Shown one piece after another: positions 1 through 64,000 of a stretch of 64,000 nucleotides of DNA (position 1 is its first letter; each line of letters opens with the position of its first letter). The DNA lies in assembly GCF_964019385.1 (NCBI RefSeq), contig NC_088645.1, forward strand, positions 20,187,158 to 20,251,157. The letters are read 5' to 3'. Under the pieces are notes generated by a model, which was not told where the DNA came from, did not search any database, and saw only the letters and a list, made by a program, of their open reading frames with translations. The stretch is from Sycon ciliatum. Taxonomy: Eukaryota; Porifera; Calcarea; Leucosolenida; Sycettidae. A program made the translations under genes and the position numbers.

Positions 1-357
1 TAGTGCTCTCCAGGCAAAAACATCACCAGGGATACAAGCTTAAAGAGACGCTCCGTTTCCAGCGTGACAAACTACTCGTGAACACCAGATGGCAGCGTGA
101 GTCAGTGTCGCTCATGGAGGTGCTGAACAAGCGTCACAGTGTTGTCCCCCGGCGCGGGCTTAAGAATAAGTTGGTTTGGAGGCAACAACGTTGCGAATGG
201 TCAACGGTCCTCAGCGCTTGTTCATCACCTCCATGAACCTCCATGAACGACAGTGACTCACGCTTCTATCTGGTGTTCACGAGGTATTTGTCACGCTGGA
301 AAAGGAGCGTCTCTGTAAGTTTGCATCCCTGGTGATGTTTATGCCTGGAGAGCACTA
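1..357. mobile_element. Foldback (palindromic) MITE
   Basis: Bases 1-135 and about 213-357 are imperfect reverse complements. The outer ends read TAGTGCTCTCCAGGCA and TGCCTGGAGAGCACTA, around a loop of roughly 77 bp. No coding potential stands out. The left flank lies outside the window, so a target duplication cannot be judged. A third copy of the terminus (GTGGTGCTCTTCAGGCAC) begins near 370, which suggests nested or adjacent members of the family. Confidence 0.75.
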
Positions 358-830
358 TAATAATTATAAGTGGTGCTCTTCAGGCACAATTTTCCTCAGC
401 CTACTCAAGCTCAACTGATGAGGGGTGAATTCCACGAAACACTATGTATTGCGCAGGGAGTGGTGCTTTCTTGCAGACTTGCCGAGTAGACGATTCGATG
501 GACTTCTCGTGTGTTCTGGATGGCGAGTCACTCAAGTGAGAATTCAAGGTGGCAGGAAAACCTCGAACTCCCATGTAGGCAGAACGCACTCTTCCCCTTT
601 TTTGATCTATAAATTAATCATCGGCTCTCCATCCCATTCCATAAAATATAAAAAATAAATTTTAAAATTTACCAACACTACGCTGCAGTAGTGACTCCTT
701 CTCACTTATACTATCCACTGCAGCATGATATCGCGTTGTATGCATTTTACAATATGCTATTTTACCGTCGAATACACATAGACGCTACCCAATGCGTACA
801 CCACAGTAGGGAATAGCGATCACCTGCATG
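358..830. other. Non-coding upstream region of USP10-like copy 1
   Basis: This holds a second partial foldback terminus near 370. From about 600 on it matches the region upstream of the second USP10-like copy (from about 24560), including a CTGCAGTAG...CTGCAGCATGATATCGCG block. The homology marks the left part of the duplicated unit. No gene is seen. Confidence 0.5.
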
Positions 831-838
831 TATAAATA
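831..838 (+). promoter_or_regulatory. TATA box of USP10-like copy 1
   Basis: TATAAATA lies 139 bp before the ATG at 970. The block TATAAATAGTCGGGTTGTGG is repeated exactly upstream of the second copy at 24781, so the core promoter was duplicated with the gene. Confidence 0.5.
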
Positions 839-969
839 GTCGGGTTGTGGAGACGCTGGTTGCCGGTGTCATTAGTTCTTCGTTTGTTTACAGGAAACGA
901 CAAGCATTCAGCCCACTCTCTGTAAACGTTCGACAGTCTTTTGAGTTTCGTTTCGTATAATATTTCGGA

Positions 970-3283
970 ATGGCGACCTGCAGCAACAACGACGTAAGCC
1001 CTCAGGAACCGAAGATCCAGTTCCGAGGGCTCAAGAACAGGGGCCAGATGTGCTACATCCATGTGGTAAGCAAAGAAGCCAACCATTTGCCATCTATATC
1101 CCATTTGTTGGCGGCTGCATCCCTATCCATCATTTTAACGGGTAATTGTGCCATGCTCTATGATGGATTCACACTTGCAAGAGGGCTACTGAGAATTTTA
1201 CCTAGCACGAAATATTTGCTCGCTAAGTCTTTGAATATTCTTCACCAATAATGTACATGTACTCGTATTGCTTCTCTTCTGGTGATTTTGTAGATCTTGC
1301 AGTCTCTGAATGTGTGCCTTATCCGCGGCATTGTCATGCTTCAGTCAACAGAGAACAGCCCGGATAAACCAGTCATCAACGCACTGTAAGGCAATTAGTT
1401 TTTAATCACTTTATGAACAAGGGAGAATGAAGTTGCCAACGAGAGCGCCTCCCTGTAGGTCTTCCTACAGCTTACTTAATGCTGTTCACCTAACCGTTCG
1501 ATCATTGTAGTGTTGATTCTAGACTATGTGTATTGACATTGTAGCTATAAAAGCGCTAATTGTTTGCGGTTCATTCCTCGACATATCTCCAGCAGGAGAA
1601 ATAAGAAGTGCATTGTGGACGTTTGGCAGAAAGGGTATTTTGTATGATTGCTCGATTCATTATCATGCAATTTCTGTCCTCCTTTCTACAGGGCGGAGTT
1701 TTTCACATGGTCGAGTGGAGAACCAACAGTAGCCAAAAAGGAGGATCTTGGCACTTGGGAGGGCGTGAGAGTTAAACGAGCAAAGCCCAAGAAGGTCAAA
1801 GGCCCTCAAGTGCCGATTGGTACTCCGTTCGAACCATGCCAGTTCTACGAGATCTTGCCAATCGTGAACCCATATTTTTCAGTACACGTAAGTTAAGGTG
1901 CTCTTTCATCTTTATCCGGATTGATTCACAGTCTCTATGACGAACTCATATGAATGCTTTCTGTCTGTTCGGCATAAAAACATTTTACTTAGGTCTTCAT
2001 TCAAAATGTCAATTACATTGATAGGCAATAAAAAGACAGAAGGTGTCCCGTTTGGTTAAAACCTAATAGTAATACTTGCATTTAACGGAATTCACGGGGA
2101 TGATATCACACAATATTAATGACATTTCCGACACCGCCGATGTCTTTCTGTTCTGTAGGGGGAGCAGGAAGATGCCGAGGAATTCCTCTCTTCCTTGCTC
2201 AATAAAATACACGATGAGGCAAAATGGGGTGAATTTGTAGCAACGGCACCATCGCCGATTCAACACCTGGTTTTCGGCGAGCTCAAGAACACTATCACCG
2301 ACAGGAAGGGCGTCGTGGTCTCCGTCACCGAAGAAAGATTTGTCACGCTTCCGCTAGGTGTCGACGACATCCGCATCCAGACTATTCAGGATGCATTCGA
2401 CGTCTTAGCAAGTGCCGTGGAACTGGAAGAATATGCTGAAGGAGCGGTTAGGAAGACCACAGTCACGCGGCTTCCCACCCTCCTCATGGTTCACTTGAAA
2501 CGATTCACGTTCGATTCAACACGCGGTTTAGAAAAAATACACAAGCGCGTGAAGTTCGGATTCAAGTTGACCCTGCAACGATGTGAGTATCATAATTTTA
2601 TTATTATAAGTCTCGTTTTCGTTTTATCAGTAGACTGAAATTGTACCAGGATCACCAAAAGTAACGAGATGTTTAAGTTTAAGTTAGGACTGTGCTCATA
2701 ACTATAAACGTTTGTTTTCTTGAATTCCAGTTTTACATTTCGGAAGTTTATAATCTTGTCTCCTAATTTTGTGTTATTCAGCCATGATTGAGCCATCTCC
2801 ACTTGTGTCGCCGGAGTACGAGCTTATTTCGGGTAAGTGCATTTCCTTTGACATCCGTAGTATGAGCGGTGAAAACAATAATAAGAAAGTGCACAACTGT
2901 GGTAAAAATCAAGTAAAAATCAATATATCCTTTGGCATGCATAATGTGAGGGATGAAAACCATTATTCAGAAAGTGGTGGCCATCACACAACTGCATTGT
3001 AAATGCAACAATTATGTCAGTCCATTAAACACGGTATCACAATAATTTCATGTATTCTCCACATTAAAGGGTAGAATGTATATTTGAATATTTCTCTTCT
3101 GCAGTCATCTATCACCACGGCGCCACAGGAGACAGTGGTCATTACTCCAACGACTCCAAAGATCCCACCACTGGAAAATGGATTCGCTTCGACGACGCAG
3201 TGGTGAAGGCCCTAGACGCCACTCAGGTCACCAATTATCCGGCGGGGAAGACCCCCTACGTCTTGTTCTATAGTCGAGTCTAG
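970..3283 (+). CDS. USP10-like ubiquitin carboxyl-terminal hydrolase, intact copy
   Basis: A cysteine protease predicted to remove ubiquitin. Six exons: 970-1065, 1294-1385, 1692-1887, 2159-2582, 2782-2832 and 3105-3283. All have GT-AG borders and compatible phases, giving 345 aa. The order of USP motifs is complete: a Cys box (GQMCYIHVILQSL, Cys28), QEDAEEFL, LPTLLMVHLKRF, then VIYHHGATGDSGHY (catalytic His) and WIRFDDAVV (Asp). The C-terminal half resembles USP10 most closely. It is much shorter than animal USP10, being almost only the catalytic domain, and the Cys box departs from the usual GNTCYxNA pattern. The first ATG fits the reading frame and a TATA box lies upstream. Whether it is an active enzyme is inference. 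Confidence 0.85.
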
Positions 3284-3488
3284 GAGTAATGTGTAAACTC
3301 CCTTGAATATTGTTTAGACTCTATATATCTAGTTTTAGGACGGTTTAGACCCAATATTTTAGGACAAATATGCAATGACGTCTTGTTTTACCACCCCATG
3401 TAGGAGTAATGTGAAGACTCCTTCCGTTTCGTTCTAATAATTATGTGACTCACTATCTCGTTTATTCCACCAGTGATGTCTCATCTAT

Positions 3489-3494
3489 AATAAA
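3489..3494 (+). promoter_or_regulatory. Polyadenylation signal of USP10-like copy 1
   Basis: AATAAA about 206 bp after the stop codon at 3283. Similar signals follow the other copies in the array. Confidence 0.5.
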
Positions 3495-3499
3495 ATCAT

Positions 3500-3810
3500 T
3501 TTTGTCTTAATCCGCTACTCTGAACAATCCTGTGACGATTGCGCTGGGTGTCAAAGTATCGTTGTACACAGTTATGGCTCTTACGGTACAAGTCAGGTGT
3601 AATAATCCGTCTTTGTGCAGTTGCACTGTATGGAGTAGGCTGCGTTGCCCGCCAACTGTCTTTGTGTATTTTACGCATTGACGTGTATTGTTAGATTGTC
3701 TGCCGACAAAGCACACAGGCACTGAACCATGGATATGCAGCAAGCCTAATATTAATAGTTTTAAAAAAAGTGGCCATGCCGGTAGATGATCAGCCAGTGA
3801 TTTGGAAGGT
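3500..3810 (+). repeat. Downstream part of the USP10-like amplification unit
   Basis: This block (CCGCTACTCTG...; TTAGATTGTCTGCCGACAAAGCACACAG) recurs after the other USP10-like copies at about 27520-27690, 28370-28720 and 30530-30830. It is part of the duplicated unit and shows no convincing coding content. Confidence 0.65.
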
Positions 3811-3869
3811 GGCGTTAACCACTGAAATAGATCATCGAAAGGTCGACGAAGAGACACTAGTGAAAACAA

Positions 3870-4330
3870 CATGATGTGAGTGGTCGTGACTCTCTATGTT
3901 CATGAATATACGCAAACAGTGATCGAAACAGTGTGATTACTTTGTTCGTGGTGGCCCTCGGTTCGAAACCACAACCGAGTGCTAAACAAAGATCAACACT
4001 GAGAAACAGTTGGATGAACATGCGACTACTTCAATCAATGGCATGAATCGATGCCTGAAATGGGCAGTAACAAAAATGGAAAATAGTGAACATTACAATA
4101 GGGAAAGAACGTTTTGTTCAACAATCATCAGGAAGCATCGTTGAACTAATGAACAATGTATCAAAAATGTACCTTTATAAACACCCAAATATAAGTAACA
4201 CCTGGTGACACCTAGATACAGTGTTGAAGGGTACAAGTGTGATATGTGAGAGTGAAAGTGAGAAAAGCACAACACGGGCTAATAACAAAGTGCTAATCCA
4301 CTACGATGTGATAATGATAACTGCAATAAT
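3870..4330. repeat. Dispersed repeat, copy 1 (possible tRNA-derived SINE)
   Basis: About 460 bp align with 31270-31790, starting GAGTGGTCGTGACTC and ending near CACTACGAtgTGATAATGATA. Both copies carry a B-box-like CGGTTCGA(A/T)ACC about 90 bp in, which could point to a tRNA-derived SINE. I could not place a clear A box. Both copies follow USP10-like units. Confidence 0.55.
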
Positions 4331-5172
4331 AATAATAACTTTATTATAATGACCCAAAGGCTGACTGCCTATCGTGGGGTCCGTCGCATTGAAGGATGGT
4401 ACAACAGAGTACAGATTACTACAGTACTCAGGGGATAGTAACGACCAAGCTTGGCCACAAGGAAACGTATAAATACTTCTTTAAGAACTTTAACATGGGT
4501 AAGACGTGACTTAAAAATTAATTCAAAAACTCAAAAACAGAAGCTGCAACATCTGGAAGAACTGTTCACACGTTCACGAGGTGTGTCACTAAACAGCAGT
4601 GCTAGTTTTCGTAAGTTGTTTAGTGATAATATCTTTTCGACTCTAACTCGGGGAAGGTCTAAGTCTTGCTGCGTTAAATGAGCTGTATATTCATACATCA
4701 GATCCAGAACTAGAACCACCAGAACCAGAAGCAAAACTATGTTTACAGAATACGGATGATGAAATCACTCGAAGACGTACGAACAAGTGGATGAAGGGCA
4801 AATATAGAAATCTGGGTAGGTTAAGTTAAGAAAATTCGAAAACCAAGAAAATGAGCTATCTACGGTGAGAATGGGCCAGGCGGAACCGCGATTCTACCTT
4901 TTTGAAGACATCAAGGTCTGCCGTGCGTTCCCGCGCGGACCAACAAAACCTGGCAGCCGTGCGCATATCTGCTAGTGCAGCAAGAAAGGACTGAGGAGAC
5001 AGCAAGCGTTCCAAGTGTAGAATTTACCCTCATGTTGACTCAAGCTGAGGACTGCGGCAAGTCAGGGATCATACCAGTCACTTGTCATCATGGTCATGAC
5101 TAATAAGGAATTCATTTATGGCAGGAAAACTCACACATCAATTAGGATGAACTCGTGTGCGTAGTCGTTAGG
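4331..5172. other. Intergenic, no gene seen
   Basis: It starts with an (AAT)n stretch near 4325-4345. Nothing after that can be assigned. The giant inverted repeat begins at its right edge. Confidence 0.4.
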
Positions 5173-6124
5173 AGTAGAAGGTAACAGGAGGGTTTGAGAA
5201 CAAAGTTGACCCGGAAGTGACCTTGTCATGTTTTGACAGGCTGTGGTTTGACCCTGTCAATTTGTGGTTTGACCTTGATTACTTTACCGTGACATCCGTC
5301 AAATAGTGTTACCAGATCACGTGTAACACCCGTGTACTGCGATGTACCTGTGTTACCATAACTTTTGAAGAAAGTGTGACGATAACTTTGAAAAGTGTGA
5401 CGGTAACTTTGAAAAGTGTTTGTTATGCTGTTACAATAATTTTTTTTTTTTTGAAACCGTATCAATGAAATGTCTGTTATTTTTATTACAAACTCTGTTT
5501 TTATCTATATTTGTTAAACTGTGTGCGTGCAACAAACTCTGTTTTCCCTCTGGAGTACCACGGTGAGCACCACCACCACCACCACCGTCACCAAACCTGA
5601 TACTCCACGAGCAAAGCAATGCATCACCGTTGTAAGCCTGCTCGACTCTGCATGAAGCAACAGGTTAGCCGGCAATGACAAAATGAAGAGAGGTACCACT
5701 GCGAAGAAGACGATCACTTGCGCGCTACTCGAAGAGAGGTACATATGTAGTCAGGATGTAGCCCTGTGAAGAAGATGATCACCTGCGATACATCTGAAAT
5801 GAATGAATGATGCGATGCATTAGGTAGCCGTCTAGCGTCGTGTTTGAGTAAAGGTGAAGTGATTTGCGCTCAAGTGCATGGATCTACGCTAACTATTCAC
5901 GGTCTGCGAGTACTTGTCATGCACGAACTTGTCGGACAGGTAGAACAATGCCGAAGACAAGGTGTCAAGTCTGTCCGTGTAGTTACTTTAAGTGCTTGAC
6001 TGTGTTGTGCATGTACATGTAAGTGCTTAGAGGTTTTCGGTGGAAGCATACAGAATTGAAAGAGCGTTGGCACTAGTTTGAGAACAAATGTGCCCGGCAG
6101 TATTGTCTCAAGCTGTTTGTGGAC

Positions 6125-6625
6125 AATTGCCTCACCTCGTGATGGAGAAAATGCAAGCGCATGCATACCGAGACGATGCCGACGAGGAGTGCTCACCTCG
6201 GAGTTTGCACCGTTATGAACAAACACGCACGGCGGCATCGTCTCAAGCGGCTTGTGGGACCATTATTTGCCCACCTCGTGATGGAGAAAATGCAAACGCA
6301 TGCATACCGAGACCACGAGCGCTCACCTCGTGACGAAGAAAATGCAGACGCATGCATACCGAGATTATGAGCGAATCGTCTTTTGCCATAGAGTAGGGTG
6401 GGAACGAACGTGCACGACGGTGTTGTCTCAAGCCGTTAAGCAGCTGTTGCATGTAGCGCATGCATACCGAGATGATGGGCGGACCGTCGTTTGCAATTGA
6501 GTAGGCTATGAACGAACATGCACGGCGGCATTGTCTCAAGCGGTTTGTGGGTAATGCGTCCACCTCGTGACGATGAAAATGCAGACGCATGCATACCGAG
6601 ATGATGAGCGAATCGTATTTTGCCA
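6125..6625. repeat. CATGCATACCGAG minisatellite, left arm
   Basis: Five degenerate units share CCTCGTGAtGgaGAAAATGCA followed by CGCATGCATACCGAGA. They sit at about 6134, 6276, 6325, 6450 (partial) and 6562, with variable linkers that also repeat (TTGTCTCAAGC, GAACGAACATGCACG). Open frames on both strands here are products of the repeat, not separate genes. Confidence 0.8.
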
Positions 6626-6739
6626 TAGAGTAGGGTGCGAACGAACGTGCACGAAAGCACAAATTGCCACGGCGCCCGCAGCACCTACTCAGCAAGACAG
6701 GCAATGCAGACATCTCACTGAATCTACACCCTTAATCCA

Positions 6740-7338
6740 GAGATCTCGGAGGGCAACAGCAAACTACTCCACAGAGATTTATGCCGGAAACGGCCAAGGA
6801 CCGCGCGTTGCGGACCGTGAGTACCAACAGGAGGAGGGTCGAGCAGTATCATGAGTCAGTCAGTGAAGTGGATCTGGGGGAACAGCTCCGGTCACGGGAC
6901 GAGCAGCTAGCAAATGGGAGAAGAGGGGGCTGTACATAAACGGAGGATGAGACGGATGATGAGAAGATGGAAGAGGAATTGGATGAAGAAACGGTCGCTG
7001 AAGAGACAGAGGACGAGGCAGATGAGGGTGGTGATGATGATCGTGTGGATGACGAGCGGAACGAGAAAGAGGACGATGGGATGGACGAGGAGGAGTCGGA
7101 TTGGAAAGAGCGAGATGAGGCGGATGAATGTGTTGATCGTAAGAAGTCGGCGGTGTATCTACACTTGTTATCTCGTCCTGACTGTCTTGGTGTGTATGAT
7201 GACTCTCGTTTTTCTGTACTGTGTCGTGCTCGTTATGTTCAGCAGTTGACAGTCCTTGAGGCAGTTTGTATACGTATTCATAAGCCTGTTTTGTGTGAGC
7301 AGAAAGGGCACGTTGTTGCACTGAGGTTGTATTCGTAG
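6740..7338 (+). pseudogene. Remnant of palindrome-linked acidic protein, left arm
   Basis: The 3' part (6967-7338) is an open frame with a very acidic stretch (EETVAEETEDEADEGGDDD) followed by SRPDCLGVYDDSRFSVLCRA and VLEAVCIRIHKPVLC. Near 6745 another frame reads RRATANYSTEIY. The same two blocks occur in the 41-kb gene pair (RRATANYTMTYFSTEV; SRPDCCKVYSDSSFSVLCRA), so the homology is real. Here the two parts are in different frames with stops between, so this copy looks broken unless an intron joins them. Function is unknown. Confidence 0.5.
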
Positions 7339-7827
7339 GTTGGCACGTCGTTCAGTGCCTTCTTACCTTTGGTTACGCAATCTTGTTACCTTTTCGCGTT
7401 TCCTCTAGTGGTTTTATTGCACTTATATCATGATGTTCTTTCTAACACCCTTCTATTTAACACAGTACTTAACTTCAGTTTCTTTGGTTGTATCCTTTAG
7501 TTCCGTTTTTTCCACTGATGGTAGGAACGAGAAAATCGATTCTGGGTTTCAATAATAATTTTTTTTATTATTGTTATGAAATACACATACATCTCGAACA
7601 AGTAGCGTATTGGCGTGATGTCTGCACCCTTCATCCTATTCATACGAAGTAGCTATCTTATAATACAATCTCCAGTCCAATTTCCACTTCTACCCAAATC
7701 GGAATACTTGATCACGTATTCAGTACTACACGGAAATAAAAGAAAACGCTAGGGAATATGGTGCGACTCGCCAGTCAAGTAGAATTTTTCACAATACGGA
7801 GTCTTCCTACCATAGTACAGCCCGTTA

Positions 7828-8350
7828 GGCTGTGTTTACACGAGGCGTTTCAGCCCGGGCCAGATTTCAACCCACCATGTACACAAAATGAATGGCGCGT
7901 TTACGCGCTTGACCCGGGTCAGGGAGATTGTACGAACGTACTTCTGTGCGTATCCCGCGCCAGGTTTTTGAACATGACTGCATATGCAAATTTCGCGCGA
8001 ACGGATTCACGTGATCACACATGACTCTAGAAGTGGACTTTTGGCGGCATATCAGTATTTGACCCGGGTCAACTGTCTTCATGTAAACGCTCACCTATTT
8101 TGTCTATCGTACAGACTTTCAACCCGGGCTGAACTCAACCAGGTTTGAAATTTCTCATGTAAACAGAGTGCAGTTCGCCAGGAGAGTATGCTGTATATGA
8201 CAGACCCACTTGCGCTATGGCCACGGACTTGTAAATTTGGGATATTTTTCTTAATTGCATCACTTCACATATAAGCCCATGTTGTAATTGGTGGAAATAA
8301 ATAAGCCTGAGGTGAATACGCCCAGGCTTATTTTTCTCATGTAAACAGCC
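7828..8350. mobile_element. MITE with GGCTGTxTTTACAxGAG termini, left arm
   Basis: The ends GGCTGTGTTTACACGAG and CTCATGTAAACAGCC are inverted copies. Several CCCGGG-centred inverted motifs (GACCCGGGTC, GCCCGGGC) lie inside. I see no clear target duplication. The right-arm copy (16001-20363) is split by the RAG1-like transposon, so this one shows the uninterrupted state. Confidence 0.65.
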
Positions 8351-9646
8351 TCTGAGAAGGGAGGTCCATGCAAGTCATGCAAAAAAGGACACTAACAAGT
8401 TTCAAAATGTCATACCCCAATCTGCACTGTGGTTACAGGACATCACACGACTCTCACTAAACAACAGCCATCATTATTAGCTTTCAGTCTTTCGAATGTT
8501 ATGCTAAAGGCAATTTATGCAACCAAAGCAGAGGCGGTGGATGATTCACTGCAGGCAAACGAGCAAACAGAAATGAGACAAGAGAGTTATTCACACAACA
8601 ACCATTTAGCTGTGCCAACATGCTAAATAGCAATGAAATTATTTATTGAGGTAATCTGGAAGAAGCAATGGCTTGTTGCTGGCAATTGATTGGGTCTGAT
8701 TGTAACTCATCCCCAGCAATCTATATCAATGGGTCACCCGGCATTATCGATAAATTTTACAGAACGAAAACGTCAAGTTACGACCACCCCGGAAAAAATG
8801 TATCAACTCAATAGATAGAATGGATTTATGGTATAGGGAGTTTACTTGTGTATAAATCTTACTGTAACCTCAAGCCTATAGGTCAAGTAAGTACACGCAT
8901 GTAGGGCAAAATGGGAGCTTCACTGCTTTTTTAAATCTGCAAACAAAACCATGGCACCCAATTTTTCAAGAGAAACATGTGCAGTACAGTCGTGCACCCA
9001 AGAACGATGTTTCCAAAGGGGTTAGCCTGGGACGTCCTTATTTTTATTCTTGGCTGCAGTCGTATAGCACGTTCTTAGACAAAAATCCGCACCGGAACAT
9101 TGTGTCCTACAAGCTGCCGTTCTAAAGTTTAGGCTTTGGCGTTCTTCAGCATGCGACTCTACAATGAAATTGTCCACATGGTCTACCATTCTGTAGATAG
9201 GCCGGCCAGAGACATGACGATGGCAATGTGAATCGCCATGACGACACTATTTAAAAAGCTAGTAGTAAGTATATGTGAAGTACATTCACACAACATGTGC
9301 CAGTGAAGCGACATCCAGATGTGGTAAGACACCGTAAGAATATTAGCAAGGACTTACTACTTCCAGTTGGAGGGAAGACCACGCCTCGTCTTGTAGTAGC
9401 GAGCAAGGCGATGGATACGGCTCTCGATGAGAATGAGCCTGAACTTGGAATCCTTATCCTGAAACATGTACCCACACTAAATAGAATCGAAGCAGGATAT
9501 TGTTCACCCTGGTACATTTACCAAAAGCCACATCATTGTTTTCCAAAAAGATGCATGGAGTGACCGCACAGACTGGTCACAACAAGACATCACCACATTG
9601 GATATTCAAATTACTTTGAAACAAAGTGAACTAAAGTGGAAATGTA

Positions 9647-9728
9647 TTCACTGTTTAGGCACTAGTTAACCTCTGTTAATTTGGCAAAGACATTTAATTT
9701 TAAATTCACAACCGCATCACGCAGTGAA
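9647..9728 (-). ncRNA. Degenerate C/D snoRNA-like sequence, left arm
   Basis: This is the mirror copy of the right-arm candidate at 14607-14688. It keeps the terminal stem (TTCACTG/CAGTGAA) and the C-box-like GTGATGC, but the D box reads CTAA instead of CTGA. If the right copy is a real snoRNA, this one is probably inactive. Confidence 0.25.
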
Positions 9729-10089
9729 CCCAAGACTTCGCTAAGCCGTAAATACGGTAACGCTGAAAAGTAAAACACACCTTGCGTTGCTTCTCCATAT
9801 GCTTGCGGACAGAGACAGCCTTCTTGATAAGGTGGTACAAGTCCTCTGGAATGGCAGGGCCAAACCTAACACAAGGAAACAAAAATGAATACAAACACGG
9901 ACAGCTTGCACAAGGCGAAGAAACTAGTCTCTGAGTAACAGCAAACAAGTTCAAGGAACAGAACTTTTCAGCTAGATAATAAAACAGTGTTCAACTGTTC
10001 ATACTTTGAAATAGATTTGCATCAGGCAGTCTATATTGTATCAAAGGTTTAAAAAAAAGCCGAATACAAAGAACATTACACACGAGTAA

Positions 10090-10370
10090 GGGAACAAGGA
10101 AAATATTTTCTTTCTTTCAAGTCAGTAGTTGGCCAGTGGTCTGGATTTTCATATTCGGAGGCGTCCATCACATCCGGATTCTATTTAGTGAAAGACGACG
10201 TAGAGCTCTAAACCGTCTACAAAGAAAATATTTCTTTCTTTCAAGCCAGTAGTTGGCCAAGGATCCTAGGCTAGTGGTCTGGATTTTCATATTTGGAGGC
10301 CTCCATTACTTCCGGATTCTATTTAGTGAAGGAAGATGTAGAGCTCTAAACCGTTCACCTTTCAGAAATA
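10090..10370. repeat. Two tandem ~137-bp units in RPS13 intron 4, left arm
   Basis: Two head-to-tail copies share AGTAGTTGGCCA, GGTCTGGATTTTCATAT and CGGATTCTATTTAGTGAA. They mirror 13965-14240 in the right arm. Confidence 0.7.
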
Positions 10371-11855
10371 TAGGCACAGGTTTGTGTCACTAATCCAGCG
10401 GTTGCTGGCCCAAGTTTTCCATGCATAGCCTACAATTCACAAAGTGCGTTCATATTGATGGGCAAAGGTTAATAAACACAAGTGTCAGATACGAAAAGAA
10501 TGCAAACAAACTGTACATGTACATTTGTTACACCTGTATACTAGTCTTCCAGATGTGTCAACACATTGGCGATAATTTAGCTTCAGCCATTCAGAATATT
10601 CACTTGACCAACAGGGCCCGGTGCCGAGGGTGTCAGATAACTGACCGCTGATGAGGCCATTACATATGCTTTGAATGGAATGCATGGACTCAAGTGACAG
10701 TTTGTATTGAGATTCGAAGACCAAATTTGTATCAAGTGGCAAGCCATGCAAACAGTGTTAGGTTTGTGTTGCAAACCGGCACTCGCGCTCCACTGCTTTG
10801 CCACTCCATACAAGGCACCTCAAATCGTGACGTTATCACAATTATTTACATAATACAGCGCTGACAATTGCTCAAGTGAAGTGCTATCATAGTAGTAGCC
10901 AATCCAGCATATATTACAGTTCAAGGGATCCAGGGCAATCACTACAAACAGCAACCACAATTCGTTCTGCGTCATACAATCGGGATGTTGCAGACACCTG
11001 CTGTGTCCAACCTATACCCTGAGTCATCATTGGAGGGCGATGATGAGGCTGTTGTTAGTAACCATCACTGTACCGAAGTATAGGGTGCCACCATTGCATA
11101 GTAATATTTATTGCCCATTTTCAAAATTCGAATTGCTAAAAATGGGTTTCAATATTGCTAATGTCAGCTGCTACTTCTGCCGAGATGTAACGGACGGTGA
11201 CTAATATCTTTAAAGGAAGACAAACTAACTATTAAATTGAACATGTATGTAGGTAATTCATGAAAATGTAAAAAATATCAATTACATACCCTTAACCTTC
11301 AGGATTCGGAGGATCTTGTTGCCAGTAACAAGTTTGACCTGGGCAATACCATTGCTATCACGCAGCATCACACCTACAAATGCAATAGGTACAGATTGCA
11401 CAACAATGATCACGTCAATTAGGCATTCTGCTAAAGAGTTCTGTAAAATTGTGAATTGTGTTGAGTAAAATTATGCGTACAAAATCAAATTTCGACTTGT
11501 AGTAAATTGTTCTTACCGATTTGGGATGGAGTGCGCCCCTTCTTGGCGAGCTTGGCAATCATTTCCTTGACCTCGTCAGAGGACATCTTGACCCACTGCA
11601 GTTAACAGTAGGGTAAAATAGGTATTGTTTACCTTACAAGTCTTCCATACTTGCAGATTTTACTCAGCAGCTAAAAACTTACTGTTGGCACACTGCGCCT
11701 GTATGGCAGTTCCGAGGACGAAATGCCCTTTCTGCAAAGTACCACAATCGAGCACAAACAAGATTGTCGTCAGGCAGGGAAATACGACTATGTAGAGAGG
11801 CTTCCAATGGCCTAAATCAGCTGGGAACATACCCGGGCGCGTGCATACGGACCAT

Positions 11856-12471
11856 GATTGCGTCTTCTTGCCAGGCGATCGAAAGAGAGGCGATCGAGAA
11901 AGAATAAACGAAAGCGCGCATGCGCCTTATTTCTCCATTGGAATATTTTTTGCCTACCTACCGGTACTGTACTTCGTCAGTTCGTGTTTCCCAGTCAGTG
12001 CATGGATGCAGTGCACTCGTACACTCGTACTCGCGCCACTGCACGTGCACTCATGCTAGCACTGAAGTGGAGCAATGACGTCATCAAGATTGCTTTTTGC
12101 AGAAGCGGATCGTCAGTTTTTCGAAAGATTTGGAATGGCTAGGCTGACTACTCGCCCCAAAAAGAAGCAGTTAAGTAAGCAATGCAACGAATTCATTTCA
12201 AATCTTTCGAAAAACGATCAGCTTCTGCAAAAAGCAATCTTGATGACGTCATTGCTCCACTTCAGTGCTAGCATGAGTGCACGTGCAGTGGCGCGAGTAC
12301 GCGTGTACGAGTGCACTGCATCCATGCACTGACTGGGAAACACGAACTGACGAAGTACAGTACCGGTAGGTAGGCAAAAAATATTCCAATGGAGAAATAA
12401 GGCGCATGCGCGCTTTCGTTCTTTCTTTCTCGATCGCCTCTCTTTCGATCGCCTGGCAAGAAGACGCAATC
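11856..12471. promoter_or_regulatory. Bidirectional intergenic region between the RPS13 copies, with palindrome centre
   Basis: 616 bp separate the two divergent ATGs. Next to the right gene is a pyrimidine-rich stretch (CGTTCTTTCTTTCTCG, then CTCTCTTTCG), as expected of a 5'TOP start in a ribosomal protein gene. The left side carries the mirror image with a changed TTTATTC. The unpaired centre lies at about 12139-12190. Promoter function is inferred from position and the pyrimidine tract. Confidence 0.55.
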
Positions 12472-15400
12472 ATGGTCCGTATGCACGCGCCCGGGTATGT
12501 TCCCAGCTGATTTAGGCCATTGGAAGCCTCTCTACACAGTCGTATTTCCCTGCCTGACGACAATCTTGTTTGTGCTCGATTGTGGTACTTTGCAGAAAGG
12601 GCATTTCGTCCTCGGCACTGCCATACAGGCGCAGTGTGCCAACAGTAAGTTTTTAGCTGCTGAGTAAAATCTGCAAGTATGGAAGACTTGTAAGGTAAAC
12701 AATACCTATTTTACCCTACTGTTAACTGCAGTGGGTCAAGATGTCCTCTGACGAGGTCAAGGAAATGATTGCCAAGCTCGCCAAGAAGGGGCGCACTCCA
12801 TCCCAAATCGGTAAGAACAATTTACTACAAGTCGAAATTTGATTTTGTACGCATAATTTTACTCAACACAATTCACAATTTTACAGAACTCTTTAGCAGA
12901 ATGCCTAATTGACGTGATCATTGTTGTGCAATCTGTACCTATTGCATTTGTAGGTGTGATGCTGCGTGATAGCAATGGTATTGCCCAGGTCAAACTTGTT
13001 ACTGGCAACAAGATCCTCCGAATCCTGAAGGCTAAGGGTATGTAATTGATATTTTTTACATTTTCATGAATTACCTACATACATGTTCAATTTAATAGTT
13101 AGTTTGTCTTCCTTTAAAGGTATTAGTCACCGTCCGTTACATCTCGGCAGAAGTAGCAGCTGACATTAGCAATATTGAAACCCATTTTTAGCAATTCGAA
13201 TTTTGAAAATGGGCAATAAATATTACTATGCAATGGTGGCACCCTATACTGCGGTACAGTGATGGTTACTAACAACAGCCTCATCATCGCCCTCCAATGA
13301 TGACTCAGGGTATAGGTTGGACACAGCAGGTGTCTGCAACATCCCGATTGTATGACGCAGAACGAATTGTGGTTGCTGTTTGTAGTGATTGCCCTGGATC
13401 CCTTGAACTGTAATATATGCTGGATTGGCTACTACAATGATAGCACTTCACTTGAGCAATTGTCAGCGCTGTATTATGTAAATGTGATAACGTCACGATT
13501 TGAGGTGCCTTGTATGGAGTGGCAAAGCAGTGGAGCGCGAGTGCCGGTTTGCAACCCAAACCTAACACTGTTTGCATGGCTTGCCACTTGATACAAATTT
13601 GGTCTTCGAATCTCAATACAAACTGTCACTTGAGTCCATGCATTCCATTCAAAGCATATGTAATGGCCTCATCAGCGGTCAGTTATCTGACACCCTCGGC
13701 ACCGGGCCCTGTTGGTCAAGTGAATATTCTGAATGGCTGAAGCTAAATTATCGCCAATGTGTTGACACATCTGGAAGACTAGTATACAGGTGTAACAAAT
13801 GTACATGTACAGTTTGTTTGCATTCTTTTCGTATCTGACACTTGTGTTTATTAACCTTTGCCCATCAATATGAACACACTTTGTGAAGTGTAGGCTATGC
13901 ATGGAAAACTTGGGCCAGCAACCGCTGGATAAGTGACACGCTCCTGTGCCTATATTTCTGAAAGGTGAACGGTTTAGAGTTCTACATCTGCCTTCACTAA
14001 ATAGAATCCGGAAGTAATGGAGGCCTCCAAATATGAAAATCCAGACCACTAGCCTAGGATCCTTGGCCAACTACTTGCTTGAAAGAAAGAAATATTTTCT
14101 TTGTAGACGGTTTAGAGCTCTACGTCTTCCTTCACTAAATAGAATCCGGATGTGATGGAGGCCTCCGAATATGAAAATCCAGACCACTAGCCTAGGATCT
14201 TTGGCCAACTACTGGCTTGAAAGAAAGAAAATATTTTCTTTGTTCCCTTACTCGTGTGTAATGTTCTTTGTATTCGGCTATTTTTAAAACCTTTGATACA
14301 ATATAGACTGCCTGATGCAAATCTATTTCAAAGTATGAACAGTTGAACACTGTTTTATTATCTAGCTGAAAAGTTCTGTTCCTTGAACTTGTTTGCTGTT
14401 ACTCAGAGACTAGTTTCTTCTCCTTGTGCAAGCTGTCCGTGTTTGTATTCATTTTTTCCTTGTGTTAGGTTTGGCCCCTGCCATTCCAGAGGACTTGTAC
14501 CACCTTATCAAGAAGGCTGTCTCTGTCCGCAAGCATATGGAGAAGCAACGCAAGGTGTGTTTTACTTTTCAGCGTTACCGTATTTACGGTTTAGCGAAGT
14601 CTTGGGTTCACTGCGTGATGCGGTTGTGAATTTAAAGTTATATGTCTTTGCCAAATTAACAGATGTTAACTAGTGCCTGAACAGTGAATACATTTCCACT
14701 TTAGTTCACTTTGTTTCAAAGTAATTTGAATATCCAATGTGGTGATGTCTTGTTGTGACCAGTCTGTGCGGTCACTCCATGCATCTCTTTGGAAAACAAT
14801 GATGTGGCTTTTGGTAAATGTACCAGGGTGAACAATATCCTGCTTCGATTCTATTTGGTGTGGTTACATGTTTCAGGATAAGGATTCCAAGTTCAGGCTC
14901 ATTCTCATCGAGAGCCGTATCCATCGCCTTGCTCGCTACTACAAGACGAGGCGTGTTCTTCCCTCCAACTGGAAGTAGTAAGTCCTTGCTAATATTCTTA
15001 CGGTGTCTTACCACATCTGGATGTCGCTTCACTGGCACATGTTGTGTGAATGTACTTCACATATACTTACTACTAGCTTTTTAAATAGTGTCGTCATGGC
15101 GATTCACATTGCCATCGTCATGTCTCTGGCCGGCCTATCTACAGAATGGTAGACCATGTGGACAATTTCATTGTAGAGTCGCATGCTGAAGAACGCCAAA
15201 GCCTAAACTTGAGAACGGCAGCTTGTAGGACACAATGTTCCGGTGCGGATTTTGTATAAGAACGTGCTATACGACTGCAGCCATGAGTAAAAATAAGGAC
15301 GTCCCAGGCTAACCCCTTGGAAACATCGTTCTTGGGTGCACGACTGTACTGCACATGTTTCTCTGGAAAAATTGGGTGCCATGGTTTTGTTTGCAGATTT

Positions 15401-15818
15401 AAAAAAGCAGTGAAGCTCCCATTTTGCCCTACATGCGTGTACTTACTTGACCTATAGGATTGAGGTTACAGTAAGATTTATACACAAGTAAACTCCCTAT
15501 ACCATAAATCCATTCTATCTATTGAGTTGATACATTTTTTCCGGGGTGGTCGTAACTTGACGTTTTCGTTCTGTAAAATCTATCGATAATGCCGGGTGAC
15601 CCATTGATATAGATTGCCGGGGATGAGTTACAATCAGACCCAATCAATTGCCAGCAGCAAGCCATTGCTTCTTCCAGGTTACCTCAATAAATAATTTCAT
15701 TGCTATTTAGCATGTTGGCACAGCTAAATGGTTGATGTGTGAATAACTCTCTTGTCTCATTTCTGTTTGCTGGTTTGCCTGCAGTGAATCATCCACCGCC
15801 TCTGCTTTGGTTGCATAA
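12472..15818 (+). CDS. RPS13: 40S ribosomal protein S13 (uS15), intact copy
   Basis: A component of the small ribosomal subunit. Exons are 12472-12494, 12596-12644, 12732-12810, 12954-13037, 14469-14554, 14877-14977 and 15785-15818. All introns are GT-AG and the spliced frame is 151 aa, the usual animal length. Recognisable blocks run in order: [71 protein letters not shown], and the tail [11 protein letters not shown]. Exon 6 appears to end in a stop (AAG TAG), but GTAAGT overlaps it and the last exon supplies the expected tail. It lies head-to-head with a broken copy, so this is probably the working one of the pair. Confidence 0.97.
13965..14240. repeat. Two tandem ~137-bp units in RPS13 intron 4, right arm
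   Basis: Two direct copies begin CGGTTTAGAG and contain TTCACTAAATAGAATCCGGA, GAAAATCCAGACCACTAGCC and GAAAGAAAG. They differ at scattered positions. The sequence is intronic and shows no coding content. Confidence 0.75.
14607..14688 (+). ncRNA. Candidate C/D box snoRNA in RPS13 intron 5
   Basis: TTCACTG (14607-14613) and CAGTGAA (14682-14688) can form a terminal stem. Just inside lie a C-box-like GTGATGC (14615-14621, one mismatch to RTGATGA) and a perfect D box CTGA (14677-14680). The 82-nt size and intronic place fit a C/D snoRNA. Vertebrate RPS13 introns are known to host U14, but I do not see U14's conserved internal segments here. The guide target is undetermined and chance is not excluded. 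Confidence 0.4.
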
Positions 15819-15854
15819 ATTGCCTTAAGCATAACATTCGAAAGACTGAAAGCT

Positions 15855-15860
15855 AATAAA
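15855..15860 (+). promoter_or_regulatory. Polyadenylation signal of RPS13
   Basis: AATAAA lies 37 bp after the RPS13 stop codon. Confidence 0.6.
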
Positions 15861-16076
15861 GATGGCTGTTGTTTAGTGAGAGTCGTGTGATGTGCGTGCT
15901 ATGTTTGCAAGCTCCTGTAACCACAGTGCAGATTGGGGTATGACATTTTGAAACTTGTTAGTGTCCTTTTGCATGACTTGCATGGACCTCCCTTCTCAGA
16001 GGCTGTTTACATGAGAAAAATAAGCCTGGGCGTATTCACCTCAGGCTTATTTATTTCCACCAATTACAACATGGGC

Positions 16077-19000
16077 CACGGGTGTTTCAGCAGCACCACT
16101 TAAAAATATGGCGTCATTTCGCCCGGTTTGTCAGGATTATGTTAGATTCGGCGCGAGTTATGAATTTATCAGAGTGTACCTAATCGATTTTCTTATTCAC
16201 TTAGGTTTATCAGCGATATTTCGGTTTAGCAAAAGAGACAAACTATTTTTCAAATTCTACGAGTGAACAAGAATTATTTGGACAAGAAGCACAATCATGT
16301 TGACAGGTTCTCTGCTGGCGAACAGACAGTTATACACTAGTTTGCTCACTTACCGAGGACTTCTTCTGTCAGTTTGGCTGTCCAGCTCGTGCCGACCTAC
16401 TGTTCCTGCGACTTTCTCTTCCGTGGCGCAGGACGCAGTGCTATCGCCTCGTTCGTCGTCGTCAGGAGGTGCTGTGCTGCAACAGTTTGGAGGCGCAGCA
16501 GTTCTCGAGGAATAGACTTGTACTTGAAGTTCAGAGAATTCAGTGAAGAGTGGAGACTCTCTGCACCTTGTTCTGCGAGGAGGCCCAATCCTACGCGGAC
16601 TCGTGTCATCAGGGAAACTGTGTGTTCTTCTAATAGGTGCAACTTCGGCGTGATGTGGCCGAATTTCCTGGACACTACTTCCTTCCTGCAGAGGGCCAGG
16701 AATTTCTCGATGTCTTGTTGGAGTTGACCCAAGTCAGCGTCATCGACTGGTTTGCAGTGGCTGAACTTGGCTCGACACGTTGCGTAGCTGTTTATGAGAG
16801 CTACGTATCTATCCGCAATTTTAGTGGCCTCAGGACACAAGTCAGGACACCTTGTTTGGACTGACGAAAGATGTGCGGAGGTGATGGCAGTGACCACGGT
16901 GGGTTTCAAGGCTTCGTGGATGTGGTTACCAACGAAAGCACCACCGTGGTATACCTGACGCTCAATGCCATGAAGCTGTAGGACTGGCTCCAGTGCGCAT
17001 GGGCCACAGAATTGCTTACAGCCGCTCAGTTCGTCTACTTGCTGCTGAAGCTGTGCTGACCGCTGCTGGTGATGGTCACGCTGCTGTATTGCTGTTTGGT
17101 ACACTTCTTGCAAGTGGGCGACAACACCAAGCTCGTCCATGCCGCCTTGCTGCTGTACGTGCAGTGCAACAAATTCAAGCTGTTCCTGAGTCGTAGTTAG
17201 CTGCTGGTTGAAATTCTGGACGAGCTGCTGTTCAGCAGTCAGTTCGCTATGTACATCGCACAGCTTCTTGTACGCAGCACCATCCGTGTCTAGTGCCTGG
17301 CTTCTTGCCACCAGTGCCAAGTCCAGTATTCGGAGCTCGCTCCGCAGAGCTTCGAACAGCCAGGGGTAGATCCCGAGATCCAAGTGTAAGACTGGAATGA
17401 TGACGTTCGGGATTGGCACAGGCAGAACAATTGGTCGAATCACATTGTTATATTTCTTTGCCTGCGATGCTACATATTGGCTGTGGTCGCTTGCTAGAGA
17501 TGCTAGTGTGCGTGGTTCTCTCTCGGCCTCCTCTCTCGCATCACTCTCAAGCTCCATGCTCTTCTTCGTGCATAAACAATGGAGACATGGCCGGAGTCCA
17601 GATGAGCCAGACAATCCAAAGTTGACAGTCTGAAACTCATAGTCCCCGGATAAATAAATCTTCATTGTCTTGCCTTTCCAGGAAGTCTGCTGAAGCTGCT
17701 GAAGCTGGGGTCGGTATTGTCCCAATGCCGTCTCCAAGTTTGCAGGCGTGTCTTTGCCGTTGAAGATGCAGAACGGTATTATGTTTGCGAGTGAATTCGG
17801 ATGCTCGGTGTTGACGATCTGAAAGCTTAGCTTGAACGATCCACCTCCGTGATCTCCGCCAATCTTAATCCAAATCTCTGACTCAGGAATAGCTCCACCA
17901 TGCCATGTTAGTCGGCTACTGTCCTGCAGCTGGTCCAGAAAGAATATGACAATATCCACCAATTTAGGGAAGAGCACAGTTGCTATCATCGTAACTCCGC
18001 CATCCTTGTCTGTCATAGGGAGCTCTTTGGCGGTGTATGAAGGCAGCTTCGAAGCTATCAATGTGCGGACTGTCTTCTCGGATTCCATTTCAACGCCAAA
18101 TTCGTGTAGCCAGCGACGTAGCCTCCGCAACTGACTCCACGGGAGGCTGAGGTCTGCCTTTATAGCCAGTGCACTGCCGGGTGACGGCTTCTTGGCCTTG
18201 ATGCCAGCATCTAACAGAAGCTGCTCCTGTTCAGCAGCAGACAATCTCTGCAAGCCAGCCACCTCTTGTGCTCTGGCTCCAGCCCCACCACCGCACACTG
18301 TCTCAGCATGTCACGTCAATTCTGAGGATCTGCGGCGCAAAGTTGTGCCAGCAGCTCGGTCAGACGGCACATTACTCACAACAGCCCGTTGATAGACCTG
18401 TGGCTTGCCATATGATGCTCTCCTTACCTCCAACCGCCCGTCATGCACCCTTGCTGCCACCAGGTGACCTGTTAGACGGTCAGCTACGTTGCCGCACAAC
18501 TTGGACGGTGATGCGGACAGCACGTCCTCGACAGTCGAGCTTTGTCTAACGGTGCGGATTGGAGCTGTCGTCGTGGCTGGATTGAACTGGCATGCTGCAA
18601 CATGCTTTCGCAGATCTCTCAGCGGAGTAACCACCGGGCAGCCTTGCAGAGATGGCTTGTGGAAGTCACACCGGAGTGTCCAACCATCCATCATCCTGCG
18701 TGGAACCTTTCCTGGCGTCTTTAGCTCAGATGCCTTCAAACAGTTGGCACATGCAGGACATTGCTTGTGCGTTGCTAACCATTCACACATGCAGTCTGCA
18801 CAAAAGTACTCTTCGCAGCATGGTACTTCTATTACGTTGTCCACGATGTTACTGCATATGTTGCACTGCTGTACTGTGTGTGCGTTAATGAACCGCTCTT
18901 TGTTCAGTGGAATCGTTGCAGCATGTTGGCTGCTGCCTGTTGCATATACTGTCTCTCTTGGCACATCCAAACCACATTCCAGTTGTGTTGCTGATGCTTG

Positions 19001-19912
19001 TGAGGCGGGTTGTTGTGTTGGTTGTTGTGTTGGGGTGGCGGTTGCGGTGCTCACGCGTTCGTCCTGAGTGCGTGTTGTTTGCGGAGCGGCCGCGCGCCAG
19101 TGTGTGAGTTGCTTTGCATGCCGTTTTCCCGTGGCCTTTGCTGTATGATCAGTACAGAATGAACAGGCTGAGCGTTGATGTGGTGTCCATTTCACAGGAG
19201 GGCCACAGCCACCGCCGCAGTGCATGGCTTTTTCGCTGGCTCTCTTCATGGCCCTCTGGCACAATACACATATGTATGGGGGGTGTACTTGTGCATCATC
19301 TTCATCAATTTTTATCCCATGCACGGCTTCAAGCTGGGATTTTTAAGATGCAACGGGATAACGGGTCTTCTGTGTGCATGTGGCGAATTTTCTGCCACCA
19401 ACGCGACATACCTCGCCAAGATAAGATACGTGTGCGTCCATATCTTGTCGTAGCTGAAGGAAAACAACAGAATTTTGATGTTCACGTCTTTAGAAACGAA
19501 TTCGCGTCTTGACAAAAAAATGTCGCAGATCGCTTCGTCAAGAACATACCTATGGCGAATCAAATCAACTAAGTCGATGCCGAAGTGATAACTACTTGAT
19601 AATGGCCATGAAAGCTTGTGCTAGTATCTGCGCAATGTCAGGTCGAGCGTGGAACACAACTTCGTTCTCTGCGAGGCAATTTGAATTTCGATCGTGGTGC
19701 GAGGTATGAAAGTGAAGCTAGGAAGGAGTCAAAGAAAAAGAACACGATTTCACCGTACAGAACCCAGTTTGGGTTGGGTAGTGACCTGCTTTAGAGCAGT
19801 ATATCGATAAGTATTTCAGTAATCCACCACGGCCAGAGATTCAAATTTTCAAATTTCGGCAAAAAAGGACGCCATTTTTAGTGGGCGGAAATCGTGCAAA
19901 AAAACATCCGTG
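16077..19912 (-). mobile_element. RAG1-like DNA transposon with 4-bp target duplication
   Basis: The element is 3,836 bp. It starts CACGGGTGTTT and ends in the inverted form (AAACATCCGTG). GGGC flanks both sides (16073-16076 and 19913-19916). The left palindrome arm has a single GGGC at the same place, so the empty site is visible directly. A second inverted block (CACTtAAAAATatGGCGTC) lies 20 bp in from one end and 29 bp in from the other. The only gene is the transposase-like one on the minus strand; no RAG2-like frame is present. Terminal CAC is shared by Transib/RAG and Chapaev-type elements. The 4-bp duplication fits Chapaev better than Transib, which makes 5 bp. Family placement is inference. 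Confidence 0.85.
16397..19441 (-). CDS. RAG1-like transposase: N-terminal zinc motif, RING, zinc finger and DDE-type core
   Basis: Model: exon 1 19441-19412, exon 2 19333-18380, exon 3 18301-16397. Both introns are 78 nt with GT-AG borders (GTATGT and GTGAGT donors) and phase 0, giving 962 aa from an ATG. Without the second intron a TGA (18313-18311) would break the frame. Residues about 26-70 (VHPPYICVLC, then WTPHQRSACSFC) match the RAG1 N-terminal HPxxxCxxC...WxPHxxxCxxC pattern. Residues about 167-210 form a RING. Cys232, Cys242, His254 and Cys258 suggest a further zinc site. The core has IGGDHGGGSFK (D478), a CLHC knuckle (567-570), VLHLDLG (D636) and LLAEQGAESLH (E905 or E909), probable DDE residues. 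A Q-rich helix of about 70 residues lies between D and E. Intactness suggests recent mobility. Confidence 0.8.
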
Positions 19913-20851
19913 GGGCTTATATGTGAAGTGATGCAATTAAGAAACATATCCCAAATTTACAAATCCGTGGCCATAGCGCAAGTGGGTCTGTCATATACAG
20001 CATACTCTCCTGGCGAACTGCACTCTGTTTACATGAGAAATTTCAAACCTGGTTGAGTTCAGCCCGGGTTGAAAGTCTGTACGATAGACAAAATAGGTGA
20101 GCGTTTACATGAAGACAGTTGACCCGGGTCAAATACTGATATGCCGCCAAAAGTCCACTTCTAGAGTCAAGTGTGATCACGTGAATCCGTTCGCGCGAAA
20201 TTTGCATATGCAGTCATGTTCAAAAACCTGGCGCGGGATACGCACAGAAGTACGTTCGTACAATTTTCCTGACCCGGGTCAAGCGCGTAAACGCGCCATT
20301 CATTTTGTGTACATGGCGGGTTGAAATCTGGCCCGGGCTGAAACGCCTCGTGTAAACACAGCCTAACGGGCTGTACTACGGTAGGAAGACTCCGTATTGT
20401 GAAAAATTCTACTTGACTGGCGAGTCGCACCATATTCCCTAGCGTTTTCTTTTATTTCCGTGTAGTACTTAATACGTGATCAAGTATTCCGATTTGGGTA
20501 GAAGTGGAAATTGGACTGGAGATTGTATTATAAGATAGCTACTTCGTATCAATAGGATGAAGGGCGCAGACATCACGCCAATACGCTACTTGTTCGAGAT
20601 GTATGTGTATTTTATAACAATAAAAAAAAAAATATTATTGAAACCCAGAATCGATTTTCTCGTTCCTACCATCAGTGGAAAAAACGGAACTAAAGGATAC
20701 AACCAAAGAACCTGAGGTTAAGTACTGTGTTACATAGAAGGGTGTTAGAAAGAACATCATGATATAAGTGCAATAAAACCACTAGAGGAAACGCGAAAAG
20801 GTAACAAGATTGCGTAACCAAAGGTAAGAAGGCACTGAACGAAGTGCCAAC

Positions 20852-21440
20852 CTACGAATACAACCTCAGTGCAACAATTTGCCCTTTCTGCTCACACAAA
20901 ACAGGCTTATGAATACGTATACAAACTGCCTCAAGGACTGTCAACTGCTGAACATAACGAGCACGACACAGTACAGAAAAACGAGAGTCATCATACACAC
21001 CAAGACAGTCAGGACGAGATAACAAGTGTAGAAACACCGCCGACTTCTTACGATCAACACATTCATCAGCCTTATCTCGCTCTTTCCAATCCGACTCCTC
21101 CTCGTCCATCCCATCGTCCTCTTTCTCGTTCCGCTCGTCATCCACACGATCATCATCACCACCCTCATCTGCCTCGTCCTCTGTCTCTTCAGCGACCGCT
21201 TCTTCATCCAATTCCTCTTCCATCTTCTCATCATCCGTCTCATCCTCCGTTTACGTACAGCCCCCTCTTCTCCCATTTGCTAGCTGCTCGTCCCGTGACC
21301 GGAGCTGTTCCCCCAGATCCACTTCACTGACTGACTCATGATACTGCTCGACCCTCCTCCTGTTGGTATTCACGGTCCGCAACGCGCGGTCCTTGGCCAT
21401 TTCCATCATAAATCTCTGTGGAGTAATTTGCTGTTGCCCT
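20852..21440 (-). pseudogene. Remnant of palindrome-linked acidic protein, right arm
   Basis: Mirror copy of 6740-7338. The open frame 21223-20852 has the acidic stretch and SRPDCLGVYDDSRFSVLCRA. The RRATANYSTEIY block lies upstream in another frame. A few residues differ from the left copy (for example EEAVAEE for EETVAEE). Confidence 0.5.
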
Positions 21441-21549
21441 CCGAGATCTCTGGATTAAGGGTGTAGATTCAGTGAGATGTCTGCATTGCCTGTCTTGCTG
21501 AGTAGGTGCTGCGGGCGCCGTGGCAATTTGTGCTTTCGTGCACGTTCGT

Positions 21550-22080
21550 TCGCACCCTACTCTATGGCAAAATACGATTCGCTCATCATCTCGGTATGCA
21601 TGCGTCTGCATTTTCATCGTCATGAGGTGGACGCATTACCCACAAACCGCTTGAGACAATGCCGCCGTGCATGTTCGTTCATAGCCTACTCAATGGCAAA
21701 CGACGGTCCGCCCATCATCTCGGTATGCATGCGCTACATGCAACAGCTGCTTAACGGCTTGAGACAACGCCGTCGTGCACGGTCGTTCCCACCCTACTCT
21801 ATGGCAAAAGACGATTCGCTTATCATCTCGGTATGCATGCGTCTGCATTTTCTTCGTCACGAGGTGAGCGCTCGTGGTCTCGGTATGCATGCGTTTGCAT
21901 TTTCTCCATCACGAGGTGGGCAAATAATTGTCCCACAAGCCGCTTGAGACGATGCCGCCGTGCGTGTTTGTTCATAACGCTGCAAACTCCGAGGTGAGCA
22001 CTCCTCGTCGGCATCGTCTCGGTATGCATGCGCTTGCATTTTCTCCATCACGAGGTGAGGCAATTGTCCACAAACAGCTT
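21550..22080. repeat. CATGCATACCGAG minisatellite, right arm
   Basis: Mirror of 6125-6625 with the same unit order, read as CTCGGTATGCATGCG followed by TGCATTTTC. Confidence 0.8.
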
Positions 22081-23169
22081 GAGACAATACTGCCGCGCAC
22101 ATTTGTTCTCAAACTAGTGCCAACGCTCTTTCAATTCTGTATGCTTCCACCGAAAACCTCTAAGCACTTACATGTACATGCACAACACAGTCAAGCACTT
22201 AAAGTAACTACACGGACAGACTTGACACCTTGTCTTCGGCATTGTTCTACCTGTCCGACAAGTTCGTGCATGACAAGTACTCGCAGACCGTGAATAGTTT
22301 GCGTAGATCCATGCACTTGAGCGCACATCACTTCACCTTTACTCAAACACGACGCTAGACGGCTACCTAATGCATCGCATCATTCATTCATTTCAGATGT
22401 ATCGCAGGTGATCATCTTCTTCACAGGGCTACATCCTGAGTACATATGTACCTCTCTTCGAGTAGCGCGCAAGTGATCGTCTTCTTCGCAGTGGTACCTC
22501 TCTTCATTTTGTCATTGCCGGCTAACCTGTTGCTTCATGCAGAGTCGAGCAGGCTTACAACGGTGATGCATTGCTTTGCTCGTGGAGTATCAGGTTTGGT
22601 GACGGTGGTGGTGGTGGTGGTGGTGCTCACCGTGATACTCCAGAGGGAAAACAGAGTTTGCTGCACGCACACAGTTTAACAAATATAGATAAAACAGAGT
22701 TTGTAATAAAAATAAAAGACATTTCATTGATACAGTTTCAAAAAAAAATTGTTGTAACAGCATAACAAACACTTTTCAAAGTTACCGGCACACTTTTCAA
22801 AGTTACCGTCACACTTTCTTCAAAAGTTATGGTAACACAGGTACATCGCAGTACACGGGTGTTACATGTGATCTGGTAACACTATTTGACGGATGTCACG
22901 GTAAAGTAATCAAGGTCAAACCACAAATTGACAGGGTCAAACCACAGCCTGTCAAAACATGACAAGGTCACTTCCGGGTCAAGTTTGTTCTCAAACCCTC
23001 CTGTTACCTTCTACTGTTAGGACTGAAAACCCTCTGGCCTCTGCGGCCTTAGCAAGTGTTTCAAAATGGTTATTGACGCTTTTTGAATTATATATGGCCT
23101 TGGTGAGCCTTAAACGCCTTCGACTACAATTTGCAGCTTCTGTTTTCGCGTTTTTTAGCACTTTGTATG

Positions 23170-23275
23170 TCCTCTTTTCTGGTGATTTTGAACGTGTGCC
23201 TTATCCGCGGCATTTTCATGTGTGAGTCAAAAGAAGAATACCCGGATAAACCCGTCATCAGTGTACTGTAAGGAC
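23170..23275 (+). pseudogene. Decayed fragment of USP10-like exon 2
   Basis: GTGTGCCTTATCCGCGGCATT and CCCGGATAAACC match exon 2 of the USP10-like genes, preceded by the same intron end (TCTGGTGATTTTG). The start of the exon is deleted and the frame is lost. It lies just outside the palindrome's right end, before the full second copy. Confidence 0.65.
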
Positions 23276-24201
23276 ATTTGTCATTAATCCCTTTATGATA
23301 ATTATTATGACCCGTCATCACCACTACACAAAGGTCGTTGACGCTGCAAATTTTATTGAAGAGAAATGAAATCTCCAAATTTTCGCCCTTGGGGCTTCAT
23401 CAGGGAGTAAAAAGTAATAATGAAATGAAACTGGCTCTGTCGCAAACTACAATAGTGAAGCATTGAGACATTGAGACATTGGAACTACAGAAGTGAGGAG
23501 AGGAAAGCACGAGGCGTCTTACATTAGCCCTATAATAGATGAATGAATGGCGAGGACAAGAAGAGGTACAAACTGGTCTCATGGTGATAATCAAACAAAG
23601 TCAGTGAGAAGCGTGAGAGAAATGTGAAAGAAGTATTAAGGGGTTGCAAGGGAACGCAAACATAAGAGCGAAACGTGTAACTTGGAAGTGAAACAACTGC
23701 ACATGCACAAACTCAAACACAAACGCATACACACACATACACTCTCACACACGCAAACATACACACACACATACAGAAGGGTCCTGATTCGTTAAAGACC
23801 ATCCCTCGTACTCATTGATTTCGGGCCTTCTGTCCCTGATTTCAATCTCATCTTTCGGCTTGGCAGTACAAGTTTCACTCTTATGTTTCGCTCTGGCTTG
23901 CGTTCGCTCTAACAGCCTTCCAACTTGCAAGGTTCTAAGTTGACATGCATGAACATCCGCCAACGTCCTGACCAGCTGAGACTTTCAGGTTTTGCTTGGT
24001 TGCGCTCACCTTCCCCTCATTATGTTATTTCTATAACTCAGAACCTTCCAAGTTGGAAAGCTGTTGCGGTGCGCATCCAGGATGTGCTAGAGCTGTAAGC
24101 CAATCAGTTGTAGAAGAGTCAGTACTGTCGGTCAGTGTCGTGCAATGTTATCGCATGAGCTGATTGTTTAGTAACTGGTGGTGTTTTGTGGACATTATAC
24201 A
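23276..24201. other. Intergenic: short CA tract and dispersed-repeat fragment
   Basis: 23725-23780 is an imperfect (CA)n tract. About 23820-24115 carries diverged, partly inverted pieces of the CCTTCCAACTTGGAAGG repeat seen at 36, 40, 47 and 59 kb (AACAGCCTTCCAACTTGCAAGG and CCTTCCAAGTTGGAAAGC). No gene is seen. Confidence 0.5.
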
Positions 24202-24483
24202 TTAATAATAGCAATGAAAAGTATGAATGCCGCAGACATCACCACGCAACATGACAATTTGTTCAAGGTTTGGTTTTGTGTGTTTCCAAAATCGATTTTC
24301 ACGTTCCGATCATCAGTGGAAATACGGAACTAAAGAGATCAAGGGATCTCTTTAGTTCCGTATTTCCACTGATGATCGGAACGTGAAAATCGATTTTGGA
24401 AACACACAAAACCAAACCTTGAACAAATTGTCATGTTGCGTGGTGATGTCTGCGGCATTCATACTTTTCATTGCTATTATTAA
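24202..24483. mobile_element. Perfect 282-bp palindromic MITE
   Basis: Arms of 139 bp (24202-24340 and 24345-24483) match exactly around a 4-nt AAGG loop. The ends are TTAATAATAGCAATG and its complement. TTAA at both edges could be a self-complementary target duplication. Diverged relatives (CCACTGATG...GGAACG...GAAAATCGATT) occur near 7510-7640, 20570-20690 and 47090-47140. Perfect arms indicate a recent origin or ongoing correction between arms. Confidence 0.85.
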
Positions 24484-24780
24484 ACTTTTATCTCCACGTA
24501 GATTATTTGTATACATTAATAGCGTAACATTATTTTAGTTCCTTGATTCTTTTCTTCTTCCTCTATAAATTAATCCTTGCCTCTCCATCCCAGTCCATAA
24601 ATATAAGATAAAATATTAGTTTACCGACAATACGCTGCAGTAGGGCCACCTATTTACTCATACTATCCACTGCAGCATGATATCGCGTTTTATGCATTTT
24701 ACAATATGCTATTTTACCGTCGAATACACATAGACGCTACCCAATACGCACCACAGTAGGGAATAGCGGTCACCAACATG

Positions 24781-24788
24781 TATAAATA
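24781..24788 (+). promoter_or_regulatory. TATA box of USP10-like copy 2
   Basis: TATAAATA, 141 bp before the ATG at 24922, in the same context as copy 1. Confidence 0.45.
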
Positions 24789-24921
24789 GTCGGGTTGTGG
24801 AGACGCTGGTTGCCGGTGTCATTAGTTCTTCGTCTGTTTACAGGAAAGCGACAAGCATTCAGCGCACTCTTTGTAAAACTTTCGACAGTCATTTTAGGTT
24901 CGTTTTGTCTAAAATTTCGGA

Positions 24922-27301
24922 ATGGCGACCTGCAGCAACAACGGTATAAGCCCTCAGGAACCGAAAATCCAGTTCCGAGGGCTCAAGAACAGGGGCCAGA
25001 TGTGCTACATCCATGTGGTAAGCAAAGAAGCCAACCATTTGCAATCTATATTCCAGTTTGCCTCCGCATGTAGGTATTTGTGCGATGCTATATGATGGAT
25101 TCACACTCGCAAGAGGGCTGCTGAGAAATTAACTTCGCACGAAATATTTGCTCGACCCTACGTCTTCGAGTATTCTTCAACAATACTGTCCATGTACTCG
25201 TGTGTCCTCTCTTCTTGTGATTTTGTAGATCTTGTAGTCTTTATAACGTGTGCCTTATCCGCGGCATTGTCATGCTTCAGTCAACAGCGGGCAGCCCGGA
25301 TAAACCCGTCATCAACGCACTGTAAGGCAATTAGTTTTTAATCCCTTTATGAACAAGGGAGAATGAAGTTGCCAACGAGAGCGCTTCCATGTAGGTCTTC
25401 CTACAGCATACTTTTATATGATCGACTTCAAGCACCTACAATATATATCGATATCGCAATTTTCTCAAAAACGGATACACTACTCCTTAGGAATCCAGCT
25501 ATACCTTAAAAAACGGATATATTCTTCCTTCGTCCTCAAAGAGCTAATGCTGTTACACTTACCGTTTGATCATTGTAGTTTAGATTCATGACTATTGACA
25601 TTGTAGCTATAAAAGCGCTGATTGTTTGTTGGTTATTCCTCGATATGTCTCCAGCAGGAGAAATAAGAAGTGCATTGTTGACGTTTGGCAGGAAGAGGAT
25701 TTTGTAGTATTGCTCGATTCAATATTATGCAATTTCTGTCCTCTTTTCTACAGGGCGGAGTTTTTCACTTGGTCGCATGGAGAACCAAAAGTAGCCGACA
25801 AGGAAGATCTTGGCACTTGGGAGGGCGTGAGAGTTAAACGAGCAAAGCCCAAGAAGGTCAAGGGCCCTCAAGTGCCGATTGGTACTCCGTTCGAACCATG
25901 CCAGTTCTACGAGATAATGCCCATCGTGAACCCATATTTATCAGTATACGTAAGTTAAGGTGCTCTTTCATCTTTATCCAGATTGATTTACGGTCTCCAT
26001 GATGAACTCATAGGGATGCTTTCTGTCTGTTCGGCATAAAAGCATTTTAGTTAGGTCAAAATGTCATTTACATTGATAGGCAATAAAAAGACAGAAGGTG
26101 TCCCGTTTGGTTAAAACCTAATAGTAATACTTGCATTTAACGGAATTCGCGGGTATGATATCACACAATAATAATGACATTTCCGACACTTCCGATGTCT
26201 TTCTGTTCTGTAGGGGGAGCAGGAAGATGCCGAGGAATTCCTCTCTTCCTTGCTCAATAAATTGCACGACGAGGCAAAATGGGGTGAATTTGTGGCAACG
26301 GCACCATCGCCGATTCAACACCTGGTTTTCGGCGAGCTCAAGAACACTATCACCGACAAGAAGGGCGTCGTGGTCTCCGTCACCGAAGAAAGATTTGTCA
26401 CGCTTCCGCTAGGGGTCGACGACATCCGCATCCAGACTATTCAGGATGCATTCGACGTCTTAGCAAGTGCCGTGGAACTGGAAGAATATGCTAAAGGAGC
26501 GGTTAGGAAGACCACGTTCACGCGGCTTCCCACCCTCCTCATGGTTCACTTGAAACGATTCACGTTCGATTCAACACGCGGTTTAGAGAAAATACACAAG
26601 CGCGTGAAGTTCGGATTCAAGTTGACCCTGCAACGATGTGAGTATCTTCATTGTATAATTATAAGTCTCGTTTTCGTTTTATCAGTAGATTGAAATTGTA
26701 CCATGATCACCAAAAGTAACGAGATTTTTAAGTTAGGACTGTGCTCTTATTAGTTTCGTGAATTCCAGTTTCACATTTCGGAAGTTTATAACCTTGTCTC
26801 CTATAAATTTTGTGTTATCCAGCCATGATTGAGCCATCTCCACTTGTGTCGCCGGAGTACGAGCTTATTTCGGGTAAGTGGGACAATTGTAGTAAAAATC
26901 AATATTGCCTTTGGGGTAAAAACAATAATATTAAAAGAGCACAATTGTAGTAAAAATCAATATGAGGGATGAAAACCATTATTCAGAAAGTGGTGGCCAT
27001 CACGCAACTGCATTGTAAATGCAACAATTATGTCAGTCCATTCAACACGGTATACAACAATAATTTCATGTATTCTCCTTATTAAAGGGCACAATGTATA
27101 CTTAAATTTTCCTGTTCTGCAGTCATCTATCACCACGGCGCCACAGGAGACAGTGGTCATTATTCAAACGATTCGAAGGATCCCACCACTGGAAAATGGA
27201 TTCGCTTCGACGATGCAGTGGTGAAGGCCCTAGACGCCAGTCAGGTCACCAACTATCCGGCGGGGAAGACCCCCTACGTCTTGTTCTATAGTCGAGTCTA
27301 G
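24922..27301 (+). pseudogene. USP10-like protease, second copy, disrupted in exon 2
   Basis: Exons match copy 1: 24922-25017, 25229-25321, 25754-25949, 26214-26637, 26823-26873 and 27123-27301. All splice sites are kept. Exon 2 has a TAG (25235-25237, CAG in copy 1) and one extra base (93 nt instead of 92), so the frame is lost right after the catalytic Cys. The His and Asp boxes in exon 6 stay intact. Other exons differ from copy 1 by few substitutions, so the damage is recent. Starting downstream of exon 2 could give only a protein without the Cys box. Confidence 0.85.
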
Positions 27302-28101
27302 GAGTAGTGTGGAAACTCCATTGTTGTTTAGACTCCATGAATCTAGTTTTAGGACTGTTTAGACGCATGCATCTAGTTTTAGGACTAATGTTTAATGCCG
27401 TCTTGTTTTAATTACGCATGTAGGAGTAATGTGAAGACTCCTTCCGTTTCGCTTCATTTACAAGACATACACTTATCTCGTTCAATCCACCAGTGATGTC
27501 ATAATAAAATAAAATCATTTTTTGTCTTTATACGCTACTGTGTACAATCTTGTGACGATTGCGCTAAGTGTCGAAGTATCGCCATACACTGTGATGGCTC
27601 TAACGTTAACGGTACAAGGCAGGTGTAATCACCCGTCTTTATGCAGTTGAACTGTATGAATACGCTGTGTTGCCGGTGAGCACCGGCGGATTATGCCAGC
27701 ATAATAATTATTGGCATAATTTGGTTGTTGAAAATTTGGAGCATATTTTGGCATCCTTTCGGAGGTAGGAGCATAACTATGGTAGCTACCACAGTTCTAG
27801 TGAGTGAATCAGCCTTTATCAAGTATCATCGGCCTGGGGCGGACGAGATAGTGATCGGTTAGTTTAGTATGGTAATGAAAAAATTGTTTTATAAGAAGTC
27901 AACAAAGAATAGAAGAGTATTGACGTTTCTTCTGATAGGCATCGACCCCTTGGCAGAGATACTCGTGTAAAATGTTGATGTACTTATGGCAGCTTTCTTA
28001 GTACGAAAAACGCACAGTCCATCGAATACAGTATCACAATAATTTCATGTATTCTCCACATTAAGGGGCACAATGCACACTTGGATGTTTCTGTTCTGCA
28101 G
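27302..28101. other. Spacer within the USP10-like array
   Basis: It holds the unit's 3' sequence (about 27305-27690), then an unassigned AT-rich part with a near-palindromic ATAATAATTATTGGCATAAT near 27700. From about 28015 it resumes the intron 5 end that precedes exon 6. No gene is seen. Confidence 0.5.
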
Positions 28102-28280
28102 TCATCTATCACCACGGCGCCACAGGAGACAGTGGTCATTACTCCAACGATTCCAAGGATCCCACCATTGGCAAATGGATTCGCTTCGACGACGCACTGG
28201 TGAAGGCCCTAGACGCTAGTCAGGTCACCAATTATCCGGCGGGGAAGACCCCTTACGTCTTGTTCTATGGTCGAGTCTAG
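28102..28280 (+). pseudogene. Isolated copy of USP10-like last exon (open)
   Basis: 179 nt match exon 6 of copy 1, with its acceptor (TTCTGCAG) and stop. The reading frame is open through GDSGHYSND and the Asp box. No exons 1-5 lie nearby, so alone it is a fragment. It could serve as an alternative last exon for copy 2. The unit's 3' block follows at 28370-28720. Confidence 0.7.
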
Positions 28281-28925
28281 GAGTATTGTGTAGACTCCCT
28301 ATATCTAGTTTTATACGTAATGTGTAGACTTCCTTGATGAATGTAAAGTCTCTTTTTATTCACGAGTTATGTCACCTAATAAAAAATCATTTTGTCCTTA
28401 TCTGTTATTCGAGAACAGTTTGGTTACGGTTGCTCTAGGTGTTGAATTTTTGTGGGGCAGTGCAATGTCACAAGGCAGGTGTATTCCTCAGTCTTTGTGC
28501 CTTTCAGTCATACAGATGAACTGCACGAATTCGTTGTATTGGGCGCTAACTGTGTGTTCACTGTGTTTTTACATTTTAGACATTCCTGTGTATAGTCAGA
28601 TTGTCTGCCGATAAAGCACACAGTCACTGACTCATGGACATACAGCAAGCAGCAGGTCCTGAAGTGGTCATGGATGCTCAGCCAGTAATTCGTGAAAAGG
28701 AAAGAAAGAAACGATTAAAGTTACTTCGTACGTAAAATAATGCGTAAACACTAGTTCATACACCATCATTTGAGTGGATTTGGCAAGTATATTTCTTGTC
28801 TCCTGTTTGTATCTGTCAATGTTGTGGCACTACTTGTAGTATTTGCAATAGAGTTCAAACATAAGGAAGGGAAGATTTAGTTAGGCCGCTGTATCGTAGC
28901 TCATCATCAACTAAAGGCCTTGATC

Positions 28926-29735
28926 ATGGACGCTACTAGCCAATTTTCAACAAACCGGGAAGGCAATAAACTCGTTGCAACTACTGTGTCGGCAACTGGG
29001 ACTGTGGGTCGTGCGGCAGCAGTCTACATGGGGTCCCTGCCTGCATGTGCTTTGCTGCAACACGAACCAACCGTATGTCGTCACCCCTGCTCACGTTGCC
29101 CAGATGGGGAAACCAGGCCTCGTAATCTACTGCACTGTTTGCACAAGATCTGCAGAGACTGTTTGTCAATGGCAATCGACGACCACAGCAGGATCAAGTG
29201 TCACGTTTGTTCGAGGTTTACACCCTTTAACTCTCCTGAATGGTGACACGACCAGTTGCTGATCGATGATGCTAGGTTCGATCGTGTTCATCGAGAACGT
29301 ACAGTGACGTTGCCTGCTCCAGTGGAAGGAGAAGCTAAGAAGCCTGGGCAGTCCCAGGGAGAGGCTGAATCCCTGTCGCCAGGTATTCAATAACAGTATC
29401 AGAGTCGTTACCAATAACCAATTACTGTAAAACATGCAAAGAAGTGCTGTGCGAACTATACATCGGATCAAACAACCACGAGACGCACAGGGAAGAGAAG
29501 ACGGGCACGAGCAGTGCAGTTTCTACCTTCCGTAGGTGACTTCAGAAGTTATACACGAAGCTAGATTCAGACCAGAAAGTCATAAAAGGCAGTCTTCAAC
29601 GCTGTCGTGACCTTCTGCGCTTTGCCACCGGTAGGGTAGGTGAATTGTGTGCGCGCTTGGCATACCTGAGAGAGCTGGGAGTGAAGTGGCCTGTAGCAGG
29701 CGTACTGGCGAGTTTGCAGAACGTTTTTTAGGATT
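28926..29735 (+). pseudogene. TRIM-like RING/B-box gene, broken copy
   Basis: It is closely related to the gene at 56463. It opens MDATSQFSTNREGN and has a RING-like Cys/His array (CSRCPDGETRP...LLHCLHKICRDCL...CHVC). At 29244-29246 a TGA replaces a Gly codon found in the 56-kb copy. Beyond it, conserved text continues (HDQLLIDDARFDRVHRE, LPAPVEGEAKKPGQ), then a B-box-like YCKTCKEVLCELYIGS with HETH, and a helical stretch (LQRCRDLLRFATGRVGELCARLA). Several stops and shifts interrupt it. The B-box continuation here is longer than in the 56-kb copy. Confidence 0.65.
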
Positions 29736-29747
29736 GAACGATTCGAG

Positions 29748-29969
29748 ATGAAGCCTTATTATGCAATTTCTGTCCTCGTTTCTACAGGGCGAAGTTTTGT
29801 ACTTTCTCCCATGGAGAACCATAGCCAAGATGATGAGGATGTATTCAAGACGCCAGTGGACAAGAATTACCAATGCCCGATCTGCCAAATGGTCTTGCGC
29901 AACCCCATGCTCGTGGTTGCGTGTGGACATCATTTCTGCCATGAGTGCATCATGGAAGCGCTAAAGTAA
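29748..29969 (+). pseudogene. TRAF-like RING fragment joined to a USP10-like exon border
   Basis: ATGCAATTTCTGTCCTCgTTTCTACAGGGCGgAGTTTT copies the intron 3' end and exon 3 start of the USP10-like genes. After the border the sequence departs and encodes YQCPICQMVLRNPMLVVACGHHFCHECI, a typical TRAF/RNF RING start, ending in a stop after EALK (AAG|TAATT could also be an unusual splice site). It looks like an exon-border fusion from the local duplications. The positions of the two Zn sites are normal. Whether it is expressed is unknown. Confidence 0.55.
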
Positions 29970-30246
29970 TTCACACGTCTGAACCAAAACTTTCTGGATG
30001 CCGATATGCTCATGATGCATGATTGACTTGTCATCCTTGAGAAAGTAATATGTTAGCCGATCGCAGAGCTTGAAGGTCGTTTCACACTGCAAGTTTGCTA
30101 TAACTAGTATTAGTTGGTCAGTAGTGGCTTGTGGTGGTGCGCTCGTTTGAGAGAGTCAGTAAATTTAATAAACTATCAGAAATACTTCTTGTGTCCTCCG
30201 CATTAATGGGTGCTACGTTGTGTATTTGAATTTTACGTTTCTGCAG
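29970..30246. other. Spacer within the array
   Basis: No gene is seen. The last 60 bp resemble the end of USP10-like intron 5, leading to the exon 6 acceptor. Confidence 0.4.
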
Positions 30247-30429
30247 TCATCTATCACAAAGGCGCCACAGGAGACAGTGGTCATTACTCTAACGATTCCA
30301 AGGATCCCACCACTGGCAAATGGATTCGCATCCACGATGCAGTGGTAAAGGCTTAGTATAGACGACAGTCAGCTCACCAAATATTCACCGGGGAAGACCC
30401 ACTACGTCTTGTTCTATCGTCGAGTCTAG
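30247..30429 (+). pseudogene. Second isolated USP10-like last exon, disrupted
   Basis: It matches exon 6 with its acceptor and starts VIYHKGATGDSGHYSND. After GTGGTAAAGGCT a TAG and small indels break the frame (183 nt instead of 179). The CGAGTCTAG end and the unit's 3' block (30530-30830) follow. Confidence 0.7.
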
Positions 30430-30929
30430 GAGTAATGTGTAGACTCCCTACATCTAGTTTTAGGAGTAATAATATGAAGACTCCCTTGAGTAATGTGAAG
30501 TCTTGTTATTCACGAGTGATGTCAACTAATAAAAATACCATTGTGTCAATTGGTTATTCGAGAAGGATTTTGTTACGTTTGTCATCGTGATGCGCAAAGC
30601 AGGTGTATTGCTCAGTCTTTGTGTCGTCTAGTCATACTGATGAGCTGTGTGAATGCGTCCTGTTGCGCGCCAGCTGGGTTTGTACATTTATGCATTCATG
30701 TGTATAGTCAGATTGTCTGCCCATAAAGCACACAGTCACTGATTCTTGGATATACAGCAATCACCAGTAAGTCCTAAAGGGGTCATACATGATCATCCAG
30801 TAATTTGTAAAAAAGGAACAACCTATTTAAAGCTACGGTCTTGATGGCATTTGACTTGTTAATTTGTATTTCCTTGAAGTATTTAAAAAAAGTGTAAGTT
30901 GAAGTATAGACAACCTCGAAATCGTAGTT

Positions 30930-31172
30930 TTGTCCAATGGTACGCAAGAGTTTCGTTACCAACTGGTAGATCGTCAAGTCCATAATGGCGTTGTTACAGA
31001 TGTTTACTATGTCGCTGAAGTCGATGGGGATTCAGACTACGACGCTGATGCGGAAAATGAGAACACGGAAGATGAGTTCGAACTCTTCGAAAACGAGTCA
31101 ACAGAAGAAAAAGATTATGTTTCTCGCGATAGTGATTATGACGCGGATGATGAAGACTCGGAATATGATTAG
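30930..31172 (+). CDS. Small acidic open frame, unrecognised
   Basis: 81 codons rich in Asp and Glu (DSDYDADAENENTEDEFELFENE, with a repeated DSDYDAD). No ATG starts the frame: the first usable codon is TTG, so it may be a last exon or not a gene. I see no domain. The compositional bias alone could keep the frame open. Confidence 0.25.
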   Translation: MSNGTQEFRYQLVDRQVHNGVVTDVYYVAEVDGDSDYDADAENENTEDEFELFENESTEEKDYVSRDSDYDADDEDSEYD

Positions 31173-31269
31173 AGACGAGGCATATTAGTCCCTGTCCGTG
31201 TTATTCTTATTTTATATGCTCAATCAAATGATTTCTGTTATATCTGGAGAAAAAAATTAAGCTACGCGA

Positions 31270-31790
31270 GGTATTGTTAATACAACATCGTTTGAGTGGT
31301 CGTGACTCGCTATGTTGATAACAAATGGTGATTAGACCGGTGTGTTGACGTTCCTGGTTGTGGCCTTCGGTTCGATACCACCACCGAGTGGTAACGGCGA
31401 CGAGTCGTAAACAAAGAAGATCAATAACGAGAAGCAGTTGGGTGGACATGCGACTACTTAAATAAACGGAATCAATCGATGCCTGACTTGTGCAGAAAGA
31501 AAAAGGAAAGATTACGCAATAGTGAAGATAACAATAGAGAAAGATTCGAAAACGTTTTTGTTCAACACTCGTCAGGAATCTTCGTTGAGCGAATAAACAA
31601 TTCTTCAGAAATGAACCTTTATATAAACACTCAAATAGAAGTAACACCTAGTGACACCTAGTGACAGTGCTGAAGGTTACAAGTGTGACTTGTGCGATTG
31701 AAAGTGAGAAATACACATCAAGTGCTGATAACAAAGTGCTATTCCACTACGACATGATAATGATAGCTGCAACACAGTACTCAGAGAGCA
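31270..31790. repeat. Dispersed repeat, copy 2
   Basis: It aligns with 3870-4330 (TGAGTGGTCGTGACTC, GGTTCGATACCACCACCGAG, CAATCGATGCCTGA, TTTTGTTCAACA). It holds the same B-box-like segment. Confidence 0.6.
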
Positions 31791-31827
31791 ATAATGGCCA
31801 AGCATGGCCACAACAACCATATGAAAC

Positions 31828-31841
31828 GTGTGTGTGTGTGT

Positions 31842-31901
<60 letters not shown>

Positions 31902-31903
31902 GT
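31828..31903. repeat. (TG)n microsatellite
   Basis: About 38 TG units with one TA and one CG interruption. Open frames through it are artefacts of the dinucleotide repeat. Confidence 0.95.
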
Positions 31904-33269
31904 TGGTAGGACTGTTCTGTACCTGAACGCACGCATAAAAAAACACACACCACTTCACATACTTCCCACCCAGTGAACATGCCTATGGTCAAAGCTGACA
32001 AAAATTTTGGTTCCAATATCATAAAAAGAAAACATCACAAGATGTATGATGTGCATCGAACGCAATTCCACACGCTATCGCTAGTACAATAGCGCTAGCT
32101 GTGAAGACGTTGATCTCGATACGCATGTGCTGAGCCTACACGCATCTAAAAGTTCTATCGTTGATGCCTTGTTTCCAGGCGATCCTTTCGTTGATTACTC
32201 TAAGCCTCTACGTGCAAACTCTTTCTCCTCCTCCATCACGTGAAGAGAACGCAGGAAAGTCTACTCGTGGAAGCCATTTAGGAGTGTTGTTGCTGAACCG
32301 GGAATTTGTATCTCTACTAAGTAATTTTCTTTCTTTTCTGTCTCCGGGGAAACTTGTTTTGAGAAATGTGAACGACTAGCAAGCAAGCGCTGACTGTTGG
32401 GGATGATAAGGAAGCTCACAACTCCATGTAGTGGGCCTTCTCAGCCTTAATTCCGTACTGCCGCCGCCAAAGTCACCTGACTTTGCACGGGAACTACTTT
32501 GAAGTACAATCCACAAGGGCAACCTGATATAATACTAAAAGTAAAACTGACCTCCGCGATAGATGCGGCTAAATGAACACGGTGTTTATAGCAGTCCATA
32601 TCGGTTTGAATGTAAACTTTTCTCATGCACCCGTACTCCATATTCATGAGTTTATTTTGATTTATTATTGTCACCCGTTCATTGATGTCCTATTAGGCCA
32701 GGTTGGTTTGTATCCCAGCTGCATGTACGCGATGCCTGCATAAACGACAAGCTCCTCAAGAGCACACTACAGAACGTGTGGACACAGTGGTTGATGAACC
32801 ATAAGTGCTACGAAGTGACGCGAACTCAAGAAGGCACCAATGATGGGCTTCAGCGCATAAGTCTTTCAAGCTTGCAATAGCCATGGTGAGCAAATCGAAG
32901 AGGTGTTAGAGGTGTTAGGTGTTACTTCGCTTTATACTCCGAATGTACCTATGTTGGTCAAATAAGGGGGTGCTCAATAAGTCAGATTATGGATGGGAAA
33001 ATATGTGGCTAGAATAGGCAAGCAAGTGACTAGAAACGTGCTCTGGGTATCCCGTACTTGTCCCGTACCATCAACTATAAATTTCGTACACGATTTCGTA
33101 TACGGCGTGTACGGAACTAGTGATGGACCAAGCATAGCGAGGGCCCTGAGTTGTCAGTTATCTCGTCTATGTACGTCGCTGGTTACCTGGAGTTAGGGAC
33201 AACCAGTACCGGTAATTGAAAGTATTATGTCACGTTCTCGCTCCACATAATCACACACAGAGGCATAGA
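31904..33269. other. Intergenic, no gene seen
   Basis: Near 33040-33070 CCCGTACTTGTCCCGTACCATCAA resembles the CCCGTAcCTGTCCCGTACC motif of the tandem repeat at 42-43 kb. Nothing else is assignable. Confidence 0.35.
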
Positions 33270-35560
33270 CAGCAATAGCGACAACACACAAAGTGAAGGG
33301 TAGTTGGCCGCAGCCAGATGTGACTGGGTAGTTGGCCGCAGCCAGATGGTATGGTATGGTATTGATTTATTTTAGGGGTGAAACAATTATACCGAATACT
33401 CGAATACTCGCTCGGTTTTTTCAGAAATATTCGTACTCGGAATAAATCAGAGTACTCGTTCCTACGTGGTACATGCATTTACCACAGAAATCTGCAGTTT
33501 CAGAGCAGCCAATTGGCAGATATTGATGTGCAGACTGTGTGGTGAACATTTGTTCAAGAGTAGAGAGAGCCCAAATGACCCAGCAACCAATATACCAGAG
33601 AAAAATGGCTGCCATTCGGTTCAATCAGGGGTGTATCATGTGATTTTAAGGCCCTCGGTGTGCAATTTTTAGGAGATGAAGAATACTCGAATACTCGAAT
33701 ATTCGATCGGAGAAAATCAGAGTACTCGAACTCGGGATCTCAATGCCAACTTTCACCCCTAATTTATTTGAATTCGGTATCTCAACAGTGCAATGTACAA
33801 CTTGTGAACCGGATAACGAGTGAGGTATAGAAGCAAGGACTGAGAACAGAGTACCTCAGATAGAATAGGCGTGCCAGTGGATTGCAGAAATAGGCCATGA
33901 TGCAGAACTACTTGGGACCGTCAGATTAATTTTCCTGGACCGAGCCAGCCGGGAAAAAACCCTCGCGCGGACGGACGCAGTTATGAGGAAAAAACCGGGT
34001 GTATATCCCCAATGGCGATTAGGCATCATGCCGGCATGGCAAGCACATCACGGCAAAAAGTGATAAAAAGCAATGATAATATGCACAGAAATGAAGGGTG
34101 GGAGGGCAGGGACACTGGTGAGACTCAAAACTGACTGAAGAAGTCAGGAAAAGTCAGGAAAAGAAGCGACAATAAAGAACACACCACATGCCATATTTGC
34201 AACCAGAAATATTTCGCGATAAATGGCGAGAAACATTAAACACAAAGTTTCTTTCATAGTTGTGAGTTGGTCAATTTCGTCGACTATTTGTGTCGTTTGT
34301 ACGCTGAATCTGATCCACGTCAAGCGTTAGGAAATACTCACCTCTTTGTCAGTCACCAGCAGAGGATCAGCTCCCTCAAAACCGGAAGGAGAACCTGAAG
34401 ACATCTCGACGCTGAACGAAAACACGGACTGAAAACTACTGGCTCAAAGAAAGAAACTTACACTACATGTACCAAAATGTGTTCATAACATCTCACTAAA
34501 ACCTTCCTGAAATGTCGCATACATACCCATTCTTCCAAGTAGTTTTGAAGTTTAGTTGCTTCTCGTTATGATCTTGCAGTTGAAAAACCCTATTTTAATT
34601 TTCTTTTTTTTACACGACAACAATTTGAGTTTACACGACAACGAAGTAAAGAAACTATAATATTGAAGACATAAAACCAACAGAGAGAAAATACTCATAA
34701 CTAGCGAGGAGAAGTCAGATAGTATACATATCTACAGCAAGAACAAGAATCTAACTGACATTTTCAAGTCAATTTTCCACGAATGTGATAGCTGAACACG
34801 GCCAGCACAGCTGAAGTGGCGTAGGGCTTGAATGCCCGCTGCCGATGTCCACGTAGACTACGGATGGCAGGACGCAGTAGCGCATACGCGAGCCGGCACG
34901 GAACAAAAGCTAAGCACCATGCTGTATGGTTCGTTTCGCTTCTCCTCCAGCATGGAAGCTTTCCGGCATTAAACACACCAGCTGAATTGCCAAAGCGACC
35001 AGAGGATGATGCCCGCACCCGCACGCGCCCAATGCCGCGTTAGTAAAGCCTCTGTAAGCAACCTGATCCTGGGCCATCACGGAGAGCGCGTCCAGGTGGT
35101 GCTGATTGGAAAGGCCTGGCGTGTTCCTAGGCGACACCTCACAGTGAAGAACACCCTGCACTGTGGTTCGAGGTCGCCCTCGAGCTCTCCTTCCGCTCGG
35201 CAAATGGTGAAGTATTCACGAATCGCTTACCTCCCAGGTGCATCATCCGGCAGACTTAGAGCATGGCCAAGAATGCGCAAAGCGGCATTCTCCACGGTTG
35301 TGGATATCAGGTCCTCAGTGCATCTCTTGTAGAGCTGCTCATTAGACACTATGTGGGAGTATGTCACGCCTATCAGGTTCAGTTATTGCTTCCAATGAAA
35401 GACGTCCAAGTCCCCGGATGCAGCTTGCATCAGGCCCCATACCGCGCAGTTGTACAGCAGATTTGGCTTGACATAGGCCCGATACAGCTGCAGTCTCCAG
35501 CTCTCGCTGATCTTGTTTCTATGGACATTTTTACAATAGCCAGTTGATGCTAACCTCCTT
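33270..35560 (-). mobile_element. LINE 3' end, minus strand, decayed and interrupted
   Basis: About 34790-35560 read on the minus strand gives reverse-transcriptase C-terminal text (LPDDAP; MAQDQVAYRGFTNAALG) with stops and shifts. About 33270-33350 and 33780-34215 match 60003-60480, which lies in the same order before the same LINE tail at 60 kb. They therefore probably belong to the element's 3' region. A MITE (33373-33761) and about 570 bp of extra sequence (34215-34790) interrupt this copy. Confidence 0.6.
33373..33761. mobile_element. hAT-type MITE with 8-bp target duplication
   Basis: 389 bp with termini TAGGGGTGAAA and TTTCACCCCTA. ATTTATTT flanks both sides perfectly (33365-33372 and 33762-33769), the 8-bp duplication typical of hAT elements. 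Inside, GAATACTCGAATACTCG-type subterminal repeats occur near both ends. It codes for nothing. Confidence 0.85.
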
Positions 35561-36139
35561 CTGCGCTCACAATCCTACTTGTCACCAAGAAGTGACCCGA
35601 GCTGGCGAGAGAATCGAAAAGTTTCATCATCATGGGTTACGTGAATCCAATCTGTTTTCTCCGCGTTCAGAGTTAGGGACCAGCTACTAAATTCATCCTT
35701 GATGAATGGAAGAGAATCATACATGGCCATTATCATACATGAAATATGCAACCTTTTTGGTCTAACATAAGTGTATAGGGCGTATAATTATGACCCTTAC
35801 AGAAAGTGAAATTCGACCTCGTACCGATGCCTGTGTTGTGTAGAGCCATTATGATGCTGCGCGCTAGTTCTAGGTAGCACCCCTGGCATTTCGGAAACGT
35901 ACCCAAATTTCGATAAAGAAGCCCAGTGGCATGAACAAAATATTTTTTTTAAAGTCACAAGATGTGGGGAGATTCTAAACGTCCATTGCACAGCAATCCC
36001 AATTTGAAATTTGGAAATGCATCATGTGATGGCTCCGGTAGTTGATTGATTTTACATGTATTTGGATTCGCGTAGTTCTAGGGCTAATCCTACCACCCAG
36101 AACTACCGGAAGCATCATTTCACCGAACTTTGACATGTA
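35561..36139. other. Intergenic, no gene seen
   Basis: No assignable feature. CTACCACCCAGAACTACCGGA near 36090 partly mirrors text near 36030 (GGCTCCGGTAGTTG), a weak inverted repeat. Confidence 0.35.
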
Positions 36140-36480
36140 CGTAGACTTGTGCACATTTTCGCTGCGCTCGCCTTCCCCTCATTGGTTCTACCATAACCTT
36201 GAACCTTTCAAGCTGGAAGGCTGTTGGTTTGCGTACTGCAGGTATGTGAGAGCTAGGTCACAGGTCGTTGAGTGTCTCAGTAACATGTCAGTTTTGTGCC
36301 CTGTTACTTTCTGACTGCTTATTACCATGTTACAGCCGTGGATAGTTGGTTCATAAATGAATTTCCATTTGATTTCTTCCCTTTTAATTATATTTATTGG
36401 CTCAGTATCCGAGTTAAATTTGCACTACTACTACTAATTACAGCCAGCAAAGTGACTATGAAATTTCGCACCTATTCGGC
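36140..36480. repeat. CCTTCCAACTTGGAAGG repeat family, inverted copy
   Basis: It contains CGCTGCGCTCGCCTTCCCCTC, CCTTTCAAGCTGGAAGG, CAGTTTTGTGCC and ATTTATTGGCTCAGTATCCGAGTT. These blocks match, in reverse orientation, those at 40260-40640 and 47405-47790. Confidence 0.65.
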
Positions 36481-36850
36481 TAATCGTCATTCTTTGCTTG
36501 TAAGGTTTCTTGTAGTGAGCGGGCTACGACGACATACTCTCAACCATTTTGTCTGTCTCCTTTTTTTGACCAGTCGCTATTTTGTTCTCTCTTCGACACT
36601 CCTGTCCCATTGTTCTGTTGATGCAACGAGCTGAAATACATCAAAACAAAACAAAAATAACCAATGTCCAAGCGGTACCAGTGGACAGGTGGTGGCTGGA
36701 CTAAAAGTGTAACACGCGTATTGTCCAGTTTGTACACAACCCCTATACACATGCATGTAGCGCGGAGATTCGCTGGACTTCGAGCAAGAGGGGTTTGTTG
36801 GAGTCTGTTGAACTGCTCACAACCGGTTAACGTTTTGTATAGCTGGGTTA

Positions 36851-37411
36851 ATGGCCGACAACAACAAGAATAAAAATAATCTTCAGCCTAACGGCCAGGG
36901 GACAAATCGTGACGATAAATCCGACTGTCCCTTGCAAACGAACTCCGGCAACAGGAAGATGGATGAGGACAACTGTAATGAAAGTGATAACACCTTTATC
37001 GCTAGAAGTTCAGATAGCAATCAATCCGCTTGCGATCCATCTGATGAGGAAGGAAAAGGTAATGACTATGAGATAGATGATGACCATGAGGAAGATGACG
37101 ACGACGATGATGATGTTGATGATCTGGAAGTAGATGCCCTCGACATAAATCATCACTACGTAGCCGCCTACGATGAAGTAGAATGTACCGAAGCAGATGA
37201 CGAAGAAGATGATGATCTGGAAGTAGATGCCCTCGACATAAATAACCACTACGTAGCCGCCTACGAAGAAGTAGAATATACCGAAGCAGATGACGAAGAA
37301 GAAGAAGCTGCTGTTGACACTATTGTTATCAATGCCATTATTGCCATCAGTGTAACTCTATCTGCGGACAGAACTTTTTGGTACATTCATGTCAGGGTTA
37401 TCTTTTATTGA
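36851..37411 (+). CDS. Acidic repeat protein, tandem copy A
   Basis: 186 aa from ATG. It opens MADNNKNKNN, continues with CNESDNT and SACDPSDEEG, then a poly-Asp stretch and two copies of a repeat of about 33 residues (DLEVDALDIN..YVAAY.EVE.TEADDEE). The last 40 residues are hydrophobic and unlike copy B, so this copy probably reads into unrelated sequence after a breakpoint at about 37300. Its 5' flank (TTGTCCAGTTTGTACACA...CCTATACAC) is shared with copy B, so the promoter was duplicated too. I recognise no family. Acidic composition suggests a nuclear or chaperone-like role only as a guess. Confidence 0.55.
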   Translation: MADNNKNKNNLQPNGQGTNRDDKSDCPLQTNSGNRKMDEDNCNESDNTFIARSSDSNQSACDPSDEEGKGNDYEIDDDHEEDDDDDDDVDDLEVDALDINHHYVAAYDEVECTEADDEEDDDLEVDALDINNHYVAAYEEVEYTEADDEEEEAAVDTIVINAIIAISVTLSADRTFWYIHVRVIFY

Positions 37412-38550
37412 CGGGTTGAGATTAGTTTCTATCCTTTATTCACTCCTTTCGAAGGCGGTACGCCAATCCCACCGGAAAGAGAATTCCATGGAAGGGACAG
37501 CACAAAGAGAGCGATATAAAAATATAAAAAAGGACAAGAAATAAGGGAAGGAAGATTAAGAGAGAGAACCTCAATCTGAACTCCAATATCAAAACAATAA
37601 TAAAGTAATTGTAGCAGCAGGCATTCTTGAAGGGATAAGGACGGTGAGATCGGTCAAAGCTCGAAAAATGGTTTAGCCGAATGGTGTTGTTATCGAGATT
37701 ATTATGCAACATAGTATTACTGAGATTTCTAGAGTCCGCTCTGACTATTATTGAATTGGCTCGATTTCACTCACGTTGCCATGAGGGGAGGTGAAAAACC
37801 CAATACCGGGCCAAAAGAGACCAAAGGTGATGAGAGCAGAAGATAGAAAAGTTAAGAAATTCCAACGCAATTAGAGCATTGCTCGCGAAAAGCAAGGTCC
37901 CTGGTTCGAGTCCCGGTGGTGTGACTGATGATTTTTTTCTTTCTTTCATATCTGGCTCGCAAGTGTTGAGTTTCGGAGAGAAAAGAGCAGTACGTGGCAT
38001 GTAGCCTCTAATTTCCTAAAACTTTGAAATTCCCCGTGAAGTCCAAATTTGATATATTTTGCTGTTCAACAAATTATAGTTAAATAACCATAGACGAACA
38101 TGCACAATCATGTGTTTTTTTTTCTTTCTACAAAATCCACATATCTCCAGACACTGGGGTGAATAATGGAGTGTGGCGGTGGGGCCCATTGAGCTCCGCC
38201 GACCAGAGGTCTCGGCTTCATAGCTCCATGGACGCACCAAAGAGATATTGGGTAGGGAGGATTAGGTTGAAAAAGAAAACAGAAGAAAAAAAATGGAAAG
38301 ATTGTATGCTCAGTGAGCAAAAGAATAAGTTGAGTATTGATGTGAACGCTGTTAGACTTTTAAATATGGATATCGTAATTATAGCGACGCCGCCACACAA
38401 CGTACACGAGCTTCTGGATTCTGCCACACGTCTCTGTCTCCCTTTCTGATGACCAGTAGTTATTTTGTTTGCTATTCTACATACAATGTACACGCATGTG
38501 TTATTTTCCTGTTAGCACAGCGCACTGACACACATCAAAACAAACAATCG
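37412..38550. other. Spacer between acidic genes, with a tRNA-like fragment
   Basis: At about 37871-37925 the + strand reads TTAGAGCATTGCT...AGCAA, then GGTCCCTGGTTCGAGTCCCGG, which looks like the anticodon stem and T arm of a tRNA. I find no matching 5' acceptor strand or A box, so it is a fragment or SINE-like relic. The rest is unassigned. Confidence 0.35.
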
Positions 38551-38768
38551 ATTGTCCAAGCAGACAGGTGATCACTGGAAATTATGTGTAGCATCGATCT
38601 TGTCCAGTTTGTACACACTCCCTATACACACGGGATCATGCACATACACTCCATATACACAATGTTATGAAGGGCGGAGATTGGGCTGGACTTCGAGCAA
38701 CAGGGATTTCGTTCAGTCTGTTGAACTGCTCACGATCGCTGTACATTTTTGTGTAGTTGGGTTCAACA

Positions 38769-39653
38769 ATGGCAGACAACAATAATAATAATAATCCACA
38801 GCTGAAAGGCCAGGGGACAGATGGTGACGACAAATCCGACTGTCCCTTGTCCACGAATTCCGGCAACAGGATGATGGATGGGGACAACTGTAATGAAAGT
38901 GATAACACCGGTGGCGCTAAAAGTTCAGATAACAATCCCTCAGCTTGCGATCCATCTGATGAGGAAGGAAACGGTAGTGACGCCTGTGCCGAGAATGATT
39001 TAGAAGAAGATGACGATGATGATGACGACCTCGAAGTAGATGCCCTCGACTTAGATGACCTCGATGCAGGTGCCTACGAAGACGTAGGATATGGCGAAGT
39101 AGGTGGCGAAATAGATGCCTTCGACCTCGAAGTAGGTGCCTACGAAGAAGTAGAATGTACTGAAGTAGATGACGAAGAAGAGGACGATGTTGATGACAGC
39201 GCTGAAGAATCAGGAGATGATGGTGATGATGGTAATGAAGCCGACAATGAAGAGGAAGATTCATTAGATGAGTTTGAGGGCCATATTGATCTGGTCAGAC
39301 AGGTGGAAGTTCCTACGCCTGGCATAACCAACAACCGACGTACCATGTTACGGTGGATGCATTCTCTGCAACTCGCCTTGCCTCAAGTTCAGCAAAACCC
39401 ATCGCGACGTAATACCACGGCAGGGCAAGTAATTGTTGCCGCATATAATCAAATCGAACGTATTTTACGTCGCTTAGATTTGTCAGCCGAGTGCAGGTCG
39501 GTACCTGCTGGACAACCCCGACCAATAAGGAGATGCAGACTGCTAAGGAGGCAAGTACGTATGAGGAGTAGCTTGCGCTCACGGCCGAATGCTTATTGGC
39601 GTCGTGTTATGAGACATTTCCTGGTTCAGCGGTATCGGTACATCCGGCATTGA
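38769..39653 (+). CDS. Acidic/basic bipartite protein, tandem copy B
   Basis: 294 aa from ATG (MADNNNNNNPQLKGQ). Residues about 1-180 are strongly acidic with degenerate DLEVDAL/GAYEEVE repeats, a poly-Asp stretch and DDGDDGNEADNEEED. From about residue 195 the protein turns basic (NNRRTMLRWMHSLQLALPQ; IERILRRLDLSAE; RPIRRCRLLRRQVRMRSSLRSR). The N-terminal half and the 5' flank are homologous to copy A at 36851; the basic half is absent there. One open exon without evident introns. I recognise no family. The charge split suggests binding to nucleic acid or histones, which is only a guess. Confidence 0.6.
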   Translation: MADNNNNNNPQLKGQGTDGDDKSDCPLSTNSGNRMMDGDNCNESDNTGGAKSSDNNPSACDPSDEEGNGSDACAENDLEEDDDDDDDLEVDALDLDDLDAGAYEDVGYGEVGGEIDAFDLEVGAYEEVECTEVDDEEEDDVDDSAEESGDDGDDGNEADNEEEDSLDEFEGHIDLVRQVEVPTPGITNNRRTMLRWMHSLQLALPQVQQNPSRRNTTAGQVIVAAYNQIERILRRLDLSAECRSVPAGQPRPIRRCRLLRRQVRMRSSLRSRPNAYWRRVMRHFLVQRYRYIRH

Positions 39654-40767
39654 AATTTGTGCTGCTGATTACTTGTACACGCTACTATTGTATTATAAAT
39701 CACACTTTTCTATCCGCCACGGGCAAGCCGGACCTGTTATGTTAGTTGTGCGACTATCACATTTAAAAAAACTTTCTTTGCCCTTGTATCCCCGTATGCG
39801 TTGGTTCGTTGTTTGTTGTTTGTTTGTTTGAATGCTTTATTTGAATTCGCTAATCCAAACGAGCAAAAATGCACAATGACAAGGCAGCGAATATGATATT
39901 GTGTTACAGGGGAGGAGGGTTGGGGAGAAATTAATGAGAAAGAAGAGAGAATGGTAGATATCTCAATGAAGAGCAAAGCGTTTTCAAAACTACAAGTAAG
40001 CCAGCGAATGACAGTTCTGTAACCCGCCTAATAAAACACTCTTACAACTAAGTACTAACTGGTAACGAGAGTACTTGCCACTAAACTTGCTGCTAACATC
40101 GGGATGATTTTTGTTTTTGTTTTTTGTTTTGTTTTGAAAAAGGCCCTGCCCTGCCAGTTACGGACTTTATATGACTCTGGACTGATTTGAATCATAATAT
40201 TATCTTCCTTATTGGCCATGGGACATCGTGGAAATAAAGAATAATAATAATAATAATAATTTGAAACTCGGGTATTGAGCCAATAATAAAAGTAGAAAGG
40301 AAAAGGACATTATGGAAACGAGTTAAGAGTAACTCTCCATCACTGTAACTAGATACTATATACAGTCAGAAAGTGCAACAACAAGGCACAAAACTGACAG
40401 AGTACTGAAACATTCGACGTCCTGACACCTAGCTTCAACACATCTCCGTAGCGCTAACCCACAGCCTTCCAACTTGGAAGGTTCAAGGTTATGGAAAGAC
40501 CAAAGAGGGGAAGGCAAGCGCAACGAAAACGAGCACAAGCTACAGTCCCAACGGAACAAAGAGTGTCGATTGTCACTGGACGATGACGAGACCAGTAGGC
40601 GATTTGACAAAGCGGTCTAACTACAATTCGAAGCAGCAAAGCAGCACACCACCCAACTTGGGTGGATCAAAAATATCAAAGATAAGTTAAGACAAGTTGT
40701 TTCACACGACGTACGTTTCGCCGTATGGTTAATAATAATAATAAAAATAATAATAATCCACAAAGAT
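39654..40767. repeat. Non-coding, with CCTTCCAACTTGGAAGG repeat (40260-40640)
   Basis: 40245-40262 is an (AAT)n run. 40260-40640 matches 47405-47780 closely (ACAGCCTTCCAACTTGGAAGG, CAAAGAGGGGAAGGCAAGCG, GTAGGCGATTTGACAAAGCGG). No gene is seen in the remainder. Confidence 0.6.
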
Positions 40768-41156
40768 AATAATAAAGAGAAATGGAGTGAGAAGAAACAC
40801 CTATGAAAATGCTAATCCTAGCACTAAGGTAATAACAGGAATAACTGTGAAAGCACTTGACGAACTTTTAAGGACTGCTACTTCGAAGTAGTATACTGTG
40901 ACACAAGATATGACACCATGGCCAACCAGGGCCAAACAAACAGAACAAGCTGCTACTAGACCAGTTTCAAACGAATAATGCTGTCCTTCTGGACACACAG
41001 ATTAGGCTTATGAATACGTTGACAAACAGATTCTAACACACTCAACTGCAACTTATAACCATGACGAGCACGGCACAAAACAGAAAAAAAGAATCAGAAT
41101 AAAACTTGCAGCAATCATGACGAGACACAAGATGCTTATACACTGATGACTTCCTA

Positions 41157-41522
41157 CTAGAAAACACACGCTCCAACCACTCTTACACAATCATTCTCGC
41201 TCTCACACTCACCGGACTCACTGGCCGAATCCTCCTCAACGACGTCCTGCCGTGGAGCAACCAGGTCCCGTCTCCTCCCGTCCCTCGTCTCACGTTCCTG
41301 TTGTGTATTCCGTTGGCTGGGTACTTCCGTACTGAAATAGGTCATGGTGTAATTAGCAGTTGCTCTTCTGGGTCTCGTTGATACTGAGGTAGGTATTGTT
41401 GTCGTCTTTGCTGGTGATGCAGCAAGCGATGATGACGCAAACGTGTCTGTATGCAACACACGTGGCGTCGCAACAGCCACATCCACCTCCGCTGGTGGAG
41501 AGAGTGACTTGGTCATGGCCAC
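41157..41522 (-). CDS. Palindrome-linked acidic protein, left copy
   Basis: 121 aa from an ATG in the palindrome centre. It reads TRPRRATANYTMTYFSTEV, QRNTQQERETRDGRR and an acidic VVEEDSASESGECESENDC, then ends soon after (VVGACVF*). The right copy and the 7-kb copies continue into SRPDC...FSVLCRA, and that text also exists downstream here in another frame, so this copy is probably truncated by a frameshift. Its first 40 residues come from the unique spacer. Function unknown. Confidence 0.45.
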   Translation of the reverse strand: MAMTKSLSPPAEVDVAVATPRVLHTDTFASSSLAASPAKTTTIPTSVSTRPRRATANYTMTYFSTEVPSQRNTQQERETRDGRRRDLVAPRQDVVEEDSASESGECESENDCVRVVGACVF

Positions 41523-41651
41523 GGGGGCCGATGGTGGACTGGCCGAGTGGGACGCTAGGTCCTGTGTTCGCTTGCTGCATCACCAGCAGAGACGACAACA
41601 ATACCTACCTCAGTATCAACGAGACCCAGAAGAGCACCTGCTAATTACACC

Positions 41652-42035
41652 ATGACCTATTTCAGTACGGAAGTACGGAGCCAACGGAATACACAACAGG
41701 AACGTGAGACGAGGGACGGGAGGAGACCGGACCTGATTGCTCAAAGGCAGGACGTCGTTGAGGAGGATTCGGCCAGTGAGTCCGGTGAGTGGGAGAGCGA
41801 GAATGATTGTGTGAGTAAGAGCGGGTGCGAGCGTGTGTTTTCTAGTAGGAAATCATCAGAGTATAAGCATCTTGTATCTCGTCCTGATTGCTGCAAGGTT
41901 TATTCTGATTCTTCTTTTTCTGTTTTGTGCCGTGCTTGTCATGGTTATAAGTTGCAGTTGAGTGTGTTAGAAGCTGATTGTCAACGTATTCATGAGCCTA
42001 ATCTGTGTGTCAGAAGGACAGCATTATTCGTTTGA
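41652..42035 (+). CDS. Palindrome-linked acidic protein, right copy
   Basis: 127 aa: MTYFSTEVRSQRNTQQ, an acidic middle (VVEEDSASESGEWESENDC), then HLVSRPDCCKVYSDSSFSVLCRACHG and LSVLEADCQRIHEPNLC. The Cys-rich C-terminal block matches the copies at 7 and 21 kb (SRPDCLGVYDDSRFSVLCRA; RIHKPVLC). The spacing C...C..C...C...C could bind zinc, but I recognise no family. RRATANY lies upstream in the left arm's frame, so the true start may be earlier. Confidence 0.5.
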   Translation: MTYFSTEVRSQRNTQQERETRDGRRPDLIAQRQDVVEEDSASESGEWESENDCVSKSGCERVFSSRKSSEYKHLVSRPDCCKVYSDSSFSVLCRACHGYKLQLSVLEADCQRIHEPNLCVRRTALFV

Positions 42036-42229
42036 AATTGTTTTAGTAGCAGCTTGTTCTGTTTGTTTGTTTGGCCCTGGTTGGCCATGGTGTCATATCT
42101 TGTGTCACAGTATACTAGTAGTCCTTACAAGTTCGTCAAGTGCTTTCGCATTTTTTCCTGTTATTACCTTAGTGCTAGGATTAGCATTTTCATAGGTGTT
42201 TCTTCTCACTCCATTTCTCTTTATTCCCG

Positions 42230-43050
42230 TAGCTATGCAGAAGACGTTACTTCAGTAACGTCTGGCGCTAGCCAGGGTCCACACAGCTTTAATTTGGTGT
42301 TTGTTTGTTTGTTTGTTTGTGTCACGCCTGGCGCTATCCCGTATCTGTCCCGTACTGTACCGTACCAGCAAAGACAGCTGGCCACAATATTTTTGTGTGT
42401 TTGTGCCATCGACATGCCTGGCGCTATCCCGTACCTGTCCCGTACCATCAAGAGTACGGTACCATCAAGAGAATAAGACATTAGTATATATGCGAAGTGT
42501 ATCGGGGGAATGCATTCAGTGCAGTAACATTTTGTGTGGATTTGTGTGCGAGGCCGAGATCCCATTAGCAGGCTGGCTGGGCCGCCTGTAGACCTGCCCG
42601 GGAATTGCATGTAGGCGGATAGCATAATAACTATAACGTATAATTATACAGTCATGTAGATGTAGAGCAGGGAGTCATATCATGTAAACGACTCCCTGCT
42701 GTATGGGTAGATTTTCTGGAAAGAAATACGAAGTAGGGAGACGAGTAAATGCAATCAGAATGGATGTTGGTTGCCGCCAGTATAATAAGAAGAAGAAGAT
42801 AAACGCCCGTGATCGGCAGAGTCAGCGCCGGTCCCAGGAAACGTCATCGACTGCAGAACGCCCGTGATCGGCAGAGTCAGCGCCGGTCCCGAAGCTATGC
42901 AGAAGACGTTACTTCAGTATCTCATTGAAACGTTTTGGCAATACAATGATGAAGCTGATCAAAGGAAAAAGCATTTTCACCAGTTCTAACAACATGCACG
43001 ATGAGCTAGGCAACAAAGCATAGCGCAGAGCCCTGAGCTTCCAAGCTCTC
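42230..43050. repeat. Tandem repeat unit 1 (A+B)
   Basis: Part A (42230-42625) has a GTTT run, CCTGGCGCTATCCCGTA and two CCCGTACCATCAAGAG motifs. Part B (42625-43050) has a hairpin, GAAGTAGGGAGACGAGTAAA, and two copies of AACGCCCGTGATCGGCAGAG + CAGCGCCGGTCCC. Both parts recur downstream. Confidence 0.75.
42667..42699. other. Hairpin GCAGGGAGTC/GACTCCCTGC
   Basis: A perfect 10-bp stem around a 13-nt loop in part B. The same hairpin, with a changed loop, is at 46505-46536. Confidence 0.6.
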
Positions 43051-43410
43051 TCGTTTGGTGTTTGTTTGTTTATTTGTTTGTTTGTTTGTTTGTTTGTTTG
43101 TGTCACGCCTGGCGCTATCCCGTATCTGTCCCGTACTGTACCGTACCAGCAAAGACAGCTGTTCACAATATTTTTGTTTGTTTGTGCCATCGACATGCCT
43201 GGCGCTGTCCCGTACCTGTCCCGTACCATCAAGAGTACGGTACCATCAAGAGAATGAGTATATATGCGAAGTGTATCGGGGGAATGCATTCAGTGCAGTA
43301 ACATTTTGTGTAGATTTGTGTGCGAGGCCGAGATCCAACTAGCAGGCTGGCTGGGCCGCCTGTCGACCAGCCCGGGAATCGCATGTAGGCCGATAGCATA
43401 ATAAATATAA
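43051..43410. repeat. Tandem repeat unit 2, part A
   Basis: It matches 42290-42625 (GTTTGTTT run, CACGCCTGGCGCTATCCCG, GCAGGCTGGCTGGGCCGCCTG). Its part B continues at 46470 after a LINE insertion. Confidence 0.75.
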
Positions 43411-46400
43411 TAACATTGTAACTATCAACTGTCGCTCTGTAACAAACAAACTTCAGGAATTGTACGCAATATGTCATGCCAACAAGCCCACCATCATGTT
43501 GAACAGAAACCTTGCTAAGCCCGTCACTTTTATTCAGTGTTCCAGGCTACACATGCTTCCGTAAAGACAGATCTACACATAAGAACCTGAGATCAAACCT
43601 ACGTGGCTATGGTGGCGTGGCCATTCTCATACGTGATGGGACATTTCCACATTGCACCCGTCGCCATGACCTTGATTCTCCCCAAAGCGAGGCCTTATGG
43701 CTTGAGCTTGGTGCACCGGCGGGTCTCCGGGCCAATCCGCTACTCATTTGCTGTCATTACCGCCCCCTTCACAATCCCTTCTTGATATCACCTCCTTTTG
43801 CGACATACTTACCGACACGCTCTGTTCCTTGGACCTCTCTTTATTTGATGTTTTTCTTACCGGTGACTACAATGCCCACAATTCTGACTGGTGGAGTGGT
43901 GACACCACTTCGCGTGCTGGTACGGAGCTATCATAAGTGTGCTCTAGCTTTGGCCTCCAGCAGCTTGTCAATTTCCCCACCCGTGTCGGTCCGAATGGAA
44001 GACTGTCCTGTCTGGACTTGCTTGCTACGAACCGCCCCCTCTCTGTACGCTCTGTTGACGATGCTGCCCCGCTTGCTGCATCGGATCATTTGCATGTCAT
44101 TACAACGCTAGCTTACTACATTGCCACTGCTAACACCTCTTACAACTGCTCTCAGACTTCTACTCCTCCGCGACATGCCTTCCGCAAGATTACACCCTCC
44201 ACTTGGTCAATCATCAACTCTGCACTTTTTGCCTGTGACTGGCATCTTTTATTCACCTCCACTACTGTTGATGAAGCTGTGGAGAAGTTCACCACAGTTC
44301 TTGATGACGTGCTCTCCTTCTATGTGCCACAATACGGAGCTTGACCCGCTACACCCAAACATGGCAGCCACCACCCTCGTCAGTCCAGCCGTAACCCCAA
44401 GATCCCTTGGCTCGACAAAGATCTCCAAGGTGCAATTAAACTCAAATACGACTACTACAGCTTAAGTAAGAAGTACTCCACCTATGCTAATGTTTCTTTA
44501 TACAAAAACAGCGCAATTTGGTGAAGTCATTGTCACGTTCTAAGTATCGAGCATATTTACGTTCGCTCACTACCACCCTATCTCGCCCCTCTTCCAGGCC
44601 TAACCTGTATACCTTTGTTCGCACTCAAAGGACAACTAGTACACGTCAAGACATACCACCGTTACTAGCTTCCAATGGTTCGATGGTGACTGACCCCAAG
44701 TCTATAGCTAATACTCTTAATACGCAATTCACATCAGCTGGTATTCCAGACGACCATTCCTCTCCAATACCACCTCTGCAACGTTCTGCGACTGTGTCTT
44801 CTGATCTGCGCTCTATACATACCACCACATCATCTGTTCGCAGCTATCTAAAAAGACTAAAAAGCAACAAAAGCCCTGGTCTTGATGCCCTACCAAATGA
44901 AGTTCTCAAAGTTCTGGCTCCACCACTGGCGTACCCACTGTGCCTAATATTCAAACTTTCCTACTCCTCCGGCGTATTTCCTGATCTTTGGAAGATCGCT
45001 AAGGTCACGCCCATCTACAAGTGTAAAGGCTCCCGATCACAAGCCTCAAACTATCGTCCAATATCTCTTCTCTGCTCCCTTTCAAAAGTATGTGAAAAGG
45101 TATTTTACGACCAGTTGTATTGCCACATTTCACCATGCCTTAGCCCTTCCCAATCTGGCTTTCGGCGCAACGACTCAACCTCTGACGAACTAGCTCGTCT
45201 AGTACAAGACATTGCCACCCTTCGTGATGCTCGACACCATATTGCTCTCTGTTTCTTTGACTTGGCAAAGGCCTTTGATACTGTCTGGCATCGTGGCCTC
45301 CTTGCCAAGCTACATATTGTCTTTGGTGTGTCTTGCCCTGCTCTGTCCTGGCTGGAGTCCTATCTGAGTAGCCGATCACAGTTTGTTTTTGCCCTCTCCA
45401 TCAACTCTGATCCTCTACCAGTGTCTTCTGGAGTTCCCCAAGGCTCCATACTTGGACCTCTTTGGTTCGTAGAATACGTAAATGATTTACCCTCTATAGA
45501 CCCAGGTGTCTCGTTTTTTGCTGATGATACAACCCTACTGTCAGCATCCTCGTCCTCAGCGGCTCTTGTACCTCGAGTGTTGGCTCAGATATGCAGTGTC
45601 CTACGCTGGATGCAAACATGGCGACTTAGACCCAACCTGACTAAAACCGAAATAATGTTCCCTCCCCCAATCTCATCCATGTCACTTTTACACCATCCTG
45701 ATTTCCCAGAACCCATTAAGGTTGTTTCCAACCATAAACACCTGGGAATAATGCTTGATGATCGTCTCTCTTGGTCTTTCCATATCGATGCTCTTTGCAG
45801 CCGTTCAAGCTCTGCCCTAGGTGTTATACGTCCCCATTGTTTCCATCTTCCTTTCAAATGTAAAATTTTGTTTTTCCAAACTGTACATCCTGCCTCTTTT
45901 CATGTACGCTGCTGTTAGCTGGTGTGGCTTGTCCTCGGTTCTCGCTGAGCATCTCGAAATCCACCATAGAAAACTTCTTCGTATCCTGTTTAGTCCTGTT
46001 TAGTCTACTGTTCTCTACTCTTCTGCTTCCCTGTATGTCCTTGTAAATGCTTGCCCACTGTCGACCCACCGTCAAAAAATAATTTGCACTTTTGCTCACA
46101 AATTTAAACTAGCTCTATATCCTCCTCATCACGTGTATAACTGGTTCCCAATCACAGATGGCTCCCAGACAAGATGCTCTGTTGCCCTCCCCTTGGCTAA
46201 AACGTCCTCCCTTGTACGCTCTCCACTCTTTGTTGCTTACTCTGCTTGGCTTGCGCTGCCCGCTACTACGCGCAATGCCAGTACCCTGGACGCATTTAAA
46301 TCTGCTCACTAAATTCACCATCACCTGTCCCTCCCATGCTTCTCCGTCTTGACCATTACTTTTCTTCTTTTCTTCTTTTATTCACCATGGTTGGTTAACA

Positions 46401-46469
46401 CCCACATCTCCCGTACTGGCTGATTTTCTTCTCATGCCATGAGGTGTTGTCTATAATAATAAATAATAA
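43411..46469 (+). mobile_element. Jockey/CR1-like LINE, frameshifted
   Basis: An APE-type endonuclease (GDYNAHNSDWW; LDLLATN; ASDHLHV) spans about 43512-44344 in broken frames with a stop near 43933. It is followed by a 466-aa open RT frame (44518-45918): YRPISLLCSLSK, FFDLAKAFDTVWH, SSGVPQGSILGPL, FADDTTL and HLGIMLDDRLSW. A frameshift near 45880 separates the C-terminal end (YILPLFMYAAVSWCGLSS...). The 3' end is an (ATA)n/(AAT)n tract at about 46455-46480. It lies inside tandem repeat unit 2. The clade call is from motif style only. Confidence 0.8.
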
Positions 46470-46910
46470 TAATAATAACGTATATACAGTCATGTAGATC
46501 TATAGCAGGGAGTCATATTATGTAACGACTCCCTGCTGTATGGGGAGATTTTCTTTAAAAAAATACGAAGTAGGGAGACGAGTAAACGCAATCAGAATGG
46601 ATGTTAGTTGCCGTCGGTATAATAATAAGAAGAAGAAGAACGCCCGTGATCGGCAGAGTCAGCGCCGGTCCCAGGAAACGTCAGGACAGACATCCCGTCG
46701 ACTCCAGAACGCCCGTGATCGGCAGAGGCAGCGCCGGTCCCATAGCTATGCAGAAGACGTTACTTCAGTATCTCATTGAAACGTTTTTGCAATACAATAA
46801 TGTAGCTAATCAAAGGAAAAAGCATTTCCATCAGTTCTAACAACATGCACGATGAGCAAGGCAACAAAGCATAGCGCAGGGCCCTGAGCTTCCAAGCTCT
46901 CTCGTTTGTA
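46470..46910. repeat. Tandem repeat unit 2, part B
   Basis: It matches 42640-43050, including the hairpin and two AACGCCCGTGATCGGCAGAG units, up to CTTCCAAGCTCTCTCGTTTG. Confidence 0.75.
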
Positions 46911-47203
46911 TCTTTCTGATTTCAAATTTGGACTTCACGGAGAGTTTTTGAAAAACTTAGTATCTTTCTGGATTGTTTTTCATTAGTACAATAATAATAA
47001 TGTACATAATCGACGTGGAGACAACAATTTTATAATAGCGATAAAGAGAACAAATTCTGCAGTCATCGCCACACTACAACGAAGTAATGAAAGTTTACCA
47101 GAATCAATTTTCTTGTCGCATTCATCAGTGGCAAGTCGTGACTGAAGAGTAAATAAATGTGGAAAGGAAAAGGACATATGTACAAAACTGACACGATGTG
47201 TTG

Positions 47204-47790
47204 TAGCTAGGTGTCAGGACGTCGAATGTCTCAGTACTCTTGTCAGTTTTGTGCCTAGTTATTGCACTTTCTGACTGTACATAGTATCCAGTTACAGTGA
47301 TGGAGAGTTACTCTTAACTCGTATCCATATGTCCTTTTCCTTTCCACATTTATTTATGGCTCAACATCCGAGTTTCAAATAATAAAAATATAATAATAGT
47401 AATAATTTGAAACTCGGGTACTGAGCCAATAATAAATGTAGAAAGGAAAAGGACATATGGAAACGAGTTTAAAAGAGTAACTCTTCACCACTGTAACTTG
47501 ATACTATACAGTCAGAAAGTGCAACAACTAGGCACAAAACTGACAGAGTACTGAGGCATTCGACGTCCTCACACATAGCTTCAACACATCTCCGTAGCGC
47601 TAACCGACAGCCTTCCAACTTGGAAGGTTCAAGGTTAAAGAAAGACCAAAGAGGGGAAGGCAAGCGCAACGAAAACGAGCACAAGCTAGAGTCCCAACGG
47701 AACAAAGAATGTCGATTGTTACTGGACGATGACGAGACCAGTAGGCGATTTGACAAAGCGGTCTAACTACAATTCGAAGCGGCATATGTC
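47204..47790. repeat. Hairpin repeat and extended CCTTCCAACTTGGAAGG copy
   Basis: 47204-47382 is the inverted copy of 47404-47590, around a short AT-rich loop. Arms share AGTTACTCTT, CATATGTCCTTTTCCTTT and CTCAGTACTCTGTCAG. The right arm continues to 47790 as a full copy of the 40260-40640 repeat. Confidence 0.75.
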
Positions 47791-47824
47791 TCGTTTCCAT
47801 ATGTCCTTTTCCTTTCTACTTTTA

Positions 47825-49260
47825 ATAATAATAATAGGTCTGACGGGGGTCGCCATGGCAGATAATAATGTTAAACAATGGCAATCACAGACAGGAAGCT
47901 GTCTCAGGGCAAGTTTCTATTTTAACATGAGGAGGATATGGTACGACGGTAGCTTTGAAGCTGCTGATAGACGACAGTACTCTGTACTCTGACTGCATCC
48001 GGTAGGATGTTCCAAAGGGCACTACCTCGGGAGGCAGGGCGAGATCGTCTGGCGCGGGATCGTGTAGCTGGCAGACGGAGCCCCCTGGCGAGATCCAGAC
48101 GCGTCCTAAAATCCGCGCAGCGTACGAAGAGCTCCTGGAAGGATGGACTCCCACTGGCGTGTATGCACCGCCAGACAAAGACCAGGACCTTCTGCCGATG
48201 TACTTCTCCAATCCTGAACACCTCCATGCGTTCCAGGAGAACCCTGGACGGCCATAAAAATGCTCTTGCCCCACGGTTTTGTGCTACTTGGAGCCGATCG
48301 GTCTGGGCCTGAGTGAGTCCTGGGCTAAAGGCAACGGACCTATACAGTAGATCCGGCATGATAGCTGCCTTGAAGAACAGCACACGGCTAGCAAGTGTGA
48401 CTTCCGTGTCTGCCACAGAGTTCCAATTTTCTTATTGGCTTTCGTGATGCTCGCATCGACCTGGGGCTGCCATGACTTGGGTACATCCAAGATGATGCCA
48501 AGGTAGCGGGCACTGGTGACGCTTGGCACGTGCGTGCAATCGCACTTTACCACAAAGTTGGGACTCTGGCCATGGGAACCTTCAAAGACAAGGAGCTGAC
48601 TCTTGGTGGCGTTGAGGATGAAACCAACTAGAGGCTAGCCAGCAAACTAGGCTACAGACGGCTGTTGTGAGCTCAGACGAAACGAGGTCAGCACTGCGGC
48701 GGCTGGAAGTCAAGTCTATATTGTCTGCAAACTGGATTGACATAGTCGGGGAGGTAACAGTCGGTTCGTCTCGAGTGTATATGCTGAAGAGCAGCGGCCC
48801 CAGGACCGAACCCTGCGGAACACCGCAGGTGCATGTAACAACCCTGCCGAGTCCGGTACCAGTGCGCACTTGCTGTTGGCGACTTGACAGGTAATGTTTG
48901 AACCAAGTCAGTGCTCCTCCAGTAAAGCCAATGTCAAAAAGGTCCCGGATAAGAATGCTATGGTTGACTTTATAGAAGCCTTTCTACATATCTAGTAGGC
49001 AGGTTGCCACAACTAGAACGTCGTCTCGCCCAATGTTGACTCTGTCAGATAGTAGGGCTAGAGCATCTTCCGTAGAGTGCTCATGACGGAACGCAAATTG
49101 GGTCACTGGCAAAATGCTCATCCGTGCGACATGTTTCACCAACGATTTCTGCACGACCATCTCAAGAATCTTGGACAGTATTGGTAGCAGTGATACCGGT
49201 CGGAATTTTTTTGGGAACAGAGGGATCGCCAGACTTGTGGAGCCGAGCAACGTGGGCTAA
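47825..49260 (-). mobile_element. 5'-truncated LINE remnant, minus strand
   Basis: Reverse-transcriptase pieces in several frames: FRPVSLLPILSKILE (about 49200), [18 protein letters not shown] then FADNIDL (about 48720-48830), ARYLGIILDVPKSW (about 48500), and a C-terminal part (MPDLLYRSVAFSPG; QVAQNRGARAFLWPS) to about 47930. FADN in place of FADD and many shifts show it is dead. The 3' end abuts an (ATT)n tract at 47820-47835, as with the other LINEs here. Confidence 0.75.
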
Positions 49261-49892
49261 TTCGTTGGTTCGTTGTTTCGGAAGTGAAAAGCTTCCGTTG
49301 TTAACACAACGAATTAAGTATAAAGTAAGTTGCGCAGTCAGTAAAACTAACCTAAATAAAATAAATTAAAATAAAAATCAAACCGAAAACTAAGTATCGG
49401 CGAATTCTGTGGACAGAATTTTGAGCAGAATGAGGGTTTCTGGAGATGGAGCAGACTTTGGCAGCAGAGCAGTTACTGGTAACCAGTTATTTTTACCTGA
49501 CAAGCTAAGGACTAAAGTAGTCCTGCACAGATACAACACAATTTTGACACCAGCTCCTGCCCAGGGCAATGGGCTTGCAACCCGCGACCGCTACATCTTC
49601 CAGCCAAACAAGCTGCCATTACAGCTGCTAGAATGGTAGATGTTCACCGATAGTGTACGAGTCGTAACCACGTCCTTGCTGGAGTCTGCATGCAAGTGTT
49701 TTCGTACACGTTAGTGCCATATGGAAGTGGAATCCGGATTGAGTGTTGATGCTCTCACTCTCAGTTTGAGGAAAGGAAAGGCAAAAGGTAATCTTTCAAT
49801 CCGCGATCATTCCCTTTGTCTGTGGATCGGATTTGGAGGCTGGAGTTTTGAGTTTGGTGAACAATGTCTAGTACTTGATGCTGTCCCCCGAT

Positions 49893-49908
49893 GTTCCCAA
49901 AAGGGAAC
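49893..49908. repeat. GTTCCCAAAAGGGAAC palindrome 1
   Basis: A 16-bp inverted repeat followed by ATATCTTTCC. Confidence 0.5.
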
Positions 49909-50237
49909 ATATCTTTCCCCATGCGATTTGGTCAAGGGAAATTCATTTTTCCTCCGCATTTTCTGTTTATATACATATCTAGAAGGCTGATTATCATGAA
50001 TCTTGGAATATTTGCTAGGCTTTTGAAATTTTCAAGTATCGGGATATAACGCGAAATGTCGTGAATTTTCGGTATTCGGCCGTACTTCAGAAATTGAGAA
50101 TTCTGGTGTGAAAAACAGTCTTTCTCAGAGTAATCCACACGTAAGAAGTGCACTCTGCTACTATGGCCACCCAACTGGCCTGAAGATTCACCGGAAATTT
50201 GATCATGGCACATAGAAACTCGCCGTCTTTCTTCGAT

Positions 50238-50253
50238 GTTCCCAAAAGGGAAC
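50238..50253. repeat. GTTCCCAAAAGGGAAC palindrome 2
   Basis: The same 16-mer, followed by GTTGGCCTGATCC, which is inverted next to palindrome 3. Confidence 0.5.
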
Positions 50254-51927
50254 GTTGGCCTGATCCTAGACCCAGATATACCTCATTTTCACCAGATTTC
50301 AGGAACCAGTATATCTAGCGCATATTCCTTGTTTGAAACATCCGTAAACGTGGATATATAACTGATGGAGCCTTTTTGATGTTTTGATGGTGATTGGACC
50401 GTCTCCATGGTAACCAAATATATTTGTGATTCAGTAGCATGCGGAATACAGCAATGCTGTGCGAGGCTGACATTTGCCAAAGTAAAGATTGCTAAACAGT
50501 CTCCAAAGGGATATACTTCTCGAAGTAGGTTTTCTTTTGTGAAACAAGATTCACTTGAACAATATTCAGCAAAGTGTGGATGCTTTATGGCGTTCTCCTG
50601 GACTTTCAATGATCTTTTCCTCCGCGCGGTTGCATTTTTGTCAGAAAATATCGCTTTGGCTGTAATGTGGTACGGCAGAGGGAAAGGTTTACAGTAGCAG
50701 AGTCCTTTCTGGACAGGGACTTAAAAGTGATTCCAATGGAAGCTAAGGACATTGTAGAGAACTCCAACACACTTCAGGACTTAGTCCTAGCGCCACCGAT
50801 TACTGGCAATCTGAAGGTAACCGCTATAGGGGTAAGGCATCCTGCAGCTCAGGAACTCGAAAAAGAAGTGGTGAGCACACTTGCTCTTTCTCTGAGCACT
50901 GCAAATTCACAACTGCATGGTGCTAATGATTCCGTGATTCTGATGCAGTGAATTTGCTGTGCCCAGGGAAAGAGCATGTGTGCTCACCACTTCTCGTTGA
51001 TCTGAACATGGACGATGAAATAGAGTAGTAATCAGATGATTCAACGGATGATAAGAGTTTCATCGAACTTGCAAGAGATATGGACCTAGACAACTACCAC
51101 GTGACGAATGGAGAGGATAATGATGTTGGTGCCTTTCCTGTTGATAGTGAGTACGACCGGGGAAAACCCTAACCCGCTGGAGCAACGCGTTGGGTGAAAT
51201 AGACTGGTGTTTATGATAGGCGTCCTGAAATTGAACCGGACAAATCCCTTCGCGATCGCCATGAGATCACTACATCATCACCCACTTGCCAATCGCGAGA
51301 TATACACACCCTGTACATCTCTAAACACTATTGGACGAGTAAATACTGCGCGATACCCGCGATACAGACAAGGCCAACATTAGCTCGGAGACCGACAATC
51401 TTGAGAGATTCCTTGTAATTCTTTTTGTCTGCCTCCACATTCTTACAACGGATCTGAGAGTGCCAATTTTTCAAGCAGCGGTAAGCCCCAAGCCGATGTC
51501 CTACATCCAGTTTCATCCCGAGATCGCCGTCCTATTGTATTATAGCGGACCCCGCCCAGAAGCACCAGTGTCTTGCTGTTGATGTGCAATACAAGCGCGT
51601 TTGACAACAAGAATGTGGACAACACAATGTTGTAGATGGTGCAGACAAACCACGATATGTTACTGTTCTAAGTGTGGAGTTCGACTGCATTTCGATCGAG
51701 GATCGAATGCCAGGGTGTATACGAGACGCGAGCGGTAGCAGCCGAAAACGCTAAAAAAACATTTCTGGACACTCATTGACGACTATTACATATTTTTTCT
51801 TCTCCATTACTGCTTGTTCATGTTTGCACTGCTCAACAAACACTTAGAAGACAACATAATCCATTGACTCATATTGCATCTTCCCTTCATAAAAACCAGG
51901 GTCATTTTGGCACGCGATCCGGCCAAC

Positions 51928-51943
51928 GTTCCCTTTTGGGAAC
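51928..51943. repeat. GTTCCCTTTTGGGAAC palindrome 3
   Basis: Reverse complement of the other two, preceded by GATCCGGCCAAC. With palindrome 2 it forms inverted ends 1.7 kb apart, possibly bounding a non-autonomous element. Confidence 0.5.
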
Positions 51944-52402
51944 ATATGAATATTTCCATAACGCATGGACATATTCAGTTCAAACTTATATACATGCTTA
52001 ATTGGTCCCATACAAGCCGAAACAAAAGAAAAAAAACAGCAAGAATACGCTGAATCCTTGTGACGGCCAAATTTAGGTTAAAAGATTCGCTAAAGCAGTC
52101 TAGACTATGGTCCGCTCCGGACAAGATTACCCTGAAGCTAAAACGATCTGAGTCGCCCAGGGGCAGAGTGCACAAGAGAACGTAAGCCCGGGTAAAGTTT
52201 TGCGAAGCAGAGGCCGGTCGAGATCGCGAGCGAAATGCTCGTTGTGTTGGCTGGTAAGCTACAGTAATGTTTGCCACACCATGATCGCTCGGGAAATGAG
52301 CATAACGACTCCTATCCCTGGTTCGAAGCATTGTACCGTTCACGCTAAGTCCAATGGTGCTCGTACCCTAGGCGGTAGATCTACGTACAAGTATGACGTA
52401 TG

Positions 52403-52435
52403 TACCAGGGAGTAGTACTTTACTACTCCCTGGTA
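52403..52435. other. Perfect hairpin, 15-bp stem
   Basis: TACCAGGGAGTAGTA and its exact complement around CTT. It resembles the CAGGGAGTC hairpin at 42667. Role unknown. Confidence 0.6.
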
Positions 52436-52975
52436 TGTACTGTCGTGGACATAGAAATCCGGTCGCACGTCTAGCGGTCCCAGAGCGCTGGCCATGCAGC
52501 CGTGGGTAAGCAGTCCACACATGCTGCAGCCCGCTGATCGCATCGGATCAAGCGCTGTTGACATGTTCTGTACGCGCTGAGGGCGCCGGCCCCGGTCAAT
52601 CGATCGGATTTCCATGTCCACGACAGTACTACAACTACAAGTACACAATGTACAAGTCAACGAGTTACGTAGCATAGTCTACATCATGGTCTATTGAGTT
52701 CATGACTGCCATAGCATGAGATCGTGCTGCTCCATGAAATCCCACCTGTGCACCCCAACCTGCACTACAATAATATCGGCTACTATTAATAAACTTTGTT
52801 CTCCACAATGCTACATGCTGTCAGCCAACAACATACCGGAGTACTAGTAATCGTATCGAGTACTTAACCAATACTTAAAATAATATTATAGTACCAATGT
52901 TTGATGGCGGAGTGAACTACCGTCAGCTCTCACTCTTGTGAGAGTACTCGTTCTTCCAGCAATGTGCTGAGCCTG

Positions 52976-55936
52976 ATGAGCGGCGGTGACGCTAGAGATG
53001 AGGGATGTTGTTCTGTTTTTAGGAGACATGGCTCGGGCAAACCCCGGTGCCGAGCGGGAACGTTCAATGCTCGCTCGTTGAGAAGTAAAATAAAGAAACA
53101 ACTTATTATTCAGGACTTTGAACAATACGACCTAGACGTGCTCGGAGTGACTGAGACCTGGATTGACGGAAATGGAGTTGACACAATGGACAACGGACAT
53201 GTCATGTATCGCTCTGGAGGGTCGTCTGGTCGTGCCGGTGTTGGAATACTTATCCACAAACGGCTAAAAAATAATATTGTCTCGTACAAATTCTACTCGG
53301 AACGAATCATCTCGATCCGACTCGCTATAAATCCGCGCAGGGACAGCAGAACAGTTACCGTCGTGTGCTGCTATGCTCCAACCCTGCAGCGCTCTACAAA
53401 ATATCCTGCTGAAGCTGACAGCTTCTACTCCGTCCTGAGTTCCATTGCAGGCCAAGTGAAACGGAGAGATGAACTGTGGATACTTGGAGATTTTAACGCC
53501 AAAGTAGGAAGCTCGGTCGGAGGGAGAAGTGGCCCAGTAGGTTCTTACTCCAAACATACATCTAACAATGCCAATGGTGATAGACTCTTAGACCTGTGTG
53601 GTGAGCATGGGCTGGTGCTTTGCAACACTCTGTTCAAGCACAAATTACAGCATCGCTCCACATGGTTTGCAGATGGATTGACATACTCTGACGGCCGTGC
53701 GGTGCGGAATATGATTGATTTCATCGCAGTGAAGACTGGTGGACTAACATCAGTGACCAATGCAAGATCATATGGAGGATTCCGCACCAGATCGGATCAT
53801 CATCCGGTAATTGCCGACTTTCGTCTCTCATTTGGACCAGCGAAGCCTGCGCCAAAGTCTAAGGAGCGATGCTTCTCCAAATACAACCAACCTACAGAGA
53901 TAACCAGGAAACTCTATCAGTCAGCACTACTTAAAAATCTTCCGGAGATCCAGCTCTCCCAAGTATCGCCTCAAGTTATTGATAACCTGTGGGATGGCTT
54001 TGTGACGGTTGTGCATGGTGCAGCTCTAGGTGCATTTGGGAGGGCAAAGGTTGGACACAAGTCGGTCCGCAGCATGAGTACTGAAGTGTCTACGCTGTCG
54101 CAACGGCAGAAAGAGCTTCACATCGAGAAGGATGCGGAACGTGATCCTGAAAGACGGCAACAGCTAGCAAGAGAACGCAATCAAATACTGCATAAAATAC
54201 GATCAATATTACGAAAGGAGGGTGACCAATTTTGGCAGGAGAAAGCAACAGAAGCAGATGCATTACGGCCCGACGCACGGTCATACTACAATGCAATTCG
54301 TAACATCCGCCAACTTCGTTCCTCAGTCAGCCAGCCACCTGTCAGACTTGCAAACAAAGATGGTGAAATCATGGCGGACGTCCAATGGAATCTCGATGAA
54401 TTCCGCAAGTATTACTTGTCCGTATTCCATCGCGATGACGTCCCTGCTGCAGTCGACCACCCAGCAGATGGAGAGGTAACACCTGATGAGGAGCCATTTA
54501 CTCAGGAAGAAGTTCGAGCAGCAATCTCACGGCAAAAACCGGGTGGTGCTGTTGGACAGGATGGAGTTTCCGCTGTTTTGCTGCAGGCCGGTAAAGATGC
54601 AATCACCACTTGGTTAACAACATTCTTCAACGCTGTTCAACTGGCAAAGTATTGTCCAGAAGACCTCAGACGCGGTTTGATCGTGCCCATATATAAGCCA
54701 AATAAGCCTCCCGGCTTCCCCAAAAGTTACCGACCAGTTATGCTTCTGTCGGTGATCAGAAAGGTCCTGACCCGTATTCTCACACAGCGCTGCACTACAT
54801 TCGTGGACTCCTTTGTGCCTGAAAGCCAGGCTGGCTTCCGCCCTGGGCGGTCAACTGCGGACGGAGTATTCTTCACAAGAATGATGTGCGAGAGGGCCTT
54901 GCTAGGAGACTGGAGTTACTCAGCGGCGCTTTTAGATTTCAGTGGCGCATTTGATACAATAATCAGGCAGACTGCTGTTGACCGTCTGGCTTCGGCAGGT
55001 GCACATGTTAGCACTATTCAGCAACTAGTCTCCGAAACCTCTGCTTGCGTGAAGCTGGGAAAGCAGCTCAGTCAGTCATTTCCAACTAATGTTGGAGTGG
55101 TGCAGGGGGACCCCCTGTCACCCCTTATGTATATTGTCTACGCAGAAGGTGCAATGCAGAGGATCAGAGAAGCCTGCCCAGAACAAGTCAATCTACCTAC
55201 TAAGTTCACCCTGTATGCAGATGATACAACAGTGCATGACCACAGCCGGACAGCAGTTGAAGCAACCGTAGAGAAATGCGAACCCATCTTCGCAGAAGAC
55301 AACTTAAAACTAAACATCAGCAAAACACAATTTGTAACAGCTACAAAGTCAGATTCCTCCTGGAGGTCGGTCAAACTGTTGGGTTCTCGTCTGGGGTCAG
55401 CGGAGGACATTGATGCACGTATCATAGCAGCGAACCGGGCATTTTCCAGTGTATCATGGAAACGCCATACCCAGCAGTCCCGCTTAAGCATGTTCAACTG
55501 TCTCATTTTGCCAGTTCTCCTATATAACTGCGCGCTATGGACTCTAACAAAAGCCTTAGAAAGCAAAATTGATGTATGGCACCGCCGTAAACTCAGATAC
55601 ATACTTGGAATCATCTTTCCCAATAAAATTTCGAATAATGCTCTTTATGCTAAAACTGCTCAATGCCCAATAAGTGCAGTCTGTAGACGCCGGCGCTTAT
55701 TATGGTTTGGACATGTCATTCGTGAAGGGAAGGACGCTGTGTCCTACAAAGCCCTTCACATGGCAATGAATATAACAGATATAAAGAAGCCCAGAGGTCG
55801 CCCAGTGACCAGATGGGTAGACAACATTAGGAATGACCTTTTACTTCTCAATATGTCTCTTTTGGAAGCGGAGCAACTTGCCTCAGACAGAACGCACTGG
55901 CTCGACGTTGTCGACAGATGCATGACCCTCATTTGA
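52976..55936 (+). CDS. Full-length APE-RT polyprotein of a single-ORF LINE (RTE-like)
   Basis: 986 aa from the ATG at 52976, uninterrupted. It encodes the retrotransposon's endonuclease and reverse transcriptase. N-terminal endonuclease: TFNARSLRSK, VTETWI, LGDFNAKVG (about residue 170) and SDHHPVIADF (about 273). RT: YRPVMLLSVIRKVL, QAGFRPGRST, LLDFSGAFDT (about 652), VVQGDPLSPLMY and LYADDTTVHD (YADD about 747). The C-terminal end has WFGHVIREG and RGRPVTRWVDNIRNDL, common in RTE-type LINEs. The stop is followed by an (ATT)n tract at 55967-55980. An open frame of this length suggests recent activity. A more upstream start in frame (GTG at 52964) is less likely. Confidence 0.9.
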   Translation: MSGGDARDEGCCSVFRRHGSGKPRCRAGTFNARSLRSKIKKQLIIQDFEQYDLDVLGVTETWIDGNGVDTMDNGHVMYRSGGSSGRAGVGILIHKRLKNNIVSYKFYSERIISIRLAINPRRDSRTVTVVCCYAPTLQRSTKYPAEADSFYSVLSSIAGQVKRRDELWILGDFNAKVGSSVGGRSGPVGSYSKHTSNNANGDRLLDLCGEHGLVLCNTLFKHKLQHRSTWFADGLTYSDGRAVRNMIDFIAVKTGGLTSVTNARSYGGFRTRSDHHPVIADFRLSFGPAKPAPKSKERCFSKYNQPTEITRKLYQSALLKNLPEIQLSQVSPQVIDNLWDGFVTVVHGAALGAFGRAKVGHKSVRSMSTEVSTLSQRQKELHIEKDAERDPERRQQLARERNQILHKIRSILRKEGDQFWQEKATEADALRPDARSYYNAIRNIRQLRSSVSQPPVRLANKDGEIMADVQWNLDEFRKYYLSVFHRDDVPAAVDHPADGEVTPDEEPFTQEEVRAAISRQKPGGAVGQDGVSAVLLQAGKDAITTWLTTFFNAVQLAKYCPEDLRRGLIVPIYKPNKPPGFPKSYRPVMLLSVIRKVLTRILTQRCTTFVDSFVPESQAGFRPGRSTADGVFFTRMMCERALLGDWSYSAALLDFSGAFDTIIRQTAVDRLASAGAHVSTIQQLVSETSACVKLGKQLSQSFPTNVGVVQGDPLSPLMYIVYAEGAMQRIREACPEQVNLPTKFTLYADDTTVHDHSRTAVEATVEKCEPIFAEDNLKLNISKTQFVTATKSDSSWRSVKLLGSRLGSAEDIDARIIAANRAFSSVSWKRHTQQSRLSMFNCLILPVLLYNCALWTLTKALESKIDVWHRRKLRYILGIIFPNKISNNALYAKTAQCPISAVCRRRRLLWFGHVIREGKDAVSYKALHMAMNITDIKKPRGRPVTRWVDNIRNDLLLLNMSLLEAEQLASDRTHWLDVVDRCMTLI

Positions 55937-56462
55937 TTTTTCATATGAGCTATATGCGTGCTGTACTATTATTATTATTAAAACAGCAGAGGTCTTTTGG
56001 CTTAGGTCCAGCCTGAACTTCTCCCTCAGCTGCAGCTGACGAACAGTTACATACTGACACGACCTCGGGCTATGTGAGAGTGGGTGGGCCGCGCGCGGGG
56101 CATCTGGCTTGCCTACACAGTGGTTGATTGTGCTCTATTGTAGAGTAATAGCCGGCGCATAGCCAAGAATGGAACGACTACGTACAGTGGCTCATCGCCG
56201 GCAACGAAGCTAGCTATGACTTTTGTCATGAGCGTGAGTATGACTATGAGCAAGCGGTACTCAAATAAAATGCTCTGCTTTGGAAGATAAATTTCAGTCA
56301 ACATCACTTTCTTGGAGATGAGAAAGTAAGTTAGTTGTTGTCTGTCAATGTTGTTGCGCTACTTGCAGTGTTTGCAATAGAGTTCTACCGCTACGACTAG
56401 AAGGGAAGGGAAGTGTTAGTTAGGGTGCTATCGTAGCTCATCATCAACTAAAGGCCTTGATC

Positions 56463-57071
56463 ATGGACGCTACTAGCCGATCTCCATCAAACCAGGAAGG
56501 CGATAAACTCGTTGCAGCTACTGCGTCGGCTACTGGGACTGTGGGTCGTGTGGCAGCAGCCTACATGGCGTCCCTGCCTGCATGTGCTTTGCTGCAACAT
56601 GAGCCAACCGTAAGTCGTCCGCCCTGCTCACGTTGCCCATACGGCGAAACTAGGCCCGGTAAGCTACTTGACTGTTCGCACAAGATCTGCAGAGACTGTT
56701 TGCCGCTGGCAATTGAGGACGACGGCAGGATCAAGTGTCACATGTGTTGCAAGGTTACACCATGTACCCCGCCTGGCTGGGGACACGACCAGTTGCTGGT
56801 CGATGATGCTATGTTCGATCGTGTTCATCGAGAGCTGACAGTGAAGTTGCCTGCTCCAGTGGATGGAGAAGCCAAGAAGCCTGGGCAGACCCAGGGAGAG
56901 CCTCAATCCCTGTCGCCAGGTATCAGAGAATATCAGAGTAGTTATTTTTGTCCACTGCACTGCTGGAGGCCAATAACCAATTACTGTCAAACATGCCAGG
57001 AAGTACTGTGCGACCTATGCATCGGATCAAGCATTGCAACCCTACCCGATCTCCCTTTGGTGCGTCCATAG
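56463..57071 (+). CDS. TRIM-like RING/B-box protein
   Basis: 202 aa from ATG (MDATSRSPSNQEGDK). Residues about 57-100 hold a Cys/His array (CSRCPYGETRPGKLLDCSHKICRDCL...CHMCC), a plausible RING, which in TRIM proteins acts as a ubiquitin ligase domain. Residues about 160-190 hold a B-box-like YFCPLHCWRPITNYCQTCQEVLCDLC. Right after LCIGSS the text departs from the 28.9-kb copy, which continues with NNHETH (the rest of the B-box), and ends in ATLPDLPLVRP*. The gene therefore looks 3'-truncated at a breakpoint near 57028, or an intron begins there. The 5' flank (CTCATCATCAACTAAAGGCC) is shared with the broken copy. Confidence 0.6.
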   Translation: MDATSRSPSNQEGDKLVAATASATGTVGRVAAAYMASLPACALLQHEPTVSRPPCSRCPYGETRPGKLLDCSHKICRDCLPLAIEDDGRIKCHMCCKVTPCTPPGWGHDQLLVDDAMFDRVHRELTVKLPAPVDGEAKKPGQTQGEPQSLSPGIREYQSSYFCPLHCWRPITNYCQTCQEVLCDLCIGSSIATLPDLPLVRP

Positions 57072-58179
57072 TCCCAGCTATGAAGCCGAGACCTGAAGAA
57101 AAATATCGCTAATGTGGAAGCATGATGCGATGGTCCAGTTCAGTTACTGATATCATCGCTCAAGAATCACTATCTCATTGCAAACATGCTGTAATACTGG
57201 CTGTATAAATTGCCGAATGAAACACCATCAGTAGACAGTAGCCCACTTTTAGCACTCAATCAGCTGACAAAGTTCTTCGGCTTGCCAGAATTATCTCTAT
57301 GATTGTACAAACGTAGCATTGATGTTAATCAATGCTACGTTTTAAGCATTAAAAATGCTTATGAACGTTATGAGCAGAAACTGGACTGTGTCAGAGTTTG
57401 TTAAAAAGATGTGTGTGAGGGGGGGGGGGGGGGTCAGAGATCTTCCTCTGCATCACTGCAACTTCGGAAAGCAATAATAATACAGGACTGCCCTGTGCCC
57501 AGTCATCCCACAGCACATCCAGGGACCTGGCAGCAACCATGACGATGCAGAAGGGACTTCCCTTGTGTAGAGCAGGCGTAGTGAAACTGTCCTCGCTGGA
57601 CGTGCACTGCACTGCACGGTAGCATGCCTGGGAACATCACACAGCTTTGATTCTCAGCAGATCTCTGCAAAAGCAAACAAAGATCAAAGAGAAAAATGAA
57701 GTTTGTGGGGAGAACAAAAAAAATTACTATGATACCATATTTTCCGGTGTATTAAAAAAATCACGGTTCGCGTGAGGTGAGACTCGGCTGGTAAATTCAC
57801 CCAAACAAACGTCAGTGCGGCTTTTAGTACAACGATTGAATTTACCATGGAATACAGGGTAGATGTCTATATTTGGTGACAAAACTCTGAGTGCAATTCA
57901 AACTCCAGTGCGGCTGGTGCTCTATAGTCCATTCATAAAAGAATGGGTCCTGGCTCTAGCAAGCTCCCGAATTTGGCGATTTTTTCGTGATTTTATCACA
58001 TATCCGTAGGGGATTGCTGAAAATAATTGTATGAAAAACTCCCAATTTGACCCAGTTATGGCCAAAAGCTAGAAGTCAATCTTTTTATGAATGAACTGTA
58101 GTGTGGCTTCTACTCCAGAAAATGCTGTACTTTAAAACACCCTAAACCTGACATGGCTGGGCTGAACAGATTCATTAAA
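57072..58179. other. Intergenic, no gene seen
   Basis: It contains a G run at about 57419-57432 and an inverted pair (ATTGATGTTAATCAATG; AACGTAGCATTGAT...ATCAATGCTACGTT, about 57310-57340). No coding feature is recognised. Confidence 0.4.
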
Positions 58180-59040
58180 GGGGAAGTTAAGGCAAAAATT
58201 AAAATTTCACCAGTTGTAGTCTTCGGGGTGCTGAGTCGAATGGTCGTGGTCCTAGGAAGCTGAGACGCTCCCTTCCTACTTGAATATCAATCGAACTCGC
58301 GCACTTCCACCGAAACTGGGTGACTGCGCCCTACTAGATGGGGATTTGTATGCAAAATGTCACTAAAAGCGCCATTTCGTTCTTATAAAAGCACGGATGA
58401 CCGCGATTGGCCCATATGTTGTAGTCTTTTGGACGCTGAGTCGGCTGGTTTTGGTCCGAAAAGGCTGCGATGCAGCGTTCCTCCTTTATTCCCAATCGAA
58501 CATGGTTGAACATGCGGTCACGTGCTGCTGCGTACGCCAGTCAACTGGTCACCGTGCCTGCAGGGTACAACTTACTAGCCTGTTTGACCTTTTTTGGGTG
58601 CAGTCCTGTCACTCGAGTTGAACCTTGGTGTGAAAGTAACAGAGTTGTCGCCTGCTGGCGTGGTGACCAGGCCAGGTGATTTGGGCACCCAAGAGCACGT
58701 GACCGCTTGTTCAACCATGTTCGATTGGGAATAAAGGAGGAACGCTGCATCGCAGCCTTTTCGGACCAAAACCAGTCGACTCGGCGTCCAAAAGACTACA
58801 ACATATGGGCCAATCGCGGTCATCCGTGCTTTTATAAGAACGAAATGGCGCTTTTATTGACATTTTGCATACAAATCCCCATCTAGTAGGGCGCAGTCAC
58901 CCAGTTTCGGTGGAAGTGCGCGAGTTCGATTGGGATTCAAGTAGGAAGGGAGCGTCTCAGCTTTCTCGGACCAAAACCATTCGACTCAGCACCCCGAAGA
59001 CTACAACTGGTGAAATTTTAATTTTTGCCTTAACTTCCCC
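58180..59040. mobile_element. 861-bp foldback element with long terminal inverted repeats
   Basis: Arms of about 349 bp (58180-58528 and 58692-59040) begin GGGGAAGTTAAGGCAAAAATT and are near-identical inverted copies around a 163-bp centre. ATTAAA occurs on both flanks (58174-58179 and 59041-59046), a possible 6-bp target duplication. Matching open frames on opposite strands (IGPYVVVFWT) follow from the symmetry. No transposase is present. Confidence 0.8.
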
Positions 59041-59499
59041 ATTAAAATACGCGAGAAAGATCAACCCTCTGGCAAAAGGTCTTGACCCAAATAGATCCAG
59101 TCCTTGATACACTATTAAATGTAACTCTCCTATCCGGACCTCAAAATTTAAGGCACCGGGCACACTCTCGGTGAGCTTTAGTGGAAATATTACTACTCTG
59201 TTGCCATTTGTTTGCGGAAATAGTGACGTGATGCGTCAGATCTCTAACACTTCCCATAAATGTGTGCGTGATTCAGAATAATGGGCAGTGAGCGGTCTCC
59301 GACTGCCCGTGTAAAATACGAGTGTACCTGACAGCGACTTTCATCCAGATATGACCCAGTCGTGCAGTTTGACTGCGCAGGTTGTGTGCAGACCTTACGT
59401 GGATACCGATGCTAGGGATAACATAAAATTTAGTTAGTATCTTTTTTAATTGTTATAAAAAAGGAGAAGTACAGAATGTTATAAGAGTTATGACTAACT

Positions 59500-59640
59500 G
59501 TCCACCAACGTAACCAGATCATATACAGTCAGTGATCGGGACACAATGGTACAAACTGACAATGAGCACTGAGACATTCAACGACGAGACACCTAGCTCA
59601 ACCACTTCTCCAAGACGCAAACCAACAGCCATCCAAGGAT
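59500..59640. repeat. Fragment of the CCTTCCAACTTGGAAGG family
   Basis: ACACAATGGTACAAACTGACA, GCACTGAGACATTCAACGACG and CAACAGCCATCCAAGG match the order of blocks at 40370-40490. Confidence 0.5.
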
Positions 59641-60002
59641 TACACATGGTGGTACATGATTGTACTTGTTTCACAGTGACAATGGTACTGACCTGTACTT
59701 GTACGCCATGTTGTGATTCTTGTTGGCCGTTAGCAGCTCCGTGCACAGCGGACGCAACTGGTCACCATGCAGCTCTTTGAGCATCAATCTCTGCACGAAC
59801 AAGACACATGGATTGATGGTTGGAGGATCGCTACTCTATTATTATTATTACACGAAGCACAGAAGCACAGAAGACATAATTACATGGTTTCGACTAGACA
59901 TTACAACCAATTACTCTTCAAGTCAAATGATGTGATGCTTAAAGCTGCAGCAAACAATTCATTGTATTCGGTACAAGAGACACAACATTCTCGCTCCACA
60001 TG

Positions 60003-60960
60003 TACTGGCACACCCAGAGACATAGACAACAATAGCGACAATACACAAAGTGAAGGGTAGTTGGCCGCAGCCAGATGTGACTCGGATAATGAGTGAGGTA
60101 TGGAAGCAAGGACTGAGAACACAGTGTCTCAGATAGAATAGGCATGCCGGTGGATAGCAGAAATAGGCCATGATGCAGAACCACTTGGGACCGTCAGATT
60201 AATAATTCTGGACCGAGCCAGCCGGGAAAAAACCCAAGCGCCGACGGACGCAGTTGTGAGGGAAAAAACCGGGTGTATATCCCCAAAGGCGAGTAGGCAT
60301 CATGTAGGCATGGCAAGCACATCACGGCAAAAAGTGATTAAAAAGCAGTGATAAAAAAGCAATGATAATATGCACAGAAATTAAGGGTGAGACTCAAAAC
60401 TGACTGAAGTAGTCAGGAAAAGAATCGACAATAAAGAACACACCAGATGCCATATTTGCAACAGAAAATATTTCGCGAGAAATCATTTCTGGCCTATCTC
60501 GCCGCGCTCGGCCGGCGAGAAATACAATTATTAATAAAAACAAAAATATTTATGTGGCACATCGTGTACAGTATGTAAGGACACAATAAGTATAACAATA
60601 GTGTGTAACACATGGCTCCGCTGGTGTTGCTTGGCCAGAAATCGCCCGCACCAGCACGCTCGCCATGCCGAGTGAGTAAAGCCTCTCCAAGCTGCTCGAT
60701 CCTGGGCCATCACGTAGAGCTCGTTCTGGTGGTACTGAGTGGAAAAGCCTGGCGCATTTCTGTGCGACACGTCACTGTAAAGGACATCCGGCAGTGTGAC
60801 AACCTTCGGCGTTGGCCAATGGTGAAGTGTCCACGCATCGCTCGCCCCACAGGTGCATCATCCGGCAGACGGAGAGCATGGCAAAGCATGCCCAAACGAG
60901 CATTATCCACGGTTGTGCATATCGGCTACAAGACACATGCCGCGCATGTGTGAGGAATAT
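60003..60960 (-). mobile_element. LINE 3' end, minus strand, second copy
   Basis: 60003-60480 matches 33270-33350 plus 33780-34215 (AGTTGGCCGCAGCCAGATGTG; GACCGAGCCAGCCGGGAAAAA). 60540-60960 on the minus strand gives an RT C-terminal tail (LPDDAPVGRAMRGHFTIGQ; MAQDRAAWRGFTHSAWRA). Here the two parts are nearly adjacent, showing the undisturbed order. Confidence 0.65.
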
Positions 60961-61330
60961 ATGAATTCACGGCTCGCGTGACTCCAGGTCACATTGAGTT
61001 TTCATTACTCGCAGATGCAGCAACTAAAATGGTGGAACGTGAGTAGATAAAAACCACTGCAAAGGGGTCAAATACCAAAAATTCCATTCGCTGCATCCAT
61101 GTTATACTCATGCCAGGATGCGAGTTCCCTCCTAACTAACCGATCGACTCACACACAATGTAGCAGAAGAACAGCTACTGCTGCAGAAAGACATGCGACC
61201 AACTACTATACGTCAACAGGCACGCCAGTTATATGAAGCCGAGGCAAAAGAAATATTCCAAAGTTTATAGATTTTGTACCACATCACACTCCTGCATAAT
61301 CGCTGTTCTTGTAAGACAAACTTGACGTAC
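60961..61330. other. Intergenic, no gene seen
   Basis: No feature can be assigned. Confidence 0.3.
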
Positions 61331-63198
61331 CAACAGTTTGCAGGTAATCCTTCCCACGTGCTCCTGGTGTGATCCTTCACGCTGCATCGAGCCTAGCCAG
61401 GCTCTCCGGCTACCTTGAACAATACCGGAGCGTGATGGCTTCGGCCCGGAGGCGGCCAAGGATAATTTCTCAACCAGGCCGCCTACGGCTTGCTCTGCGA
61501 CTGGCGGTAGTGCATTACCAGCACTATCATCTGTTGCTTGGTTTTGCGAGCTATCGGGCTCAGTGTCCGCAGCACAGAGGGATGGCAGAGGTTGGTTGTG
61601 CTGCAGCGCACACAACTGCATGATCACCGCGTCGGCACATGCCTCCGTGACGCACTTGTGATGGTGTCCACCAGTCGATGACGACATCTTCTTCAGGAAA
61701 CTGTCTACGGGTCTGTATTGCATTGAAAGATAATCCCACAGCCAGCAACCAATGTAAATTGAAAATAGAAGACGCTGAACAAAGACGCAGTCACTCAAAA
61801 TGCGCTTATTTCCTTTTGACTGTTGATCTCATGTCAAGACTCTGTTACTTCCATGTGAGAATTGAGTCAACTTCAAACCTACGAGGTGAGGGATTCTCAC
61901 TCCCCGATACAGTGCGTAATGCTCACAGGGGCAGACCCACAGTGCCGCTCAATGAAATCCGATCTAGTTACTCAAGTTCAATGTACCGTGCACCAGTTCA
62001 CCTTCCCAATGTTTGCACCTCTGGGGCTGCGCAGCACCCGGCTTGGTCGCATTTCATTGAACATCACTGTTTTTGTTTCCACTTCACCTCCAATATGTAA
62101 GACATGAACAGTCATTGGCTACACTACGTACAGCGAATGTTTCCTAATTTTCACCCAGGAGGGCATCACCAGGGACATAGGGGAGGATACAAAGATGGTT
62201 GATATAAGACAGTACACTGTCTCTGAGTATTGCATGAGTGACAAGGCACCACACACGTCTAGACAGTTGTAGCTAGTACTTTTATGGCAGGTGGCAATCC
62301 TCAGACAACTGATCAAATCAGCTTTAATTCTAGGAGTAATAAAAAACAACCAGGCAAATCGGATTTCCTCTTTGATACTCCACAGCAACACACTGGGCTC
62401 TAGAAGTGAGATAGATAATTTCGAATGGCTGAGTCTTTGCGTACTAGTTACCTCCTTTCAAACTAAGATGTTGTCACAGTTTTACGAGTACAGAGTTGTT
62501 CCGAAGTGATGCACAAGACAAAGAATACACCCATGACAAACAAAAACACTGTGTTCTGAACACTATTTGCAAATCCCATTCCTCCAGGATGTGCATTCAT
62601 GCGTTTTAAAAATTAATGATTACATCATCTGGGGGTTTTCCGTACCGTGGAGCTGACAGAAAGGAAACAGAGTGAAACGGAAATCTTCGTACTTCATGGA
62701 TATTTTTAACCCGCTCGAGCACGGCTTCCACACTCTGATCCTGTACAGCAGCGAGAATCACACACATAGGGGTTGGGTGAACATAGAACCATGGGTAATG
62801 CACTTGGACATCAAATACCTACATTGTTTCAGGCGACGATCATTCAAGTATACTATTCCTCATTTCATACCTTGATTTAAAGTAATTTGAATGGCACCAT
62901 TTTCGACTTTCGCTGGAAACAGAAATGAATTGGCATGATGGGAGAATCGAGAAAATTTCAAGACGACTGCACAGTCAGTGTATGCAGTGCAGTGTGCAGT
63001 GAACATGGCTCGTCACTCGAACTGCGTGGCCGATATTGCATACTTTGGTATGCTGGCGCAAAACAAATTCGCTCATAGAGGAAGACGAAAGCGTCTCACC
63101 GCCTTTCAATTTCACCGGGCCAGAAGTTTTTCGACGCTGAAGACGATGGAATAGTCCGCGGCGCTGCGACCCGACCACAACAACCCGAAATTCATCCC
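61331..63198 (-). CDS. Probable multi-exon gene, product not recognised
   Basis: Several minus-strand stretches look like real exons with GT-AG borders. 63198-63100 reads GDEFRVVVVGSQRRGLFHRLQRR. 62802-62646 reads HYPWFYVHPTPMCVILAAVQDQ, then VEAVLERVKNIHEVRRFPFH. 62216-62155 reads YCLISTIFVSSPMSLVMPSW. 62066-61987 reads MFNEMRPSRVLRSPRGANIG. About 61687-61331 reads MSSSTGGHHHKCVTEACADAV and ends near a GTACGT donor. Protein-like composition and splice sites support coding, but phases do not all join, so exons are missing or wrong. I do not recognise the family. Confidence 0.35.
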
Positions 63199-63603
63199 CT
63201 GGAAGATGTAAATGCATAATGATGAGACAGCAGAACAGCTTATGGGCCGTATGCATACAGTGTGAGTTGGCACAAACAATCATGTGCTCTAACAATACAG
63301 CGTGAATCGATAGTTTCCATGATGTTGCTTGAGCTAGTGCATCACTTGTCCGCGGCTTTGCCAAGGCAACTCTAACAACGAAGTAATCACATAAGGTCCA
63401 TACCCGCTGCTGGCGCAATAATCAAAAATATTTGGCTACTCAGTGTCTACAATCAGTGTATTGTTTTTTTTTGCTTTTTAAGCTAGCAATGAAGTGACTG
63501 AGTTGCTACGCCAACAAGCCTAGAACATACTGGAAGGCCGTCCGTGAGCACATACACAGCTTGAATATCCTGCACTTGTCCCAGGCACTGAGAAATAGGG
63601 TGA

Positions 63604-63689
63604 CAAACACATACACACACATGCACACGTACACACGCACATACACACATGCACATACACACAATCACGCATACATACACACACACAAC

Positions 63690-63750
<61 letters not shown>

Positions 63751-63805
63751 CGCTCACGCATGCACACGCACATGTACACACAGATACACACACACATACA
63801 CGCAC
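63604..63805. repeat. Long (CA)n microsatellite
   Basis: About 200 bp of CA repeat, pure in the middle (about 63695-63748) and interrupted by TG, CG and TA at both sides. Open frames on both strands are repeat artefacts. Confidence 0.95.
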
Positions 63806-64000
63806 ATGTGTAGGAATTAGTATCGCAGGGTACATATTATAGAAACCTATGCCTTTCACCAGCTCCTCTTTTCCTTGTCATGGAAGCATTCACATGCAAC
63901 ACAGCTCAGATAAGGCAACTACTCGCTCAACGCAACCGACGACCACTCACCCACGACCGAGTTGCACACTGCTGCATATACATCAGTCATCCGGGAGTCG

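Follow-up and report, generated by a model that had tools for sequence, protein, structure and literature searches.

Boundaries of the element and copies of its family

The genome of the calcareous sponge Sycon ciliatum contains what is almost certainly a dead copy of an autonomous, RING-bearing Chapaev transposon. The element occupies 3,836 bp on the reverse strand (16077..19912) of the window, by which we mean the whole 64,000-nucleotide stretch of DNA analysed, and was delimited as an insert of the right arm of a palindrome that is missing from the left arm. Alignment of the arms paired 5173-12137 with the inverted segments 12194-16076 and 19913-23015 (97.4% and 98.1% identity) and confined the insert to the right arm, with 19913 pairing with 8278 and 16076 with 8275. 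The tips of the element read CAC...GTG, and GGGC stands on either flank as a target-site duplication (left copy 16073..16076, right copy 19913..19916, both read from the flanks). The left arm carries the empty site, unbroken and with one GGGC (8241..8310). The comparison of the arms thus establishes the boundaries and the duplication free of any assumption about the family.

The inverted repeat itself is large (5173-23015, centre near 12165), with arms 97-98% identical and the element in one of them. Either the palindrome is real, or the assembly has fused two haplotypes head to head; under the second possibility, the insertion would be an allelic difference. Short exons that by eye resemble ribosomal protein S13 also lie in the palindrome (14470-14990 and the corresponding copy in the left arm).

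A search of the 538-Mb genome, in which 69 of 1,005 first-look candidates were scored, revealed at least 79 matching stretches. Among the 28 elements with both ends located, the duplication was 4 bp long in 24, 5 bp in three (L018, L019 and L037/38) and absent in one (L011). The first set (n = 12) contributed nine, two and one elements of these kinds, respectively. In the second, five of 19 pairs of pieces did not have both termini, and the 14 located comprised 13 duplications of 4 bp, one of 5 bp and none that was absent. The last set, in which the flanks were inspected by eye, gave 4 bp in two of two. Identity of the window copy to three sisters amounts to 98.8-99.2%. The open copies L009 and L026 possess different duplications and differ at only 9 sites over 3,848 bp (99.8% identity); judged by this near-identity, the family has moved recently in Sycon ciliatum.

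Two-part unequal ends

Ends were located by the pattern CACGGNTGTT, with which, a few exceptions aside, they begin when read inward. The 3' end of the window copy (relative to the gene) opens with the CAC box CACGGGTGTT (16077..16086, forward strand), followed across a 10-bp spacer by a second box with CA at 21 and ATGGCG at 32 from the tip (16097..16115, forward strand). The 5' end opens with the CAC box CACGGATGTT (19903..19912, reverse strand), and its second box, with CA at 30 and ATGGCG at 38 from the tip, lies across a 19-bp spacer (19868..19883, reverse strand). The paired boxes of an end can also be written CACGGCTGTT...ATGGCG. Within the window, the end pattern was matched twice, at the two tips of the element, where 0.01 matches were expected.

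The same arrangement was found in representatives whose cores share 43-58% identity with that of the window protein. Of the 3' representatives, 13 of 13 have CA at 21 together with ATGGCG at 32, positions 11-20 being variable. At the 5' end, CA was found at 30 or 31 in 11 of 11, while ATGGCG stood at 38-40 in six, differed by one base in one and was absent in four. The spacer from the 10-bp CAC box to the CA box is accordingly 10 bp at the 3' end versus 19-20 bp at the 5' end. Counting sister copies, 26 of the 31 ends contain exact ATGGCG, whereas 2,000 shuffles averaged 0.32 and never exceeded 3, and CA counts reached 7 at most in 20,000 shuffles; these figures concern a motif seen first and tested afterwards, and single-base shuffles, which leave shared ancestry in place. 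Once the rule had been formed, another eight pieces were retrieved. Six of these had a terminus and all six fitted, three being near-duplicates of known ends (L071, L072 and L074) and three new (L075, L076 and L077); no terminus was found in the remaining two (L073 and L078).

These bipartite, asymmetric ends constitute the new part of the finding, and their layout recalls the 12/23 signals of V(D)J recombination, with a function that is putative. The portion of PMC9435367 available to us reports a RAGL transposon with two conserved elements 4/13 bp apart, and that of PMC8355894 gives spacers of 27/31 for ProtoRAG. The likeness of layout to RAGL ends is direct; a common origin and a common function may be proposed by analogy.

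It is quite possible, although we would not favour it outright, that the ATGGCG box is a host transcription-factor or promoter site with no role for the transposase, and that its RSS-like look is coincidental. The box resembles what we take to be the YY1 motif, AANATGGCGGC, to which several 3' ends are a close match, and the four 5' representatives of 11 that are devoid of the box include L016, which belongs to a family with several inserted copies that are nearly identical. Such a site would not readily explain the fixed distance of 32 from the tip kept by every 3' representative, the inward orientation of the box at both ends alike, or the retention of CA at 30/31 by 5' ends without ATGGCG. 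That the ends are true RSS analogues, with both boxes read by the transposase and synapsis favouring the pairing of a 10-bp with a 19-20-bp end, is a tentative reading that we regard as somewhat doubtful. The 12/23-like rule that it would imply, with spacers approximately one helical turn apart, is put forward with the same reserve.

Domain order and catalytic core of the transposase

The transposase is encoded by a frame of 1,014 codons followed by TAG (16397..19441), identified by frame reading and sister comparison; this frame and all features of it given below lie on the reverse strand. At its N-terminus (approximately codons 4-101, 19139..19432) resides a RAG1-type zinc domain ('Chapa'), recognised by a PDB match to RAG1 (chain 21wb, matched by family-profile positions 4-101 with an E of 2e-10) and by PF12560, which scored 22.6 bits on the window frame, slightly below its cut-off of 23.3. 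A RING and a following zinc finger, like the dimerization domain of RAG1, occupy codons 176-293 (18563..18916). When the family profile was compared with 177,635 distinct PDB sequences, the best match was full-length RAG1 (E 8.2e-23, 83.8 bits), collinear and spanning RAG1 residues 102-376. Since RAG1 is the best PDB match of the profile, the likeness of domain order goes beyond chance, and by this measure of sequence the N-terminal similarity to RAG1 exceeds chance. A match to RAG1 N-terminal profiles was one of the checks set in the preliminary description, and it proved strong by sequence.

In a Foldseek search with the N-terminal model (RING module), TRAF6 and LNX structures outranked 1rmd (rank 11), and superposition on RAG1 with VIA-align covered the RING module only. 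After a GxP motif (G in 66 and P in 53 of the 72 relatives with a residue there), a helical region (18194..18379) stands at the position of the RAG1 nonamer-binding domain. This assignment is weak; some structural alignments of the region reach RAG1 391-460, with an overall rmsd of 7-12 Å. Three public models of the transposase (P0011, P0020 and P0033) bear the label 'E3 ubiquitin-protein ligase NRDP1', which they presumably owe to the RING, and labels of this kind can mislead counts of gene families.

The RAG1/Transib-like catalytic core (model residues 384-974, 16421..18193) was identified from a structure model and from DUF1280 (PF06918), which scored 67.8 bits on the window frame against a cut-off of 25. 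Conservation was counted in 82 aligned sequences, some of them partial, with the sequences in which a residue is present as denominator. Of three acidic candidates named previously, two held: the Asp of IGGDHGGG as first catalytic Asp (17852..17854, 81/81) and the second Glu of AEQGAESLH, E928, as catalytic Glu (16559..16561, 52/53). The Asp of VLHLDLG was rejected as second catalytic residue because it is kept in 38/67 sequences, against 74/75 for the Asp of GKDTPANL (17750..17752), which lies after a modelled strand and before a helix. The core further contains CLHC as a C(2)C motif (17576..17587, each Cys in 71/72), an LH motif (His in 65/67) and HLLEEH as an H(4)H motif (16622..16639, each His in 52/53). 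In RAG1, D600, D708 and E962 are catalytic, and the order of residues here parallels RAG1 D600, D708, Cys pair, His pair and E962 (letters checked). The AEQGAESLH Glu was aligned with ASEGNES of RAG1 in a weak, non-significant second profile match.

Modelled and compared with RAG1, the predicted core has the RAG1/Transib fold, which answers a second check set in the preliminary description; on this model, the transposase core shares the fold of the RAG1 core. The model also contains long coiled-coil-like helices (model residues 651-773). At the level of sequence, similarity of the core to RAG1 appears to be near or below detection. No match of PF12940 (RAG1 core) was obtained in the window frames with an E limit of 10 or in nine relatives with an E limit of 1, and RAG1 was absent from the best ten matches of a core-only profile (A2) to PDB sequences. 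With hhalign, family profiles compared with one mouse RAG1 core yielded weak local matches (E 0.07-0.09), while one run in global mode paired just a single column.

Related proteins numbered 65, the named sources being Sycon, lancelets, Lytechinus and Littorina; the 'Em' gene models among them are, by their naming, presumably from the freshwater sponge Ephydatia. A homolog search from the alignment, limited to 7,986 candidates, returned at least 20 proteins, all of them close. The cut-off of PF12940 was passed only by a diverged relative, L067 (27.6 bits). L067 and L068 are diverged and apparently shortened, possess a RAG1-type N-terminus and pass or approach the cut-off of the RAG1 core Pfam model; by core sequence they may be the nearest to RAG1 within the Sycon genome. 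Two further loci, L069 and L070, belong to another transposase-like family with a weak RAG1-core match (approximately 15.5 bits), which probably represents a separate lineage within the same large group.

The preliminary description had offered, as one of two possibilities, that the element belongs to a pool that contributed the N-terminal half of RAG1. Under such an account, the two halves were joined secondarily and a lineage from an N-RAG-TP-like pool gave RAG1 its N-terminal half only. The N-terminal half is indeed far closer to RAG1 in sequence than the core, and some relatives, such as P0062, show no RING match. Nevertheless, RAG1-related halves are joined in sponge relatives and in a sea urchin, Lytechinus variegatus, whose protein P0079 matches both PF12560 (26.6 bits) and DUF1280 (79.5 bits). 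Because both halves are RAG1-related and joined in P0079, we consider a separate pool unlikely. One old fusion is simpler and is also the view expressed in the accessible part of PMC4411706.

Assignment to Chapaev

In the extracts of the literature at hand, PF06918 is equated with Chapaev (PMC3985635), and Chapaev elements are characterised by 3-4 bp duplications, CAC/GTG termini and C2C, LH and H4H motifs (PMC4079192). The element possesses each of these: a DUF1280 transposase, CAC...GTG termini, a 4-bp GGGC duplication with its empty site, and the three motifs at the conservation given above. Kapitonov and Koonin (2015; PMC4411706), in the part available, describe two Chapaev subgroups in which a RING comes after the Chapa domain, an order that they argue to be older than Transib and RAG. 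The same order is found here, together with the DUF1280-type DDE core, CAC/GTG termini and 4-bp duplication of those elements, from which ours is set apart, by description only, by its sponge host and its bipartite two-spacer ends. The element had previously been called a possible RAG1/Transib cousin. This was right, the cousin being Chapaev. Counting against the Chapaev account are the three elements with a 5-bp duplication and the one without any, the scarcely detectable sequence similarity of the core to RAG1, and the placing of TRAF6 and LNX ahead of 1rmd for the RING module.

Compared with vertebrate RAG1, the enzyme by which antibody genes are assembled, the N-terminal zinc domain, the RING and finger with their collinear match, the core order and the core fold are shared; the element differs in being a transposon, with no RAG2, a core sequence nearly unrecognisable as RAG1 and the long coiled-coil-like helices. 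As portrayed in the excerpts of PMC7204232 and PMC9435367, RAGL/ProtoRAG elements have in common with it CAC termini, bipartite unequal ends and a RAG1-type N-terminus, but they carry a RAG2-like gene and 5-bp duplications, whereas here there is one gene and mostly 4 bp. Transib (HzTransib, 6pqx) is unlike it in its 5-bp duplication and, according to the same extract of PMC7204232, in having no RAG1 N-terminal region. N-RAG-TP of Aplysia likewise places RAG1 N-terminal-like sequence in a mobile element, but is described, in the text available of PMC8355894, as consisting of such sequence throughout, whereas in our element a DDE core comes after it.

The RAG1-type N-terminus, RING module, core fold, CAC termini and RAGL-like unequal ends, each with a CAC box, a second box and one of two spacers, could suggest a RAGL or Transib element in the strict sense. 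We consider this highly improbable and rejected such a filing because of the gene content of the element and the length of its duplication. Duplications of 4 bp were read for the window copy and for 24 of 28 elements, and no RAG2-like gene was found beside the transposase within the element, where 320 and 471 bp outside the frame leave too little room for one. PF12940 is unmatched and DUF1280 is matched instead. The CCGHC tail attributed to the C-terminus of invertebrate RAG1L in the extract of PMC7204232 is also missing, with 0 Cys among the last 50 residues. In literature titles and abstract openings, nothing was found on the sponge family or on such ends, which is no proof of absence.

The interrupted frame of the window copy

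The window frame contains two in-frame stops, TAA at codon 33 (19343..19345) and TGA at codon 377 (18311..18313), both identified by frame reading and sister comparison. In three of the three sister copies compared, sense codons stand at both positions. Among the matches listed, nine other copies matched the whole of a 637-aa query at ≥90%: the frame is open over 1,032-1,033 aa in six and over 968 aa in two, and one contains two TGA inside its frame. In open sister copies, one frame thus forms one gene, and not two separate unrelated ones.

These results divide the claims made in the preliminary description. The RAG1-like order of zinc motif, RING, Cys/His finger, CLHC and DDE motifs was borne out; a spliced, apparently intact gene was not. 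The 962 aa of the earlier product equal the frame length minus two 78-nt stretches, and the two introns, rejected on the sense codons of the sisters, are artefacts of avoiding the stops. Although the window frame is twice interrupted, a spliced 962-aa gene can be dismissed with near certainty, since the sisters are open across both interruptions and the split frames of the diverged relatives L021-L024 are broken elsewhere. Intactness of the window copy was rejected on account of its two stops. We infer that this copy is dead, without the capacity for a full-length transposase and movable solely by the enzyme of a sister.

In L021-L024, the frame is split within the DUF1280 region in an intron-like manner.

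Other features of the window

A ubiquitin-hydrolase exon (UCH, PF00443) occurs as two direct copies, nearly identical, at 2159-2638 and 26214-26693, the latter scoring 57.4 bits with PF00443 and the former matched to it by DNA comparison. Reverse-transcriptase frames were observed at 52916-55936, 44491-45918 and 48582-48983, the first being an open frame of 1,006 aa with endonuclease and reverse transcriptase. Frames related to each other occur at 56424-57071 and 28881-29246; the B-box zinc-finger match of the first is weak (21.9 bits, cut-off 24.1).

Discussion

The claim of a RAG1-like architecture stands, and the element is a well-preserved Chapaev variant whose asymmetric two-part ends are most worth testing. 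Describing it as informative for the origin of RAG was fair, although the architecture itself is not new, Chapa and RING having been reported in Chapaev in 2015 (PMC4411706, in the part available).

A working scheme can be proposed for its movement. The transposase of approximately 1,017 aa would pair partly via the RING/zinc-finger module, which may double as a ubiquitin ligase. At each end it would recognise both boxes, CAC and second, the DDE centre would cut at CAC, and the excised element would be inserted with a 4-bp stagger.

The element bears on how RAG1 acquired its N-terminal half and on the source of unequal paired recombination signals. With open one-gene copies, RAG1 domain order and two-spacer ends, the sponge genome provides material outside the RAGL/Transib line. 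Were the ends to prove RSS analogues, the protein layout of V(D)J recombination and its paired unequal signals would predate the split between Chapaev and Transib/RAG, and the pairing rule would be testable in an element that has open copies. Cleavage, the pairing rule and the role of the RING are questions that these copies could address.
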